Below are positions 1 through 64,000 of a DNA stretch of 64,000 nucleotides, in pieces. The DNA is from Saururus chinensis. Taxonomy: Eukaryota > Streptophyta > Magnoliopsida > Piperales > Saururaceae. The notes beneath the pieces were generated by a model. The model was not told the origin of the DNA. It was given only the letters and a program-made list of their open reading frames with translations, and did no database searches. The number at the start of each line of letters is the position of its first letter. The first letter of the stretch is position 1. Location of the stretch: assembly GCA_035235625.1 (NCBI GenBank), contig CP141146.1, positions 24,298,501-24,362,500 of the forward strand, written 5' to 3'. The position numbers and the translations under genes are program-made.

Positions 1-1558
1 TTGTTAGGGGTTTGCTTCTTCAACTTTCTTCTAGGGTTTGGCTTGTAGGGGTGGTTGTTAGGGCACTCAAACCTAGTATGATTATCTTTATGGCATATGT
101 TACAAATCCTCACAACACTAGTCTTTAATTTGATCACTTTCTCTCTTCTTAGCTTTTGTGGATGGGCACTACCTGGTGTGTGAATAGTCTCAGCTCTCAC
201 AAAAGGAGTTGGTTTAGCCTTGGGTGTGTGCATGGATGGATTAAACCTTAAACCTTTTTTATCCCATTGACCAATTCTAATTATGGTCACAAGGGCCTTC
301 TTCCCACTCTTGAACCCTTTTAGTTTCTCTTTTGAGGACACAAGTTCTCTATGAAGAGCACTACATTTTTCTTTCTCACTCTTAAGTTAGCCTTGAGGTC
401 AACTCACTCACCAACCTAGAGTTCAACTCATGAAACTTATTGGACTCTTGAGAAGCAATTCAAGTTTCTCACCTATCTTCCTCAATTATCTCTTAAGTTT
501 CCTAGACTTTCTAGTGAGGAACATGACTTTTTGAATCAAATTTTTTTGCTCATTGTCTAACTCTTTTTTAGAAGAAGAATCTGCAACCAAATCCAAGGAA
601 TTTGATTCACAAGATTCTCGCCATTCACACTTGCATAGAAGGGAGTACAATTGCACATTTTATCTTCATCAGATCGGCCATCATCGAAAAGGTTATTTGA
701 AAAACCTTACCCTTTTTTTCTCTTGACCCATAAACTTCTTAGGCTTGTCATTAGAAGAACTATCTTTATTTTGATTAGGGCATTCAGTAGCAAAATGTCC
801 TGATTTACCATACAATAAACTCTTATGTTCTTCTTTTCAATTTTGTTAGTTTTTTCTTCTCACTTCAAAAGGTTTTCCTCTCCATGATGTTAACCTTTCC
901 TCCTTAAAATTTTGATTTCTTAAGAATTTTTTGAATTGTTACGTTAACAAGACTATTTGCTCATTATCAATCTCTTCTTCTTCAAGAGTCTTTAGGGCTT
1001 TTGTTTTCTTTGACATTTTCTTTGAGTGTTTTAATGGAATTTGTTTCCCTTTGCTCTTTTCAAACACCCTCTTATGATCATGGAACTCCTTTTGCATTTT
1101 CAATGTTCTTAAGGTCTCAATCAATTCCTCTATACCTAAGGAGTCAATTCGCTTAGATTCATTAATTCTAGCCACTAACTTTCATATTTGAAAATAAGGA
1201 CCTAAGAATTTTTCTAAGAGCTAAATGCTTAGCAATGAGTTCCCCTAGTTGATCACAATTGTTCTCAATGTTAGGGATTTTAGCATATTAATTAGAAACA
1301 TTCTCATTTTATTTCAAGATGATATTTTCAAGCTCAAGTGTAAGCATTTTTAGCCTAGAGATTTTTATTGAGGTTCCCTCATTCTACTTAACTAATTTAT
1401 CACATGCAACTTTTGTAAGGATTCTCATTCTTGAACCGGTTTTCTTTTCATTTTACTTATCGGTTGTCATGTGGTTAACACGTTTTCTAATTAATTCAGT
1501 GGTTTCGAAAATAAATACTAATTATTATAGTTTTAATCAAATTCAACTTTATAATTAT
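1..1558 (-). mobile_element. Ty1-copia gag fragment, distal part (SIRE-like)
   Basis: Read on the minus strand this is the middle and C-terminal part of a copia-type gag: a helical gag segment around 940-1250 (residues such as SLGIEELIETLRTLKMQ) and a CCHC zinc knuckle near 780-815 (GKSGHFATEC). It continues the gag that starts at 4973 and was split by the LTR at 1559-4636. It runs off the left edge, so the rest of the element is not visible. The element is a broken fossil with many breaks. The clade (SIRE/Maximus) is inferred from gag style and the neighbouring LTR. Confidence 0.75.
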
Positions 1559-4500
1559 TGGTTTTAAGTATTTTTGGGTCAAATCTGAATTTTTTGAATT
1601 TTTTTTATTTTTCACTAATTTTTCGAAAATTAGGGTTTGGCGGGACCCCCTGGGGCCCCACCCGCGAAATTGAGGTTTTTGGACTAAATTACCCAGGCAT
1701 CAACACAAGCTTTTATAAAAAAATTTATAATTTTCCAGGTTTAATTAGTGCTCAAATGATCAAAATACCCATTTTTAACCCAAATTTATATTCATACCTC
1801 ACTAGTTAATTACGTACACCCCAAGCCCTACTATAAATAAAAATGGTTGAGCCATTTCCATTTTGGGAATAGGCTGGGAGAAAGTGATTAAGGCCTAGTT
1901 CCCCAATTAGGCCCGAATTAGAAGATTAAGGTATGTTTTCTTTAATCAAGCCTAAATCCTAGGTTTTCTTCTAATTCATTCTTAATCCATCATTTCCCCT
2001 TTGATTTAATTTGATTTTAAGCATCAAAATCACTTATTTACTCCCTTACTTCAAACCCTACTTCTCAAAATTTATTTTTTTTGCTTAACAAACCCTAGAT
2101 CTAAGATTTCCTTAAGGTTTTAAAGGTTAAACAGATTTTTAATGGAGTTTAACTTAGACACTATGTTTTTGGAAGGTTTCCAAGAAGGATGAAGGGAAAA
2201 TCTGAACCTAATCAAGTGACAAGGTAATGGGTCTTCGAAATCAATTTTCCTATGGTAAAAAATCTCGATTTTTATGGTTTATTTGGAATGGGTTTACTTG
2301 ATTTAGTGCTCTAATGGTGGGATTAGTATATGTTAATTTCTTGGCCCGATTTCTTAGGGTTTTGTCTTAGGATGGTGTAGATTAGCATTCTGGAAAGTTT
2401 GATAGAGTTTTAATGGTGTTTGGGTTGATAGATGAAGGTTTTAAGTTGCATTAATGGAGTTTCAGTTTTGAAATTCGAAATGAAGAAGAATGTAGAATCT
2501 GCTTTGTTGGCATTCGAACGGCCTACCAGGGCATTCGGATTGCAACACTACCGTTTGGGCATATTTTCTATTTAGCCGATCGAATGGCCCTGCAGAGCAT
2601 TCGAACGACTACACTGCAGAATTGACCATTGTATGTATGTTTCTTATTTCGATGTCTTCACTCTGAAATATCATTTTTATGTTTATGTGGAGTGTTTTGA
2701 GATAGAGTAAGCTACTGGAAGAGCATACTATTGATGTTTAGAATTTGAGGTGCATATTTAAAGTTTATGTGAGGTAGCTTATAGTTGGATATATATGTTA
2801 GAATTACAATATTGAATATATGACTTGGAATGTTGGAATTGTTGTGATTAGAATATGTTTCCAGCAGGGATGTGATATAGCAAATTGTGAGATGTGTTCT
2901 CTTATAATGAGGATGGTTTATGGGTAATTGATGTGATCATGTTGTGGCTTATTGTGTAGAAAATCATGCTTGTGGGAATGAGCGTTTGATTTTACATTGA
3001 TGGATTTAAGTTTTATGGTGGATTTCACTTTGATTTCAGTTAGAATTCATTATTTTGAATGTCTTAAGCATGCATAGGTTGCCTTATGAGTTTATATCAA
3101 AGTATTGATTGTATGCTTAAGATATGCATGAATACACACGTATGGGGAATCTACTATGGCATTGTAGTTAATTATGAGGTGATTATGATGCATGAGGGGA
3201 CTGATTAGGACTACGTTCCATGTGTTGGAACCCACGTAGATCTCGCTCACGGATGTATCATGATATCATGCATCATGGATTGAACTTCATGAATGAGGTT
3301 TTACCGTTGGTTAATCAGAATTGATCAGTTGGATACAATGATTGAGATTGTGTGCCGGATTAATCGATCGGTTAATTAATCAAAACTTGGTTGGTCCAAA
3401 AGGACATGTTTTTTATTTGAGTTCCTGTGTGGAACATGTGCACTCCCCGGGTTGAGTCTAGTTAAATGGAATTATGTGGAGACGAGTTATATACTTGTTT
3501 TGCTGATTGAGATTATTATGATTGTCTTCTGGACCTTGAGAATCCAGAGTGGTACGCTTTGTGCACCAGCTACCACATGTTCTAGGGTTCTCTATGTGGG
3601 AACTCAGGCTCTCCCCCATCGCAAGAGATGTCCCTGGGCGAACACCCCTGCTCTAGGTTCTCTATGTGAGAATGGGACATCCTTGGCCAAGATCGTCTAG
3701 GGCGAGCAGCTTAGGGGATGACAACCCTGACCTTCTTATATTCTTGTGTAGAATTTGAACTATGACACGCCTTTGTGGCCTTGTCTGTGTTCCCGCCTAT
3801 GCGGCACTAATTGTGTTTACTCCTTGATGGAGGCATTTTCTATTTATGTTGATGCATGTATATGATGTATGCTATATATGTTTGTGTAACATGTGATTTG
3901 ACACATTTGTCGTGCAGAATGGATGAGATGTGTTATGAATGCCTGATTTGAAAAGTGTGATTGAGACACTATATGCAGGGTTATGCGATCTAAAAGTGTG
4001 GTTTAGACACTATGATGCAGGTTTAGGTGATGTGCATGTGTGATAAAAAAACGATACATCTTGTCAATTATTGATCTGAATTGTTATATTACTATACCGT
4101 CATGTTTCTGATGATTATAGTTATATTAAAAACCATTATTGAGTTTGTTATACTCACCCCTCTTTCTTGTGCTTTTGTTTTGGGGCTAGGTGGTGTGACA
4201 CACAGATGGACAGGATCCTCTTTATGAGGAAAGGTCGGAGAGGACTTGGGAGTAGACATGGAGACCTCTTATGTAGCATATTTTCTTTGATTTTTGTTAT
4301 GATGTTAGAACTCATGTGGTGTAGTTCTCGTTTTGGATTTGTGCTACATTATACCTTTAGATTGTTTGAGACATAGTTTTGGAGCCTAGTGTGGGTTATG
4401 GATTAATTAGTATGTGGGTTGGAGATTTGTGGTTTAATTTAGAGTTAAAGTAATTCTTTTAGTTTTACTTATTTACTCTTATGCAAAGTGATGCATTTAC

Positions 4501-4636
4501 TCCGTAAATTTTTAGATCGCTCGTGATTAGGGCATAAGTCTTCCGCTAATCATTTTCAATCTCTTTATCGCCCCTGTGCGCTTGACCGGCCCCTGGACCG
4601 GGTTCGGCTCAGGTCGGGCAGTGCCAGGACGTGACA
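1559..4636 (+). mobile_element. 3.1-kb LTR, Ty3-gypsy-like, nested in copia gag
   Basis: The segment interrupts a copia gag and ends in the gypsy-style LTR terminus GGACGTGACA. The left end is placed at the TG of TGGTTTTAAG, where gag similarity stops. A TATA-like box lies at 1830-1838, about 270 bp in, which fits plus orientation. No coding domain is visible, so this is probably a solo LTR. I do not see a matching target-site duplication, so the left boundary is approximate. It holds four palindromic sites at 2512-2607. Confidence 0.6.
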
Positions 4637-4973
4637 ACTTTAGCCAATGTACAATTAGACACTAACCTACGTTGGCTTTTCCTACCACATTGAATAGTAC
4701 ACTCAAGGCTTTACTATTATTATTAGCCAAATTAAGTTCAGATTCATCTCAATCATATTCAAGTTTCAAATTTTCTAGGTCATCCTTATCTTTGGTCATG
4801 AGAGGATTTCAACCTTTACTCACAACTTTTCAAGCATTCACATCTAATGCTTGAATAAAGGCCCTCGTCCTATTCTTTCAATAAGAGAAATTTTGACTAT
4901 AAAACAAGGGTGGTTTATTCATGGGATTCTCTAAATCTCCATCTACAGCCATATTAGAATTCAAATTAGACAT
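4637..4973 (-). mobile_element. Ty1-copia gag N-terminus
   Basis: The minus strand from the ATG at 4973 encodes a typical copia gag start: MSNLNSNMAVDG, then residues matching the usual 'FSYWKNRMRAFIQALD.NAW' stretch of the family. It is separated from the rest of the same gag (1-1558) by the inserted LTR. It lies about 170 bp inside the end of the LTR at 5142-6654, the expected spacing for a gag following its 5' LTR. It is a fossil. Confidence 0.75.
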
Positions 4974-5141
4974 GACACACAATCACGAGGAAAAACAAAA
5001 GCAAGTGATAATTTTCTACCAAAATAAATATATCACTAACAAGCAAACCTAAGAAAAAATCAGTAAGAAAATCATGCAAATTGATAGCAAACACAATTAT
5101 AAGATCTAATCCCCTTAGCTAGTAATTCTTAGTTTAATATT

Positions 5142-6654
5142 TGTCACTCTAGTGGATCAACACAATGCTCATAGCTCAAAAACTTAAATGATTAAGCAAC
5201 AAACTATAAGATATGGCCTCTATGTAGAATTGGGAAGCAAACAACAACTAAAGAAATAACAATCACAAAAACATGCAATCACCATCACACAAGTATTTTT
5301 ATGTAGAAACCCAACATGGGCAAAAACCATCGATAGCCTCTCTCTGAATAAATTTAATGTACTAATTATTAGAATTTACAAGACATAAAGCTACCAATTT
5401 TCCCCTTTGAGCTTGTCCTTCATTTTCTCCAAAGCACTTCAATCAAAACCCATTTTGATTGTTGATAAAGATCTCCTTCAATCTCCCTTGTGAAGAACTT
5501 CTTCAGCACCTTTGTTGTGTTGTAATGTATGTGAATCAATCAAACTCAGATTCATAAAGTGACTATAAATCAAAGTTTTTACCTCTCTTATTTTTCTATC
5601 AAATTCTTAAGTGAATTAGGGAAGAATCAATATTTTGGCGAACACTATTTTTCTCACACAAATATTTCTAATCTTTATTTTCTTTTGTCCTAAACTAGCC
5701 TTTATATAGTATCCCAAGGAGGCTAGGGTCATAGTCTCCTAGTTTGATAGATATTAGTTCTGGATTGCTTAAACTATGTAACTATTTCATAGATTGATCA
5801 TTCTACAGGGTAATAGTTAGTTCCATATTTGTTCAAATCCAGACACCCAATCGATCTATCCTTTCCATCAAACGATCTCGATCAATGCATTGTAACCCGC
5901 ATGTCTCAAAATCATTAATCCATTGAACAAGTGATCAATCACTCAGGTTACTGTGATGGACGAATACTAAAACTAGTCGATCTATTAGACAATCGTTTGA
6001 TCAATTTGCCATTTGTGAAAAACCCAAGATCATTCATACTTGATCGTTCCATTGCTCTAAACAGAAAGCTCACTTATGAACACTTATTGTATTTTTTTAA
6101 AAATTTATCCAAAATACTCAAAAATACTTTATAAGGTTATTTTAATGAAAATCTAAGTGTTTTGTGCATGTGAGTGTGTGTAAAATTTACCTTAAAGCAT
6201 AACACTATGTTTAGTCTTCAACCTTGAACTTTTAAAACTCGTCAACTTTTATTTTTCAAGTCAATCAATTCCAAACCTTACTTTTATCACGTCATTAATC
6301 TTAATTAGATTCTAAAGACTTAAGCATAGACATTTGGACATAGTTTTGATTATCAAAATACATCAAATGAGAACACATATCCCAATATATTCTAAAAGAT
6401 AAAACCCTAATTTCATGATAATCAAATCAAACATATAAATTAGCTATAAGCATGTAACTCTTAGAGTGTAGATCACTTACCTCTCTAATGAATCCTCAAA
6501 AACTTGAAAACAAATAAAAAAGTCCCTTACTGCATAGACCCTAGGTCAATCTCCCCATTGGCTATTTCATGACAAAACACTACAACCAATCCTCTAAAAA
6601 ATGAAAAATTACAACTCTATAGTTCCTATTTAGATTTAGACATATTATCCAACA
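5142..6654 (-). mobile_element. Ty1-copia LTR (call it LTR A)
   Basis: On the minus strand the segment runs from TGTTGGATAATATG, just after a polypurine tract (AAGGGGGAGA, rc of 6664-6673), to about GAGTGACA at 5142, before the copia gag start. It contains a TATA-like box (5701-5708 region), the phrase 'TGGGTTTCTACATAAAAATA' style typical of SIRE-like R/U5 ends, and degenerate ATCGATC-type sites upstream of the TATA. Boundaries are approximate. It may serve as 3' LTR of the pol at 8.4-11.6 kb and as 5' LTR of the gag at 4973, a tandem arrangement. Confidence 0.55.
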
Positions 6655-8399
6655 ATGAAAATGACTCTCCCCCTTAATCTATAACTCATAAAGCCTAATG
6701 TGATGTCATCTTCATTCTGTAATTAACCTGCACATTACAAACAAGAATATACTCGCATAATACTGTTTCAAAAAACAAGTGAATGTAGAATTTAAATGTT
6801 CAAGTGTAAGATTAAGCAAGTTGTAACCAAAACAAGAATTTATCTTTTTAAAATTAAGTTAGATCTTCTTTTTCAAACACTCTACTAGCTATCTTCCTTC
6901 AAGTTTATTAACATTTTCACTAAAGAGGTTAGAAGCAAATTTTTTCTCCCCCTTTTTGTCATGAATAGACAAAGGAAAAATGAGGTAAAAAAGACAAGGA
7001 ATAAGAGAAAAAACTTTGAAAACTATTCAAAACACATTAAGACATTTGTAAGGAGAATCAAAATGTTGAAACATCACATTGAAATCCAAGTGGGTTTAAA
7101 ATTATATAGCAACATTATTAGTTAACACACTATCCAAGTTTGATAATGAAACATTATGTGTTTCCCACATAAGCATAACATAATCTCATTTTCCACTCGA
7201 CTAAAGAATTATAGTTTTAAGTTCCAAGTTTCATAATAGTAATAAATGCTAGTGTAAAAATAATTTTTCTCTCTACTACTTTGGCAAAAGACTCCGTCAA
7301 GAAACTTGGACCATGTTTGTATTCCATTTGATAATTGATTTACATTGAATAAGAAATATTTACAATCATTAATACAAATATTTTATTTCTATTTGCCCTT
7401 TACCTTTTTCTATAATTTGGTTTTTTTAACTTTTTCATATTATGGGCTTTCATTAATTTATTTTTTAGTTCTTGTGACCTTACACTTTATCAATTTTTTA
7501 TTATTCTATATCTTTTTCAATGTCAATAAGATAGTAGTTTTCACACTAACACAAGATATTTCATACAAGCAACCTTCCTCATCTTCTTTATTAGAACTAT
7601 TATTGACAATGTTTACTTAAAATATTAAATTAAATTATAAACATATCAAATCTTATTTAGTTTGCAGAGGAAACTAACTACTTTATACTACCTTATAGCA
7701 TCAGAGTCTAAAAATAAATCAACTATATTAAACATTTAACCCGATAGATCATATCGATTTCCCATAGTGAGTACTAAGTTTATCAGAAAATCAACAATAT
7801 ATAGTACTATCATGAATCTTTGAACTCTACTCAAATGATGTACAAGTAGCCCTCTTAACTTAATATTCTACTCATTATGCATTTCGACTGTAACCCACGA
7901 TGTACAATATTTTACTATTCAAGTGTTTTTCTCCTAATCTTGTTGCTATATGTTTGAAAACACAAAAAATATTTTTGTTTTCTTTTCTTTTTCACAAACA
8001 ATCCAAAAAACAACTACGAAAAAGTTTAAAACAACTATAAAACTATTTTGGGCAAGCAAGTATAATTGTTTTCGTAAGATTAATGAACCTATTGAAATCC
8101 AATGACTTTGTAAAAAGGTTTGTCAATTGAAACTCTATTAAAATATGTTAAAAGTTAATAATTTGATCCTTAACCAAATCTCAAATAAAATAACATATAA
8201 TATCAATGTTCTTTGTACAAGAGTATTGGATAGGATTTTGTGAATTTTAAATTGAACTTAAATTGTCACAATATAAAATTATCATGCTTTGATAGATTTT
8301 ATAATCAATTAACATTTTTTTCATCTACATTAGTTGTGTGCATCTGCTACCAGTAATTATGTTTTCATCTTCTTTAGTTGATAACAAAACACAGTAAAA
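6655..8399 (-). mobile_element. Copia region between pol and LTR A
   Basis: This AT-rich stretch holds two purine tracts in minus orientation: one near 6945-6960 (GACAAAAAGGGGGAGA) and one at 6664-6673 next to LTR A. SIRE-type elements carry a long non-pol region of this kind between RNase H and the 3' LTR. No reliable coding sequence is seen. The hydrophobic plus-strand reading at 7345-7620 is AT-rich low complexity. Confidence 0.45.
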
Positions 8400-11300
8400 C
8401 TTCTTACTGTGCTAAGAAACTAAGTAATTATCAACATAAAAACAACTTCCTGAGGTACCCTTCCTATCATCTACATTCTCTGCCCAATCTATATCTGAAT
8501 ACCCTAGTCACTTAGAAGTAGTGTCAAATAGGTACCATAAACCACATCCTATAATCCACTCATATATTTTATTATTCTTTTTACTGCTACCATGTGTAAT
8601 TTTTTAAGATCAGCTTGATATCTAGCACATACCCCTACACTTAGTTAAATATCTGGGTGGATAGCAGTTAAGAACAAGAAACTACCTATCATCTATACAT
8701 GATTTGTTCAACATATTTACCTGAGACATCCTTGCTTAACTTAATAGAAGGGGACATCAGTGTCTTAGCATTTTTTGCATCTTATAATCCAAATTTCTTT
8801 ACAATATCTTTTGTCAACTTTGATTGTGAGATGAAGATTCCTGACTCTATTTGTTGTACATGCAAACCAAAAAAATAAGTAATCCTTCTATACTCATTTT
8901 AATTTTCTAACTAATTGCTTTTACAAAAACTTTAGCAAACTTATCATTTGTAGATTATAAATAATATCATTAACATAAATTTGTGTTATCACTACATTCT
9001 TCCTAAATTTCTTGATGAATAATATTTTTTCAACACCACCTCTTGTATAACATTTCTTTATTAGGTATTATGTTAACCTGTTATACCATGCTCTTTGAGC
9101 CTGTTTCGATCCATAAAAAACTTTCTTCAACTTATACCATTATCAGGATGGTAAGGGTCTTCAAAACATTTAGGTTGTTCAATATAAACTTCTTCTTTCA
9201 ATTTCCCATTCAGAAATTAACTCTTAACATCCATTTTATACACCTTAAATTTTAAATGATATGATATATAAATAAGTAATCTGATAGATTCAAGTCTATC
9301 AACAGGAACAAATGTCTCATCAAAACCAAAGCCTTCTACTTGTGTGCACCCCTGAGCAATCAAACAAGTTTTTTTTCTAACCACATTACTTTGTTTATTT
9401 GTTTTATTCTTGTAGATCCAATCAGGTACTTAACCATGTTGAACTTGTGGTTCTTGAGCATCATCATAAGCTTCAGATTCATCTATATGATCATCATCAT
9501 GAATTTCTACCTATACTAATTCTTTTTTTAGCTTCATCATTAAAAACATTAAGTGGGTCATCATAATTATAACAATCATCAACTTTTTGTTTTTCTTTCA
9601 CATTTCAAACTTTTTCTTCCTCAAAGATTTGTATATCATTCACAATCACATTAAAATACTTCATGACAGTTTAACTTCTTTTATTAAACACTTTATATGT
9701 CCTACTAGTCAAAGAATATTCAAAGAATATTTTATCATCACTCTTACTATTAAATTTTCATCAGGCCCCTTTATTTTTCAAGCTATAATAAGGATTTCAA
9801 AAGGCTCTAAAGTGTTTGACAGTGAGTTTATTACCTCTCCACTACTCATTAAGTGTTTGAACTATGTATGGTCTTAAAGAAACTCTATTAAGGTTATATA
9901 TAGTCATGCTAAGAGCTTCTATCCAACAAGGTTTAACTAAGTTTTTCTCATTAATCATCACTCTAGTCATCTCCTGGATAGTCTTATACTTCTTTTCAGC
10001 AATTCAATTTTGTTGTGGGGTCTTAGATGTTAAAAACTCATGGTGAATTCCAATTTTATTATAAAATTTTGTAAACCTAAAATCAGAGAATTCACTTCCT
10101 CTATCACTTATGATGGCCTTGATGTTTAGTCCACTCAAATTTTGAATAGTTAGGGCAATGGTTTTGAATGCTTAGAAAACATCTAACTTCTCTCCAAAAA
10201 AATCTACCCAAGTAAATCTTAATAAGTTATCCACCATCACAAGATGTATTTATTTCCTTCTAAGTTTGCTATTTGCATAGGTCTCATTAAGTCTATTTGT
10301 ATCAATTCCAAAGGTCTCTCAATTCTCATATTCTCATATGTTTCAACTTTTTATGATGAGGTTTTGATTATTTACTATTTTAACAAATATCATCTAAAAT
10401 GTTTTCAAGGGTTTTCGAAATTAGGGCACCTCTAATGATTATATTATTTATTATCTTTATCAAATCTCTGAAATTAAGATGTTCTAACCTTTGATGTCAC
10501 AAATAAGTATTATCAAGCAAGGATAAGTTAGCAAAATAAGCAGGATCAAACAAATAACAATTATCATGAGCTCTCATACATTTAACACAAGTTCATATTT
10601 ATCAATGATAAGACATGTTTTCTTTGTAAATTTTACAATAAATTTAGAATCACAAATTCGACTAATGTTTAAAATATTAGTTTTCAAACCACTTACATAT
10701 AAAATATTATCAAAATCAGGCGAACCATAAACTCTTGATGTGTATATCCCATCTATTTTTATTGTACTCTTATCTTCAACAATCACCTTCATAAAATATT
10801 TCTTTATCAAGTTTGTAAACCTAGCTTTGTCATTAGTCATATATTTTAAACATCTACTATGTAGGTACCACATGTTAGTGGTGAGTATTCATACCGGTGT
10901 GCACTACATTACATATTCCACATCCTCTTTCTTCACCCAGATTGTACCATTTATTCCTTCTTGTGATAACCATTATAAGTATTAAATTTATGGGAGTTTA
11001 TTAGTGAATCATATGTGTGAACCGTATGTCTAAGATTTTGAATATTTGCACTAAGTTACCTCAAGTTTCTATGCATTTATGTGATTTGTCATAGCAAGCA
11101 ATTTTAACATCCACTCTAACAATTGGTGGCTTCTTCACTATTTTGTTTTGTTATGATCAAATTTAGTCCATAGCTCATTCTTAGGCAATTATTTTCTAAC
11201 CAAGGGTTTATAATTTGTAGTGCTAACATCATTATCTATCATATTTCTAGCCTTAACAAAATTTTCAATATGCTCAATTCCACTCTTATCACTTCCAAAT

Positions 11301-11605
11301 TGTCCAAATAAGAATAATTTATCATGTTTTTCCTTGTCTTTAACAAAGTTTTTCAATTTTGTAATTTTTTTAAACAACTCATGGTTTTTGTCATCACACA
11401 AAAATTTATCATACGCAAGTTGAGAATTTTCATATTCCATAGCACAAAATTGTGATTTAAGCACTTTCAATTCATCAAAATCGTGATTATTCCTAGTCAC
11501 TACAAAATTTGAAACAAATAAAGATAAGTTAAATATATTTTTAAATTCTATGGTAACCAAAAGCACAATCAAACCACACAAATACTAAAATGACCTCAGC
11601 TATCA
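8400..11605 (-). mobile_element. Ty1-copia gag-pol remains
   Basis: The order on the minus strand is gag tail (11189-11581), protease/GAG-pre-integrase segment (10574-10873, 'WYLHSRCLKYMTNDKARF'), integrase core (about 10090-10500, SDRGSEF), reverse transcriptase (about 8900-9700, starting 'DETFVPVDRLES' and with the IYVxDI catalytic box near 8960-8990) and RNase H (about 8440-8520, GYSDIDWAENVDDRKG). This is the copia order with integrase before RT. The element is a fossil broken in many places. Its 5' LTR is at 11610-12800. Confidence 0.8.
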
Positions 11606-11609
11606 CTTG

Positions 11610-12815
11610 TTAGTTTGTGACTATATATGTGGCAAACATAAGTCAAGAAAAATAAAGTGTCTCTAACCCGCAAATAAGTTAAAAGATTTATCTTCCCCTT
11701 TAAAATAAAATAAATTAATATTTTATTCTAATCAACGTCCACAATTCCTATGTCTTCTAACAAAAATTTGCAAACAAATCTTCGAGGAAGCACACAAGAA
11801 TTTTTACATAGAAACCCAAGAGTAGAAAAATTACGGGTCACTTTGTCCAGATCAACTATGTATTATGTAAATAAGAGATTATAAAATAATTGTTTATAAA
11901 GAACAAATACTCTTTTTTTCTCCACAAAGCTGGTCCTTCACACCACTCTATCTGAATCAACAACTCCTTGGTTATTTACCAGCATAAGTTTTATCTTCTG
12001 TCCTCCATGTGCTCTTCGATCAATCTAGATCTTTTATCTCCTTTTGAAATGAATCTTCTTTCTCCTTGATTTTCTCAGCAACAATCTTCAACCAAAACAC
12101 CATGTCACACAATTATTTTTGTGCATTCATCTCACCTCTAATCATTTTTTTATTAAGATAGACAAAACATAAAATTAGAAGACTAATTTTAGCAACTACG
12201 CACAAGTTCTCTAAGCTTTCTAAGCTTTCTTGTCTTCTCTACTAATGTTCCTAGCCCTTTTTATAGACTCTCCAAGTTTCAAAAAGAATGTGACTTTAAC
12301 TACGAATCTAAATCAACTTAGAAAGGTCTAATTTAGGCAATTTCGAGTTACAATGATCGATCAGTCCATAAGGAGATTGATCAGTTCCATGTATTTTTTC
12401 TCAATTTCACACAATGATCGATCAGTCTCACCTAGTGATCGATCACGACCATCTCAGCTAAAATTTTTATGTAAGATTTCAACCTACTGATCGATTGATC
12501 CAATGTAAGCAATTGCTCGTTCAATAATTTTTCATAGAACCTTCGAACATTCAAGGAAAATTGATCGTGACAATCAAACAATCAATCACTCTAAACAAAA
12601 TTTTCCATTTTTATTTAAAAAGTCCCCATCTCTCACCCACACTTCCACCAAAGGTATCTTTTATGTTAAAGTGTGTGAATGTGATGTGTGTTTTTACCTT
12701 ATGGAACATCGATTTGAGTCTTCCTTCATCTCCATCTTTAGAATATGATTTTTAGACTTATCATGACTTAAAATTATACATATATGACATTGTTTTAATC
12801 ATAAAAATAAGGCAA
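11610..12815 (-). mobile_element. Ty1-copia LTR (LTR B)
   Basis: This is the same family as the plus-strand LTR at 49311-50545. Shared stretches include the end (ATAG.CACAAAC.AACA), the GGGTTTCTA.ATAAAA.TTCTTGTG block and the start region with AAAACAATGTCAT. A degenerate tRNA-Met-type primer binding region follows the end at about 11595-11609. A TATA-like box (rc of 12257-12270) is preceded by GATCGATC palindromes at 12354-12445 and 12488-12520. The upstream end is cut by the repeat that begins near 12820. Confidence 0.65.
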
Positions 12816-12819
12816 TACA

Positions 12820-13703
12820 ATTGACACCCTCATCGACGTATTGAACTCTTGCCAATAACGAGTGGACTATTAGAGTCTAACTTGCTGATGTCGTAACCGA
12901 CAAGTCGGATTGACACATACCAATATGTGGATGTAGGTATTATTCATCTTCTTCCAACCACTTACGTCATCACCAATATGTCGATGATCACATAGATGAT
13001 CTGGTTAGAAGAAAAACAAAAACTATATAGGTGTTCAAAACATTTCCCTTTATAAAACCACAACATCTAGACTAGCAAATCTTTAGTTTAAACAATAATT
13101 ACAATCATTTAATCTTCAGGATTCATGATTACCATCAATACTCTAAAACATGGTAAAAATCTCATAGATAATTCCTAAAATCAAAACATCTATCTTATTA
13201 CATCACCCAACATGTTTTCTAACTATAAACAATAAGACTAATAAAGCATTTGATTACAAGGTTAGCAATCCGACAATATCTTTCCATTAGTAGGGAACAA
13301 GATCTCCAGTGTTCAATCTATTTCTCCCTCTTTCTCTGCTCTTTGATGAGGTCTCTTCCTTGACTTGAAGTCAATTTCTCAAGAGATTCAAGTCGTAAGG
13401 CATTAAAGAGTATTTATAGGGGCAGAAGGTAAGCGAATCAAGTGCATAACCGTGTCTGTAGCTTCATATAACAATTTGCTCTAAATAGTTTTGGCAAAAT
13501 TATTTTCATTCACCAATGTGTCAGTGGTTCCACCAATGAGTAAGAAGAACTGCCAATGTCAATACCTACAATTAATTAGTGATTTCATCAATGTGCCCAC
13601 AATGTGTGAATGTTAGCATCAATGACATTTAATTATTATTTTAAATTCAAATAATTCCAACATTCTAATCACATAAAATACCTTATAAATTCAAGTTGTT
13701 ACA
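12820..13703 (-). mobile_element. LTR-like repeat G, copy 1
   Basis: The segment is similar along its length to 50546-51378. Its right end reads ...GTTGTTACA, that is a TGTAACA start on the minus strand, and a TATA-like box (CTATAAATA, rc of about 13407-13416) lies inside. The word CACCAATG recurs at 13511, 13531 and (as GCCAATG) 13551, exactly 20 bp apart, upstream of that TATA on the minus strand. No coding domain is seen. The left end is approximate. Confidence 0.5.
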
Positions 13704-16100
13704 TGCACACACTTGTGAATATTCTCTCAAATATTTCCAATTGAAAAGGCATAAAAAGCACTCACAACTTTGATCCAAACTCATTTTATAATCAATCCAA
13801 TTGAATTAAAAAACTCACAAAGACCAAAGCATGAAACTTTGGACTCCCATCTCCAATAGAGACTTTAGAAGGGTTTATCTCTCGTTTTTAGACACCTTTT
13901 ATGCCTATTTGTAAATACAGGGTTAGCATAAATTGGTTCTCAATTATGAATCGTTTACCACTCAAATTAGGCAAATTTCGGATTGAACTAATATGGCAAG
14001 CAATTTGTGCTTCATCTTTGATCAATAACAAAATGCAATATAGTTCGTGAAAGCTAGAGATTTAAAGTGATCAATTTTCAAACCAAGCTATTGCAGTCAT
14101 TGAAAGAGTATAACCGGTATGATCATAATATTAAAACTTGGTTTTTGTCTCCAAATTTTTACACAATAAATTCTTCAACTATAAACTTTAAGTGTGATGT
14201 TTGGAATCTTTTTACCTTTCAAAACTTGACAAAGAATGTGATCACTTTCTGAATTTTCTTGGTCTTGAGTCTTTAATTGTACAACGAATAACTCAACCAA
14301 TGACTAAATAATTACTCATAAACTGACGGTGTTTTGTCAATCAAAATTAACCATTATGGTCATACTTTTGATCACTTGATTAACAAAAAATACAATGTAA
14401 AGGATAGGTCAAAAGCAAACAAATACTTTTAGGTAGAATGCTGTTTTTTAGAGAAATACACATCAAACATTCCAACTACAGTTGAGTGGCCTTGAGCGCA
14501 CGGTCCCAAGTGTGGCTTTCATATATAATAGATTGCAAAAAGAACGATCTTTCATGCGTCTTGGAGCCTGGGCTTCAGGTTGATCAGGGTTAAGAGAAAC
14601 AGTTGATCGACCCTACTCTTCCTTCTAAAGAAGAAAAATGGAGATACAAGATTTTAACACACTGCCACCTACAATAATGTGGCTTGGACACGGAAGTACA
14701 AATTTTACTCCCAGGCTATGCCTAGTGTGAAATTGAATGTAGACCAGCAAAATTCCTTAGTAAGCGTATACACTTAGTACGCGTATAACAGTGATTACAA
14801 AATGAATTAGCTATGCACAAACATCTAATGTAATAATGTATTCAAAATTCTAAGGATATTCCCATGCCAAATTGAAAAACACGCATAACTAAAGGTGAAA
14901 GCTCTGAATTGCCAGCAGACAAGTACCATTCAGAACTCTTACAATAAAACTTGAGCTAGTTGGTATTGAGTGCGAGCACTTGCTATGCAAGTAGATTCCT
15001 ATTAGCAGAATGAAAAGGCTGTGAATTGCCAGAAGACAAGCACCATTCAGAACTCTTACAATAAAAATTGAGTCAGTCGGTATTGAGTACGAGCCGTTGC
15101 TAGCAAGTAGAGAGCCCTATTAGCAGAACGTATCATTAGTTGTTAGAAAGGCTACAGATGGCATTTCAACCTTCAGTTTGCGTTTCCAAATGCTACGGCT
15201 GAGGATGGTAATTCCCTAAGACAGGCAGCTAATCTTAAAGTAACATCTTAGTGGGAGCCTCACATGCACGTGTGTAAGCTTCATGAACCAAACTTCACCA
15301 CAATTCAGAAGTATACTTTGATCAACAATATTCTTGCCAATGTGTTAGATTCATTAACAAAGGCAATGACCTATGTTCAATAGCAATGAAAAAAAAGAAT
15401 ATTGAAAATTTCTAATAAGCAATATGAACAGAAAAACTATCATCCTTTCTATTGATTAGTCACAGTCAGCTACGTCGTCTAAGTAGCTTTTAATTACTAA
15501 GCAATTTCCGCATATAATACCTCTTTATTCCTAGATAGATAAATTTTGACCGTGTTTTTTACCAGGGAATGTACAAGGCAACATAAGCCACCGGCTGACT
15601 TAAGAGTATACTTCTCTCAATTGATAAAACCTAGTTAACAGTTCCCTGTAATTCAGTACCTAAACACATTACTTCCCTTCTTTAATCTCAGCATTGGCCA
15701 GTTGAAAAGTTAGTATTGATTAAGCAAATTTATAGTTCATATTCACGCAGACAAATTAAGTATAATTTTAAATTCTGCTCATGTTGATTCGTGTCCAGCA
15801 ATGAGAATAGATTCCCTGAGTAGAAGTAATGCTGTGATATAGCTTTTGATTCCAATTTACTCGTCCTTCAAACCCCATCCTTCGATAATCCACATCCATA
15901 ACCCAAAAATTGAATGCATCAAAATCATTGCCAAATTTACTTAATAAACTTAAAACCATCACAAAGCCTGCTCATTATCACAACAGTTAACAAGGAAATG
16001 ATATAATCTGCTGTTTACCCAAACATCACACATCTATAAAAATAAATCACCCACTTATATTTAAGCAATTGAGAAATTTGGAAATGATTATCAAATGGAT
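13704..16100. other. Unassigned AT-rich intergenic sequence
   Basis: I recognise no gene, RNA or transposon here. The only structure seen is a tandem duplication at 14901-15133. All open frames are short and low complexity. Confidence 0.6.
14901..15133. repeat. Tandem duplication, 117-bp unit x2
   Basis: Copy 1 (14901-15017) and copy 2 (15018-about 15133) both start GCT.TGAATTGCCAG and share 'ACCATTCAGAACTCTTACAA' and 'CCTATTAGCAGAA'. They differ by scattered substitutions and small indels, so the duplication is not recent. Confidence 0.85.
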
Positions 16101-17214
16101 ATTATATAAATTTTTTTAAATAAAAAATAAAATAACTAGGAAAAGCCTCTGGCAGCCCAAGGAAGCAGCAAAGAGGCAGCAACGTGGGTGGTGTCAACAT
16201 TGTCAGTAGTGAAGGAGGTTGGTTTCCTTGACGACTATCAAGTATGTTCTCTACAGGTCACCAGGAAAATTCAAAATTCCAAGAAAACATTCCAAAACTT
16301 TTTGGGTAAAGAATCAGAAGAGAAGCCAACTTGGTATTCCATTTTGGCTGCCTACAATCCTCAGGTAACCTAATTCACAATGAATCCACTATTCTGACTC
16401 ATTATTTCATTCCAAATAAAGATAACTAGTACTTGAGCAAAGCAGCTTTTTCCTATCCACCCCTTCGGCCAGTAAGTAGCCAACCTCGTGACATCTTGGT
16501 GGCAGTTGTTCCATTGTCAAACTCATTCTACATCCCACAGGCTACAGTATCTAATGGTGCCAAAAAATGAAAGAATTTAAGCTTCCGATCCTCAGACCCA
16601 AAAAATGAGATCGTAAGCATCCCCCAGATGAATGAACAAAAATCAAAATTAGCAGCTATCATCAATTTTAGCTACTTTTGATCGACATGGCTGATGGCAC
16701 TAAAGGTAACCGCGAGCGCCCAAAACCCCTACTGATCCAACAGCCTTGTTTAGTGAAGCTTTCTTTGTGATTTTGTAAAATAGAAATTCAGTTTTCTCCA
16801 TTCCATAACAGGAGCTAATTCTTCCATATTTGCTGAATTTTCTTTTAAAGAGATTGCTCCCCAGGAGTTAACAATTGTTAAGGTGAGAATAATCCGAAAC
16901 ATATACAGGAAACCCTGATTCTGGTGTTGCTTGAAGAAATGCTTTAGATACATTGAGTGCTGAAGTCCAATTAATGAGCCTTATAATGCTTTTGCAAATC
17001 TGAAACACATAGCAGAAACCTTGATGCTGTTGTTGCTTGAGGATAGTTACATCAAGTGCTGGAAGTCCAATTGATAAGCCATTAATGTTCTTGTATAATA
17101 TACATCATGGTTTACCGGGTTGGAAGCAGCAGGCATGTCGAGAAGTTCAGACTCAATTAACTAGTACAACAGTCCTTGGCAATACATATCATAAATTCCG
17201 TCCATATTCAAAGT
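16101..17214 (-). other. 3' flank of the PPR gene
   Basis: No coding sequence is recognised. The stretch at about 16140-16375 is less AT-rich and open in one plus-strand frame (61 codons) but matches no family I know. A tandem duplication lies at 16893-17104. Part of this interval is probably the PPR 3' UTR, but I cannot place the polyadenylation site. Confidence 0.45.
16893..17104. repeat. Tandem duplication, 106-bp unit x2
   Basis: Copy 1 (16893-16998) and copy 2 (16999-about 17104) share TC.GAAAC.ATA, GTTGTTGCTTGA-type and GAAGTCCAATT blocks in the same order. They are diverged. The pair lies just downstream of the PPR stop codon, possibly in its 3' UTR. Confidence 0.75.
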
Positions 17215-19025
17215 TTATGTTGACACATCATTGCATTCCATAGTCAAAGTTTCAAGCTCAGGTTTAGCATCAATGTAATCAAATGAATCATGAGCACCCA
17301 AACCTAAGATTGACATTTCACCCAATAAATGCTCTGCCTCATGCCACTTCCCATCCTTTTTGAGAACGTCAATGGTTAGCCTGTAACTGGCTCCATTAGG
17401 AAGCATCTTCTCTTCTACCATCTCCTTCAACAACCGTAAAGCTCTATAAGAGCTTCCTTCCTTGCAATAGCCATAAATTAATGTATTGTATATAACATCA
17501 TTTGGCTTCACATCCTTCTCAGCCATTGCATTGAACAATTTCACTGCATCCTTCATTCTACCTCCCAAACATAACCCATGTATCAGAACTGCATAAGTAT
17601 AAACATCAGCAGTAACACCTAATCTTTCCATCAAAGAACTCAACTCAAATGCTTTCTCGAAATTATTTGCTCTAACAAAAGCTCTAATAAGAATGGTATA
17701 GGTTATTCTAGAAGGAGAAATCCCTCTTTCCTCCATTTCTCTCAAGAGAGTGGCTGTTTCAATAAACTTACCTGCTTGAGCAAAACCATCAATAAGGGCA
17801 TTATAAGTAAACAAAGATGGGTTATGACCGTTTGCCTTCATGTGATGGAATAATTTCATGGACTTATCTACTTTACCCACTTTACAAAATTGATCAATAA
17901 GTGTATTATAAGTTACAGAATTTGGACTGAGTCGAACTTCTTGCATCCTAATCATCAGTTTCTCTGCTTCGACAAGTTTCCCACACTGGCACAACCCTTT
18001 AATCAATATATTATACGTCATAGCATTACAAGCAACTCCATTATATGTCATCTCATTAAGCAATTCGATTGCCTGGGAGAAACCGCCACCTTTACAGTAC
18101 TCACTCATTACAGAATTATATGTATAGAGGTTTGGAAGAATTCCTTCATTTCTCATCTGATTGTAAAGCTCAAATCCATATTTCTTGCAACCTTTTCTGA
18201 AAAAACCATTAATCATTACAGTGTAAGTGAACACATTAGCGACCAAATTCAATTTCCCCATCTCTTCAAACAACTGCCTAGCTACATCTAAATCACCGTT
18301 CTTACAATACCCATTGATCAAAGTCGTATACACAACAACATTTGGTGCACAACCCAATTCAATACCTTTCAGTTCAGAGAACAGCTGAAATGCCTTCCCC
18401 ATATTACCACACTCACAGCAGCCCCTTATCATGATTCCAAAAGTGTACTCATCATAGTCCAGTTTACCACGCCATTCATCAAATAACTGGGAAGCACTTT
18501 TGAAAAGACCACATTTCAGGAGTTGATTAAGAATATTATTGAATGTGTTCATAGTAGGCAACATTCCACTCTCAATTACTTGTTTGAAACAGAAAATAGG
18601 GATGTCCACATGAGTGTGCTGGAGGCCAAGCAGAGTTGAGGAAGTGAAGACAGATAGAGCCTCGAGAGGTGGGATCTTAACCAGTTTGGGTAAGATAGCA
18701 AGAATGTGGTGCTGGGTTTGGAACATTCTTTCTGTTACGCACTCAAAAGGATGGCTAAAACTTCTCAATTTCAGGAGGCTTGAACGATTATCAAGAATTC
18801 CCTGTTAATAAGAACAGGCAAAGGGGCATTTAGTATCATACTCCAGTGTGCATGGTCCTTCAAAAAAGCAAAACAAATCACAAATATAGAGCTGATTTTT
18901 ATAGTAGCTGCTACCACGTGAATATTAAAAAGAAAAAGTTGACAAGTCAAAAATCAGTAATGGAAATATTAACTAACCTGGAATTTCCTGATCCCAAAAA
19001 TTGTTGATTCTATCCTATTCATCAT
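17215..19025 (-). CDS. P-class PPR protein, probable mitochondrial, At4g11690/ABO8-like
   Basis: I propose two exons: 19025-18978 (16 codons, MMNRIESTIFGIRKFQ) and 18801-17215 (stop TAA at 17215-17217). The 176-bp intron has donor CAG|GTTAGT and acceptor TTAACAG|GG, and joins in frame to give 544 residues. Exon 2 has no good upstream ATG: the frame before 18768 starts with TTG, and the first internal Met is at 18726. About 12 tandem 35-residue PPRs of the P class (for example TYNILIKGLCQCGKLVEAEK, VIYNTLIYGYCKEGSSYRAL) fill residues 80-510, with no E/DYW domain. The arginine-bearing, acid-poor N-terminus suits a mitochondrial presequence. From memory the sequence resembles Arabidopsis At4g11690 (ABO8, nad4 intron splicing, 566 residues) along its length. 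Function is inferred from that similarity. The gene appears intact. Confidence 0.88.
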
Positions 19026-19540
19026 TTGAACGTTATAAAAATACATGGACATGTACTAAATTTTCTTCCATGCAATAGCCATTTGTGAAAAATGCTAATG
19101 ACAAGCTTCACGCATGCATCATTTTTGCTAATGAGAGCGAGGCAGCATATGTTATGCAAGTTGTTGCCGCACATTTTAAGGAATTTTTATTGAGACAAAT
19201 ATGAAATACGAGAAGCCTTCTGATGTGTGAAGCAAGTAGCTAAGTCCACGCAGGGGAGAGAGAGAGAGATGTGCAAGCAGAGACCGGAAGTGGCTGCGGT
19301 TGTAGGAAGGGTCCACGGTCGGTCCCTGTCGCGCGGCCACGTCTATCACTTCCTCAAGCGGCGGCGATCACATCTACAGTGGTCCTCGTCAGCGGCGATC
19401 CCAGGTTCCTCATCGGCGGAAGCCCCCCGACAGGGAAGTGGTGGTCCGGTCACGTCAGCCATATGAGCGGCGGAGTCGGTTGCAAGATGTGGTCGAAACT
19501 TGTCCCGATTGAAACAAGCGGGGGGCTGTAGCATCCGCCT
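19026..19540. other. PPR upstream region with a GC-rich island
   Basis: This is the promoter side of the PPR gene. At 19200-19530 the base composition jumps to GC-rich with CpG-dense blocks (GCGCGGCCACG, AGCGGCGGCGATC), unlike the AT-rich flanks. Frames are open on both strands for 60-86 codons, as expected from GC content alone, and none matches a known protein. It could be a 5' UTR, a CpG-rich promoter or a decayed exon. Confidence 0.4.
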
Positions 19541-20198
19541 CGCGGTGTTTATTTTTTTGGGGTTTTAGGCGCTAACTATAAAAGAATTTATTAATATAAT
19601 ATTTTTTTAATTTTATATTTAGATAAAAATATAAAATACATTTCCCTTTATGATACGCTTGCTCTGCTCCTTCATTTTACTCCAGTGTTTCTATAACTGC
19701 CATTCATAGATAGTACTGATCTCCCCACCTCTAGTTCCCACCCATTGCAACAAAATGAGAACGGATCAAAAAAAACAAATCTACAGTCATCCACCTCACC
19801 GACCGCCTTAACAACCTCCAATCCAAGCGCCATTCCAACCCAATCACGTACCATGGTAGTTGCAGTGGTAGCATTAACGGTGAAGATGACCATAGCCTGA
19901 GCATAGTCAATCTCGCAGGAGCAATAGGGTCATCCTCAAAGCAAACTTGGAGGAGAGCACAAAGGCATTAGAGGGTGGCGAGGATGAGAAGGTGGGCAGA
20001 GCACAAAGGTATCAGAGGGTGGTGAGGATGAGAAGGTGGGCACCTATGTGAACGGCAACTATCAGTCTGTGAACAACTCTATCTTGATTCAACAATAAAA
20101 ACTATAAATATTTACTTACTTTATTAGATATAAAAAGAGTAAATTTGATCTCTTTGTATATTACAAAAAAAAAATATTTTCTATTTTTATTAGACAGA
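19541..20198. repeat. Intergenic spacer with a 44-bp tandem duplication
   Basis: The only clear structure is a direct duplication at 19954-19997 and 19998-20041 (AGAGCACAAAGG...GAGAAGGTGGGC), nearly identical and so fairly recent. The rest is AT-rich and unassigned. It lies downstream of the CML pseudogene. Confidence 0.6.
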
Positions 20199-20519
20199 TT
20201 ACGGATTCTCCATAGACCGGAGGACATGGTGGAGCTCCTCCGCCAAAATTATCCCGTTGCGGTCCCAGTCGTAGACAGAGAAAGCGTTCCTCGGGTCCTC
20301 CAGGTATCTACCAGAGCTGGCCCCAGTGGTGTTGGCCTACAAGAACTCCTCAAAGCTGATGAAGTCATCCCCGTCCAAGTCCACAGAACGCATCATTACC
20401 TCTACCTCCTCTGTCGGGCAAACAGCAGCGCCACCAAGGCAACAGAGGATGGACTCCATCTCAGACAAGGAGATCTTTCTATTGCGGTTGGAGTCGAACT
20501 GGTAGAACACCTTGCGGAG
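20199..20519 (-). pseudogene. Calmodulin-like (CML) EF-hand pseudogene, main part
   Basis: The minus strand reads LRKVFYQFDSN at 20519 and continues to a stop at 20199-20201. Three EF-hand loops are visible: DSNRNRKISLSE, DLDGDDFISFEE and DWDRNGIILAEE. In the first two the usual Gly at loop position 6 is Arg or Asp. An in-frame TAG at 20337-20339 separates loops 2 and 3, and the protein stops soon after ELHHVLRSM, so the fourth EF-hand expected of a calmodulin-like Ca2+ sensor is missing. The 5' end is cut by the LTR insertion that starts at 20520. The N-terminal piece is probably at 27918 onward. Intact relatives bind Ca2+ and regulate partner proteins. Confidence 0.8.
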
Positions 20520-21367
20520 TGTCACGCCCGAGGTTTTTCTTTACATTTAATTAAAAATCTTAAAAATATTTTATTTCAAAATACAGATGTAAATTAAATA
20601 AACCGTCAAAATTCAAAGCGTGTGAATTTTTTTATACAAATTAATTTATTTTATGACAAACAAGCATTCTCAGGCGTGACCTAATACAAAAGCATATGAA
20701 TAAAATCTACCATGGTCATAGGTTTCGAAAACAAAAACCTCTCAGGCATCTCTAAGTAAAAGTTCTTTCACAGTCTTAAAATCATTCGTACATACATACA
20801 CAAGTCGAGTACATAATACATTTCTCTCACCTTAACCAATACATGAGATCATGACACCAAAATCCACAAAGCCTCGCTATAATTTCACTGCACTCCAGGT
20901 CGAAAAAGAATTGTCCACCACGGGAAAAGTCCAGTCTCAACAGCTAATGATTGACTTGCAAAAGCCTCCAGTCAAAGGGGCTAAAAAGATGGGGTGAGTA
21001 TTTTCATAATCAATAGGAAAATACCCAGTAGGGGAAATAAATCAATGAACTTCGTAAGTTCATTCCTAGATTCATCATCCATGCAATCACACATGAAGCA
21101 AGTACATGCAGCATAAATAAAATGTCTTACACACATACCATCGAACTGGTGAACTTACACTTACTCTTGTACTTACCCTTGTCGCATACTCTTACACTTA
21201 CACTTACACTTACACATAGCATACTCTTACTCTTACTCTTACAATTACATTACGAATCAAAGTCTTTCTTGTACCATCATATACTTACACTTACAGCACA
21301 TACATACTTGTACGAACTTACTTGTACCACCTTACTCATACAATCTTACTCATACTCATAAACTTAC

Positions 21368-22801
21368 TGATCGTTTATAATTAAACCCTTTGCAAGTGTA
21401 CAAGGTAATTGTACTAGGATGAGTATTTAAAGGTTGTCGAACCTCAGGGATGGATGAATTATTACTAAATCTAAAAAGGAATTTGCTGGTTGAAAACTAA
21501 AACAACTTAAACTTTAATTAAGTAAAGGAAAGAAATCAACTAGTTTAAAAATAAGAGATTAATATGATGAAAATTTACTTAGGAAATCGAATCCACTATA
21601 GAACCATAACAATTCCTTAACTTTTAATCTAAATCTAGTGTGAATATGAACAAGTATTCTCAGCTACAAGCTAGAATTACTTCAGAAAGAATCATTAATT
21701 AACTTCCATGGCATGAACTATCTTCGACAATAGCACGAATCATCTACACTAAATAGCTATAGGCATGACCTGTCTAATCTTATTATAACTCATCCAAGTC
21801 ATTAATTATCTGAACATTCAAACTATTGTATGACCATCTAATCTAAATCACAGAAATTAGAATTGATAAAAATATCACAACCACATCAATCTATCATCTA
21901 CAAGACAATAAATTAACATAGATTTGAATAAACATGAAAAGCTCTTCCATTAAAAAGGAAATCCGTATCATACAATTGTCATAATTCACAACTGAGATCT
22001 AAATTAAAAAGAAAAGAAACTAAAACTTATCTATAGCTTAATCAACTCCTAAGTACAAAAAGTCTAGCCTTCCATTGTAGAAGAAAGCACTTGAATCTCC
22101 ATTGAAAGCTTTGAATTTTTTTCCATCTTCTTCTTCCTTCTTCTCTTCAAAAAATTTACTTGCTAACCCCCAATTTGGAGCCAAATATGTCTTTATATAG
22201 ACATAAGATCTGTAGGAAGGAGTCCAATATGAAAAAGACTCGAAATTGGCTGAAATAAGGAAACTGCGCGTTATCCCGTTTAAACGCCCTGCATGCCCGT
22301 TTGAACGCTTATACTGCATTTTTCATCAAAATCACATTATCCCGTTCGAACTCCCTGCATGCCCATTCGAACGGCTACACTGTTTTTGCAATCTGGATAG
22401 TTTTTCTGGACAGTCCATTTTCTGTTCATTAAGCTATTTTTTTCATGTCCATGTTAATTTCCAACATGCGTGTAACTCCGAAAAGTTGTCCAAATCACTT
22501 TAAAGCATGTCAAGACTATTTTTAATTATTCCAAACATCGTTTAAATACTTCGATAAGTGCATTTTACCTACAAAACATAAAAACATCACATGTTAGATA
22601 TGTAGAATATAACTAAAATTCCAACTTGATTTAAATGCATATCTGAACTACTAATAACTACAAAATTATTAATAATTAAACTAAAATACAAATATCTATC
22701 TTAATCTATATAAATCATAACTAACTCCAAAATTAACCTAATTTATACTAGCAAATAAGGTAAAAAGGCATATAAAATAGATATATATTTCGTACTTATC
22801 A
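21368..22801 (-). mobile_element. Solo LTR D, copy 1, nested in E copy 1
   Basis: The segment is flanked by the 5-bp duplication CTTAC (21363-21367 and 22802-22806). Minus-strand ends are TGATAAGTACG and TTATAAACGATCA. It shares its promoter-distal half (the CCTGAGGTTCGACAACC.TT block, the GCAAAGGGTTTAATTATAAACG end, and the GAAGAGAAGAAGGAAGAAGA region) with the plus-strand copy at 24396. A TATA-like box lies at the rc of 22190-22200, with four palindromic sites (22276-22372) just upstream. No coding sequence. Confidence 0.85.
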
Positions 22802-23104
22802 CTTACTCTTACTGTCTTCCCTAGAAGCTTACACTTACCCTAAATCATACTCATACAACTTACTCAAAATCCGAAACATACTACTTACTCTTATTATCGT
22901 ACATATACTACCAACAACTGAAGCTCATTACAATTAATAAGCTCTAGCATCGGAAAGGATGGGAATGCCACTGGGGCGTCACCTTAACCTTCGGGGAGCA
23001 ACTAGACGCCATAGACTTTTCCGAAGGCAAGGCACACCTATGCTCATGGGGCACAAAATCAAACAGGTAAGAGTAGGTCCATGATACTGCTTACCTGAGC
23101 GCGT

Positions 23105-23290
23105 AAATGCCCACTCTTTGGGGCCATACATTTCCAAAAATGGCCATACAGTGCCAACTAAAGGCAGAAAACATACGGTGCCACTCTTGGGTATGAATCT
23201 TACAGTGCCACTCTTGGGCAGGACATACAGTGCCATCAGTAGGCCAAAAACATACAGTGCCCATGAAGGGAGAAAACTTACAACGCTCTC
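23105..23290. repeat. Minisatellite inside LTR E
   Basis: Five to six imperfect units of roughly 27-32 bp built on CATACAGTGCCACTCTTGGGC. The same array occurs in the other E copies at about 53905-54035 and 61725-61855 (inverted), so it is part of the LTR and older than the separation of these copies. Confidence 0.75.
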
Positions 23291-24395
23291 AATAGAGCAT
23301 CAAACATCTGGGCTGAAATACAGCACCAAGACTAAATCCAACAGGATAACACTATGGCTAAACCAATAAAGATGCTCAGTCGATTACTTATCGACTGGCA
23401 CAAAATGGAACTTAATCCGTCGAAACCCTCAGTCTCAAACTCACAATGTTATCAAATTAGGGTTATTTTTAAGTTCATATTAGGTAACTTATGCATGTAC
23501 AATTATGTTCGAAACTACTTCCATCTTACATTCTTTAGCCAACTAAGCAAGAACTGCGCTCGTTCTGAAGCTATAATCCACAAAAGTAACATTCTTTACT
23601 TAACTTATCCCCCACCTTACACTTACAATCTTACAAATCTCAGCATAGCCTTACTTGTCAAACTTAAATTCCATACTCACACTCTTACCATCTAATACTT
23701 ACGGTCTTACATCTTACACCATCTGCCTCAAAACCGAATCATCTTACTCAAACTCCTCAAATTAAACTCTTAGACTTAAGTCCCGACATCAAACCCTTAC
23801 TAATTCCTTACTCATTATTTTTCTATTACAATTCATATTACGTACATTATGCGGTACAATTATGTTGTCCACTTTCACTAATTCACAATCCCCCAAAGAC
23901 GTTAAGAACCTTGAATCTTCCAAATCATTACATCGCTTAGGTCTTCTGCTCACTACTCCAACGTACTACCCGACTCAATCCAAACCAATTATTTAATCTC
24001 ATCAAATCCAACCTTCGATGGTTCATCTTACATCTTTCCTCGCCCGCCATACAATCACAATTTCCATGTTGTAGCCTATGAAGTACCCTTTTGACAAACT
24101 TACAAACAAACACATGTACTCATGCTCATCGACCACACATATTTATCACATACTCAAATCACACACATATAATTCACCCATTACTTACTCTCATACCTTT
24201 AGTCCTCGCTAGCATATGCATGATTCATAGATATAAAACATGCTCATTTAATTAGCATTATCATGCAAAACATTAAGTTATAAACTCCTAGCATGCTACT
24301 ACACAATCAAAGCATGCTATAATGAAATTACAAATTCAAGGTCCCCTACCTCGTAATCCACAGGTGTTTGATGGCGAGCAAATGATGGTGGCAGC

Positions 24396-25569
24396 TGATA
24401 AGTATAATTTATGCGTTATTTTACCCTTAATTATTCTATTTTCTAGTCTCATTTAAGTGTTAATATAGGTTAAATTATTAAATATTAAATTTAATTAGGT
24501 TAGAAAAAGCTTCCATGGTGTTTTGAATTAAATTGGCTTATTTTGCAGATTCTTCATTGGCGATCGAACGGGGTCACTTACCGATCGATCGGTTACACGT
24601 GATTTTTAAGAAAATTCAGTTCAAGCGTTCGAACGGTCATGCAGGGCGATCGATCGGCATAACGCGCAGATTCCTTATTTCACCCAATTTTGAGTCCTTC
24701 TTATATCCAACTCTTTTCTTACGGATCTAATGCCTATATAAAGACTTATTTGGCACGAAATTAAAAGAAAACAAGTAGATTTTCTGAAGAGAAGAAGGAA
24801 GAAGAAGATGGAGAAGAAGCCAAAGCTTTCAAGGGAGATTGAATTATTTTCTTCTACCATGGAAGGCTAAACTATTCTTTTACTTAGGAGTTGATGAATC
24901 TATAGATAAGTTTCAATTTCTTTTCTTTTTAATTTAGATCTCAGTTGTGAATTATGACAATTGTATGATAAGGATTTCCTTTTTAATGGAAGAGCTTTTT
25001 AATGTTTATTCAAATCTATGTTGATTTATTGTCTTGTAGATGATAGATTGATGTGGTTTTGATATTTGCATCAATTCTAATTTCTGTGATTTAGATGAGA
25101 TGGTCATACAATAGTTTTAATGTTCAGATAATTAAGGACTTGGATGAGTTATACTAAGATTAGACGGGTCATGCCTATAGCTATTTAGTGTAGATGATTC
25201 GTGCTATTGTCGAAGATAGTTCATGCCATGGAAATTAATTAATGATTCTTTCTGAAGTAATTCTAGCTTGTAGCTGAGAATACTTGTTCATATTCACACT
25301 AGATTTAGATTAAAAGTTAAGGAATTGTTACGGTTCTATAGTGGATTCGATTTCCTAAGTAAAATCTATCACATTAATCTCTTGTTTTTAAACTAGTTGT
25401 TTTCTTTTCCTTTACTTAATTAAAGTTTAAGTTGTTTTACTTTTAAATCAGTAAATTCCTTTTTATATTTAGTAATTATTCATCCGTCCCTGAGGTTCGA
25501 CAACCCTTAAATACTCATCCTAGTACAATTACCTTGTACACTTGCAAAGGGTTTAATTATAAACGGCCA
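24396..25569 (+). mobile_element. Solo LTR D, copy 2, nested in E copy 1
   Basis: The segment is flanked by a perfect 5-bp duplication GCAGC (24391-24395 and 25570-25574), with ends TGATAAGTATAATT and TTATAAACGGCCA. It is the inverse-oriented relative of 21368-22801. TATA-like CTATATAAAG lies at 24732-24741, with palindromes CGATCGAACG, CCGATCGATCGG, CGTTCGAACGG and GCGATCGATCGG at 24561-24657 upstream. No coding sequence. I recognise the family only as a plant LTR, possibly Ogre/Tat-like. Confidence 0.87.
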
Positions 25570-25574
25570 GCAGC

Positions 25575-27470
25575 ATCGATAGCGGAATAGGCGGCCAAAA
25601 GCATCACACTAAGAGTCATTGTCCACAAGAGTTTGATTTTCAAAGATGCTGGAATTAATCTCAATAACGTTAGATTAATTTCACTCAAAGCCAAAGGTTT
25701 GGATGCACTAAGGCAGATGGACACAAAATTGTGTCACTAGAAATGGCAGCGACCACAGAATGGGGGTTGACTGATTGGAGGTCGGCCAACGGTTTAAAAC
25801 ACTTTGTTGGTGACAAAACATTAAAATGGACAGCAGACCATATTCAACGGCAACAATTCTGCATTATCAAAGCCTCACAACATGGCAGAGGGCTTACTTG
25901 TGTACACATGAATATAGGAGAGACAAAGGAGAGCTTTAACGGCCATTTTGCCTAATGGTGAAGACATTCCATAAACATACGTTGAGGCACTAAGGCCTGG
26001 CGTAGGTGGCCAACAAAGTCGGCATCATTTCTAAACGCTACCTACAACCAATTTATCGTACGGATGATCGTGCATCAAGCATGTCTTACGGTGGAGGATA
26101 TGGGCACAACATCGGTCAAGCCTACGATGGGCTGACTCTAATAGCTTACAATAATAGTTCCCCCTAGAAGAATTAGAATTCGAGAACTCTTTCTCGTAGG
26201 TTTTGGGCCATGTGTAACAGAAAGTGGGGGTCAGAGCTGGAATCAGGCCAGAATTGTTGACCCTTGATGTCACTGGGCTGGGGCAAAGCCCACGTTGGTC
26301 GGACATACTGCCCAAGTCCACGCTACGTCAGGCGGAACACCATGTTGGACTTAGGCTGGGGTGAGTCACTCGACAACGGTCACAGGTGTACCCCAAAGTT
26401 TAGGGGCGTTTGGTGTGTGCAGAACACGTGTAGGGGAGGCCAAAAACGACGGCTCCTTACCATCGCTGGGTCAAGCTTGCGTCGCGGCTGTCCACTGGTC
26501 GACGCCAGTGGTAGCAAAACTGTCGACAAAAATAACAAAGGGATTCGATTTAGTCGGGGCGAGAGCATGCCGAGCTAGGGCGGCATACACAATATCGTCA
26601 GGCCACGAATGGCCAAACGAGGCCTAGGGGACGGACTTGGGATACAGTGGTGACCCAGCAATTGCAAACCACAGTGAGTTGGACGGACACCAATTGGTGT
26701 TTGTCTGGAGTCTAGTGGTGACGAATCGACACCACTAGACCGAAACTGTGTTTCGGACTGAGCAGAGCAATGGGACGGAAGAGAGGTGAATGGGCGCAAG
26801 AGTGGTGGCTACCTGCCATCGTTGGCCCGAGGCGGAGCCGGCGACAGTGAGCAGGAGCTCCTCTGGCTACTCACAATCACAAAAAACAAACAGCGGTAAA
26901 AACACATTTTGTCTAGATCGAAAAAGGGGCGGAAGGAGGGTGAAGGGCCAAGGGATGCAATGGTTCAGCCAGGACGACAGACTGGGTGGTGGCCGGGGTG
27001 GCAACCTTGCCGTCGCCAGGCTAGGGGAGGGCCAATGGCCATTCAGTGGCGGCCAACCACCGGCAGCCGCAACAAACAGAAAAATGAGGAAAAATGGGCG
27101 GTGGAGAAAATCTTACCTCATGCCGGTAAAAGAGGGTGGGGAGGCCGGGACAGAAGTGGCCGGAGTTCACATTGGCCGAGGCAGAGCTCTGGCGGCAATC
27201 TGGAACCCATGCAACCGCTGGCATCGGCGAATCGGGGTGGAATCCACACCAAATGTCTCTGTTGGCTAAAACTGAAAAGAGGGGAACGGAGCGGCGGCGG
27301 CCAGCAAGGCCAGGCCGGAGAGGCTGTGGTGGCGAAGCCAGGCCGAGACCGGCTGGGCAGAAGTTAGCGGCCATCGACGGCGCCTCCTCCAGCCTCACAC
27401 AGTGAAGGGGGGACTTCCCCTTTTCACTGTTCACAAACGGTCGGGCGCACTAAGATGCACCCGATCGTTT
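25575..27470. other. GC-rich half of LTR E, non-coding
   Basis: Frames are open on both strands here (up to about 160 codons) but the predicted peptides are Gly/Arg/Pro-rich, differ between E copies and match no retroelement domain. They are explained by GC content. Recurrent blocks of the type GTCGCC..CCTGAGGCGGAGCCGG suggest internal degenerate repeats. Confidence 0.65.
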
Positions 27471-27780
27471 CTAAATATATATTTTTTTCTTTTTTGTTTT
27501 CTCTTCTTTTTTTTCCCATCTCTTCCTTTTCTTCTCGTTTCTGTTCTCCCATGTCTCATCTGATTTCCGAGCCAAAAAATTTCTGGGTTGCGTCGAGGCC
27601 CATGACCTGCGACTAAGCACGACTCTCAACACTTATGAACACGAATATTACAAATACGGATACACCGAAGCGTCAAATTTCTTCATCGAAAATATGAGCA
27701 GAAAACTGCAGAACATTACAGAATATTGCAGAAAATAGCAAAAAAATATAGAAAATTACTGAAAAATCGGGGATGTTACA

Positions 27781-27917
27781 TCAATTAATTTACAAAAAAA
27801 AAATTTGTTTGTATATGATTTTGAATTTTGTTGGTTCTTTGATTTACATCGGTATTTCGAAATAAAATATTAACAAAGTTTTTAAAGTAGATGTGTGGAA
27901 AAACCTCAGGCATGACA
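27781..27917 (+). mobile_element. Terminal fragment of LTR E in opposite orientation
   Basis: The 137 bp match the last 137 bp of the E copy that ends at 63016 (TTTGAATTTTGTTGGTTCTTTGATTTAC-type core, in pieces) and finish ...GGCATGACA. They directly abut the right end of E copy 1. The 5 bp on the right (TAGAG) resemble the 5 bp left of 20520 (CGGAG). Confidence 0.75.
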
Positions 27918-28080
27918 TAGAGGTCGTCAGAGTCATGGACACGGCAGATGAAGGAGGGAGAGGGGACTATCGGAGGAATTTTGGATCCAAAAGTGGACGG
28001 AAGAAAGAGATCGGGAGAGGAAGAAGATCGAAAAAGATACAGAAAGAAGAAGAAGGAAATAATAGGGGTAATTTTGTCTT
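27918..28080 (-). pseudogene. Probable 5' part of the CML pseudogene
   Basis: The minus strand is a C/T-rich leader followed by a frame ending in FICRVHDSDD, which would run directly into LRKVFYQFDSN at 20519 if the intervening 7.4 kb were an insertion. The right flank CTCTA and the left flank CTCCG (minus strand) look like a 5-bp target duplication. No in-frame ATG is seen in this stretch, so the true start is lost or lies further upstream. This is an inference from frame continuity and flank similarity. Confidence 0.45.
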
Positions 28081-28282
28081 GAAAAATTAATACTAGACTT
28101 TACAAATAATTTAAAAAGCTACTGTACCTTTTGTCAGAAAAAATCGGCGCATCAGACCAAACATCAATGTTTTTTTTTTTTTTTCTTCCTAGTGGAAGTG
28201 CCCGCACATGATGCACTACGAAGTTGGATGAATGGATGTTGCTTGTGTAATTTTACCTGGTCTATAAAAGGAAAATGATAAG
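28081..28282. other. Short spacer
   Basis: AT-rich, with a long T run near 28172. It ends with ATGATAAG, the target duplication of the following hAT element. Nothing else is seen. Confidence 0.5.
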
Positions 28283-29299
28283 TAGGGCTGCAAATTTACG
28301 GGCCGGGCCGTTAGCCCGGCCTGGCCCAGCCCGTAAATATTCGGGTTTGGGCTGAAAATTATTTGCAAACCTGTTACAAATCGGGCCGGGCTCAAGCCTG
28401 GGCCAAAAAAGGGGAAAAGCCCGGCCTGGCCCATAAAATAAGCCTATTACAATCGTTTATCACTACCTCGTTTTGTTATAGCCGTTCATCTCCTCTTTGC
28501 TCTTCACTTCATTACTTCAACAGTAACCCTAACTCCAATCTCCAGAGTCGCCGCTTCCATCTTCAGTGCTTCAGACTTCAGTGATTCCACTTCCCCCTCC
28601 ATTGCCCCAAGTGCAACTTGCCGGCTTCTCTACGTCTGGCTCTCCAAATCGACCAGCTCCATCATGGAGCCTTTGTGTCCTCTCCCTCTCCGACAACTCC
28701 CTTGCCTCATAACCACCATTTCCAACCCAACTGGCCTCCCTACCGATCCGGCCTTGTGTGGCTCATCCTTCAGCAGTGGATTCGAGGCCAACTGGTGAGA
28801 CGCCTCTGTCATGGCATACACCTCCAGCAAAATCCATGGCGGTGAGGAAGGGCTGCTAGGCCTTGAACTCGGTGCAGCAAGACATTAGCTCAGCCTTCTC
28901 GACCTTGACCAGATCTATCTCTTTCACCTTGTACTCCCGCCACCAGCAATAACTTCGCAAGAATGGTAGAACTGTGGCTGACCACCATCAGTAGGCCAAG
29001 CCAACAACAGCCGGGCACGTTTTGAAGAGGAGGCAGACTAAGAATCCTTCGTCTATGCGGCAATGGTGGAGGTGGATCCGGGAATGGCGGAGGGATTTTT
29101 CGAAAGTTTAGAAAAGTACCGGCGGAGGGATGGGAGGAGGACTAGGGCTTTTGGCCCGTAAGCCCGTGGCCCGGCCCAGCTACAGGCCGGGCCTGGGCCA
29201 GCTTTCTAGAAAGAAAGTTTGGGCCAAGCCAGGCTTGATTTATTGGGCCGGGCCTGGGCTACCCTTGGCCAATCAAGGCCAGGCCCATTTGCAACCCTA
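28283..29299. mobile_element. Non-autonomous hAT element carrying a gene fragment
   Basis: Termini TAGGGCTGCAAA and TTTGCAACCCTA form an 11/12-bp inverted repeat, flanked by a perfect 8-bp duplication ATGATAAG (28275-28282 and 29300-29307). Both features are diagnostic of the hAT superfamily. Subterminal zones are packed with GGCC/GGGCC words (GGGCCGGGCC, GGCCCGGCC). No transposase is seen. The interior holds exon-like sequence from an AAE3-type gene on the minus strand. The perfect duplication suggests a relatively recent insertion. Confidence 0.92.
28708..28830 (-). pseudogene. Captured AAE3 (oxalyl-CoA synthetase-like) exon fragment
   Basis: About 41 codons on the minus strand read EVYAMTEASHQLASNPLL and then PHKAGSVGRPVG. 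From memory this aligns to the acyl-activating enzyme AAE3 (At3g48990: EAYAMTEATHLMSSNPL, PHKPGSVGKPVG), the segment holding the conserved YAMTEA motif of adenylate-forming enzymes. Similarity fades on both sides and the fragment lies wholly inside the hAT element, so it is a captured piece rather than a host exon in place. The source gene is elsewhere in the genome. Confidence 0.8.
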
Positions 29300-29381
29300 A
29301 TGATAAGTTTTGATTCGTCTTAAATGAGCCTTTTATGGGGCTAATTTATTAAAAATTTAAAATATTTGTGTAAGTTTTTGT

Positions 29382-29875
29382 TAGGGGTGTTAATGAGCTA
29401 AGCTTAACTAAGTATTAGACTTGCTCGGCTTAAACTCAAACCGCTAAAGTTCGAATAGCTCGAATTCAAACTTCAATAAATGAACCATGAGCCTAGGCTT
29501 TTACTAAAAAAAATAAAAATAAGATATATAAATCTAAAGTACATGAAGTATCACACATATTAATATACTTTTAGTATTAAATATTAATAAATATACTGCA
29601 ACAAGTATTATGATTATATATCGAATGTCTAAGAATAGTCACTAAGAAAGAAGAAAACTATGACAAATGAGTTTTAGTTACATATACTAAAAAAATGTTG
29701 CATTAACATTTTCCTCTTTTTATGTGCAACATTACTATCTACTTATTTGTATCTTCTTTCCTTTACATACATATAAATCACTTGTAAAAGAATTATTCTT
29801 TAGCCTTAATATGCCTGTAAAAAATTCCTAAATACATATACTTAGAGCCCCACCAAAGAAAAATGAGTGACATTT
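29382..29875 (-). mobile_element. Truncated hAT element, family J
   Basis: It starts TAGGGGTGTTAATGAGC with GAGCTA/GCTCG subterminal words. The sequence is the reverse complement of the right third of the element at 43721-45268, including GAGTTTTAGTTACATAT, GTATGATACTTCATGTAC-like and TTCTTTAGCCTTAATATGC blocks. The other end is missing; similarity stops near 29875. Confidence 0.75.
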
Positions 29876-30228
29876 TTTATCAGCTCAATACCCTTCACAC
29901 ACTACGATTTTGTGATTGCCTACCCAACACCTCACCCCTTCTTCTCATTGGAGCTAGCGGCTACCCATGCCCTCTTTTTTTTGCCAACAACCAGCCACCT
30001 TTAGAGTTGGGACCAAGCCACTAATGGCAGTCAAAGTCGGACCATATCTTGCCTAGCTGGTGCGATCTCGAACTGACGGCTGCAACGGCATTGCAGCTAG
30101 TGGGGCCACTACTCTACTATAAGTCGCGGTCAGCATGACCACTGCCCTGCTTCAAGCCACGGCTCCTACTGCAAGGCACAACCAGCAGGATCGCATCCCT
30201 CCTACATTCCATCAGAGCTGGGTTTCCT
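29876..30228 (+). pseudogene. Weak upstream extension of the LRR pseudogene
   Basis: The sequence is more GC-rich than its surroundings and leads into recognisable LRR sequence (a YIPSELGFL frame at about 30205-30233). Upstream of that I cannot match it to a family. It may be the eroded N-terminal part of the same receptor kinase. Confidence 0.3.
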
Positions 30229-31381
30229 CGCCACCTTCAGCACCTCTCCCTCTACCGCAACACCTTCTCCAATCCCATGCCCTCTCACCTCTTCGCCATC
30301 ACCAGCCTTGCTTTACTTGATCTCTCCCACAACTCCCTCATTGGTCATATCCAGTGTTTTAAAAATCGGCCCTGACACTGACCCGGATTGGTGTCCGGGC
30401 CGGATCAACCACAAACCCAATGGCCTCTTCCCCCTTCCCCTCTGTCTCTTCCTAGATGGCTTGGCCAAAAGCCCCAACCTTTCTTCAACTTAAGCTGGCA
30501 CCGCTGAGCACATTCCTTCCGAGCTCCGACCAATTGAAATCCACTCACCCCAAGATGGCTCTTCCACTCTTCTATGGAGTCCTCCCCGCCATCTGTCGCC
30601 GCCATCTGATGAGGCAGCCACTCGGCGATGACAAACTTATGGTTCTGAAGTTTGACAGAGATGTACAAGGTGGAGGCGCCCTTCACGATCACAACATCGA
30701 GAGGAGGAGAAGAAGAGGGGGAAGAAACGCAATATCTCTACCGTCCAGTACTGACCAAGTGGTTGCGGAGAGAATGTTGTGATGGCTGGATGAATCGCCG
30801 AAGAATCACCTTGCTTACCTCTCACAGTCGCCTCCAAATCGCCCAGTAATGGCGATGGACGAGGACTCAATTCATTTTTTTCAAAACCCGGACTGGACCG
30901 GAACATCGGGTAACTGATTTAACCACTTGGGTCATGCTGACATGGCTGGGTTAAATCGACCTGGAATTTAAATTGAACCGGCCCATTTTTATAATACGTC
31001 CAGTTGAACCCAGTCGAACTGGCCAGTCCGATCTGGTTTTTAAAACACTGGTCATGTCCTCATATCCAGGGTCTCAAGAACTTGGCCTTCCTCGACCTTT
31101 CTTCCAACTCACTTAATGGGCTCTTCTCAATTCTCTCGTTGAGCTCTCCACCCTCTCTAGCTCCCTCAATCTCTCCTACAACTATTTCTCTAGCCTAGTT
31201 CTACATACCTTTGGCTGCTTCCTTGTCTCCATCAGCCTTAACTTCTGCCAAAACAATCCCATTCCCCATATTGGATCACTGCTCATTGGATCACTGCTCA
31301 ACCAGTGGCCTACTACCTTCACTGGCAACCCCTACCTATGTGGCTTCTCCCTGTAAACCCTATCGTAGTCCTAGTTAGAGC
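30229..31381 (+). pseudogene. LRR receptor-like kinase pseudogene fragment
   Basis: Two blocks flank an inserted transposon. The left block (30229-30350) reads RHLQHLSLYRNTF, then SLALLDLSHNSLIGH. The right block (31060-31360) reads HIQGLKNLAFLDLSSNSLNG, then SLNLSYNYF, and near its end FTGNPYLCGF, the capping motif that precedes the transmembrane segment in LRR kinases of the At2g01210 type. Reading frame changes occur between these pieces, and no transmembrane or kinase domain follows. The relatives are plasma-membrane receptors; this copy is a broken partial ectodomain. Confidence 0.75.
30353..31049. mobile_element. Mutator-like element, family B, copy 1
   Basis: Perfect inverted termini AGTGTTTTAAAAA / TTTTTAAAACACT are flanked by a 10-bp duplication GGTCATATCC / GGTCATGTCC (9/10). 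The long direct repeat fits Mutator-like elements (9-11 bp). Subterminal sequence is rich in GAACCGG/CCGGTTC-type words. The 700-bp interior includes a GC-rich 400-bp stretch that could be captured sequence, but I recognise no gene. No transposase. It sits inside the LRR pseudogene. Confidence 0.8.
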
Positions 31382-32035
31382 CATAGAAGGCAGTATCGAT
31401 ACGGATGACAGTATCGATGATCATGGATACGGGTACGCACCGAAACGGGCATAAACTCTTTTATAAACATAAAAAAATATTATACTTAATAATATATTAT
31501 TAAAATACTTATTTTAAAGCAATTATGCTCTCCATCCCATATAAATTATTGTTCATTCTTTCACATATTAAGTACTCTAAAATTAGTTTATTTTAAAAAT
31601 AAATAATATGCTTAATATGAGTCATAGTTATATGTTTAAGTAAATACATATTTGTGGAGAATTATATTTAAAAAAATAATTATGCAAATTGTATAGACCT
31701 ACCCATATTGATCTCATGTAACTTTATAAATATTATTTTTAATATAACAAAATTTTAAATTTTCAAAGAAGTTGGGTTTGAATTGTGTTTTTGTTTTTAA
31801 GAAAAATATTTTTTTCAAAATAAAATTATTTTTTAAAATTTAAAATTTTTTTAAAAATAAAATAATTATTTTTTTAATAGAGTATCGATATGTATCGGCC
31901 GTATCGATACAGTATGACAGATCCATATCACTGATACATATGGGGACATATTACCCCCAGTATCGTATCGGTCTCGGCTGACACGAGTATGTATCGGTTG
32001 ATACACACCCGTACCGTCCGATACGGTCTTCCATG
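31382..32035. mobile_element. hAT-like MITE, family A, copy 2
   Basis: It is similar end to end to 45911-46600. Termini are CATAGAAGGCAGTATCG and CGATACGGTCTTCCATG. Both ends carry many copies of TATCGATACG/CGTATCGG words. No duplication is seen at its flanks (GTTAGAGC versus TCCGATAC), unlike copy 1. Confidence 0.75.
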
Positions 32036-32338
32036 TCCGATACTGATCAAGTGGTTACGGACGGAATGTTGCGATGGCTGGATGAATCGCCAGAGAATCG
32101 CATCACTTAGCCACTCACAGTCGCCTACAAATCACCCAGTAATAGCTATGGACGAGGACTCGAATAATATTTTTTTCAAAACCCAAACCAGAACACCAGG
32201 TAACTGTTTAACTGCCTGGGTCATGCTAACTGGCCAGGTTAAATCGACCCGAAATTTAAATTGAACTAGCCCATTTTTTGTAACGGGTCCGATTGAACCC
32301 GGTCAAACCAGCCAATCGAGTCTGGTTTTTAAAACACT
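32036..32338. mobile_element. Mutator-like family B, copy 2 (right half only)
   Basis: It matches 30745-31049 of copy 1 (ATGGCTGGATGAATCGCC, GGACGAGGACTC, then TTTTTAAAACACT at the end). The left half is absent, its place taken by the family A element that abuts it. Confidence 0.8.
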
Positions 32339-34150
32339 GCCTACACCACTAACCAACAAAACCCAAAACTTTCTTCTTCTCTAGCAAAAAAAAAAAAAAC
32401 AGTGGTAGCGGGAATGATCACAGTGGTAGTGGGTTTCCGATGATCGTCATCCTCATCGTCACCATCTCAACGACCTTAGCCAAACCACGCCTGACTTTGC
32501 AACGGTCGTCCAGACCAATACGCATACCAAATATGGCACATGCATCGCCTCGTGACCAAATATGGCCTGCACCTAGTCTAGGTGCGAGTGAGGCCACTGG
32601 CCGCACAACCATCCCTCATTTAGCTGGCGGCACTGCAACTCATCGTGTTGTAGGCTACAAAGAAGAAGGTGAAAATATTATTGGGTGGGAGGGGGTGCAT
32701 TGCATATAAGCAAAATTTTAAGTTATACTGGGGTTAGACGCGTTCTATCATTATCCAACGGATTGTGATCTGCTAATTGAGAAGTGCTCGGGTGCATGTT
32801 TGAAATATTCCGTTATAAAAATGAGTAGATAAATATTTACTCATATTAGGGATGGTTTAGTACTTTTATAATAAAAATTGCCTTTTTCTTACTTTAATAA
32901 TTGTATAAATACAAATTAGTGACGATTTTATACAACAATTGCAACTATTTGGCCCCATTAGGAGTGGATTCTCACAGCGATACACTATGGTCTATGATAG
33001 CTATTTTAGTGGTTGTGTAACTGGCCAAAGCATAAAATTGTTGTAGGGATTCTTTCTACTCAAAAAGGTAGTTAGATTATTTTATCTGTAATTAATGATC
33101 AAATATGCAGTTCATCACAATTTTTTTTGCTGAATCTTATATGATAGGTCTAGGGCTCGGTAGGATGCCATTTTTCCTTAACTTTTAGAGCTCGTCGGAT
33201 GGATCATTTCAGCTTAAAACTACCTTTTCTAAAGAAATGCTCATTTAATGTTAATTATGCTTGAGTTAACTCAAAAGGTCATTTACATGGGAAAGGAAAG
33301 TTTTTATTTTAATGTTATGAAAAGACATAACAACCTTCATCTGACTCATTCACCTCTACATGTAGTTGGATTTTTTTGTCATTTTACATACCAAAAGTAA
33401 AAGTTATCTTAAAATATATTTAAAAAAAAAACAAACATGACCATATTTTAGTTTTCTTTAAAGAAAGAAAAGTCATTCAAAGCTCATTTTATTTATCCAC
33501 AAAAAATGCATCCCAAACTAGTTTTTAAGATGAATCGAGTTTGGTCAAAGAAATATTGAACCAACTTGAATCAGTCTGGTTTAACTTTCATGAAGAAGTT
33601 AAATTGTAAGAAAAAAACCTAAAAGAAACAATTAATCATTTTAAGAGCTTCAGATTTTTCGTTTCTTTATTTCACACGTAAGTTTGATGAAATCAAATGT
33701 CAGAAAACAAATATTGATGTTTTTGATAAAAACTATCAGCTTTGATTTCCGGATGTTCTTTTTAAGAAAGCTTATTTTCTTGCACCCAGAATATTCAAAT
33801 TAAATGTAAATTTCAACTTTCGAAGGATCTAGAGGGATGGAAAAAACATACATATACCATATGTTTTCGGTTTATGCATGAAGAAGCATCCCAAAATTAG
33901 GCTACGGATATACATATAAAATAATGAGTTGTATGCAGTTCTTTCCAGACCATGCAGTTGTTAGGTGCTGAAATTTCAAATTAGTAACCAATGCTTCTTG
34001 CATCTCATTTTAGTCTATGTATTGAATCAGTAGAATGAAAAACCCTCCACCCCAATTTTAATAATTAAAAAACAAAATAAATCAAAGCAAATCGAATAGA
34101 ATATACCATAAGTCGTGAGATAAAAATTTCTTTACATTGCAGTATTGACC
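32339..34150. other. Unassigned intergenic sequence
   Basis: No gene or transposon is recognised. There is a 14-base A run near 32387-32400, a GC-richer patch at 32400-32660 without a recognisable protein, then AT-rich sequence. Confidence 0.55.
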
Positions 34151-34478
34151 AGTGTTTTAAAACCCGAATTTGGCCTAGCCAATCGGATTGAGTTCAACCG
34201 AACCAGTTTATAATGGTCGCTAGGTCAATTTGACTTGGCTGGTTGAATCACCGATCTTTTGACCTGGGCCGCAGGACTCCATAGGGAAGTAAGTTTTATT
34301 ACGTGTACACTTAACCCACAAGGCCATATTGGTTTTGTGTTATATTTTACACTTACCTAATATTATACTTAATTCAAAATTATAACTATATTTAATGACA
34401 TCATCAATTGGGTCAACAAAACCCAATTGATCCAACCCACAAATCCATGTCAATAGCCGGGCCAATTTTTAAAACATT
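34151..34478. mobile_element. Mutator-like family B, copy 3 (short)
   Basis: Ends AGTGTTTTAAAAC and TTTTTAAAACATT match family B. Subterminal AACCGAACCAG and GACCTAGC-like words agree. Length is 328 bp, so it is an internally deleted form. Flanks (TATTGACC / TATTAACT) could be an eroded duplication. Confidence 0.65.
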
Positions 34479-36596
34479 GCTATTAACTATACACTTAATA
34501 AAATATTCTATATCTACATAAATAAATAAATAAGAGAAGAATTGTGCCAAGCCAAACCTCCTATTTGATTTTATTATGATTATTATCGGATAGAAATTTA
34601 TTATCCCAACATTGGTTGAATAGTCATCATCCCTTGAAGGGGACACAAAAAATTGGGTATATATAGCTCTTTCTGTCAAACCAATCTTAATATACAGAAT
34701 TCTGATTTGAGTATATTCATGTGCTTGATTTAATTCTTGAATGAAGACAACCTGCTCACAATTGAACTACTTAACCTAAGGTTCTCTGACAAGCATCCTA
34801 GCCCAATTGCTGACATGTTCATTTATCCCTTTCTCTACTTACAAAGTTGTAATGGTCGAAACTTTTCCGCATTTAGTAAATGTTGTGTGAGAAAAACCAA
34901 ATCAAAATGCAGATGCTTATATTTGTCACTGCAGTGAATCCCGACCCAGCGCATTGTTACAACTCATTCATACAAGTAGTGCATAAGGTATCTTCAAATC
35001 ACCGCTTGCTCTGTGTCGTGCCATTGCCAAGCTCTTTTGCTCCGATGACCAAGATATTTATAAGACTTACCTCAAGTCTGCATTATTACAGAGCATTATC
35101 AATTTAGTTTCTTTATATGAAATGAAAACTCAATCAAATTCATGAAAAATTACTGTAAATCTATAATGAAAACGTAATAAAGCATGCTAGCCCCATTTGA
35201 ATAACTAAACCGAATCTATAATGAAAACGTAATAAAGCATGCCAACCCCTTCTGAGTAACTTAGCCTTTTGTTTTATACATGGAAACCAATCAAAAGCAT
35301 GATAAAGCTTTCATTAGATGAGAACATTGTAAAATTACTGTTAGGACTGTCGACAAGCAAAGTCATATCAAGCTTAAAGGCACAATTGCCTTAAGGATGA
35401 AGCTTTTTGTTGTGCCCTGTAGAGCACAGGTAGCATCTAGGCGGAATATTTGTGTAATGCCGTACTAAGGGTGGAGTCTGGAGACAGGCACGTCAAGAGC
35501 GGGACCAAAGGAGAGGAAGGAAGCAACAGGGGAGATAGGATACTAGGGCAAAAGATTATTCATTCCATAAGCAAATCAGGGCAAACCTCCTTATACTGGA
35601 AACTTAAATCAAACGGGCATAAATATAAAAACCCATTAATCCTAATTAATAAAAATTACATTGAGTCTCTAATAAATAAACAAATTACCACTAAGTCCCT
35701 AACCAACTAACTAAGCTATTAGATGACCCGGAATGGGTCATAACTCTCTTGTCCATGATTCAACTCTGGTGTCAATGGAGAGGACCAGAAATTTCCCAAC
35801 TAACCTTGTCTAGGACTCAATTTCTTGCTGGAAAATTCGTAACTGTGTTAAACAGTAATATTTCAGAAATTAGAAAGGCAAGGTTTGATTCCAGCCAAAT
35901 CTGATGTGAAGCGAAAGAAAAATAAAGAATATGACGGTAACAACAAGAAGAAACTGTATAAAAGCTGCAACTTTTATTAATAACCAGACTGCCCTGGTGA
36001 TACCCTGTTTTATAAGAGTAATGATAAAACCAATGACAAAAAACCAACCAATTCTGGGAATTGTTGGATAAAAAAAAAAGATCAAATGCCAAGATTATTT
36101 TCAGAAGATACAATAGTAACATATTTCAAACCATCGCATCATTCCAAATGAAACCCAAAACTGCTCCTGCATTTTACTTTCACGCCATAACTGTTCCTGG
36201 ATGATCCATGATCATGCTGAGAAGATTTCCTCAATTTTTGCAAATATTTTTCAAACTGCAAAAATGCCTTTGACTCTCTCAGAAATTCCAGAAAAACCTG
36301 ACATATTTTAGGCTTGTTGTTTCTGCCTCTTGTAAATCTAATTACTACATGTCCCACATCGCATTGTAGGGGCTTGGCTCAGATGCACAATCAGTCAAGG
36401 TTGGGCTCGGATAGCAAACCTCAGTGCCTCAGAATAGGCTTGGATTAGCTCAGCTCAACAAGCTAAAACTACTCTTTAGGTTCCAGTTTGTGCTTGCCTC
36501 AATATGTGATTTATGCATTTTACAAATGTGATTATAAATACCTCTTTCAGAAGTCCCATAGAAACAAAAATCTTCTTTTACTTTCTTTACCAGATT
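34479..36596. other. Intergenic sequence downstream of the MAPKK
   Basis: No gene is recognised. A 55-bp tandem duplication lies at 35158-35266. The stretch 36360-36480 has GGCTCGG/AGCTCAGCTCAAC words reminiscent of hAT subterminal repeats, but no termini are seen. Confidence 0.5.
35158..35266. repeat. Tandem duplication, 55-bp unit x2
   Basis: Copy 1 (35158-35212) and copy 2 (35213-35266) both begin AATCTATAATGAAAACGTAA and differ mainly in the last third. Confidence 0.85.
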
Positions 36597-36683
36597 TTGT
36601 CATATAAGCTTTTAGTCTATTTGTCCTATTTTAGTTCATTTTGAAAAAATAAATAGGACACTTAATATGGGATGGAGGGAGTA
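36597..36683. mobile_element. Stowaway-like MITE remnant
   Basis: The right end GATGGAGGGAG followed by TA is the classic Stowaway terminus. Internal inverted words (TTTGTCCTATTTTAG / AATAGGACACTTAATATGGG) pair partly. The left terminus is eroded. It lies about 300 bp downstream of the MAPKK stop. Confidence 0.55.
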
Positions 36684-36979
36684 TCATGCACGCTGAAACT
36701 GAGCTTTTATTCGCTGCTTGCTTGGTTCATTGACAGTCTTATTGCATTAAACAATCAGACATCAGAAAAATGATAATTAAATCAAGACATGAGCTTTACG
36801 CAACCATCCAGCCTCATTTAAAATGCGGATACATATTGAAATCCATAGCAAATGCGGCAGGAATAAACTGATGGTACAATCTGAAAGTACGAGTTTGTAA
36901 GTATAAAAAAATTGGTAACCAGTAAATCTAAAAACCATCATAAAATAAAAAAGATGAAAAACTTGAAAGTCTAGATAAA

Positions 36980-39900
36980 TTACCAAGTAAAAGAAGTCTG
37001 AAAGGTGGCAAGTGGTGACCCTGAAATTCTGAAGTAAGATACAAGGTCGACCTTTATATCTTCATAAAGGTCTAGAAAAGGATGATTCTGACCCACAGAA
37101 ATAAATTATTCTCAGATACTGCAGACAAGCACAGTTGTATCACATGAGATAAAGGAAGCAACCATACCAAAAGCTCCTCTGCTGATTTTCTACTGCTTGG
37201 GTCTTTCTGAACACTGCAAAATATGAAGCACACGCTTATTAATGTGTTGGCATAAGTGGCTCCAAATAACATCGGTGACTGGAATAAACATTAAATTACT
37301 TGAAATATCTAGTCAACTAGAGAAAACAATTACCAGAGAAACAAAACATATGAGAAGCCAACAGCAGATAACAAATTTTTGAAAACAGCAATAAATAGTT
37401 ATGCATTGAAATGTGCTCTAAATGACTGTTCTGTAGCACAAACAAAATTGTCTAAGTAAGTGTGGAGGAATTTATTCAAGTAGCTCCACAAAAGAAAACA
37501 AACTTAGTCAGACATAAGCCAATAGCACTTTACATATTCATAAAGTCACACTAGAACAACACAACAGAAGCACTGATTCAAGGCCATTGCAAAATCTTGC
37601 ACATGAAGAAGCAGAATATTTGAGGAACGAGGAGATCAAGCTTAGCTTACAAGGACCATTCCGTTATATTTTATCAAGGATTGTGGAGTACTATTGAATG
37701 TGGAAGTAAATACAACAAATTACAAAAAAGAGACAACAATTGTGTACACTACCAAAGGTAACCGAGAGTAAAAGAGAACTAAACCAATTAGAACACAATA
37801 CTGGCTCTAATTTATGCCAAAAGCAAGTTGGTAATGTAATAGATGTGCAATCTCTTCCATTTCTCAAATTTTTGCAGGAGAACATTTGAATAGTTCAGTT
37901 AGGCCCAGTTTGAGCAGCTCAAAATGTGCTTGAATAAAACAGAATGGTTGCCAGTCCTCCCTATGTTCTAATGTAATATAAACGGGAAAATGCAACAAAA
38001 CAGAACGTTGCAAAAATCCATATGCAACCACCAGAATCACCATCCTCATCATTATTTGCTTGCAGCAGCTTAATTGTTTAAAAAAAATTGACAATGACAA
38101 CAAAAGTAATCCCAGAAATTAATAGATAAATAAAAAAAACATCTTGACAAAACACACAGCATATTGAGTTTATGTATAAAATCCATAAGAGATAGTTTGA
38201 ACCAGTATATTCAGTCATCAGAAAGGTATCAGCACATATCATCTGATGTATACTGTATAGTTTTAATCCGTGAGGGGTATTATGGCCATTTCCAGCATAG
38301 TACTAGTATAAATTCTCCTTGCCAGCTATGAAGATTCTTTGTAATCAGCTAGTTATATAGAGAAATATCTGAGCCTAGAAATCTTCATAGGAGAGACTTA
38401 AAGCAATCCTATAGGTGTCTCACTTTATATTTTGAACATTCCAATCAACTAGTTTTATAAAGAAGTATGTAGTTATCGATAATTTTCTTCGAGGAGACTT
38501 GCAGCCAGCCTCTATCTGTGCCCCCTTGTTTACTTTGGATGTCTAATTAACAAAATGTGACACCAGAGGAAGAATACACACACAACCATCAGTTCTCAAT
38601 GTTCTTCTTTACAACTTTCCATTTTTCTTTTAGCAAGAGAGTGGATAATTCCCATGCATCATGCATGCTTTTATCCAAAACTGTTTATGTTTTGCACATA
38701 TTAGTCTAAAAGTTTTTTTACACAAAATAAGTTGCGGATTATGTTGCCGCTTAAAGTGAGCTTTCTTCTTATTATGCTAACTTTATTATCAGAATGATTT
38801 TAGGCTTTTTAATTGCTACATGCAGAAACCTCCAAAGAAAGGATAGAGAGAAGAAAAACAAAAGTATTTGTGAATCCCGCCTCACTAACGTACCAGTCTA
38901 TCCCAAAGAGCTTACTTTAACCATTGCAGCATGAACACGAAATTTAGTTTACACAAAAAAAATCTGAAATAGTAACCTCTACATCAAATACTCTGGTAAA
39001 ATGAAAGTGGCCACTCACCAATATTAGATTTTAGACAAGCAAATCAGATTGCATGATGGACACAAAATTAGTAGAAGGATAATATTTGTGCATGGACATC
39101 TTAGACCCTATTTTACCAGGCAGAAATGAACGAGCAGAACTCAGGTGAAAATTGGTCAGAAGGAGCACTAGGAGCTGGTTGATCCACAATTGCTTCCAGA
39201 AGTTCGTAGAAGTTGATCCATTCACCACGTCCTTCAGGTGGTAAATAAGGGAAACATCCAGTTGCACACTCAAGGAGGACTATCCCCAAACTCCAAATGT
39301 CACTCTTGTAGCCATATGTGCCACCACTAATTCTCTCTGGCTGTTGGGAAAAAGTTCTACATAATCAACTATGTACAGATATTTAAGCTTTAACAAAATA
39401 AGCAGACTGCATTTGGAAAGACATTACATGAAACAAATTTAAACAACTAATAATACTCACCGACATGTAGCTAAATGTTCCAATAAATGTATCACGTTGA
39501 CCAGAGGTACTTGCCAGTATGGCACTCACACCAAAGTCAGTTATCTTGACTTCTCCACTGTGATTGATTAGAAGATTAGATGGTTTCAAATCCCTGTGTA
39601 TTATATGCTTCTCATGATGAAGATAGACCATACCCTTGAGAACCTGCAGGAGACGACTCAATAAACAATTTGGAATCCAAAAAATCATTTAATTGAAAAA
39701 ACTTTTTATAGTACAGTCCCTAGATTTCTTGGTCCAAACACCCATGTAGTTTATTGTTCACAGAGTGCTTGGAGGTGACCATAATTGATACAATGTTCTG
39801 TCCTATGTTCTCTTCTCTCTCTCTCTCGCTCCCTCTCCCTCATGTCAAATTTGTGTAGAGAAATATAGTTCAAATTATCTACATGTTAAGAGATGTTATC

Positions 39901-42900
39901 AAATACCATCTGTCGGATTTTTGAAATTCCACATATTCACACAGAACCCTCATGCAGTTCAGATTAGGTCAGATGCATCCTAGAATGGAAAACAGAAATA
40001 TATTTTATTATTTTGTGTATAAACTGGCCTGCTTACTAATAGCAGCAAGATATGCCTCTGGGATAGATTTGACATTCTTCAGAAAATCTGCAAGAGAACC
40101 ACCATCCATGTACTCCAAGATAATGGATATGACACCATTATCATAGAAAGATTGGTAACAAATGACGACATAAGGGCATTGAAATGATTGATTGATCTTC
40201 AGTTCCTGGGCTATCTGCTTCCTAACACTCTCTATAATATTCATCTGTATAACCTGCATTTGCAGAAGAAATGTTTGTCATTGCTCGGTCCATTCTTGAT
40301 TTCAAGGGACTTTTGAGCATCAGGAAAGCAAAAAAAGTGAACAAAATATATTCATCGAGGAAAGGAAGGAGATACGAAAGATCACAACAACTACTTATCC
40401 AGTAAAGTGCACATGCATATGTTAATGATCCCCATTTTGCAGAAAAAATCAACAGATCTAAATTTTGTGGAGGAAAGTTTCCCTCATTGGATCTCAGTGA
40501 GATATTGGTAAGCCAACAAAAGGAGATCATGGAGAGATATCAAGGAAATCAGCAGTCTCAGCTGGGGATCTTGGGAGATATTTCTTCTTCAAGGACAAAT
40601 AACAATGAATAGATAGATAGATAGAAACACACAATAGCACAAGAAGAGCTTTATTTTTATAAAAACAACAATGAATAAGGCAGGATTTCTATTAAAAATA
40701 AGGTGTATAGGACAACTAAGGTTAGAGAGACCAGCAAAAGGAGGAGATGAGAGAAAGTAAAAGAAGAATTGTAGAGAAGAAAGACAGAGAAGAGAGGCAA
40801 TAACTAGTTAATAATCCAATCACACTATTCTATTAATTAGCAACCTATGACAACATAACAATCTGTATCCCATTCCAATCAACTTAACATTCTTCTCTTC
40901 TAATTTTCAACCACTTCTTATCATAGTATAATTCCAATAAATTCCCCATGACTGTTTGAAGATCACAAATATCTCCTCGAGAATTCATTATTATTGACAA
41001 CTTCCTACAGAACATAAACTCCTAGTCCCTATTATTCAATTTTTGCTTCTACATCACCTCGTGCCCTAAAGATTGTAATTTACTAGTCTTCATTTGTGGC
41101 AATTTTTGAGAGTAGAATTAGTACTAAGAAGTAAGCCACTATGCTAGCTTACATAGCCTAAGATCTAAGTGCCATCCAGGACATGCCAGCTCCCTCCTGA
41201 GTCCCATGAATTCCATAAAATAAATTTTGTTCTTTCTATTAGAAATGCATGTGTTTATATATGATAGGTCCCACATAATATTCTGAAATTTGCCCTTGGA
41301 GTGGAATCGAAAAATTGTAGGCTATAGGACATGTTTGGGCCTACTTTCTGTCAGATGACCATGGGACAAATTTCCATCACATAAATGTATCATAGAAATT
41401 AGGGTATACCAGAATACATCTTTCAATTATTTTACCAAGAAAATTAGTAGAAAGGAAAGCATCATTAGTGTAGCTAGAGATTATCATTATTGTTATTATT
41501 TTCATACTCAGAGCTCAGAAGCAAATGCCACTCGAAAAAATTGGCAATTTTAAAATATTGCTTGTGTAAAAGATCTTCTACCAACTGTCCATGCTTTTCA
41601 TCAACTGAGTGCCCTCATCTAACTTTAATGAGGTTACTACTAGCTGCTTGTCGCACAGGCATCAAAAGGGGATATAGCCATTCAAATAGGGTGGAAATTC
41701 AAGTGGCTTTATGGAGTGGGTTCATACATCAAAATCTGCCCGAATTTCATGGATGTCCCTTAATAACCATAATTTTTCAGGCCCACACCAAAAAGTGACC
41801 TCACCTAAGTTAGGTGAAGGTGCCACCATATCAACTTCGCCCAAACAAAACCATGCCCATTCTTCTTTCATACATTCAGACACTAAAACCCACATGAGGC
41901 ATACTAATCTCAATCATGTTTCACAACATCTTTGCACATATATCGGTCAAACTTTCAGAAGTTTTTAACAATTCACTAAGATCCTTTCCTCTAATTCATA
42001 CCTCATCACTTTAAACACAGGATATGTAATAGGAGAAGAATCCAACAAAGAAGCAACCTAGTTTCAAGCTGTTTAGTATGGGGAAAACAAGGCTCAATTG
42101 TTATAGGAAATTGTTAATTCCATAGGCTCAAGTTAAAGAAATTTTGCAAGATCACCTAATCCAAACACTATTTAAGTTATTGTGGATGCATATTCTTTGC
42201 AATTAAGTTTGAACTCACAATACGTGGTTAAAGCAAGTTGTCAGATATAGAATGTACCTTCATAGCAAAAAACTGGCCAGTGAATTTATGACGAACAAGT
42301 TGCACAATGCCACCACTTCCCTTCCCAATCACTTTGATAGCATCAAGGTCAGCTAATGTCAGATGATTGTCACATGGCTTTACAAGGAAGGTCTATAGGT
42401 AAAAGCAGGAGTCAAAACCAACCAAAAAATAGCTGAGCTTCATGGATGCTGGAACACAAAACCATAATACAGAGTATAATCATAACATATATGTGAAAAG
42501 AACAGTAACCTTCACTGAATATGCGCTCCCAAAAGATACACAGAAACTGTCTACCTAAGACGGTGTCTCTTGTCCATGCTTAGCTTAGGTAGACAGTTTC
42601 CTATGAAGTCTCTTATTTTGCTACAGCTAAGCATGGACAACAACATACTGAACATAGAGCTATCATGCTTCTGGGACCTTGATAGTCTATGCAACACGCC
42701 CTAAATCATGGTTTGATCAAGGTAACTACCTGATACTCTTCATCACCTTAAACAAGATTTAGACGTTCCAGTATTCCATTCAAAACAATGATCAATTCAG
42801 AACCAAATGGCAACGAGAGAAGTAAAACAAGTACGGTAGAAACCAAAAAAAAAAACAATGAAAATGTTTCAGAGGTTCCCGAAAAGAAAAATGTACCTCT

Positions 42901-43158
42901 TGTAGCTCGTTTTGAGTGACAATCTGAAGGCCATCCTTGTTAACCAAGAGGTCCCCATCCTTGAATGTCCCGCTCTGAGTTCTGCAAGACCCACAAAGTA
43001 AAATCAAGAAATCAAACGGCAAAGTGAAAAGGATAGAATAATACAAGGGCCGGAAGAAGAAAGGGAGGCTGGGAATACAAGAATTTGGCAACAGAGTCCT
43101 CGTCGCTTGATGGCAGAGAGAGCTTGAGGCTCGGGGCGGACCTTCTGGTCTTCACCAT
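36980..43158 (-). CDS. MAP kinase kinase, group A (MKK1/MKK2-like), eight exons
   Basis: Exons on the minus strand: 43158-43079, 42981-42897, 42392-42258, 40253-40029, 39643-39461, 39340-39117, 37213-37168 and 37087-36980 (stop TAA at 36980). Together they give 1086 nt, 361 residues, all in phase; MKK2-type kinases are about that length. Seen in order: N-terminal MAPK docking site ([13 protein letters not shown]), [14 protein letters not shown] conserved block, P-loop GKGSGGIV, lysine of [12 protein letters not shown] hinge, HRDLKPSN catalytic loop, DFGVS, the plant activation loop between DFG and MSPER with S/T-x5-S/T phosphosites, and C-terminal [11 protein letters not shown]. All introns are GT-AG except intron 4 (CAG|GCCAGT). 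It phosphorylates MAP kinases in stress or developmental cascades in cytoplasm and nucleus. An AATAAA (rc of 36706-36711) could serve polyadenylation. Confidence 0.95.
42543..42638. repeat. Two overlapping inverted repeats in MAPKK intron 2
   Basis: Arms GAAACTGTCTACCTAAG (42543-42559) and CTTAGGTAGACAGTTTC (42584-42600) are a perfect 17-bp inverted repeat. GTCCATGCTTAGCT (42572-42585) and AGCTAAGCATGGAC (42625-42638) are a perfect 14-bp inverted repeat. The first arm of the second pair lies in the loop of the first and overlaps its second arm by two bases, so the hairpins compete. Confidence 0.9.
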
Positions 43159-43259
43159 TTATCCGACGAAAGAATTGGGGAGGGGGAGATGCCTGAGGGG
43201 AGTGCGGGAGACGATAAATCCAGGCATGGGAATTGGGATGGTTCTGCATTTGCATTCAT
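43152..43259 (-). promoter_or_regulatory. Upstream ORF overlapping the MAPKK start codon
   Basis: On the minus strand an ATG at 43259 opens a 35-codon frame (MNANAEPSQFPCLDL...) whose TGA (43154-43152) overlaps the beginning of the MAPKK coding sequence: the main ATG at 43158 is followed immediately by the stop of the upstream frame (ATGGTGA). A second ATG at 43255 opens a further overlapping frame. If the transcript starts upstream of 43259, initiation at the main ATG would need leaky scanning or reinitiation. The transcription start is not known. Confidence 0.5.
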
Positions 43260-43712
43260 TTCTGCCGGCGAAAGGACACAGAAAGTGGGACTTCCAACAG
43301 TTGGACTTTTTGTAAAGCCATCGTCTTTTGGAACACCTGGAACTTGGTGGGCTGAGAGAGGCTAGAAAAATGAAAAGTAAAGTCATGACTAAAGCGATTG
43401 TCCCAAAAAAAGCCACGATTGAAATAATAGACATTGGTTATTAAAATAATACAAGGTACTTGACATAGTGCGAAACTTCTATAGACGGGATTAACTCATA
43501 ATTAAATTTGATATGCTAGTCTTTCATCATGCATTAAAATATCCACGCTCCGCCCACCAATTATTTAATGATCAAAAGTTTTATAATTAATTCTTCAAAT
43601 GCCCTTCTCATTCAGTGAGACCTGTCTTTCTCCCTCTAAAAAATATATTCCTATTCCACTTTCATTATATTAAAATTATACTTCAACTTTTTTATTAACA
43701 GAAAATATAAAT
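43260..43712. other. MAPKK 5' leader and promoter region
   Basis: GC-balanced up to about 43400, then AT-rich. No convincing TATA box was singled out. It ends at the hAT element. Confidence 0.4.
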
Positions 43713-44027
43713 CTTTTATTTAGGAATGTTAATGGGCTGTGCTAACTCATCTAGTAGGCCTCCGCTCAAACTAAGCTCGACTCAAATTAGGCTACGCTTA
43801 AACTCGATTGAAGCTCAAACAGGTTCGAGCCGAGTTTGAGCATTCTCCTGCTCAACTCAACTCAACTCAAATAAAACTTAAACTCGACTCTACTCGGCTC
43901 AAGCTCGAACTTGAACTCGAATATAATTTTTAAATTATATATAATACATATATAAAATAAATAATATATATATATATATATATATTATATAAATAAATTA
44001 TTAATTTAAATATATATTTATGACATA

Positions 44028-44110
44028 CTCACTCAATCTTAGATTAATAGCTTTTTTTATTAGTTCATTTTAAAAAATCAAATAGAGTTATTAATATAGG
44101 ACAGAGTGAG
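44028..44110. mobile_element. Stowaway MITE, 83 bp
   Basis: CTCACTCAATCTTAGATTAATA and its inverted partner (ending GACAGAGTGAG) are flanked by TA on both sides (44026-44027, 44111-44112). It is nested in the hAT element. Confidence 0.85.
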
Positions 44111-44470
44111 TATATAAAAAGATATATAATTACATATATGTACCAAAACTATGTATCATGTATGATATATGAGACCCGTTTATACAGTCGAGGCTCACTC
44201 ATGATTGCATGAGCCCTGGCATCATGCACCCTCAGATTTTGATCCAACAATACACATAACTCAGGGAGCTGATTGGTTTCTGTCCCCTTGCATCCTTGGA
44301 TCTCGAGCTAATAGCCCATGATGCATTTGCTCATACTAACATGCGTGAGTCCAAACTCATATAAATTTTTTTCATAATATATATCCTCGTTGAATTGTAA
44401 TGAATGTATAATTTATGTATGATATATGTTTTTTAAAAATAAAAATATTGAAGAAACAAATACTAATATA

Positions 44471-44571
44471 CTCCTTATGTCCCAAATTAATAACTCAAAT
44501 TGGTTTTTCTAGATGAACTAAAATTAGTTCAATTGAAGAACCAAATGGAGCTATTAATATATGATGGAGGG
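44471..44571. mobile_element. Stowaway MITE, about 100 bp
   Basis: Left end TA|CTCCTTATGTCCCAAATTAATA; right end TATTAATATATGATGGAGGG. The right TA is eroded. It is nested in the same hAT element as the previous one. Confidence 0.75.
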
Positions 44572-45276
44572 TCAACATGACATCACATTAATATACCTAA
44601 AAACTCTTTAAAAGAAGCATAAGACTAGGGGGACCAACCTTAGTTTACAAAAGAATGATTAGAATATTCTTTCAAAAGTTGAAGCATGACACGAGGATTA
44701 GCCTCAACTTACAAAATGTTTCTCTTTTTACATGTACTTAGAATATTTTAGAGGCATACTAAGGCTAAAGAATAATTCTTTTATGAGTAATTTATATGCA
44801 TGTAAAAAAAAAGATACAAAGAAGTAGATGGTAATGCTGCCTAAGTGAGTTTTATTTTTTGGATCATTTTTAGTGATTATATGCACATAAAGAGTGGAAA
44901 ATGGCAATGCTACTTTTATTGAGCATATGTAACTAAAACTCATTTATCATAGTTTTCTTCTTTCCTAGTGACTATAGTCAAATGTTAGAGGTGTAGTCGT
45001 AATACTTGTTGAAGTGTATTTATTAATATTTAATATTGAAAGCAACTTAGTATGTATGATACTTCATATACTTTAGATTAATATATATATTAGTTCGAGC
45101 CCAATTTGAGCCTAGGCTCATGATTAACTTATTACAATTCAAGCTCAAGCCAAGCTTTGGATTTCCAATTCGAGCTGAGTTATTCGAGCTTCGAGCCAAA
45201 CTTCAACAGTTCAGGTTCAAGCCGAGCAAGCCCAATACTCGGCTTAGCTTGGCTCATTAACACCCCTACCATTATT

Positions 45277-45629
45277 GTTCGGTGAGACCCACCTTTCTCT
45301 AGCCAATTGAAAGCTGAGGTATGGTTTTAGTACATAAAAAGTAGAGTAGTTAAATATAAGTTTATAATTATGTAAACCCTTATAAATATTTTTAATTCTT
45401 TCTTTATGTTTTTAGGTATTTTGTTATAATTTTTATGTAACCATATTGGTATAGCTACCTTGACTGCCATTGCAGTAATATTCAAGAAAATTTCATATGC
45501 TGATATAATTTTCATATGTCACATTGTAACATAATCCTTATGTTCATTTGTTTTATTTCAATCCGTTATACTTGTTCCCCTTAGTATTTGTTTTTCACAT
45601 CCCTTTGCAAGTGATTTGTGCATCACCCT
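45277..45629. other. Spacer
   Basis: AT-rich sequence between the hAT element and the gypsy relic. Nothing is recognised. Confidence 0.5.
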
Positions 45630-45910
45630 TCACAAAGCAAGAACATTCATAGTACTCAAAAGGCTAACTTGTTGGGCACGAAGCCTCATAAGTGTCACAC
45701 AGTAGCACAAGTCCTTCGAGAAGGGCTATGAAAGTTGTTATCAAAGCCTAAGGTTCATGTGACAACCATCAAACAAACTTCGCAAGAGATGTCGAAGTTA
45801 GTTGCTAAGGCAAGTGGTGCGAAAGAGCTCACCTTATTGCCAGCAATGACATCCAAAACAATTGTACACATGGATGATGTCATGGCGGATCATTTAGCAT
45901 CACTTGTGAC

Positions 45911-46600
45911 CATGGAAGGCAGTATCGATATGGATGACAGTATCGATTATCATGGATAAGGGTATGTTCTGATAATACGCTTGGTACGCGCCGAAACGAG
46001 CATAATCCCTTTTATAAACATAAAAAAATAGTATAACTAATAATATATCATTATAATACTTATTTTAGAACATAATAAGACCATATAACACCATATCAAC
46101 CGATACGGGTACTCTAAAATTAGTTCATTTGGAACTATACAGTATTATGCTCTCCGTCCCATACAAATTATCGCTCTTTCTTTCCCATATTAAGTGCTCT
46201 AAAATTAGTTTATTTTAAAAACAAATAATATGCTTAATATGAGTCACAATTATATCTTTAAATAAATGCATATTTGTGGAGAACGATATGTAAAAAAATA
46301 ATTATGTAAATTACATGGACCTACCCGTATTCATCTCATATAACTTTAAAATATTATTTTTAATATAGTAAAAACATAAACTTTTAAAGAAGTTGGGTTT
46401 GAATTGCGTTTTTGTTTTTAAGAAAAAAAAAAATTCAAAAAAATAGTTTTTAAAATTTTAAAATAAATTTTAAAATAAATTTTTTTTTTAATATCGTATA
46501 GGCCGTATCGATATGGTACGGCCAAAATGTATCGTAGATACATGTGGGGGGAGTATCGCCCCCCGTATCGTATCGGTCTCGGCCGATACGGCCTTCCATG
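45911..46600. mobile_element. hAT-like MITE, family A, copy 1
   Basis: The 690-bp element has inverted termini CATGGAAGGC / GCCTTCCATG and a perfect 8-bp target duplication CTTGTGAC (45903-45910 and 46601-46608). Eight base pairs points to hAT. Subterminal zones carry repeated TATCGATAT / CGTATCGG words. No coding sequence. It sits cleanly inside the gypsy gag. Confidence 0.9.
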
Positions 46601-48261
46601 CTTGTGACTAGCTTTGACAAGTTAGAAAACAAGTTGAACTCCCTCAAAACACAAGAGAAATGGAACCATGATGTGTGTACAAAGAATCATGAATTGATCA
46701 ACAAACTCCAAGATGATGTGCAAGTCTATGCACATTCTTTGCAAGAAGAGATATGTGGCTTGATTGCCAAGTATCACTCCTCTTGAGGAATCTGGCATGT
46801 CCATGCCCTATGGGGGGACTGAGATACCCCAAAGTGCCAGATTGCACCAGATATAGTGGTGTGCAAGATGCTAAATAGCTTGGTAACTTTTTGTTCGACA
46901 TAGAATAGTACTTTTGGGTCATCAATCCAAAATTTGAGGAGGCAAGGGTGGACATGGCCACAATGTATTTGTTTGATGATGTCAAGATAAACACAGTGGA
47001 GGACCAAATACGAGGAAATAATGAGAGACCAAATCTGGATAAACACATGGGAGGACCTAAAGAATCAACTCCAGACTCAATTCCTCACCAAAAATGCCGA
47101 GGAAATTGCTATGATGAACCTTAGATGCCCCCAACACAACGGGACTATTTGTGAATATGTTAAACAGTTTTTGGCCCTTATGTTGGGCATTCACAACTTG
47201 TCCAAGAAATACAATTTATTATTCTTTTTGGAGGGACACAAGCTATGGATTTAAATTGAACTCAATAGGTGGGATGTAAGAAAGTTGGCTACTCCCATTA
47301 TAGAAGCGAAACACCTCATTGACTATACTAATGATAGTGGTTCCAAGAGGGGTAACATCAGTGAGAAAGATTGAAGTCATGGTCAAAAAGAAAAAGACAC
47401 ATGTACTGAGGGGCAAGATAAAGGCAAAGGCAAGAATGGGGGATAGAAAACCCTTTCACAGAGGTGATGGACCAAGGGGAGACAAGTTGGGGCCTTGAAC
47501 TCAAAAGATTGAGTGTTTACTATGGAATGGTCCCCGCCATGTGAGAGTTTTCAAAGAAGCAGTTGCTCAGTGCTTTAGTTGCCAAGCAAGTGCCTCCTTT
47601 AGTAGGAGACGAAGAGACATCTAGTGATGAGGATGAGGAATCTAAGATGGGGGCACTACAATTGTTCAATGCACTCAAGGGACAAAATTTGGCAAAACCC
47701 TCTATTGAATGGAGTCCCAACTCAAGCAATGGCGGACACATGGGCCACCCATAGTTTTGTATCCAACAAAGAGGAGATAAAGTGACTTGGACTACAATTG
47801 GTGAAAGATATGATATGAATGAAGGTGATGAACTCCAAAGCTTGCCCTATTACTGGATTGGCTAAGGACATTCCCATCCATATAGGGAGCTGGTCTGGTA
47901 TAATTAATCTGATGACCATTAGCTTAGATGATTTTTAGGTAATACTCAAGATTAACTTTTTGCGAGGTGCGAGTGTTGTCATAATGCCCCACAAAAGAAA
48001 TATGGAGATTGAACATTGGTTGACTCTATAGCTAGACTAGGGTTTGAGAAAAGTGGAGCCTACATACATCATAGCCCTCTGCATGGAAGACCAACCATTA
48101 AATGAAATGACTACCATCTTGCAAGTCAAAGCTATCTTGGAAAGACATGCAGATGTAATGCCTAAGGCTTTTCCCAAGTGCCTCCCACCAAGGAGGGCAA
48201 TTGATTACCAAATAGAGTTGGTGCCCAGTGCTAAACCTTCAACTCGTGGCCCTTATCAACC

Positions 48262-48289
48262 CTCCCCCCCCCCCCCCCCCTCTCCCCCC
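48262..48289. repeat. Cytosine-rich run
   Basis: A 17-base C run (48264-48280) inside a C/T-only stretch, G-rich on the minus strand. It could form quadruplex or i-motif DNA. Such runs are also prone to sequencing or assembly error. Confidence 0.8.
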
Positions 48290-48335
48290 TCGGTGAGGTT
48301 GAACTCCTAGATGAAGCCATCGAGTTTTAGTGAAA

Positions 48336-49310
48336 TTTTGGCTTTCAATCCTCTTTGTCAGGATAAGACTATGAGAAGAATCAAAGGTATAATTTAACTT
48401 GAATAAGTTTATTTTTTGATTTGTTGATCTATCTATTAATTTAGTTCTTGTTTAGCCATCCCACTAGGTATATTCATATACTCAGCATCCTTGTAGTGCA
48501 TGACATGTATTGTAAGTAGAGATCATTAGCATCATGGGAAGGGGAGGTTGGAGAGCTGACCCTCTTGCTGTATAGGTATTTCCTCTTTCTTTTAAGAAAG
48601 TTATGTAGGCACACAATGTGCTATTTATTTCAATTGTTAGTCAAAGTAGTGCATTGACAGACAAGTTGCCAATATGTGATCTTGTAGTCCTTTTAATTTA
48701 ATTTCGATGGCTGCATCTAGGTGTTCAACCTCGCCTCTCTGTAGTATATATGTACACCACACTACTTAGCTTATGACTTTTGCTGCAGACTCTTGTCTGC
48801 TCCATTCATGCCATTAAGCAAATATCCACAAGGGCTCCTGTACCCTAGTGGTCAAGATTCTCAACTTCTATGATCTTCAAAACCTCCTGCATTGTGTTGT
48901 GTTCAATCCTTCATCTTTTTATGTTATGACTCATTTAAACCCAACTCCGATGCAAGGAGAGCGGCTCCACAAACAAAAACAACTGACTTTTGGGAAGCTG
49001 GAGACTCATGAGTCAGCCCTCCATCTTAGGTCTCTTACACATGGCTAAAAAGATTATCTTTTGGAGTCAACCCGACACTAAGCCCATATGTCCTCAAGTG
49101 TCAAATTCAATGGCCGGGGGACATCTATCCATTACAATATTTACATGGGGTTTACTTACCCCAATATTATACATGTAATTCTATCATGTAACCAATCATT
49201 CATCAAGCACAAAAACCATGCTATTCTATATTTCATAAATAACTTACACTATTGAGTGTAAATCATGCTTAAAAATTATGAATTGATGCATCATATATAG
49301 CCTATTGATG
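48336..49310. other. Unassigned sequence inside the gypsy relic
   Basis: This stretch splits the gypsy pol and precedes a copia LTR. I recognise neither coding sequence nor termini. Confidence 0.5.
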
Positions 49311-50545
49311 TGTGTTAGAACATAAGTGCCCTTATGTCATGCATTGACTTATTTATTTATCAAAACAATGTCATTAATGTGTATTTTGAGTTAGTTTGAG
49401 GTTTCTAGATTGATTTTTGATGGTGGAATGAAAGGAAGACTCAAATTTGTGTTTTTGACAGGTACAAACATGCACACACATCACATTCACACACTTTAGA
49501 ATAAAAGCGACCTTAGGTAAAAGAATGGTGAGGAATTTAGGTTTGAATATTGAGAAAATAAAAAATTTGGTCAGATTGATTGATCGTTGATGAACTATAG
49601 CATAATCTTTGAAAACAATATGAGCGATCAATCACTTCTCTGAATGATCATTCAACACCTGAAAATACTCAGTGTTAAATGAAGCCGAGAGTTTAGCGAT
49701 CGATCAAGGGGTTGAACAATCAATCGATGATGAGTCATGAAGGAAATGAGTAGGGATTGATCGATCCCCCTATAAAATGATTGATCGATTGAGCGACAAG
49801 TTGCCTAAATTAAACTTTTCCCATTTGGTTTGGATTCCTAGTTAGAGTCTTATTCTCTTTAGGACTTGGGAGTCTATATAAATAGATTGGGTAGTGATGG
49901 AGAGAGAGAAGATCTATAAAACCTAGTGAGCTTGTGTGGAGTGGCTCTAATGAAGTTTTGAGAGAGTTATTTTCTAGAATGAGAACATCTCTACCATAAA
50001 TAAAAAAGAGTAATTATAGGTGGGATGAGAGCATAGAAATACATGTGAAACATGGTGTTTGCTAAATATTGTTGCTGAGAAGATCAACAGAATAGAAGAT
50101 TCATTTCAAAGGAGGAGTTGCAAGATCTACTTTGATAAAAGAGTACAAAAGAGGAGAAGATTAAGCTATGCCAGTAAATAACCGAGGAGTGGTTGATTCA
50201 GAATTCAAAAGTGGTGTGAAGAACCGACCATTTGAAAAAAAAATGAGTTTTTTTCTTTGTAATTAGTAATTCTGTAATATAAGGTTTACATAGTACATAG
50301 TTGATTTGGACAGAGTGTCTCATAGTTTTTCCTTGGTTGGGTTTCCACATAAAATATTCTTATGTCTTTATTTTCTAATTTGGTTGCAAAATTTTTATTA
50401 GAACACATTAGAATTATGCATGTTAATTTGAACAAACTCTGTGTTTATTTTGTTTAAAAAAGAGAAGATAAAACTTAATTACAAGTTAGATGTACTTTAT
50501 TTTTCTCAGTTTCTCTATGCCACACATATAGTTCACAAACCAACA
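49311..50545 (+). mobile_element. Ty1-copia LTR (LTR C), same family as LTR B
   Basis: Starts TGTGTTAGAACATAAGTG, ends ATAGTTCACAAACCAACA. It matches LTR B along its length, in the opposite orientation. TATA-like CTATATAAATAG lies at about 49873-49884. Three pairs of GATC-type palindromes lie upstream at 49624/49643, 49696/49716 and 49757/49780. It has the GGGTTTCCACATAAAATATTC block before its end. No internal copia sequence adjoins it, so it is probably solo. Flanking duplication not seen. Confidence 0.75.
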
Positions 50546-51378
50546 ACTTGTTGGCCGAGGTGTCAATGACCATCGACATCCCCATTAATGCATCGAACCC
50601 CAACCAATAGTGGCTAGGCTATGGGACCCCTCTTGCCGATGTCATCATTGATGCAATGATCCCAATGTCAATGTCCAGTACAACACCGACATGATGCAAC
50701 ATGTCAATGCCGATACTGTTCATCTTCCAAAGCCATCACGAACATGTTGGAAACCACTTCGATGAGAGAGTTGGAAAACAAACAAAAGCTGTATGGCATT
50801 CCAAGAATCCCCTTCCATAAAACATGATAATATCAATATCTATACCGTCAATATTACAATTTAAAACATGAATAGGGAAATATAACCTGCATGATTCAAA
50901 ATTACCATTATTGCTCTAAACATGGCATAAATATCAGAAAATTACTACATCATGCATAAAAACACATCACACACTTGCAATCAAATTAAGAATATCTATT
51001 TCAACCATCATATGGTTACGAGGTTAGCAATTCGTCCTTCAATCATGCACAACTTCTCCTTTCCTAGCACGAAGTCATCTACACTCCAAGCTGGAAGCAC
51101 TTCGTTCTTCCTTAGACTTCTTTGAAACTCCAAATCAATTGGAAATATGAGATTCTTTCACTTTATAAAGGATGCAATTGCTTTTCAAAGTTAGAATTGC
51201 TTAACTACCCACATTTCCTGATGTAATTGTATCTCACAATTTCACCAATGCACCCACCAATACGTTGGTGCCTACCCATTTTCACCAATGTGTGCACTGA
51301 CATATATGAGGCTTACTGATGAAAAAGGAAATTTCAAAAATGAAAGTTATATTTTTCTTGGAAAAATACGAGGTGTTA
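50546..51378 (-). mobile_element. LTR-like repeat G, copy 2
   Basis: Similar to 12820-13703. The right end GAGGTGTTACA is a TGTAACACCTC start on the minus strand and abuts resumed gypsy pol. A TATA-like CTTTATAAAG lies at the rc of about 51168-51178, with CACCAAT words at 51243-51290 upstream. No coding domain. Confidence 0.55.
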
Positions 51379-51935
51379 CACACTCACTCCTATAAAGCAC
51401 CCTTTGGCGCCTAGTCCACTTTTAGAAGAAATATGATAGGAGATTATGTTTATGTATTTACTATCATGCTCTTAACAAGTTGATGGTTAAGAAACCAAAA
51501 ATCCCTTCCACTCATTGCAAACTTCTTTCATCAATTGGGGAAGCATGATACTTTTCAGAAGTGGATTGTATAGGGGTAATATCAAAGTGCGGATAGCCAA
51601 AGGAGATGAAGCCAAGACCAAATGTGTCACCTAATATAATGCTTTTGCATTCCTTGAAATACCTTTTGGATTGATTAAGGCCTTGACTACCTTTCTGTAC
51701 CCTGATGAACGATATTTTCTATGATTTTCTTGATATGTTTATTATTGTTTATCTTGATGACATTGTCATATACAACCACACCTTAGAGGAACATGTTATC
51801 CACTTAAAGGCGGTATTCGAAGTACTATGACACAATCAACTATATGTCAAGTTGGACAAATGCTTCTTTGTTAGGGAAGAAATTATATTCTTGGGATGCA
51901 ACATTGGTAGTGTGAGTTTAATACTCTCCAAACTA
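51379..51935 (+). mobile_element. Ty3-gypsy reverse transcriptase, resumed
   Basis: The RT palm is clear: ALNKLMVKK-type start, FLxxMPF-region relic, then VYLDDIVIYNHTLEEHVIHL at about 51745-51805 and KCFF.REEIIFLG near the end. It is collinear with the pol start at 48335 once the intervening 3 kb is regarded as inserted. Broken fossil. Confidence 0.8.
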
Positions 51936-52714
51936 TGAGAGTCACCATAAAACCTCTAGCCCAAAACAATAATTCGTATAGGACTACAAGATGCAGCCTC
52001 TTTTCACAAGAGTTAATTTGTTAATATTTAGAAAATTAAATTAATCAGTCACAAAGAAAATCCAGACAAATGATTTTTAACTTTGAACCAAACACAAGAA
52101 AAAAACCACATAACCTCTCCATTATCTAAAACACCAATGCACTAGGAATCAAGACTTTATGAAGGCTCAGTTTTTTGTACCAACCTAAAACACTAAAAGT
52201 CCATCTCCAGCTATCTTGGCCACCAAAGTCCTTATTGCTTACAATTTTGAGCCTGTTGTTTTCTTTTCCTTACTACAATCTTTTGTCCTTGAAGCTTTAA
52301 TGAAAGTTCGTCTTAATTTGCTCCATCCTTTAGCATGCGTGATGTGGTTTGTTTCTCTCACAAAACTCAATTTAATTCATAAAAGTTTTGTGAATCAACT
52401 ACTCTCACCTTTATTTTGATATCTCTCAAAATTCCTAAAGGCATATGAAGGAATTTAGCACAAAACACTCTATTTGTTATGACCTAGCTCCCCAAATGTT
52501 TTTTCTGAAATTAAACATATTTTTTTCTAAATAAATACAAATAATTTAAAATCTTGGGACATTGCAGCTGTGAGTTTGAGGTGCATGATCATTGAACAAC
52601 GAAGAACAATATGTATCGATCTTCTATCGTCCTTGAAAAAATTTGTACATACAAAATATGCCTAGTGGCAAACCACTGATGAGCCAAAGCTCAGCAGGTT
52701 TGCCTACTACTATA
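51936..52714. other. Spacer with a possible LTR end
   Basis: Mostly AT-rich and unassigned. TGTTATGACCTAGCTCCCC at 52475 looks like the inverted 3' terminus of another gypsy-type LTR, which would extend to the insertion at 52720. Confidence 0.4.
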
Positions 52715-52719
52715 CTAGA

Positions 52720-55700
52720 TGTAATGCCCGAGATTTTCATACATTTTCCATAAAATTCACAGAAATTTTATTTTATTTTTTTTTAAATCGGAGTAAAACT
52801 GATGAAATCAAAACCCGTATAAACAGTTTATAATTTAAAACATCATACGGTTAAACATCGTACCGCCAAATCAAATATCCTCAGGCGTCACTCGAAAATA
52901 AACGTACGACTAAATCACCATGATCATGGATTTTTAAATACAAATAACTCCCAGGCGTCCCCGAGTACAAGTCCCATAAACAGTCTACTATTTGATCCAA
53001 ATTAAAAGTCCAGAAGGTATAAACATTTAAATCTCATCTCACCCAATACATCAGATCGTGGCATCAAATACTCTCGTTGAGTCAAATACACCCAAGTCAA
53101 AGGCGAAACGATCCCCCGCAGAAATGAGCATCCATCTCCAGGAGCTCTCCAACACAACCTGCAAAAGCCTCCCGAACAACGGGGCTAAAAAAATAGTAGG
53201 GTGAGTATTTTCATACTCAGTAGGAAAATACCCAGTAGGGGAAATCCCAAACGGTGAACTCAATAAGTTCATAAAAACATGTGTCATGCAACACAAACAT
53301 GAAGCAGTCAACATATATCAATCGTGTACATATGCATACAATAACGCATAGCACACCATCAAACCAAACTTACAACAAACACCCTTAATTAGGGTCTTAC
53401 AAACGTACTCGTACTATCATACGCTAACCCATACAACTTACACGTACTTGTACAATCTTACTCGTACAATCTTACACTTACTCGTACGACCTTACTCATA
53501 CAGTCATACGCTTACTGTCTTGCTCCGAACCCTACTCTTACAGTCTTTCTCAAACATACACATACAGTCTTACTCGTATCATCTTACAGTCGTGCTCATA
53601 CTCACTCTTACAGTCGTGCTCATCCTCATAATCATATGCTTACTCAGAAACGTACATACTCATACTCTTACTCATACTCATACTATCGACCACTGAAGCT
53701 CATTACAATTAATAAGCTCCAGCGTCGAAAAGGAAAAGAATGCCACTGGGGCATCACCTTAACCTCCGGGGAGTGACTAGACGCCATGGACTTTTCCGAA
53801 GGTAAGGTACACCTATGCTCATGGGGCACAGGATCAAACAGGTAAGAGTAGATCCATGATACTACTTACCTGAGCGCGCAAACATACACCCACACAAGGG
53901 TTCATACAATTGCCCACACATAAGGGGTCTTATAGTGCCATACAATTGCCCAACATAATGGGTCTTATAGTGCCATTGCCACTCTTGGGCAGAAAACATA
54001 CAGTGCCACTTTTGGGCGGAATCATACAACGCTCTCAACAGAGCATCAAACGTCTGGGCTTACACAGCACACAGACCAAAACAAAGCATACATCGCTCTC
54101 TACAGAGCATCAGACGTCCGGTGCTCTATATAGCACACAGACAAAATTCCGCAGGATAACCACCATGGCAAGACACAGAAGTGCTCAGCCGACTCATTAT
54201 CGGCTAGCTCAAACACGGAACTTAATCCGTCGAACCCTCAGGTCTCAAACTCACAACGCTATCATTAGCTTTCTTATAATTCAAGTTTGAATTATGTAAA
54301 TTATGCAGTATAATTATGCCACACAAACTCTCAGTCCTCGACTGATCAAACCGAAGTTGAGCCCGATCAAAACCCTAGTTCGTCGGGGCAGCAGACTTCA
54401 CTTACCCATCCAAGTCACAACATAGCTCACCGTACAAAGATCCTTACGTAATCATACAACCTCTGCCATCCACCTTACGGTCCAAACATCTTACTTACAT
54501 CGTCAAACTGAGCTCCTCATAGTAAATCCCCGTTATCCACCCCTTACTTAGTACCTCACATATTATACTTACTTTTCACTTCATAATTTGTACGTTATGC
54601 TTGTACAATTATGCACGCTCTTACTGTCTAATAAACCCTCATACGGCTCCAAGCCTAAGTCCACTTACTTACCGAACCCCTGACGTACGCTCCAAAATGA
54701 TCCGCTCCATTCCTCGCTTGTCATACTTATGTCTGCCGTCTTTGTCACACGCTTACACATCCAACCCACATCCAACTTCGTACCAAACTCTTACCACTCT
54801 TACCGTCCATCGCCAAAACTCTGCCCACACAGTCCACATACGTAACTTACTCACAATTGCTAGCCGTCACTAGCACGTACATAATACGCATCCATAAAAC
54901 ATACGTACAACTCATACATATCAATCATACTTACAACTCATATGCATGTCATATGTATCTAAACATACCATATAATCATGCTTATATGCACATCATGCAA
55001 TTCCTAGCATGCTACTACTCATTCAAGCATGCTATCATGAAATTACGAGTTCAAAGCTCCCCTACCTCGTAATCATGACGTTTGATGGCGAGCACACGAC
55101 GGTGGCGGCGTCGGTTGCGGAGTTGGTGGTCAAAACCATCGCCTAGCTGAGAGAGCTGCTGTCCCGAGGTTTTAGGAAATGCCGGAAGCACTCACGGCCA
55201 AACAGGGGTGACTCATGTCAATGCGGAAAATTCGCGATCCGCGGCGGCACACCAGGGGCGGCCGGGACAAAGATTGTTCCAACGAGTGGCAGGAGCGACC
55301 GAAGGTCTAGGTGTACTCACTAAAATATGACCGGCAGTTGAACAACACCCAACTGGTCACAAAACATCGAAATCGGCCATGGACAGCACCCAACGGCGTC
55401 GATTTCGTGTTTACCAGGGCCCACATAAGGGCGGAGGGTGTGGGCGACACTCAAGGACGGAGGAGAGGTGGTGGAGGACTCCGATGTCAACTCCAGATGA
55501 TGGCAGAGCTATCTGACGGTCGGGCGGCGCCGAAGCGGTACCAATACCCTAACCCGCACGCGTGGCTACTTGCACACGCGGCCAAAAGGAGGGGAGAGGG
55601 CTAGACGGTATCGGCCCAAAGCTTGAAAGGGCGGTAGGGTCATGCCCAAGGGCAGAGACCAACAATATGGCCCTTGCTGTTGCCGTGCCGAGGCAGGTCG

Positions 55701-57364
55701 ACTAGAGGCCAATCGGCGTTCGGCGATGGTAGAATGGTGGCGCTCTGAATGGCGCGGTCAAACACATCATCGGCAGAGGGGGGACCTGCCTCATGCCGAA
55801 GAAGAGGGCGGTGCCGCACTAGGGCGGCCAGCCATCTCTAGGCTGAGACCTGCCACACAAAAGTGGTCAGAGGGCGTTCGTCATCCAACAACGCGCAATG
55901 GCCCAAAAGTGGTGGAAAACCCTGGGGCATGAAGGAGTAGGGGTTACTGGCGGCTCTGGCCGACTCCATCGTGGCCCTAACGGCTAGGAGGAGCTATCTC
56001 CAGCTAGAGGTGACGGCCAAAGTCAACGGCGACAGCCCGGACAGACAGCACAGTGAGGGACATAGACCCTGTTTTTCCAAGTGAGAGTACCGGAGAAAGG
56101 GATGCGGATCGGGTTCCGACAAAGCAGAGGGAACAGACGCTCAATAGGGCCCTAAGGGGTGGCCCACTAGCATCACTGGGCTGAGGTAGAGTCGGACAAA
56201 GGTCCACACGGCCATGTCTGACGTCCGACTGGCAATGGCAGTCACAACGTCCAAAACGGACGTAGCCCAAAAATAGGGGCTAGGGAGGGCGGAGGCGGAA
56301 TAGTGCTAAGGTCGGTGAACCTGAGCTGGGACAACATCGGGGAGGTGGCCTGGCCGTCACCTAGCCATCATCAGGCTGGAGTCGGCCAGCGGCTTGCCCA
56401 CATCGTTCCTCAGGCTCAACCAGAACCAAGGGGGGCTTTGGGTCGTTCTGGCACAAATCAGGGCCGGAATGCACCGGTGGAGGAGAGAACGGCGGACGAG
56501 ATGGAACCGGGCTAAGTGGGGTGGTCCACCACCTTTGCCGGACTCAGGCAAGGCTGGACGGAGGTCCGGTCGGCCATGGATTGCTGCCGGCGGCCACTAT
56601 TTCACCAAAAATAGTGCGTCGGCGGAAAACAGGGCAGAAAGGGGATGAGGACGGGGCGGCGGAACGGAGGCCCACTGGGCTGGGAGGGGTGGCCTCCCAC
56701 GGTCGCCGGCCCAGGGCGGAGCCGTGGCCGGCTGGCCAGCCCTTGGCGGCCCACGGCGGCGGCTCAAATCGGATCACAGTGAGAGAGGGAGAGAGACTGC
56801 TTACCGTGGAAAACCAAGGGGAGGAGCTTGCAGGACTGGGCAGGGCAGCGGCCCTACCGTCGCCAGCCTGAGACTGGCCGGACGGAAGCCGGGCGAAGCC
56901 CACCGGCCACCGCCGGTGCCGTCACAGCACAATCAGAGAGAAAACAGAGTGATCGGTGGAACAAGGGAGGAGCACGGGGCGGACGGCAGAGCGGCCGTAG
57001 GGCCGGGACGACGGCCTCCCCTTGCCATCGCACGGCCGGGGCGGAGCTGGTGCGGCGGCCCTGCGGCCCACCGGCGGCCGGCGACGGCTGAGACAGAGAG
57101 ACGCCGGAGAAGGGGGGAAAACACTGTTCCGAAAATTTCCCAATCGGGCCGAGCCCAATCTTCTTTTCCTTTATCTTCTGCAGTCTTCTTCTTTAACAAT
57201 TTTTCGCACCAGAAGCGCGCGTCGAGGCCCGTGGCCCACGACTGACCCAAGACCCGGCTCTACGGTTACGAATACCGAGGCCACAAACACCGAAGCATCA
57301 TATTTTTCTGCCAAAAAATAGCAAAAAAATCACAGAAAATCGTAGAAAATTCTGGGACGTTACA
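52720..57364 (-). mobile_element. 4.64-kb LTR family E, copy 2 (solo)
   Basis: The perfect 5-bp duplication CTAGA (52715-52719, 57365-57369) flanks TGTAATGCCCGAG...GGGACGTTACA. Length is 4645 bp. It is the same order of parts as copy 1: CTTAC-rich tract (53345-53690), GCTCATTACAATTAATAAGC block, minisatellite (53905-54035) and GC-rich half (55080-57250). No gag or pol. A solo LTR left by recombination is the simplest reading. Confidence 0.9.
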
Positions 57365-57479
57365 CTAGAACATAAAAAATGCAATCTACATGCATCCTAA
57401 GCATGCTCATGAAACTATATGCATCATACCACATTAATGCAGTTCATTCCAAATTCTTGAGTTAAGTGGGCATACCATA

Positions 57480-58380
57480 TGTCATGACCCGGATTTTTAA
57501 AACCCTTTGGTTAAAGGATGAGCGATAAATCACGATAAATTTTATTTTCTTCCTTAAACACAAATCAAATCATCCGATTAAATATCAAAGTCATGATAAC
57601 TGGGGTTCACAAATATGAATATCAAAACATATGATATTATTACACGTGTCAAAATTCGATAAATAGCAGGTTAACCCTCTAAGTACAAGTCTATCATTTG
57701 TCTAAAAATTAATAAACAAGTAAAGTTGGCTCTCATGCCAATAATCACAATTACTTACATAATTGCAAAAGCAAGAGACTAGGTCCCACTAGTGCAATGT
57801 CGTCCTGAAATGCCCACCAACGTCCTAATCTCGCAACGTCCCCATCTAAAGAACCTGTAAGTAAACAAGACCAAACAGGCAACAAAATATCTCCTCCCCT
57901 TGGAGGATCATTCAAAAGAACAAAAGTAAAATTTAATATTTTTCGGATCGGGCCAACATCACCAGGTGTTAGTTGCCTACGTACTCATCAGACAACATCT
58001 CCAATGTTTCCAATAAGATCGGATCCAAACGTAGTTCTGCCTAAAACTACACTATACTAAGAAGCATAACATCGCACATGCACTGCTTAAGTATTTTAAA
58101 GCAACCTACATTTTATGCAAGTCCTTTAATTGTTCCACTTGTTCTAATTAAACAAGCAATATCAAACAATGTTATTAATTATCTCTCAAACCATTGTTCG
58201 ATAATTAATATCCCCGTCTAATCCTAATGACAGACTCATTAGATGTCAACCTGAGTGACAGATGATAAACTCACCGTAGACCACCCTCAAAGGTAAATCC
58301 ATGATGAAACACCCTGGAATCTACCAGGAAGTACCATCACCCCTCCTAGCCCACGAAGGACTTGACCAGAGTGGAAGGGC
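57480..58380 (-). mobile_element. LTR H, part before the nested E copy
   Basis: TGTCATGACCCGGATTTT at 57480 is a gypsy-type 3' terminus on the minus strand. The segment is split at AGGGC by E copy 3 and resumes at 63022. No coding domain. Confidence 0.55.
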
Positions 58381-61300
58381 TGTAACATCCCCGATTTTTC
58401 TGTAATTTTTCTATTATTTTCTACAACTTTCTGCAATTTTCTACTCGTATTTTTTATGAAGAAATTTGACGCTTCGGTGTATCTGTATTTGTAATATTTG
58501 TGTCCGTAAGTGTTGGGAGTCGTGCTTAGTCGCAGGTCATGGGCCTCGACGCATCCCATAAATTTTTCGGCAAAGTTTTGGACGAAACGCGGGAGAGTTG
58601 TAACGAGAAGAAAAGAAAGAGAATAAAATGTATAAAACGGATCAGGTGCGCCTCAGCACGCCCGACCTCCGCTTTGCGAACAGTGAATGGGGCTTAACCG
58701 TGTGAGGCCGGAAGGGCTACTGGCGCTGGCTGCCGGCTTTTGCCCAGCCGGCCTTCTCCTGGCGACATCGCCACCGCCTCCCTGGCCTGGCACCACCGGC
58801 CACCGCCGCCCCTCTCCCTCTTTTCCGTTTTAGCCCAACTGAGAACCGCACCCTTGTTTTGCTCCAATTGACATTGCCGGCGGTTGCATGGTGTCCAGAC
58901 CACCGCCATAGTTTCCGCCCAGGCCAGAGCAACCTCCAGCCACCATCGTCCCAGCCTCCCCACCCCTCTGTCGCCGACGTGAGGTAAAATTCCTGATTTT
59001 ACTATTTTTATGTGTTTCTGTGCGTTGTGGCAGCCGACAGAGCAGCTGGTCGCCACCACCCCGTGGCCTGGACTGCAGCCTCCCCGGACTGTGGCCCCTC
59101 CTATTTTCCGGTCCAGACATAACCGTTTCCCCATTTTTCTGTTCTGTTTCTGTCGGTGTGTTGCGGCCGCAGGCCATGCCACTGGTGGCCGGCCGCCGCC
59201 AAATGGCCTTTGGCCCCACCTCGGCCCAGTGACGACAAGACCACCACCCCTAAATTGGATTGCCGTCTTCCTGGCCAGTCACCTCTCCTTCCATCATTTT
59301 CCGATCCGGTGAGATCATTTTTCCCTTCTTTTGGTTGTTTTTGTTTTGTCTTTCTTTGGCTGTGAGTAACCACAAGAGCTTCGGCTCACTGTCGCCAGCT
59401 CCGTCTCAAGCCGATGACAATAGGTAACAACCCTCATGCATTTTTCCTCTCTTCCACCCCATTGCTCCGCTGGGTCCGAAACACAGTTTCGGTCTTGTGG
59501 TTTTGATTCGCCACCGCTAGACTCCAGATGAACACCAATCGGTATCCATCTAGCTCACTGTGGTTTGCAATTGCTTGGTCACCACTATATCCCAAGTCCG
59601 TCCACAGGCCCCGTTTGGCCATTTGTGGCTCAACAATATGTGTATGTCGCCCTAACTTGGCACATGGTCACCTCAGCTAAATCAAGTTCAATTGTTTCTT
59701 CTGACCGGCAATTTTGCCACTGGCAACATCAGCCAGCGGATAGCCGTGAGCCGGCTTGTCCCAATGATGATAAGGGGCTGCCATTCCCGGCCTCCCTTGC
59801 ACGCCTTCTACCCAAAACGTACACCCCCTAGCTTTGAGGTACGCCTCTGATTGCTGTCGAGTGACCCACCCAGCCTAAGGCCAATTGGTGTCCCACCGAC
59901 GTGCGTGGACTTGGGCATATGTCCGACCGCGTGGGCTTTGCCCCGGCCCAATGACATCAAGGGCCAATAACTCTGGCCCAATTCCAGCTCTGACCCCCAC
60001 TTCCTATGACATACGACCCAAAACTTACGGGGAAAGAGTTCCTGAATTCTGATTTTTCCAAGGGGAAGTAAAATTGTTAGTCGTTAGACTCAGTCCATCG
60101 AAGGCTCAACCGATGTCATGGCCATACCCTCCACTGTAAGCCGTGCTTGATGCACAATTGTCCGTACAATGAGTTGGTTGTGGGTAGCATTTAGAAATGG
60201 TGCCGCCTTTGTCAGCCTCTTACGCCAGGCCTTAGTGCCTCAACGTATGTTTAGGGAACGTGTCCACCACTAGGCAATATGGCCGTTAAAGCCCTCCACC
60301 ACCTTGTCAGGCTTCGACGATGCAGAATTGCTGCCGTTGGATGTGGTCCGCTGTCCATTTTCATGTTTTGTCACCAACAAAGTGGTTTAAACCGTTGGCC
60401 GACCTCCAATCAGTCAGCCGCCATTCTGTGGTCGTTCTTGCCATTTCTAGTGGCACGACCTTGTGTCCGCCCACCATAGTGCGGGCAATCTTATGCTTTG
60501 AGTGTAATTAATCTAACCTTATCGAGATTAATTCCAGCATCTCTGAAAATCTTCGGGACAACGACTCTCAGTGCGATGCTTTTGGCCACCTATTCCGCTA
60601 TCGACGTCGCCACGTCGTTTACTCACCATCAAACTCCTGTGGATTACGAGGTAGGGGACCTTGAACTCGTAATTTCATTATATCATGCTTTGATTGTGTA
60701 GTAGCATGCTAGGAGTTTATAATTAATGTTTTGCATGATTATGCTAATTATAAAAGCATGTTGAATGTATGTGACTTGTGTGTGTATGTTAGTGAAGACT
60801 AAGGACACGTAGTAAGTGTAATGAATTGTATGTATGTGACCAAAGCGTGTGATCTTCTTTGTGGGCTGGTGGTATGTGATAGATGGGCACAAGTAGAAGT
60901 GTTTGATTGTAAGTTTGCCGAAGGGGTACTTCGTAAGCTATAACATGGAAACTGTGATTGTATGTCGGGCGAGGAAAGACAAGATTGAAAGATGAATGTT
61001 GGATTTGATGAGATTGGAGAATTTGTTTAGTTTGAGTTAGATGGAACATTGGAGTGACGAGTAGGAGACGTGGGGGATGCAAGGAATTGAAGACTTAAGA
61101 TTCAGAGTGCTTTTGGGGGATTGTGAGTTAGTAAGAGATAACGATATATTTGTACATGCATAATGTACGTAATATGAATTATAACGAAAGAATAATGAGT
61201 AAGGAATTAGTAAGGGTTTGATGACGGGACTTAGGTCTAAAGGGTGTCATTTGAGGAATTCGAGTAAGATGATTCAATTTTATGGCAGATAGTGTAAGAT

Positions 61301-63016
61301 GTAAAGTGTATGATGATAAGATTATCAGTAAGGAATTCGAGTTTATATAAGACTATGCAGAGATTCGTAAGATTGTAAGTGTTAGGGTGGGAGATGAGCT
61401 AAGTAAAGGATGCTACCTTTGTGGATTAGAGCTTCATAACAGGTGTAGTTCTAGCCTGGTTGGCTAAAGATTGTAAGATGGAAGTCATTTTCATCATAAT
61501 TGTACATGCATAAATTACCTAATATGAACGTGAATGGTAAGTAACCCTAATTTGATAACGTTGTGAGTTCGAGACTGAGAGTTTCGACGGATTAAGTTCC
61601 ATTTTGAGCCAGTCGATAAGTAATCGACTGAGCGTCTTTCCTGGTCTAGCCATGGTGTTATCCTGCGGGATTTAGTCTTGGTGCCGTATTTCAGCCCAGA
61701 TGTTTGATGCTCTATTGAGAGCGCTGTAAGTTTTCACCCTTCATGGGCACTATATGTATTTAGCCTACTAATGGTACTGTATGTCCTGCCCAAGAGTGGC
61801 ACCGTATGTTTTCAGCCCTAAGTTGGCAATGTATGGCCCCAAAGAGTGGGCATTTGCGCTCTCAGGTAAGCAGTATCATGGACCTGCTCTTACCTGTTTG
61901 ATCATGTGCCCCATGAGCATAGGTGTGCCTTGCCTTCGGAAAAGTCCAAGGTGTCTAGTTGCTCCCCGAAGGTTAAGGTGACGGCCCAGTGGCATTCCCC
62001 TCCTTTCCGACGCTGGAGCTTATTAATTGTAATAAGCTTTAGTTGTCGGTAGTATATGTACGATAGTAAGAGTAAGTAGTATGTTTTGGATTCTGAGTAA
62101 GCTGTACGAGTATGATTCAGGGTAAGTGTAAGCTTCTAGGGAAGACAATAAGAGTAAGTTTATGAGTATGAGTAAGATTGTATGAGTAAGGTGGTACAAG
62201 TAAGTTCGTACAAATAAGGTCGTACGAGTATGTATGTGTTGTAAGTGTAAGTGTACGTTGGTACGAGAAAGACTTTGATTCAGAATGTAAGAGTAAGAGT
62301 AAGAGTAAGAGTAAGAGTATGCTATGTGTAAGTGTAAGTGTAAGAGTATGCGACAAGGGTAAGTACAAAAGTAAGTGTAAGTTCACCGGTTCGATGGTAT
62401 GTGTGTAAGACATTTTATTTATGCTGCTTGTACTTGCTTCATGTGTGATTGCAAGGATGATGCATCTATGAATGAACTTATGAAGTTCATTGATTTATTT
62501 CCCTACTAGGTATTTTCCTACTGAGTATGAAAATACTCACCCCATCTTTTTAGCCCCTTCGATTGGAGGCTTTTGCAAGTCAATCGTTAGCTGTTGAGAC
62601 TGGACTTTTCCCGTGGTGGACAATTCTTTTTCGACTTAGAGTGCAGTGAAATCATAGCGAGGCTCCGTGGATTTTGGTGCCATGATCTCATGTATTGGTT
62701 AAGGTGAGAGAAATGTATTATGTACTGGATTTGTGTATGTATGTATGAATGATTTTAAGACTGTGAAAGAACTTGTTCTCAGAGATGCCTGGGAGGTTTT
62801 TGTTTTCAAAACCCATGGCCATGGTAGATTTTATTTGTATGCTTTTGTATTAGGTCACGCCTGATAACGTTTGTTTGTTGTAAAATGAATTTATTTACAA
62901 AAATTGTTTGCATATGATTTTGAATTTTGTTGGTTCTTTGATTTACGTCGGTATTTCAAAATAAAATATTAACAAAGTTTTTAAAGTAAATGTGTGGAAA
63001 AACCTCGGGTGTGACA
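58381..63016 (+). mobile_element. 4.64-kb LTR family E, copy 3 (solo)
   Basis: The perfect 5-bp duplication AGGGC (58376-58380, 63017-63021) flanks TGTAACATCCCCG...GGTGTGACA. Length is 4636 bp. It is inverted relative to copies 1 and 2. TATA-like GTATAAAAC lies near 58630, about 250 bp from the start, which supports this orientation. It contains the GC-rich half (58650-59960), the minisatellite (61725-61855) and the CTTAC-type tract read as GTAAG (62085-62400). No gag or pol. Confidence 0.9.
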
Positions 63017-63021
63017 AGGGC

Positions 63022-64000
63022 ATAGCCCACAACTGCACCTGAACAGAAGTGGCGGGAAAAGCCAACCAAGCAGGATGTTAGCTAATCTAAATGCGTGTAC
63101 ACTAAAAGATCCTCAATTGATCTGTGGTGAGCCCGGCTCACGTAGAGCTCCCTCCAATGGGGAGGTGCAACTACACGATCAAATCAATGGCTCCTCAATA
63201 GAGCTAAAACTCAGGAAATCATTCTAAACCCTATCTTGCTCATCATTATGCCAAGATTTTGAATAACTATCCCAAACCCTATTAGTCCCTTCTAGACCAG
63301 GGTTTAAAACTCGAAATTGCCATTGGTTCATCAACCAAGGCAAATCATCAGGTCAAAGGCTTTGTTCACTCTATGAACTAGTCCTAGACCCCTCTAAGGC
63401 ATTTTAGTCTTTATCTTAATTAGGTTTTCCTCGCCCAATCCAAAGCTATCAAGCCCATCAATTAATTTTTTAGTAATCTTCAGCTAGTGATAAGTTATTA
63501 TCACAACATCAATATCAAATATCGAAACAATGAACAACATAAGCAATCAGAACTACACAGGTCCAAGCAGATCATAATATCAATAATCAAATTCAATAAT
63601 GATATTAGAATCATTCGAGCTATCGTGCCCTAACCCTCCTTGGGTTTACTTATTAAATATTTAAGAAAACTGATCATAATGTACTTAAGGACATTAAGGT
63701 AATTATCCAACCTTAGATATGGTCTTCTATGCTCTCAGGTAATTCTTTAACCTCTAAAAAGGTTTCAGTATCACATTGGCCTGTTAATTTCATCCACGTG
63801 AATGCGGGCCAGTACGCTCATTAGGGTATTTCTGTCTTTTTGTACAGGGTTCCCCTTAACCTCAATGGGTCCAAAACTAATCTCATGGGTACACCATAAC
63901 GTTGTGAACCCAAGGTAGTTTTTTTGCTATTTAATGAGGTCGTAAACCCCTTGAACCGACCCCGGTTAATTAATTGTTTTACCTTAACCCTAGGGGTAAA
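63022..64000 (-). mobile_element. LTR H, part after the nested E copy
   Basis: Continuation of the sequence broken at 58380; it runs off the right edge. No gene or terminus is recognised. Identity as the same LTR rests on the clean target duplication of the inserted E copy. Confidence 0.5.

Follow-up and report, generated by a model that had tools for sequence, protein, structure and literature searches.

Introduction

The tobacco retrotransposons Tnt1 and Tto1 carry repeated activator boxes in their long terminal repeat (LTR) promoters. These boxes are short U3 motifs repeated just before the TATA box, and their number and sequence differ between subfamilies. Here we describe an array in an LTR family of Saururus chinensis that resembles them in these respects, except that its motifs are palindromes, stand in two evenly spaced pairs and are made of other letters. 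The heat-response elements of ONSEN-type copia retrotransposons offer a second parallel, as clustered, partly palindromic sites that drive the LTR. A heat-shock element consists of GAA and TTC blocks two bases apart, a spacing that the motif GWTCGAWC lacks; our sites read GTTCGAAC or GATCGATC, and spacing rules out this identity. Neither the B-box (TFIIIC) nor the CHR-type and P1BS-type elements match all letters of the site, and to our knowledge no protein has been described for a CGWTCGAWCG site.

The nearest lineage, possibly Athila-type Ty3, shares the reverse transcriptase, RNase H, integrase order seen in a copy whose LTRs are 99% like one of ours. At the level of search results, a literature search turned up no comparable array for Athila-type Ty3, searches by motif words and by LTR palindromes returned no description of the array, no publication combining two of the four motif words was found, and four that linked a single motif word with retrotransposons were not considered relevant.

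We analysed a window, meaning the whole stretch of 64,000 nucleotides of contig CP141146.1 (positions 24,298,501 to 24,362,500), and searched the host genome (516 Mb, 11 contigs). Comparing two LTR copies in this window, an earlier note had proposed that paired changes preserve the symmetry of the palindromes through selection or conversion. Two copies hinted at compensatory change; with many copies in view, most of the evidence favours stepwise changes at an unconstrained position, together with CpG decay.

Results

The window contains two solo LTRs that belong to the same family. The plus copy (24396..25569, + strand) spans 1174 bp from TG to CA and is flanked by the target-site duplication GCAGC (24391-24395 and 25570-25574), while the minus copy (21368..22801, − strand) spans 1434 bp and is flanked by CTTAC (21363-21367 and 22802-22806). 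Both solo LTRs have the TG...CA termini and 5-bp target duplication of LTR retrotransposons, and the target of the minus copy is uninterrupted in a related repeat near 62153. BLAST aligned the two LTRs at 90.9% identity across 969 columns. Both were inserted in a single repeat copy (20520-26890), a relative of which, at 59345-63016, is without them.

Copies elsewhere in the genome place the family. L011 and L012 are the two LTRs of one element and are 99% like the plus copy; the LTR in L012 is followed by a stretch apparently complementary to tRNA-Asp. L131, an internal piece lying between two LTRs of one copy, encodes RVT_1 and RT_RNaseH followed by Integrase_H2C2 and rve. Because reverse transcriptase and RNase H precede integrase in this piece, and the LTRs on either side of it match the plus copy at 99%, the LTR family that carries the aligned palindromes is Ty3. 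Neighbouring LTR copies lie about 5.8-5.9 kb apart in three cases (L005/L007, L015/L018, L028/L029) and about 10.8 kb apart in three others (L011/L012, L013/L014, L019/L020). The shorter spacing suggests a short, perhaps non-autonomous form that shares the LTR.

Each of the two LTRs contains four sites arranged in two pairs. On the + strand of the plus copy, site 1 (24561..24570, CGATCGAACG) is an imperfect dyad and is followed by site 2 (24582..24591, CGATCGATCG), site 3 (24626..24635, CGTTCGAACG) and site 4 (24647..24656, CGATCGATCG); the TATA box (24734..24742, + strand) starts 79 bp past the final base of site 4. In the minus copy, read on the − strand, site 1 (22364..22373, CGTTCGAATG) and site 3 (22298..22307, CGTTCAAACG) are imperfect, site 2 (22343..22352, AGTTCGAACG) has its dyad over 8 bp only, and site 4 (22277..22286, CGTTTAAACG) is perfect and corresponds to a double CpG decay of CGTTCGAACG; the TATA box lies at 22192..22200 (− strand). 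Site-to-site steps are 21, 44 and 21 bp in the plus copy and 21, 45 and 21 bp in the minus copy, the pair-to-pair distance is 65-66 bp, and both arrays end 78-79 bp before TATA. The earlier description of paired sites just upstream of TATA in two aligned copies is thus borne out, as is its main example, aligned site 4, where CGATCGATCG in the plus copy faces CGTTTAAACG in the minus copy and both are perfect palindromes with different cores. Its second example, site 2, exists as a pair (CGATCGATCG and AGTTCGAACG), but the minus-copy member is perfect over 8 bp only, and three sites that it did not spell out (CGATCGAACG, CGTTCGAATG and CGTTCAAACG) are all imperfect. The BLAST alignment of the two LTRs reaches the upstream pair at most with its edge, so the correspondence of that pair between copies rests mostly on layout.

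Perfect 10-bp palindromes account for four of the eight sites. The pattern CGWTYRAWCG occurs 6 times in the window against 0.38 expected, a count reached in none of 100 shuffles. Only 5 of 118 perfect 10-bp palindromes in the window hold at least two CpGs, and four of these five are sites of the two LTRs. CpG observed/expected is 2.29 and 1.79 inside the two arrays and 0.57 and 0.56 in the remaining LTR.

Letters were counted column by column across 96 aligned copies. T4 and A7, the non-CpG core, carry their commonest letter in 99.0% of copies on average over 8 columns, none below 90%; the search anchor raises the apparent conservation around sites 3 and 4, and at sites 1 and 2, away from it, the average is 98.5%. 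The W columns fall below 75% in seven of eight cases, as do 19 of 45 columns in the linker sequence from site 1 to site 3, and 716 of 720 lettered W cells hold A or T. For the 24 CpG letters in the sites, the commonest letter averages 87.4%, with 16 of the 24 columns below 90%. Because T4 and A7 are nearly constant while W varies, the site is best written CGWTCGAWCG with W free. Genome-wide, CGATCGATCG occurs at 8,095 places versus 378 for the reversed word, 21 times more. Among the matches listed, distances of 21, 45, 64 or 85 bp between such places are frequent, a spacing that suggests more copies or families with arrays; our sampled context leaves out many of the 8,095 places.

We then asked how the two half-sites of a palindrome vary together. 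The anchor CATGCAGGG-12-ATAACGCGCAG, allowing at most two mismatches, matched 2,358 places in the genome, and its reversed control none. Between subfamilies, CGWTCGAWCG varies mainly at position 3 and its mirror position 8, both W. In the context GCAGGG...ATAACG, which pools sites 2 and 4, these positions read A,T at 817 places, T,A at 838, A,A at 117 and T,T at 14 (controls, 0-1 each), so that mixed sites (A,A or T,T) make up just 131 of 1,786. A second pattern of 35 places, covering sites 3 and 4 and demanding A or T at the four W places, matched 1,932 places (control, 2); here the left halves of sites 3 and 4 read T,T at 909 places, T,A at 318 and A,T at 22, leaving 683 for A,A by subtraction. 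Genome-wide, phi is 0.86 within sites (positions 3 vs 8) and 0.68 between these left halves, a gap to which the plus-copy type, with TTCGAA at site 3 and ATCGAT at site 4, contributes.

This within-site excess, moderate genome-wide, did not recur in a sample of copies or on the tree as a whole. The sample for phi comprised 87 copies, all the lettered rows among 100 listed of the 1,932, and was blind to site state. Within sites, phi was 0.83 (site 3) and 0.72 (site 4), and the four between-site pairs gave 0.84 (left halves of sites 3 and 4), 0.67, 0.70 and 0.56. Trees were built from 89 loci, with 89 less 4 used for independent-pairs sign tests and 83 for dependence tests; tree support is weak, with 3 of 85 inner branches starred. 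On the 83-copy tree, twice the log-likelihood gain of dependent over independent change was 4.7, 5.3, 35.3 and 10.5 within sites (median 7.9) and 3.25 to 27.64 between sites (median 11.7, 12 of 24 pairs tried), the largest value of all being the 35.3 of site 3; these fits used short searches with bounded rates, and sampling favoured mixed sites at site 4. The sign tests offered 1-2 usable pairs among the results listed. Thus half-sites covary strongly, as the earlier note had predicted, but the covariation is not clearly specific to the dyad.

We coded a TTCG-type half as t and an ATCG-type half as A, and the 102 of 130 loci in which all four sites could be placed (best match within a few bases) yielded 20 genotypes. 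Six of these form a chain of single half-site changes, tt tt tt tt -> tt tA tt tt -> tt tA tt tA -> tt AA tt tA -> tt AA tt AA -> At AA tt AA, in which sites 2 and 4 change in parallel and whose two ends match the minus and the plus copy in half-site genotype. Because all six are found among the loci and connect the all-TTCGAA state to the plus-copy genotype, simultaneous change is not needed. Each step has one or more members within a single tree group of 22 rows (SH-aLRT 92, not starred), namely L056 and the minus copy, L031, L071 and L074, L067 and L068, L033 and L058, and the plus copy; L061, L064 and L073 share chain genotypes but sit elsewhere on the tree. A second group places AA AA AA AA beside At AA AA At and At AA AA AA. 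Among the 20 genotypes there is no direct single-step chain to the all-A genotype, which takes 10 steps for 8 differences, and three genotypes stand apart. Random genotype sets are an unfair null for such chains, since the real genotypes share descent.

All three CpGs are kept in 85 of 116 AA sites and in 54 of 131 tt sites; tt may be the older state on average, which would fit this retention. Among the 336 of 341 sites that have T4 and A7, double decay of the central pair was seen 4 times against 3.8 expected. The other mirror doubles numbered 2 vs 2.2 at positions 2+9 and 5 vs 2.5 at positions 1+10 (p 0.09), while the twelve non-mirror pairs ranged from 1 vs 2.3 up to 7 vs 3.4. The minus-copy site CGTTTAAACG, two CpG decays away from CGTTCGAACG, is one of the four central doubles. 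Because such doubles occur at the chance rate, CGTTTAAACG is explained without selection for symmetry. Neither selection for symmetry nor conversion is required, given the single half-site intermediates and the chance-level double CpG decay, although a preference for symmetry keeps some room; the proposal that symmetry-preserving pairs reveal one or the other is therefore only partly supported.

Linkers and flanks vary independently of site state: at site 3, the upstream flank TGTA accompanies AA 18 times and tt 10 times, and TTCAAG accompanies tt 18 times and AA 13 times, so that state and flank are uncoupled. Arrays with one pair and arrays with a third site in a pair both occur. A mixed site 1 is present in all 27 displayed copies of L001-L030, and an abundant subfamily retains an imperfect site 1.

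A similar two-pair layout (20-21, 41-45 and 20-21 bp, ending 78-89 bp before TATA) is found in the Ty3 LTR and in a copia-type repeat of the window. In the first copy of this repeat (11593..12826, − strand, with limits set by its alignment to 49335-50561), the array at 12354..12445 (− strand) reads TGATCGATCA, AGATTGATCA, TGATCGATCA, TGATCGATCA in plus-strand order, with steps of 20, 41 and 21 and degenerate sites beside it, and the TATA box (12259..12265, − strand) lies 89 bp after the last site. The second copy (49335..50561, + strand) is 68% identical to the first, and its array (49697..49787, + strand) has steps of 20, 41 and 20, a second site two mismatches off, and a TATA at 49875, 88 bp downstream. 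Past the first copy, the minus strand holds pieces of Pol_BBD (10574-10888), rve (10004-10171, E 7.7e-05, below the cut-off score) and the Ty1/copia reverse transcriptase RVT_2 (9217..9429, E 2.9e-15). RVT_2 is downstream of integrase, the Ty1/copia order, and on the strand of the repeat; because these pieces follow the minus-strand copy, we take the repeat, by its position, to be the LTR of that Ty1/copia element.

Exact GWTCGAWC words in the window number 10 against 1.5 expected (maximum of 5 in 30 controls), and all 10 lie in the two LTRs or the two copies of the copia-type repeat. A scan for the layout, with limits fixed after the copia array was known, returned 4 places, the two Ty3 LTRs and the two copia-type copies (which count as one case), whereas 60 Markov controls had no hit; when seven other classes of spacing were scanned, six gave 0 and one gave 1. 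Within two mismatches, the scanned stretches of the copia-type repeat hold 11 and 12 words, and because of these further degenerate sites nearby its layout is partly a choice among sites. BLAST found no homology between the copia-type repeat and the LTR of the aligned palindromes, and sensitive local alignment of their promoter pieces gave z 1.7 to 5.4 against shuffles, partly through the sites themselves.

A further candidate array, decayed and assigned to neither strand, lies at 2511..2607 with 21/45/21 spacing and a decayed second site. BLAST does not align its surroundings to the LTR; sensitive local alignment exceeded shuffles, with z 4.4 to the plus copy and, on the reverse strand, z 6.4 to the minus copy. 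A region near 5848, whose reverse strand also exceeded shuffles (z 4.5) against the copia-type repeat, was left out for its weak sites.

Discussion

We propose, as the probable explanation though well short of a firm one, that a dimeric protein docks on the four sites as a promoter-proximal array, and that stepwise shifts at W, CpG decay and recombination together yield palindromes that differ between copies. In the control array of the Ty3 LTR, the dimer-binding site CGWTCGAWCG would stand in two pairs that end 78-79 bp before TATA. Within a pair, 21 bp correspond to two helical turns, which would set both sites on one face of the DNA. The binder would be a dimeric DNA-binding protein, probably encoded by the host, that may activate the promoter and would accept A or T at the W of each half-site. 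Lineages could then have switched from T to A, or the reverse, half-site by half-site, with imperfect sites propagating along the way, and the 21-bp and 65-bp units and the pair flanks may have been duplicated or recombined, mixing the variants. The perfect palindromes with differing cores in our two copies would be the product of half-site steps plus CpG decay. The simplest account, which we hold with moderate confidence, is a dimer seated on pairs along one helix face just before TATA and either recruited or tolerated by several retrotransposon groups, at least two.

A bolder extension, tentative and clearly below even chances, is that one dimeric host protein recognising GWTCGAWC drives or silences several unrelated LTR groups through a fixed layout, in which sites 20-21 bp apart form two pairs, 41-45 bp separate the pairs and the array ends 78-89 bp before TATA. 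The layout would have been gained independently or have moved between Ty1 and Ty3, and the shift from TTCGAA to ATCGAT would follow a change in the protein or in the copy of it that is used. If true, Ty1 and Ty3 elements would share one control point over part of the plant's repeat load. We place both this extension and the docking array itself slightly lower because of the degenerate copia sites and the longer chain to the all-A genotype.

Among other explanations, the one that survives best, if still doubtful, is mutation without selection, in which template switching at near-palindromes, or conversion between sites, perfects imperfect sites. Loop-free 10-bp palindromes are poor substrates for hairpin-based switching, which speaks against the first of these routes. 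According to PMC8794818 and PMC8604942, template switching evens the arms of inverted repeats, a way to paired changes without selection; unlike that process, our arrays display single half-site steps and lasting imperfect states. Pair flanks and site number vary as recombination predicts, and sites 2 and 4 change in parallel along the chain, but imperfect intermediates exist and some have been amplified, as the 117 A,A places and the plus-type site 1 attest.

Slightly behind, and in our view unlikely, comes selection for symmetry, in which a homodimer needs like half-sites, so that once one half has changed, the corresponding change in its partner is favoured. The scarcity of mixed sites (131 of 1,786), the genome-wide phi of 0.86 within against 0.68 between sites, the tree dependence of 35.3 at site 3 and the abundance of both A-type and T-type sites (817 and 838 places) are as this explanation expects. 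Set against them, the between-site association in the 87 copies is equally strong, and the large excess of A,A (117) over T,T (14) is unpredicted by a symmetric homodimer. Mixed site 1 is moreover carried by every one of the 27 displayed L001-L030 copies, and mirror CpG decay has no clear excess, even at positions 1+10.

Pure descent, a few founder lineages plus drift in a functionless site, is improbable. It would explain why the two big states track subfamilies on the tree and why sites are linked to one another as founders predict, but not why T4 and A7 keep one letter when subfamilies differ in 19 of 45 linker columns, nor the CpG excess in the arrays, nor the similar layout in the copia-type repeat. 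Least probable by far is that the palindromes act in RNA, as a stem or in genome dimerisation like retroviral dimer-initiation loops: U3 does lie at the 3' end of genomic RNA, palindromes can pair between molecules, and retroviral dimer sites stay self-complementary while their letters change, but a dimer-initiation site needs a stable RNA hairpin loop, predicted folding of the two arrays equals that of shuffles (z -0.06 and -0.42), the sites lie upstream of TATA, and copies with imperfect sites amplify.

The evolution of binding-site arrays is naturally recorded in retrotransposon promoters, and the value of this family lies in its surviving copies, which preserve single half-site steps between two array states and so make binding-site evolution readable.

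The window was also screened for other features. Rfam gave 0 matches in it at gathering thresholds, and no tRNA genes were found in it. On the minus strand, a 529-codon open frame at 17215-18804 encodes about 11 pentatricopeptide (PPR) repeats and is probably a host gene.
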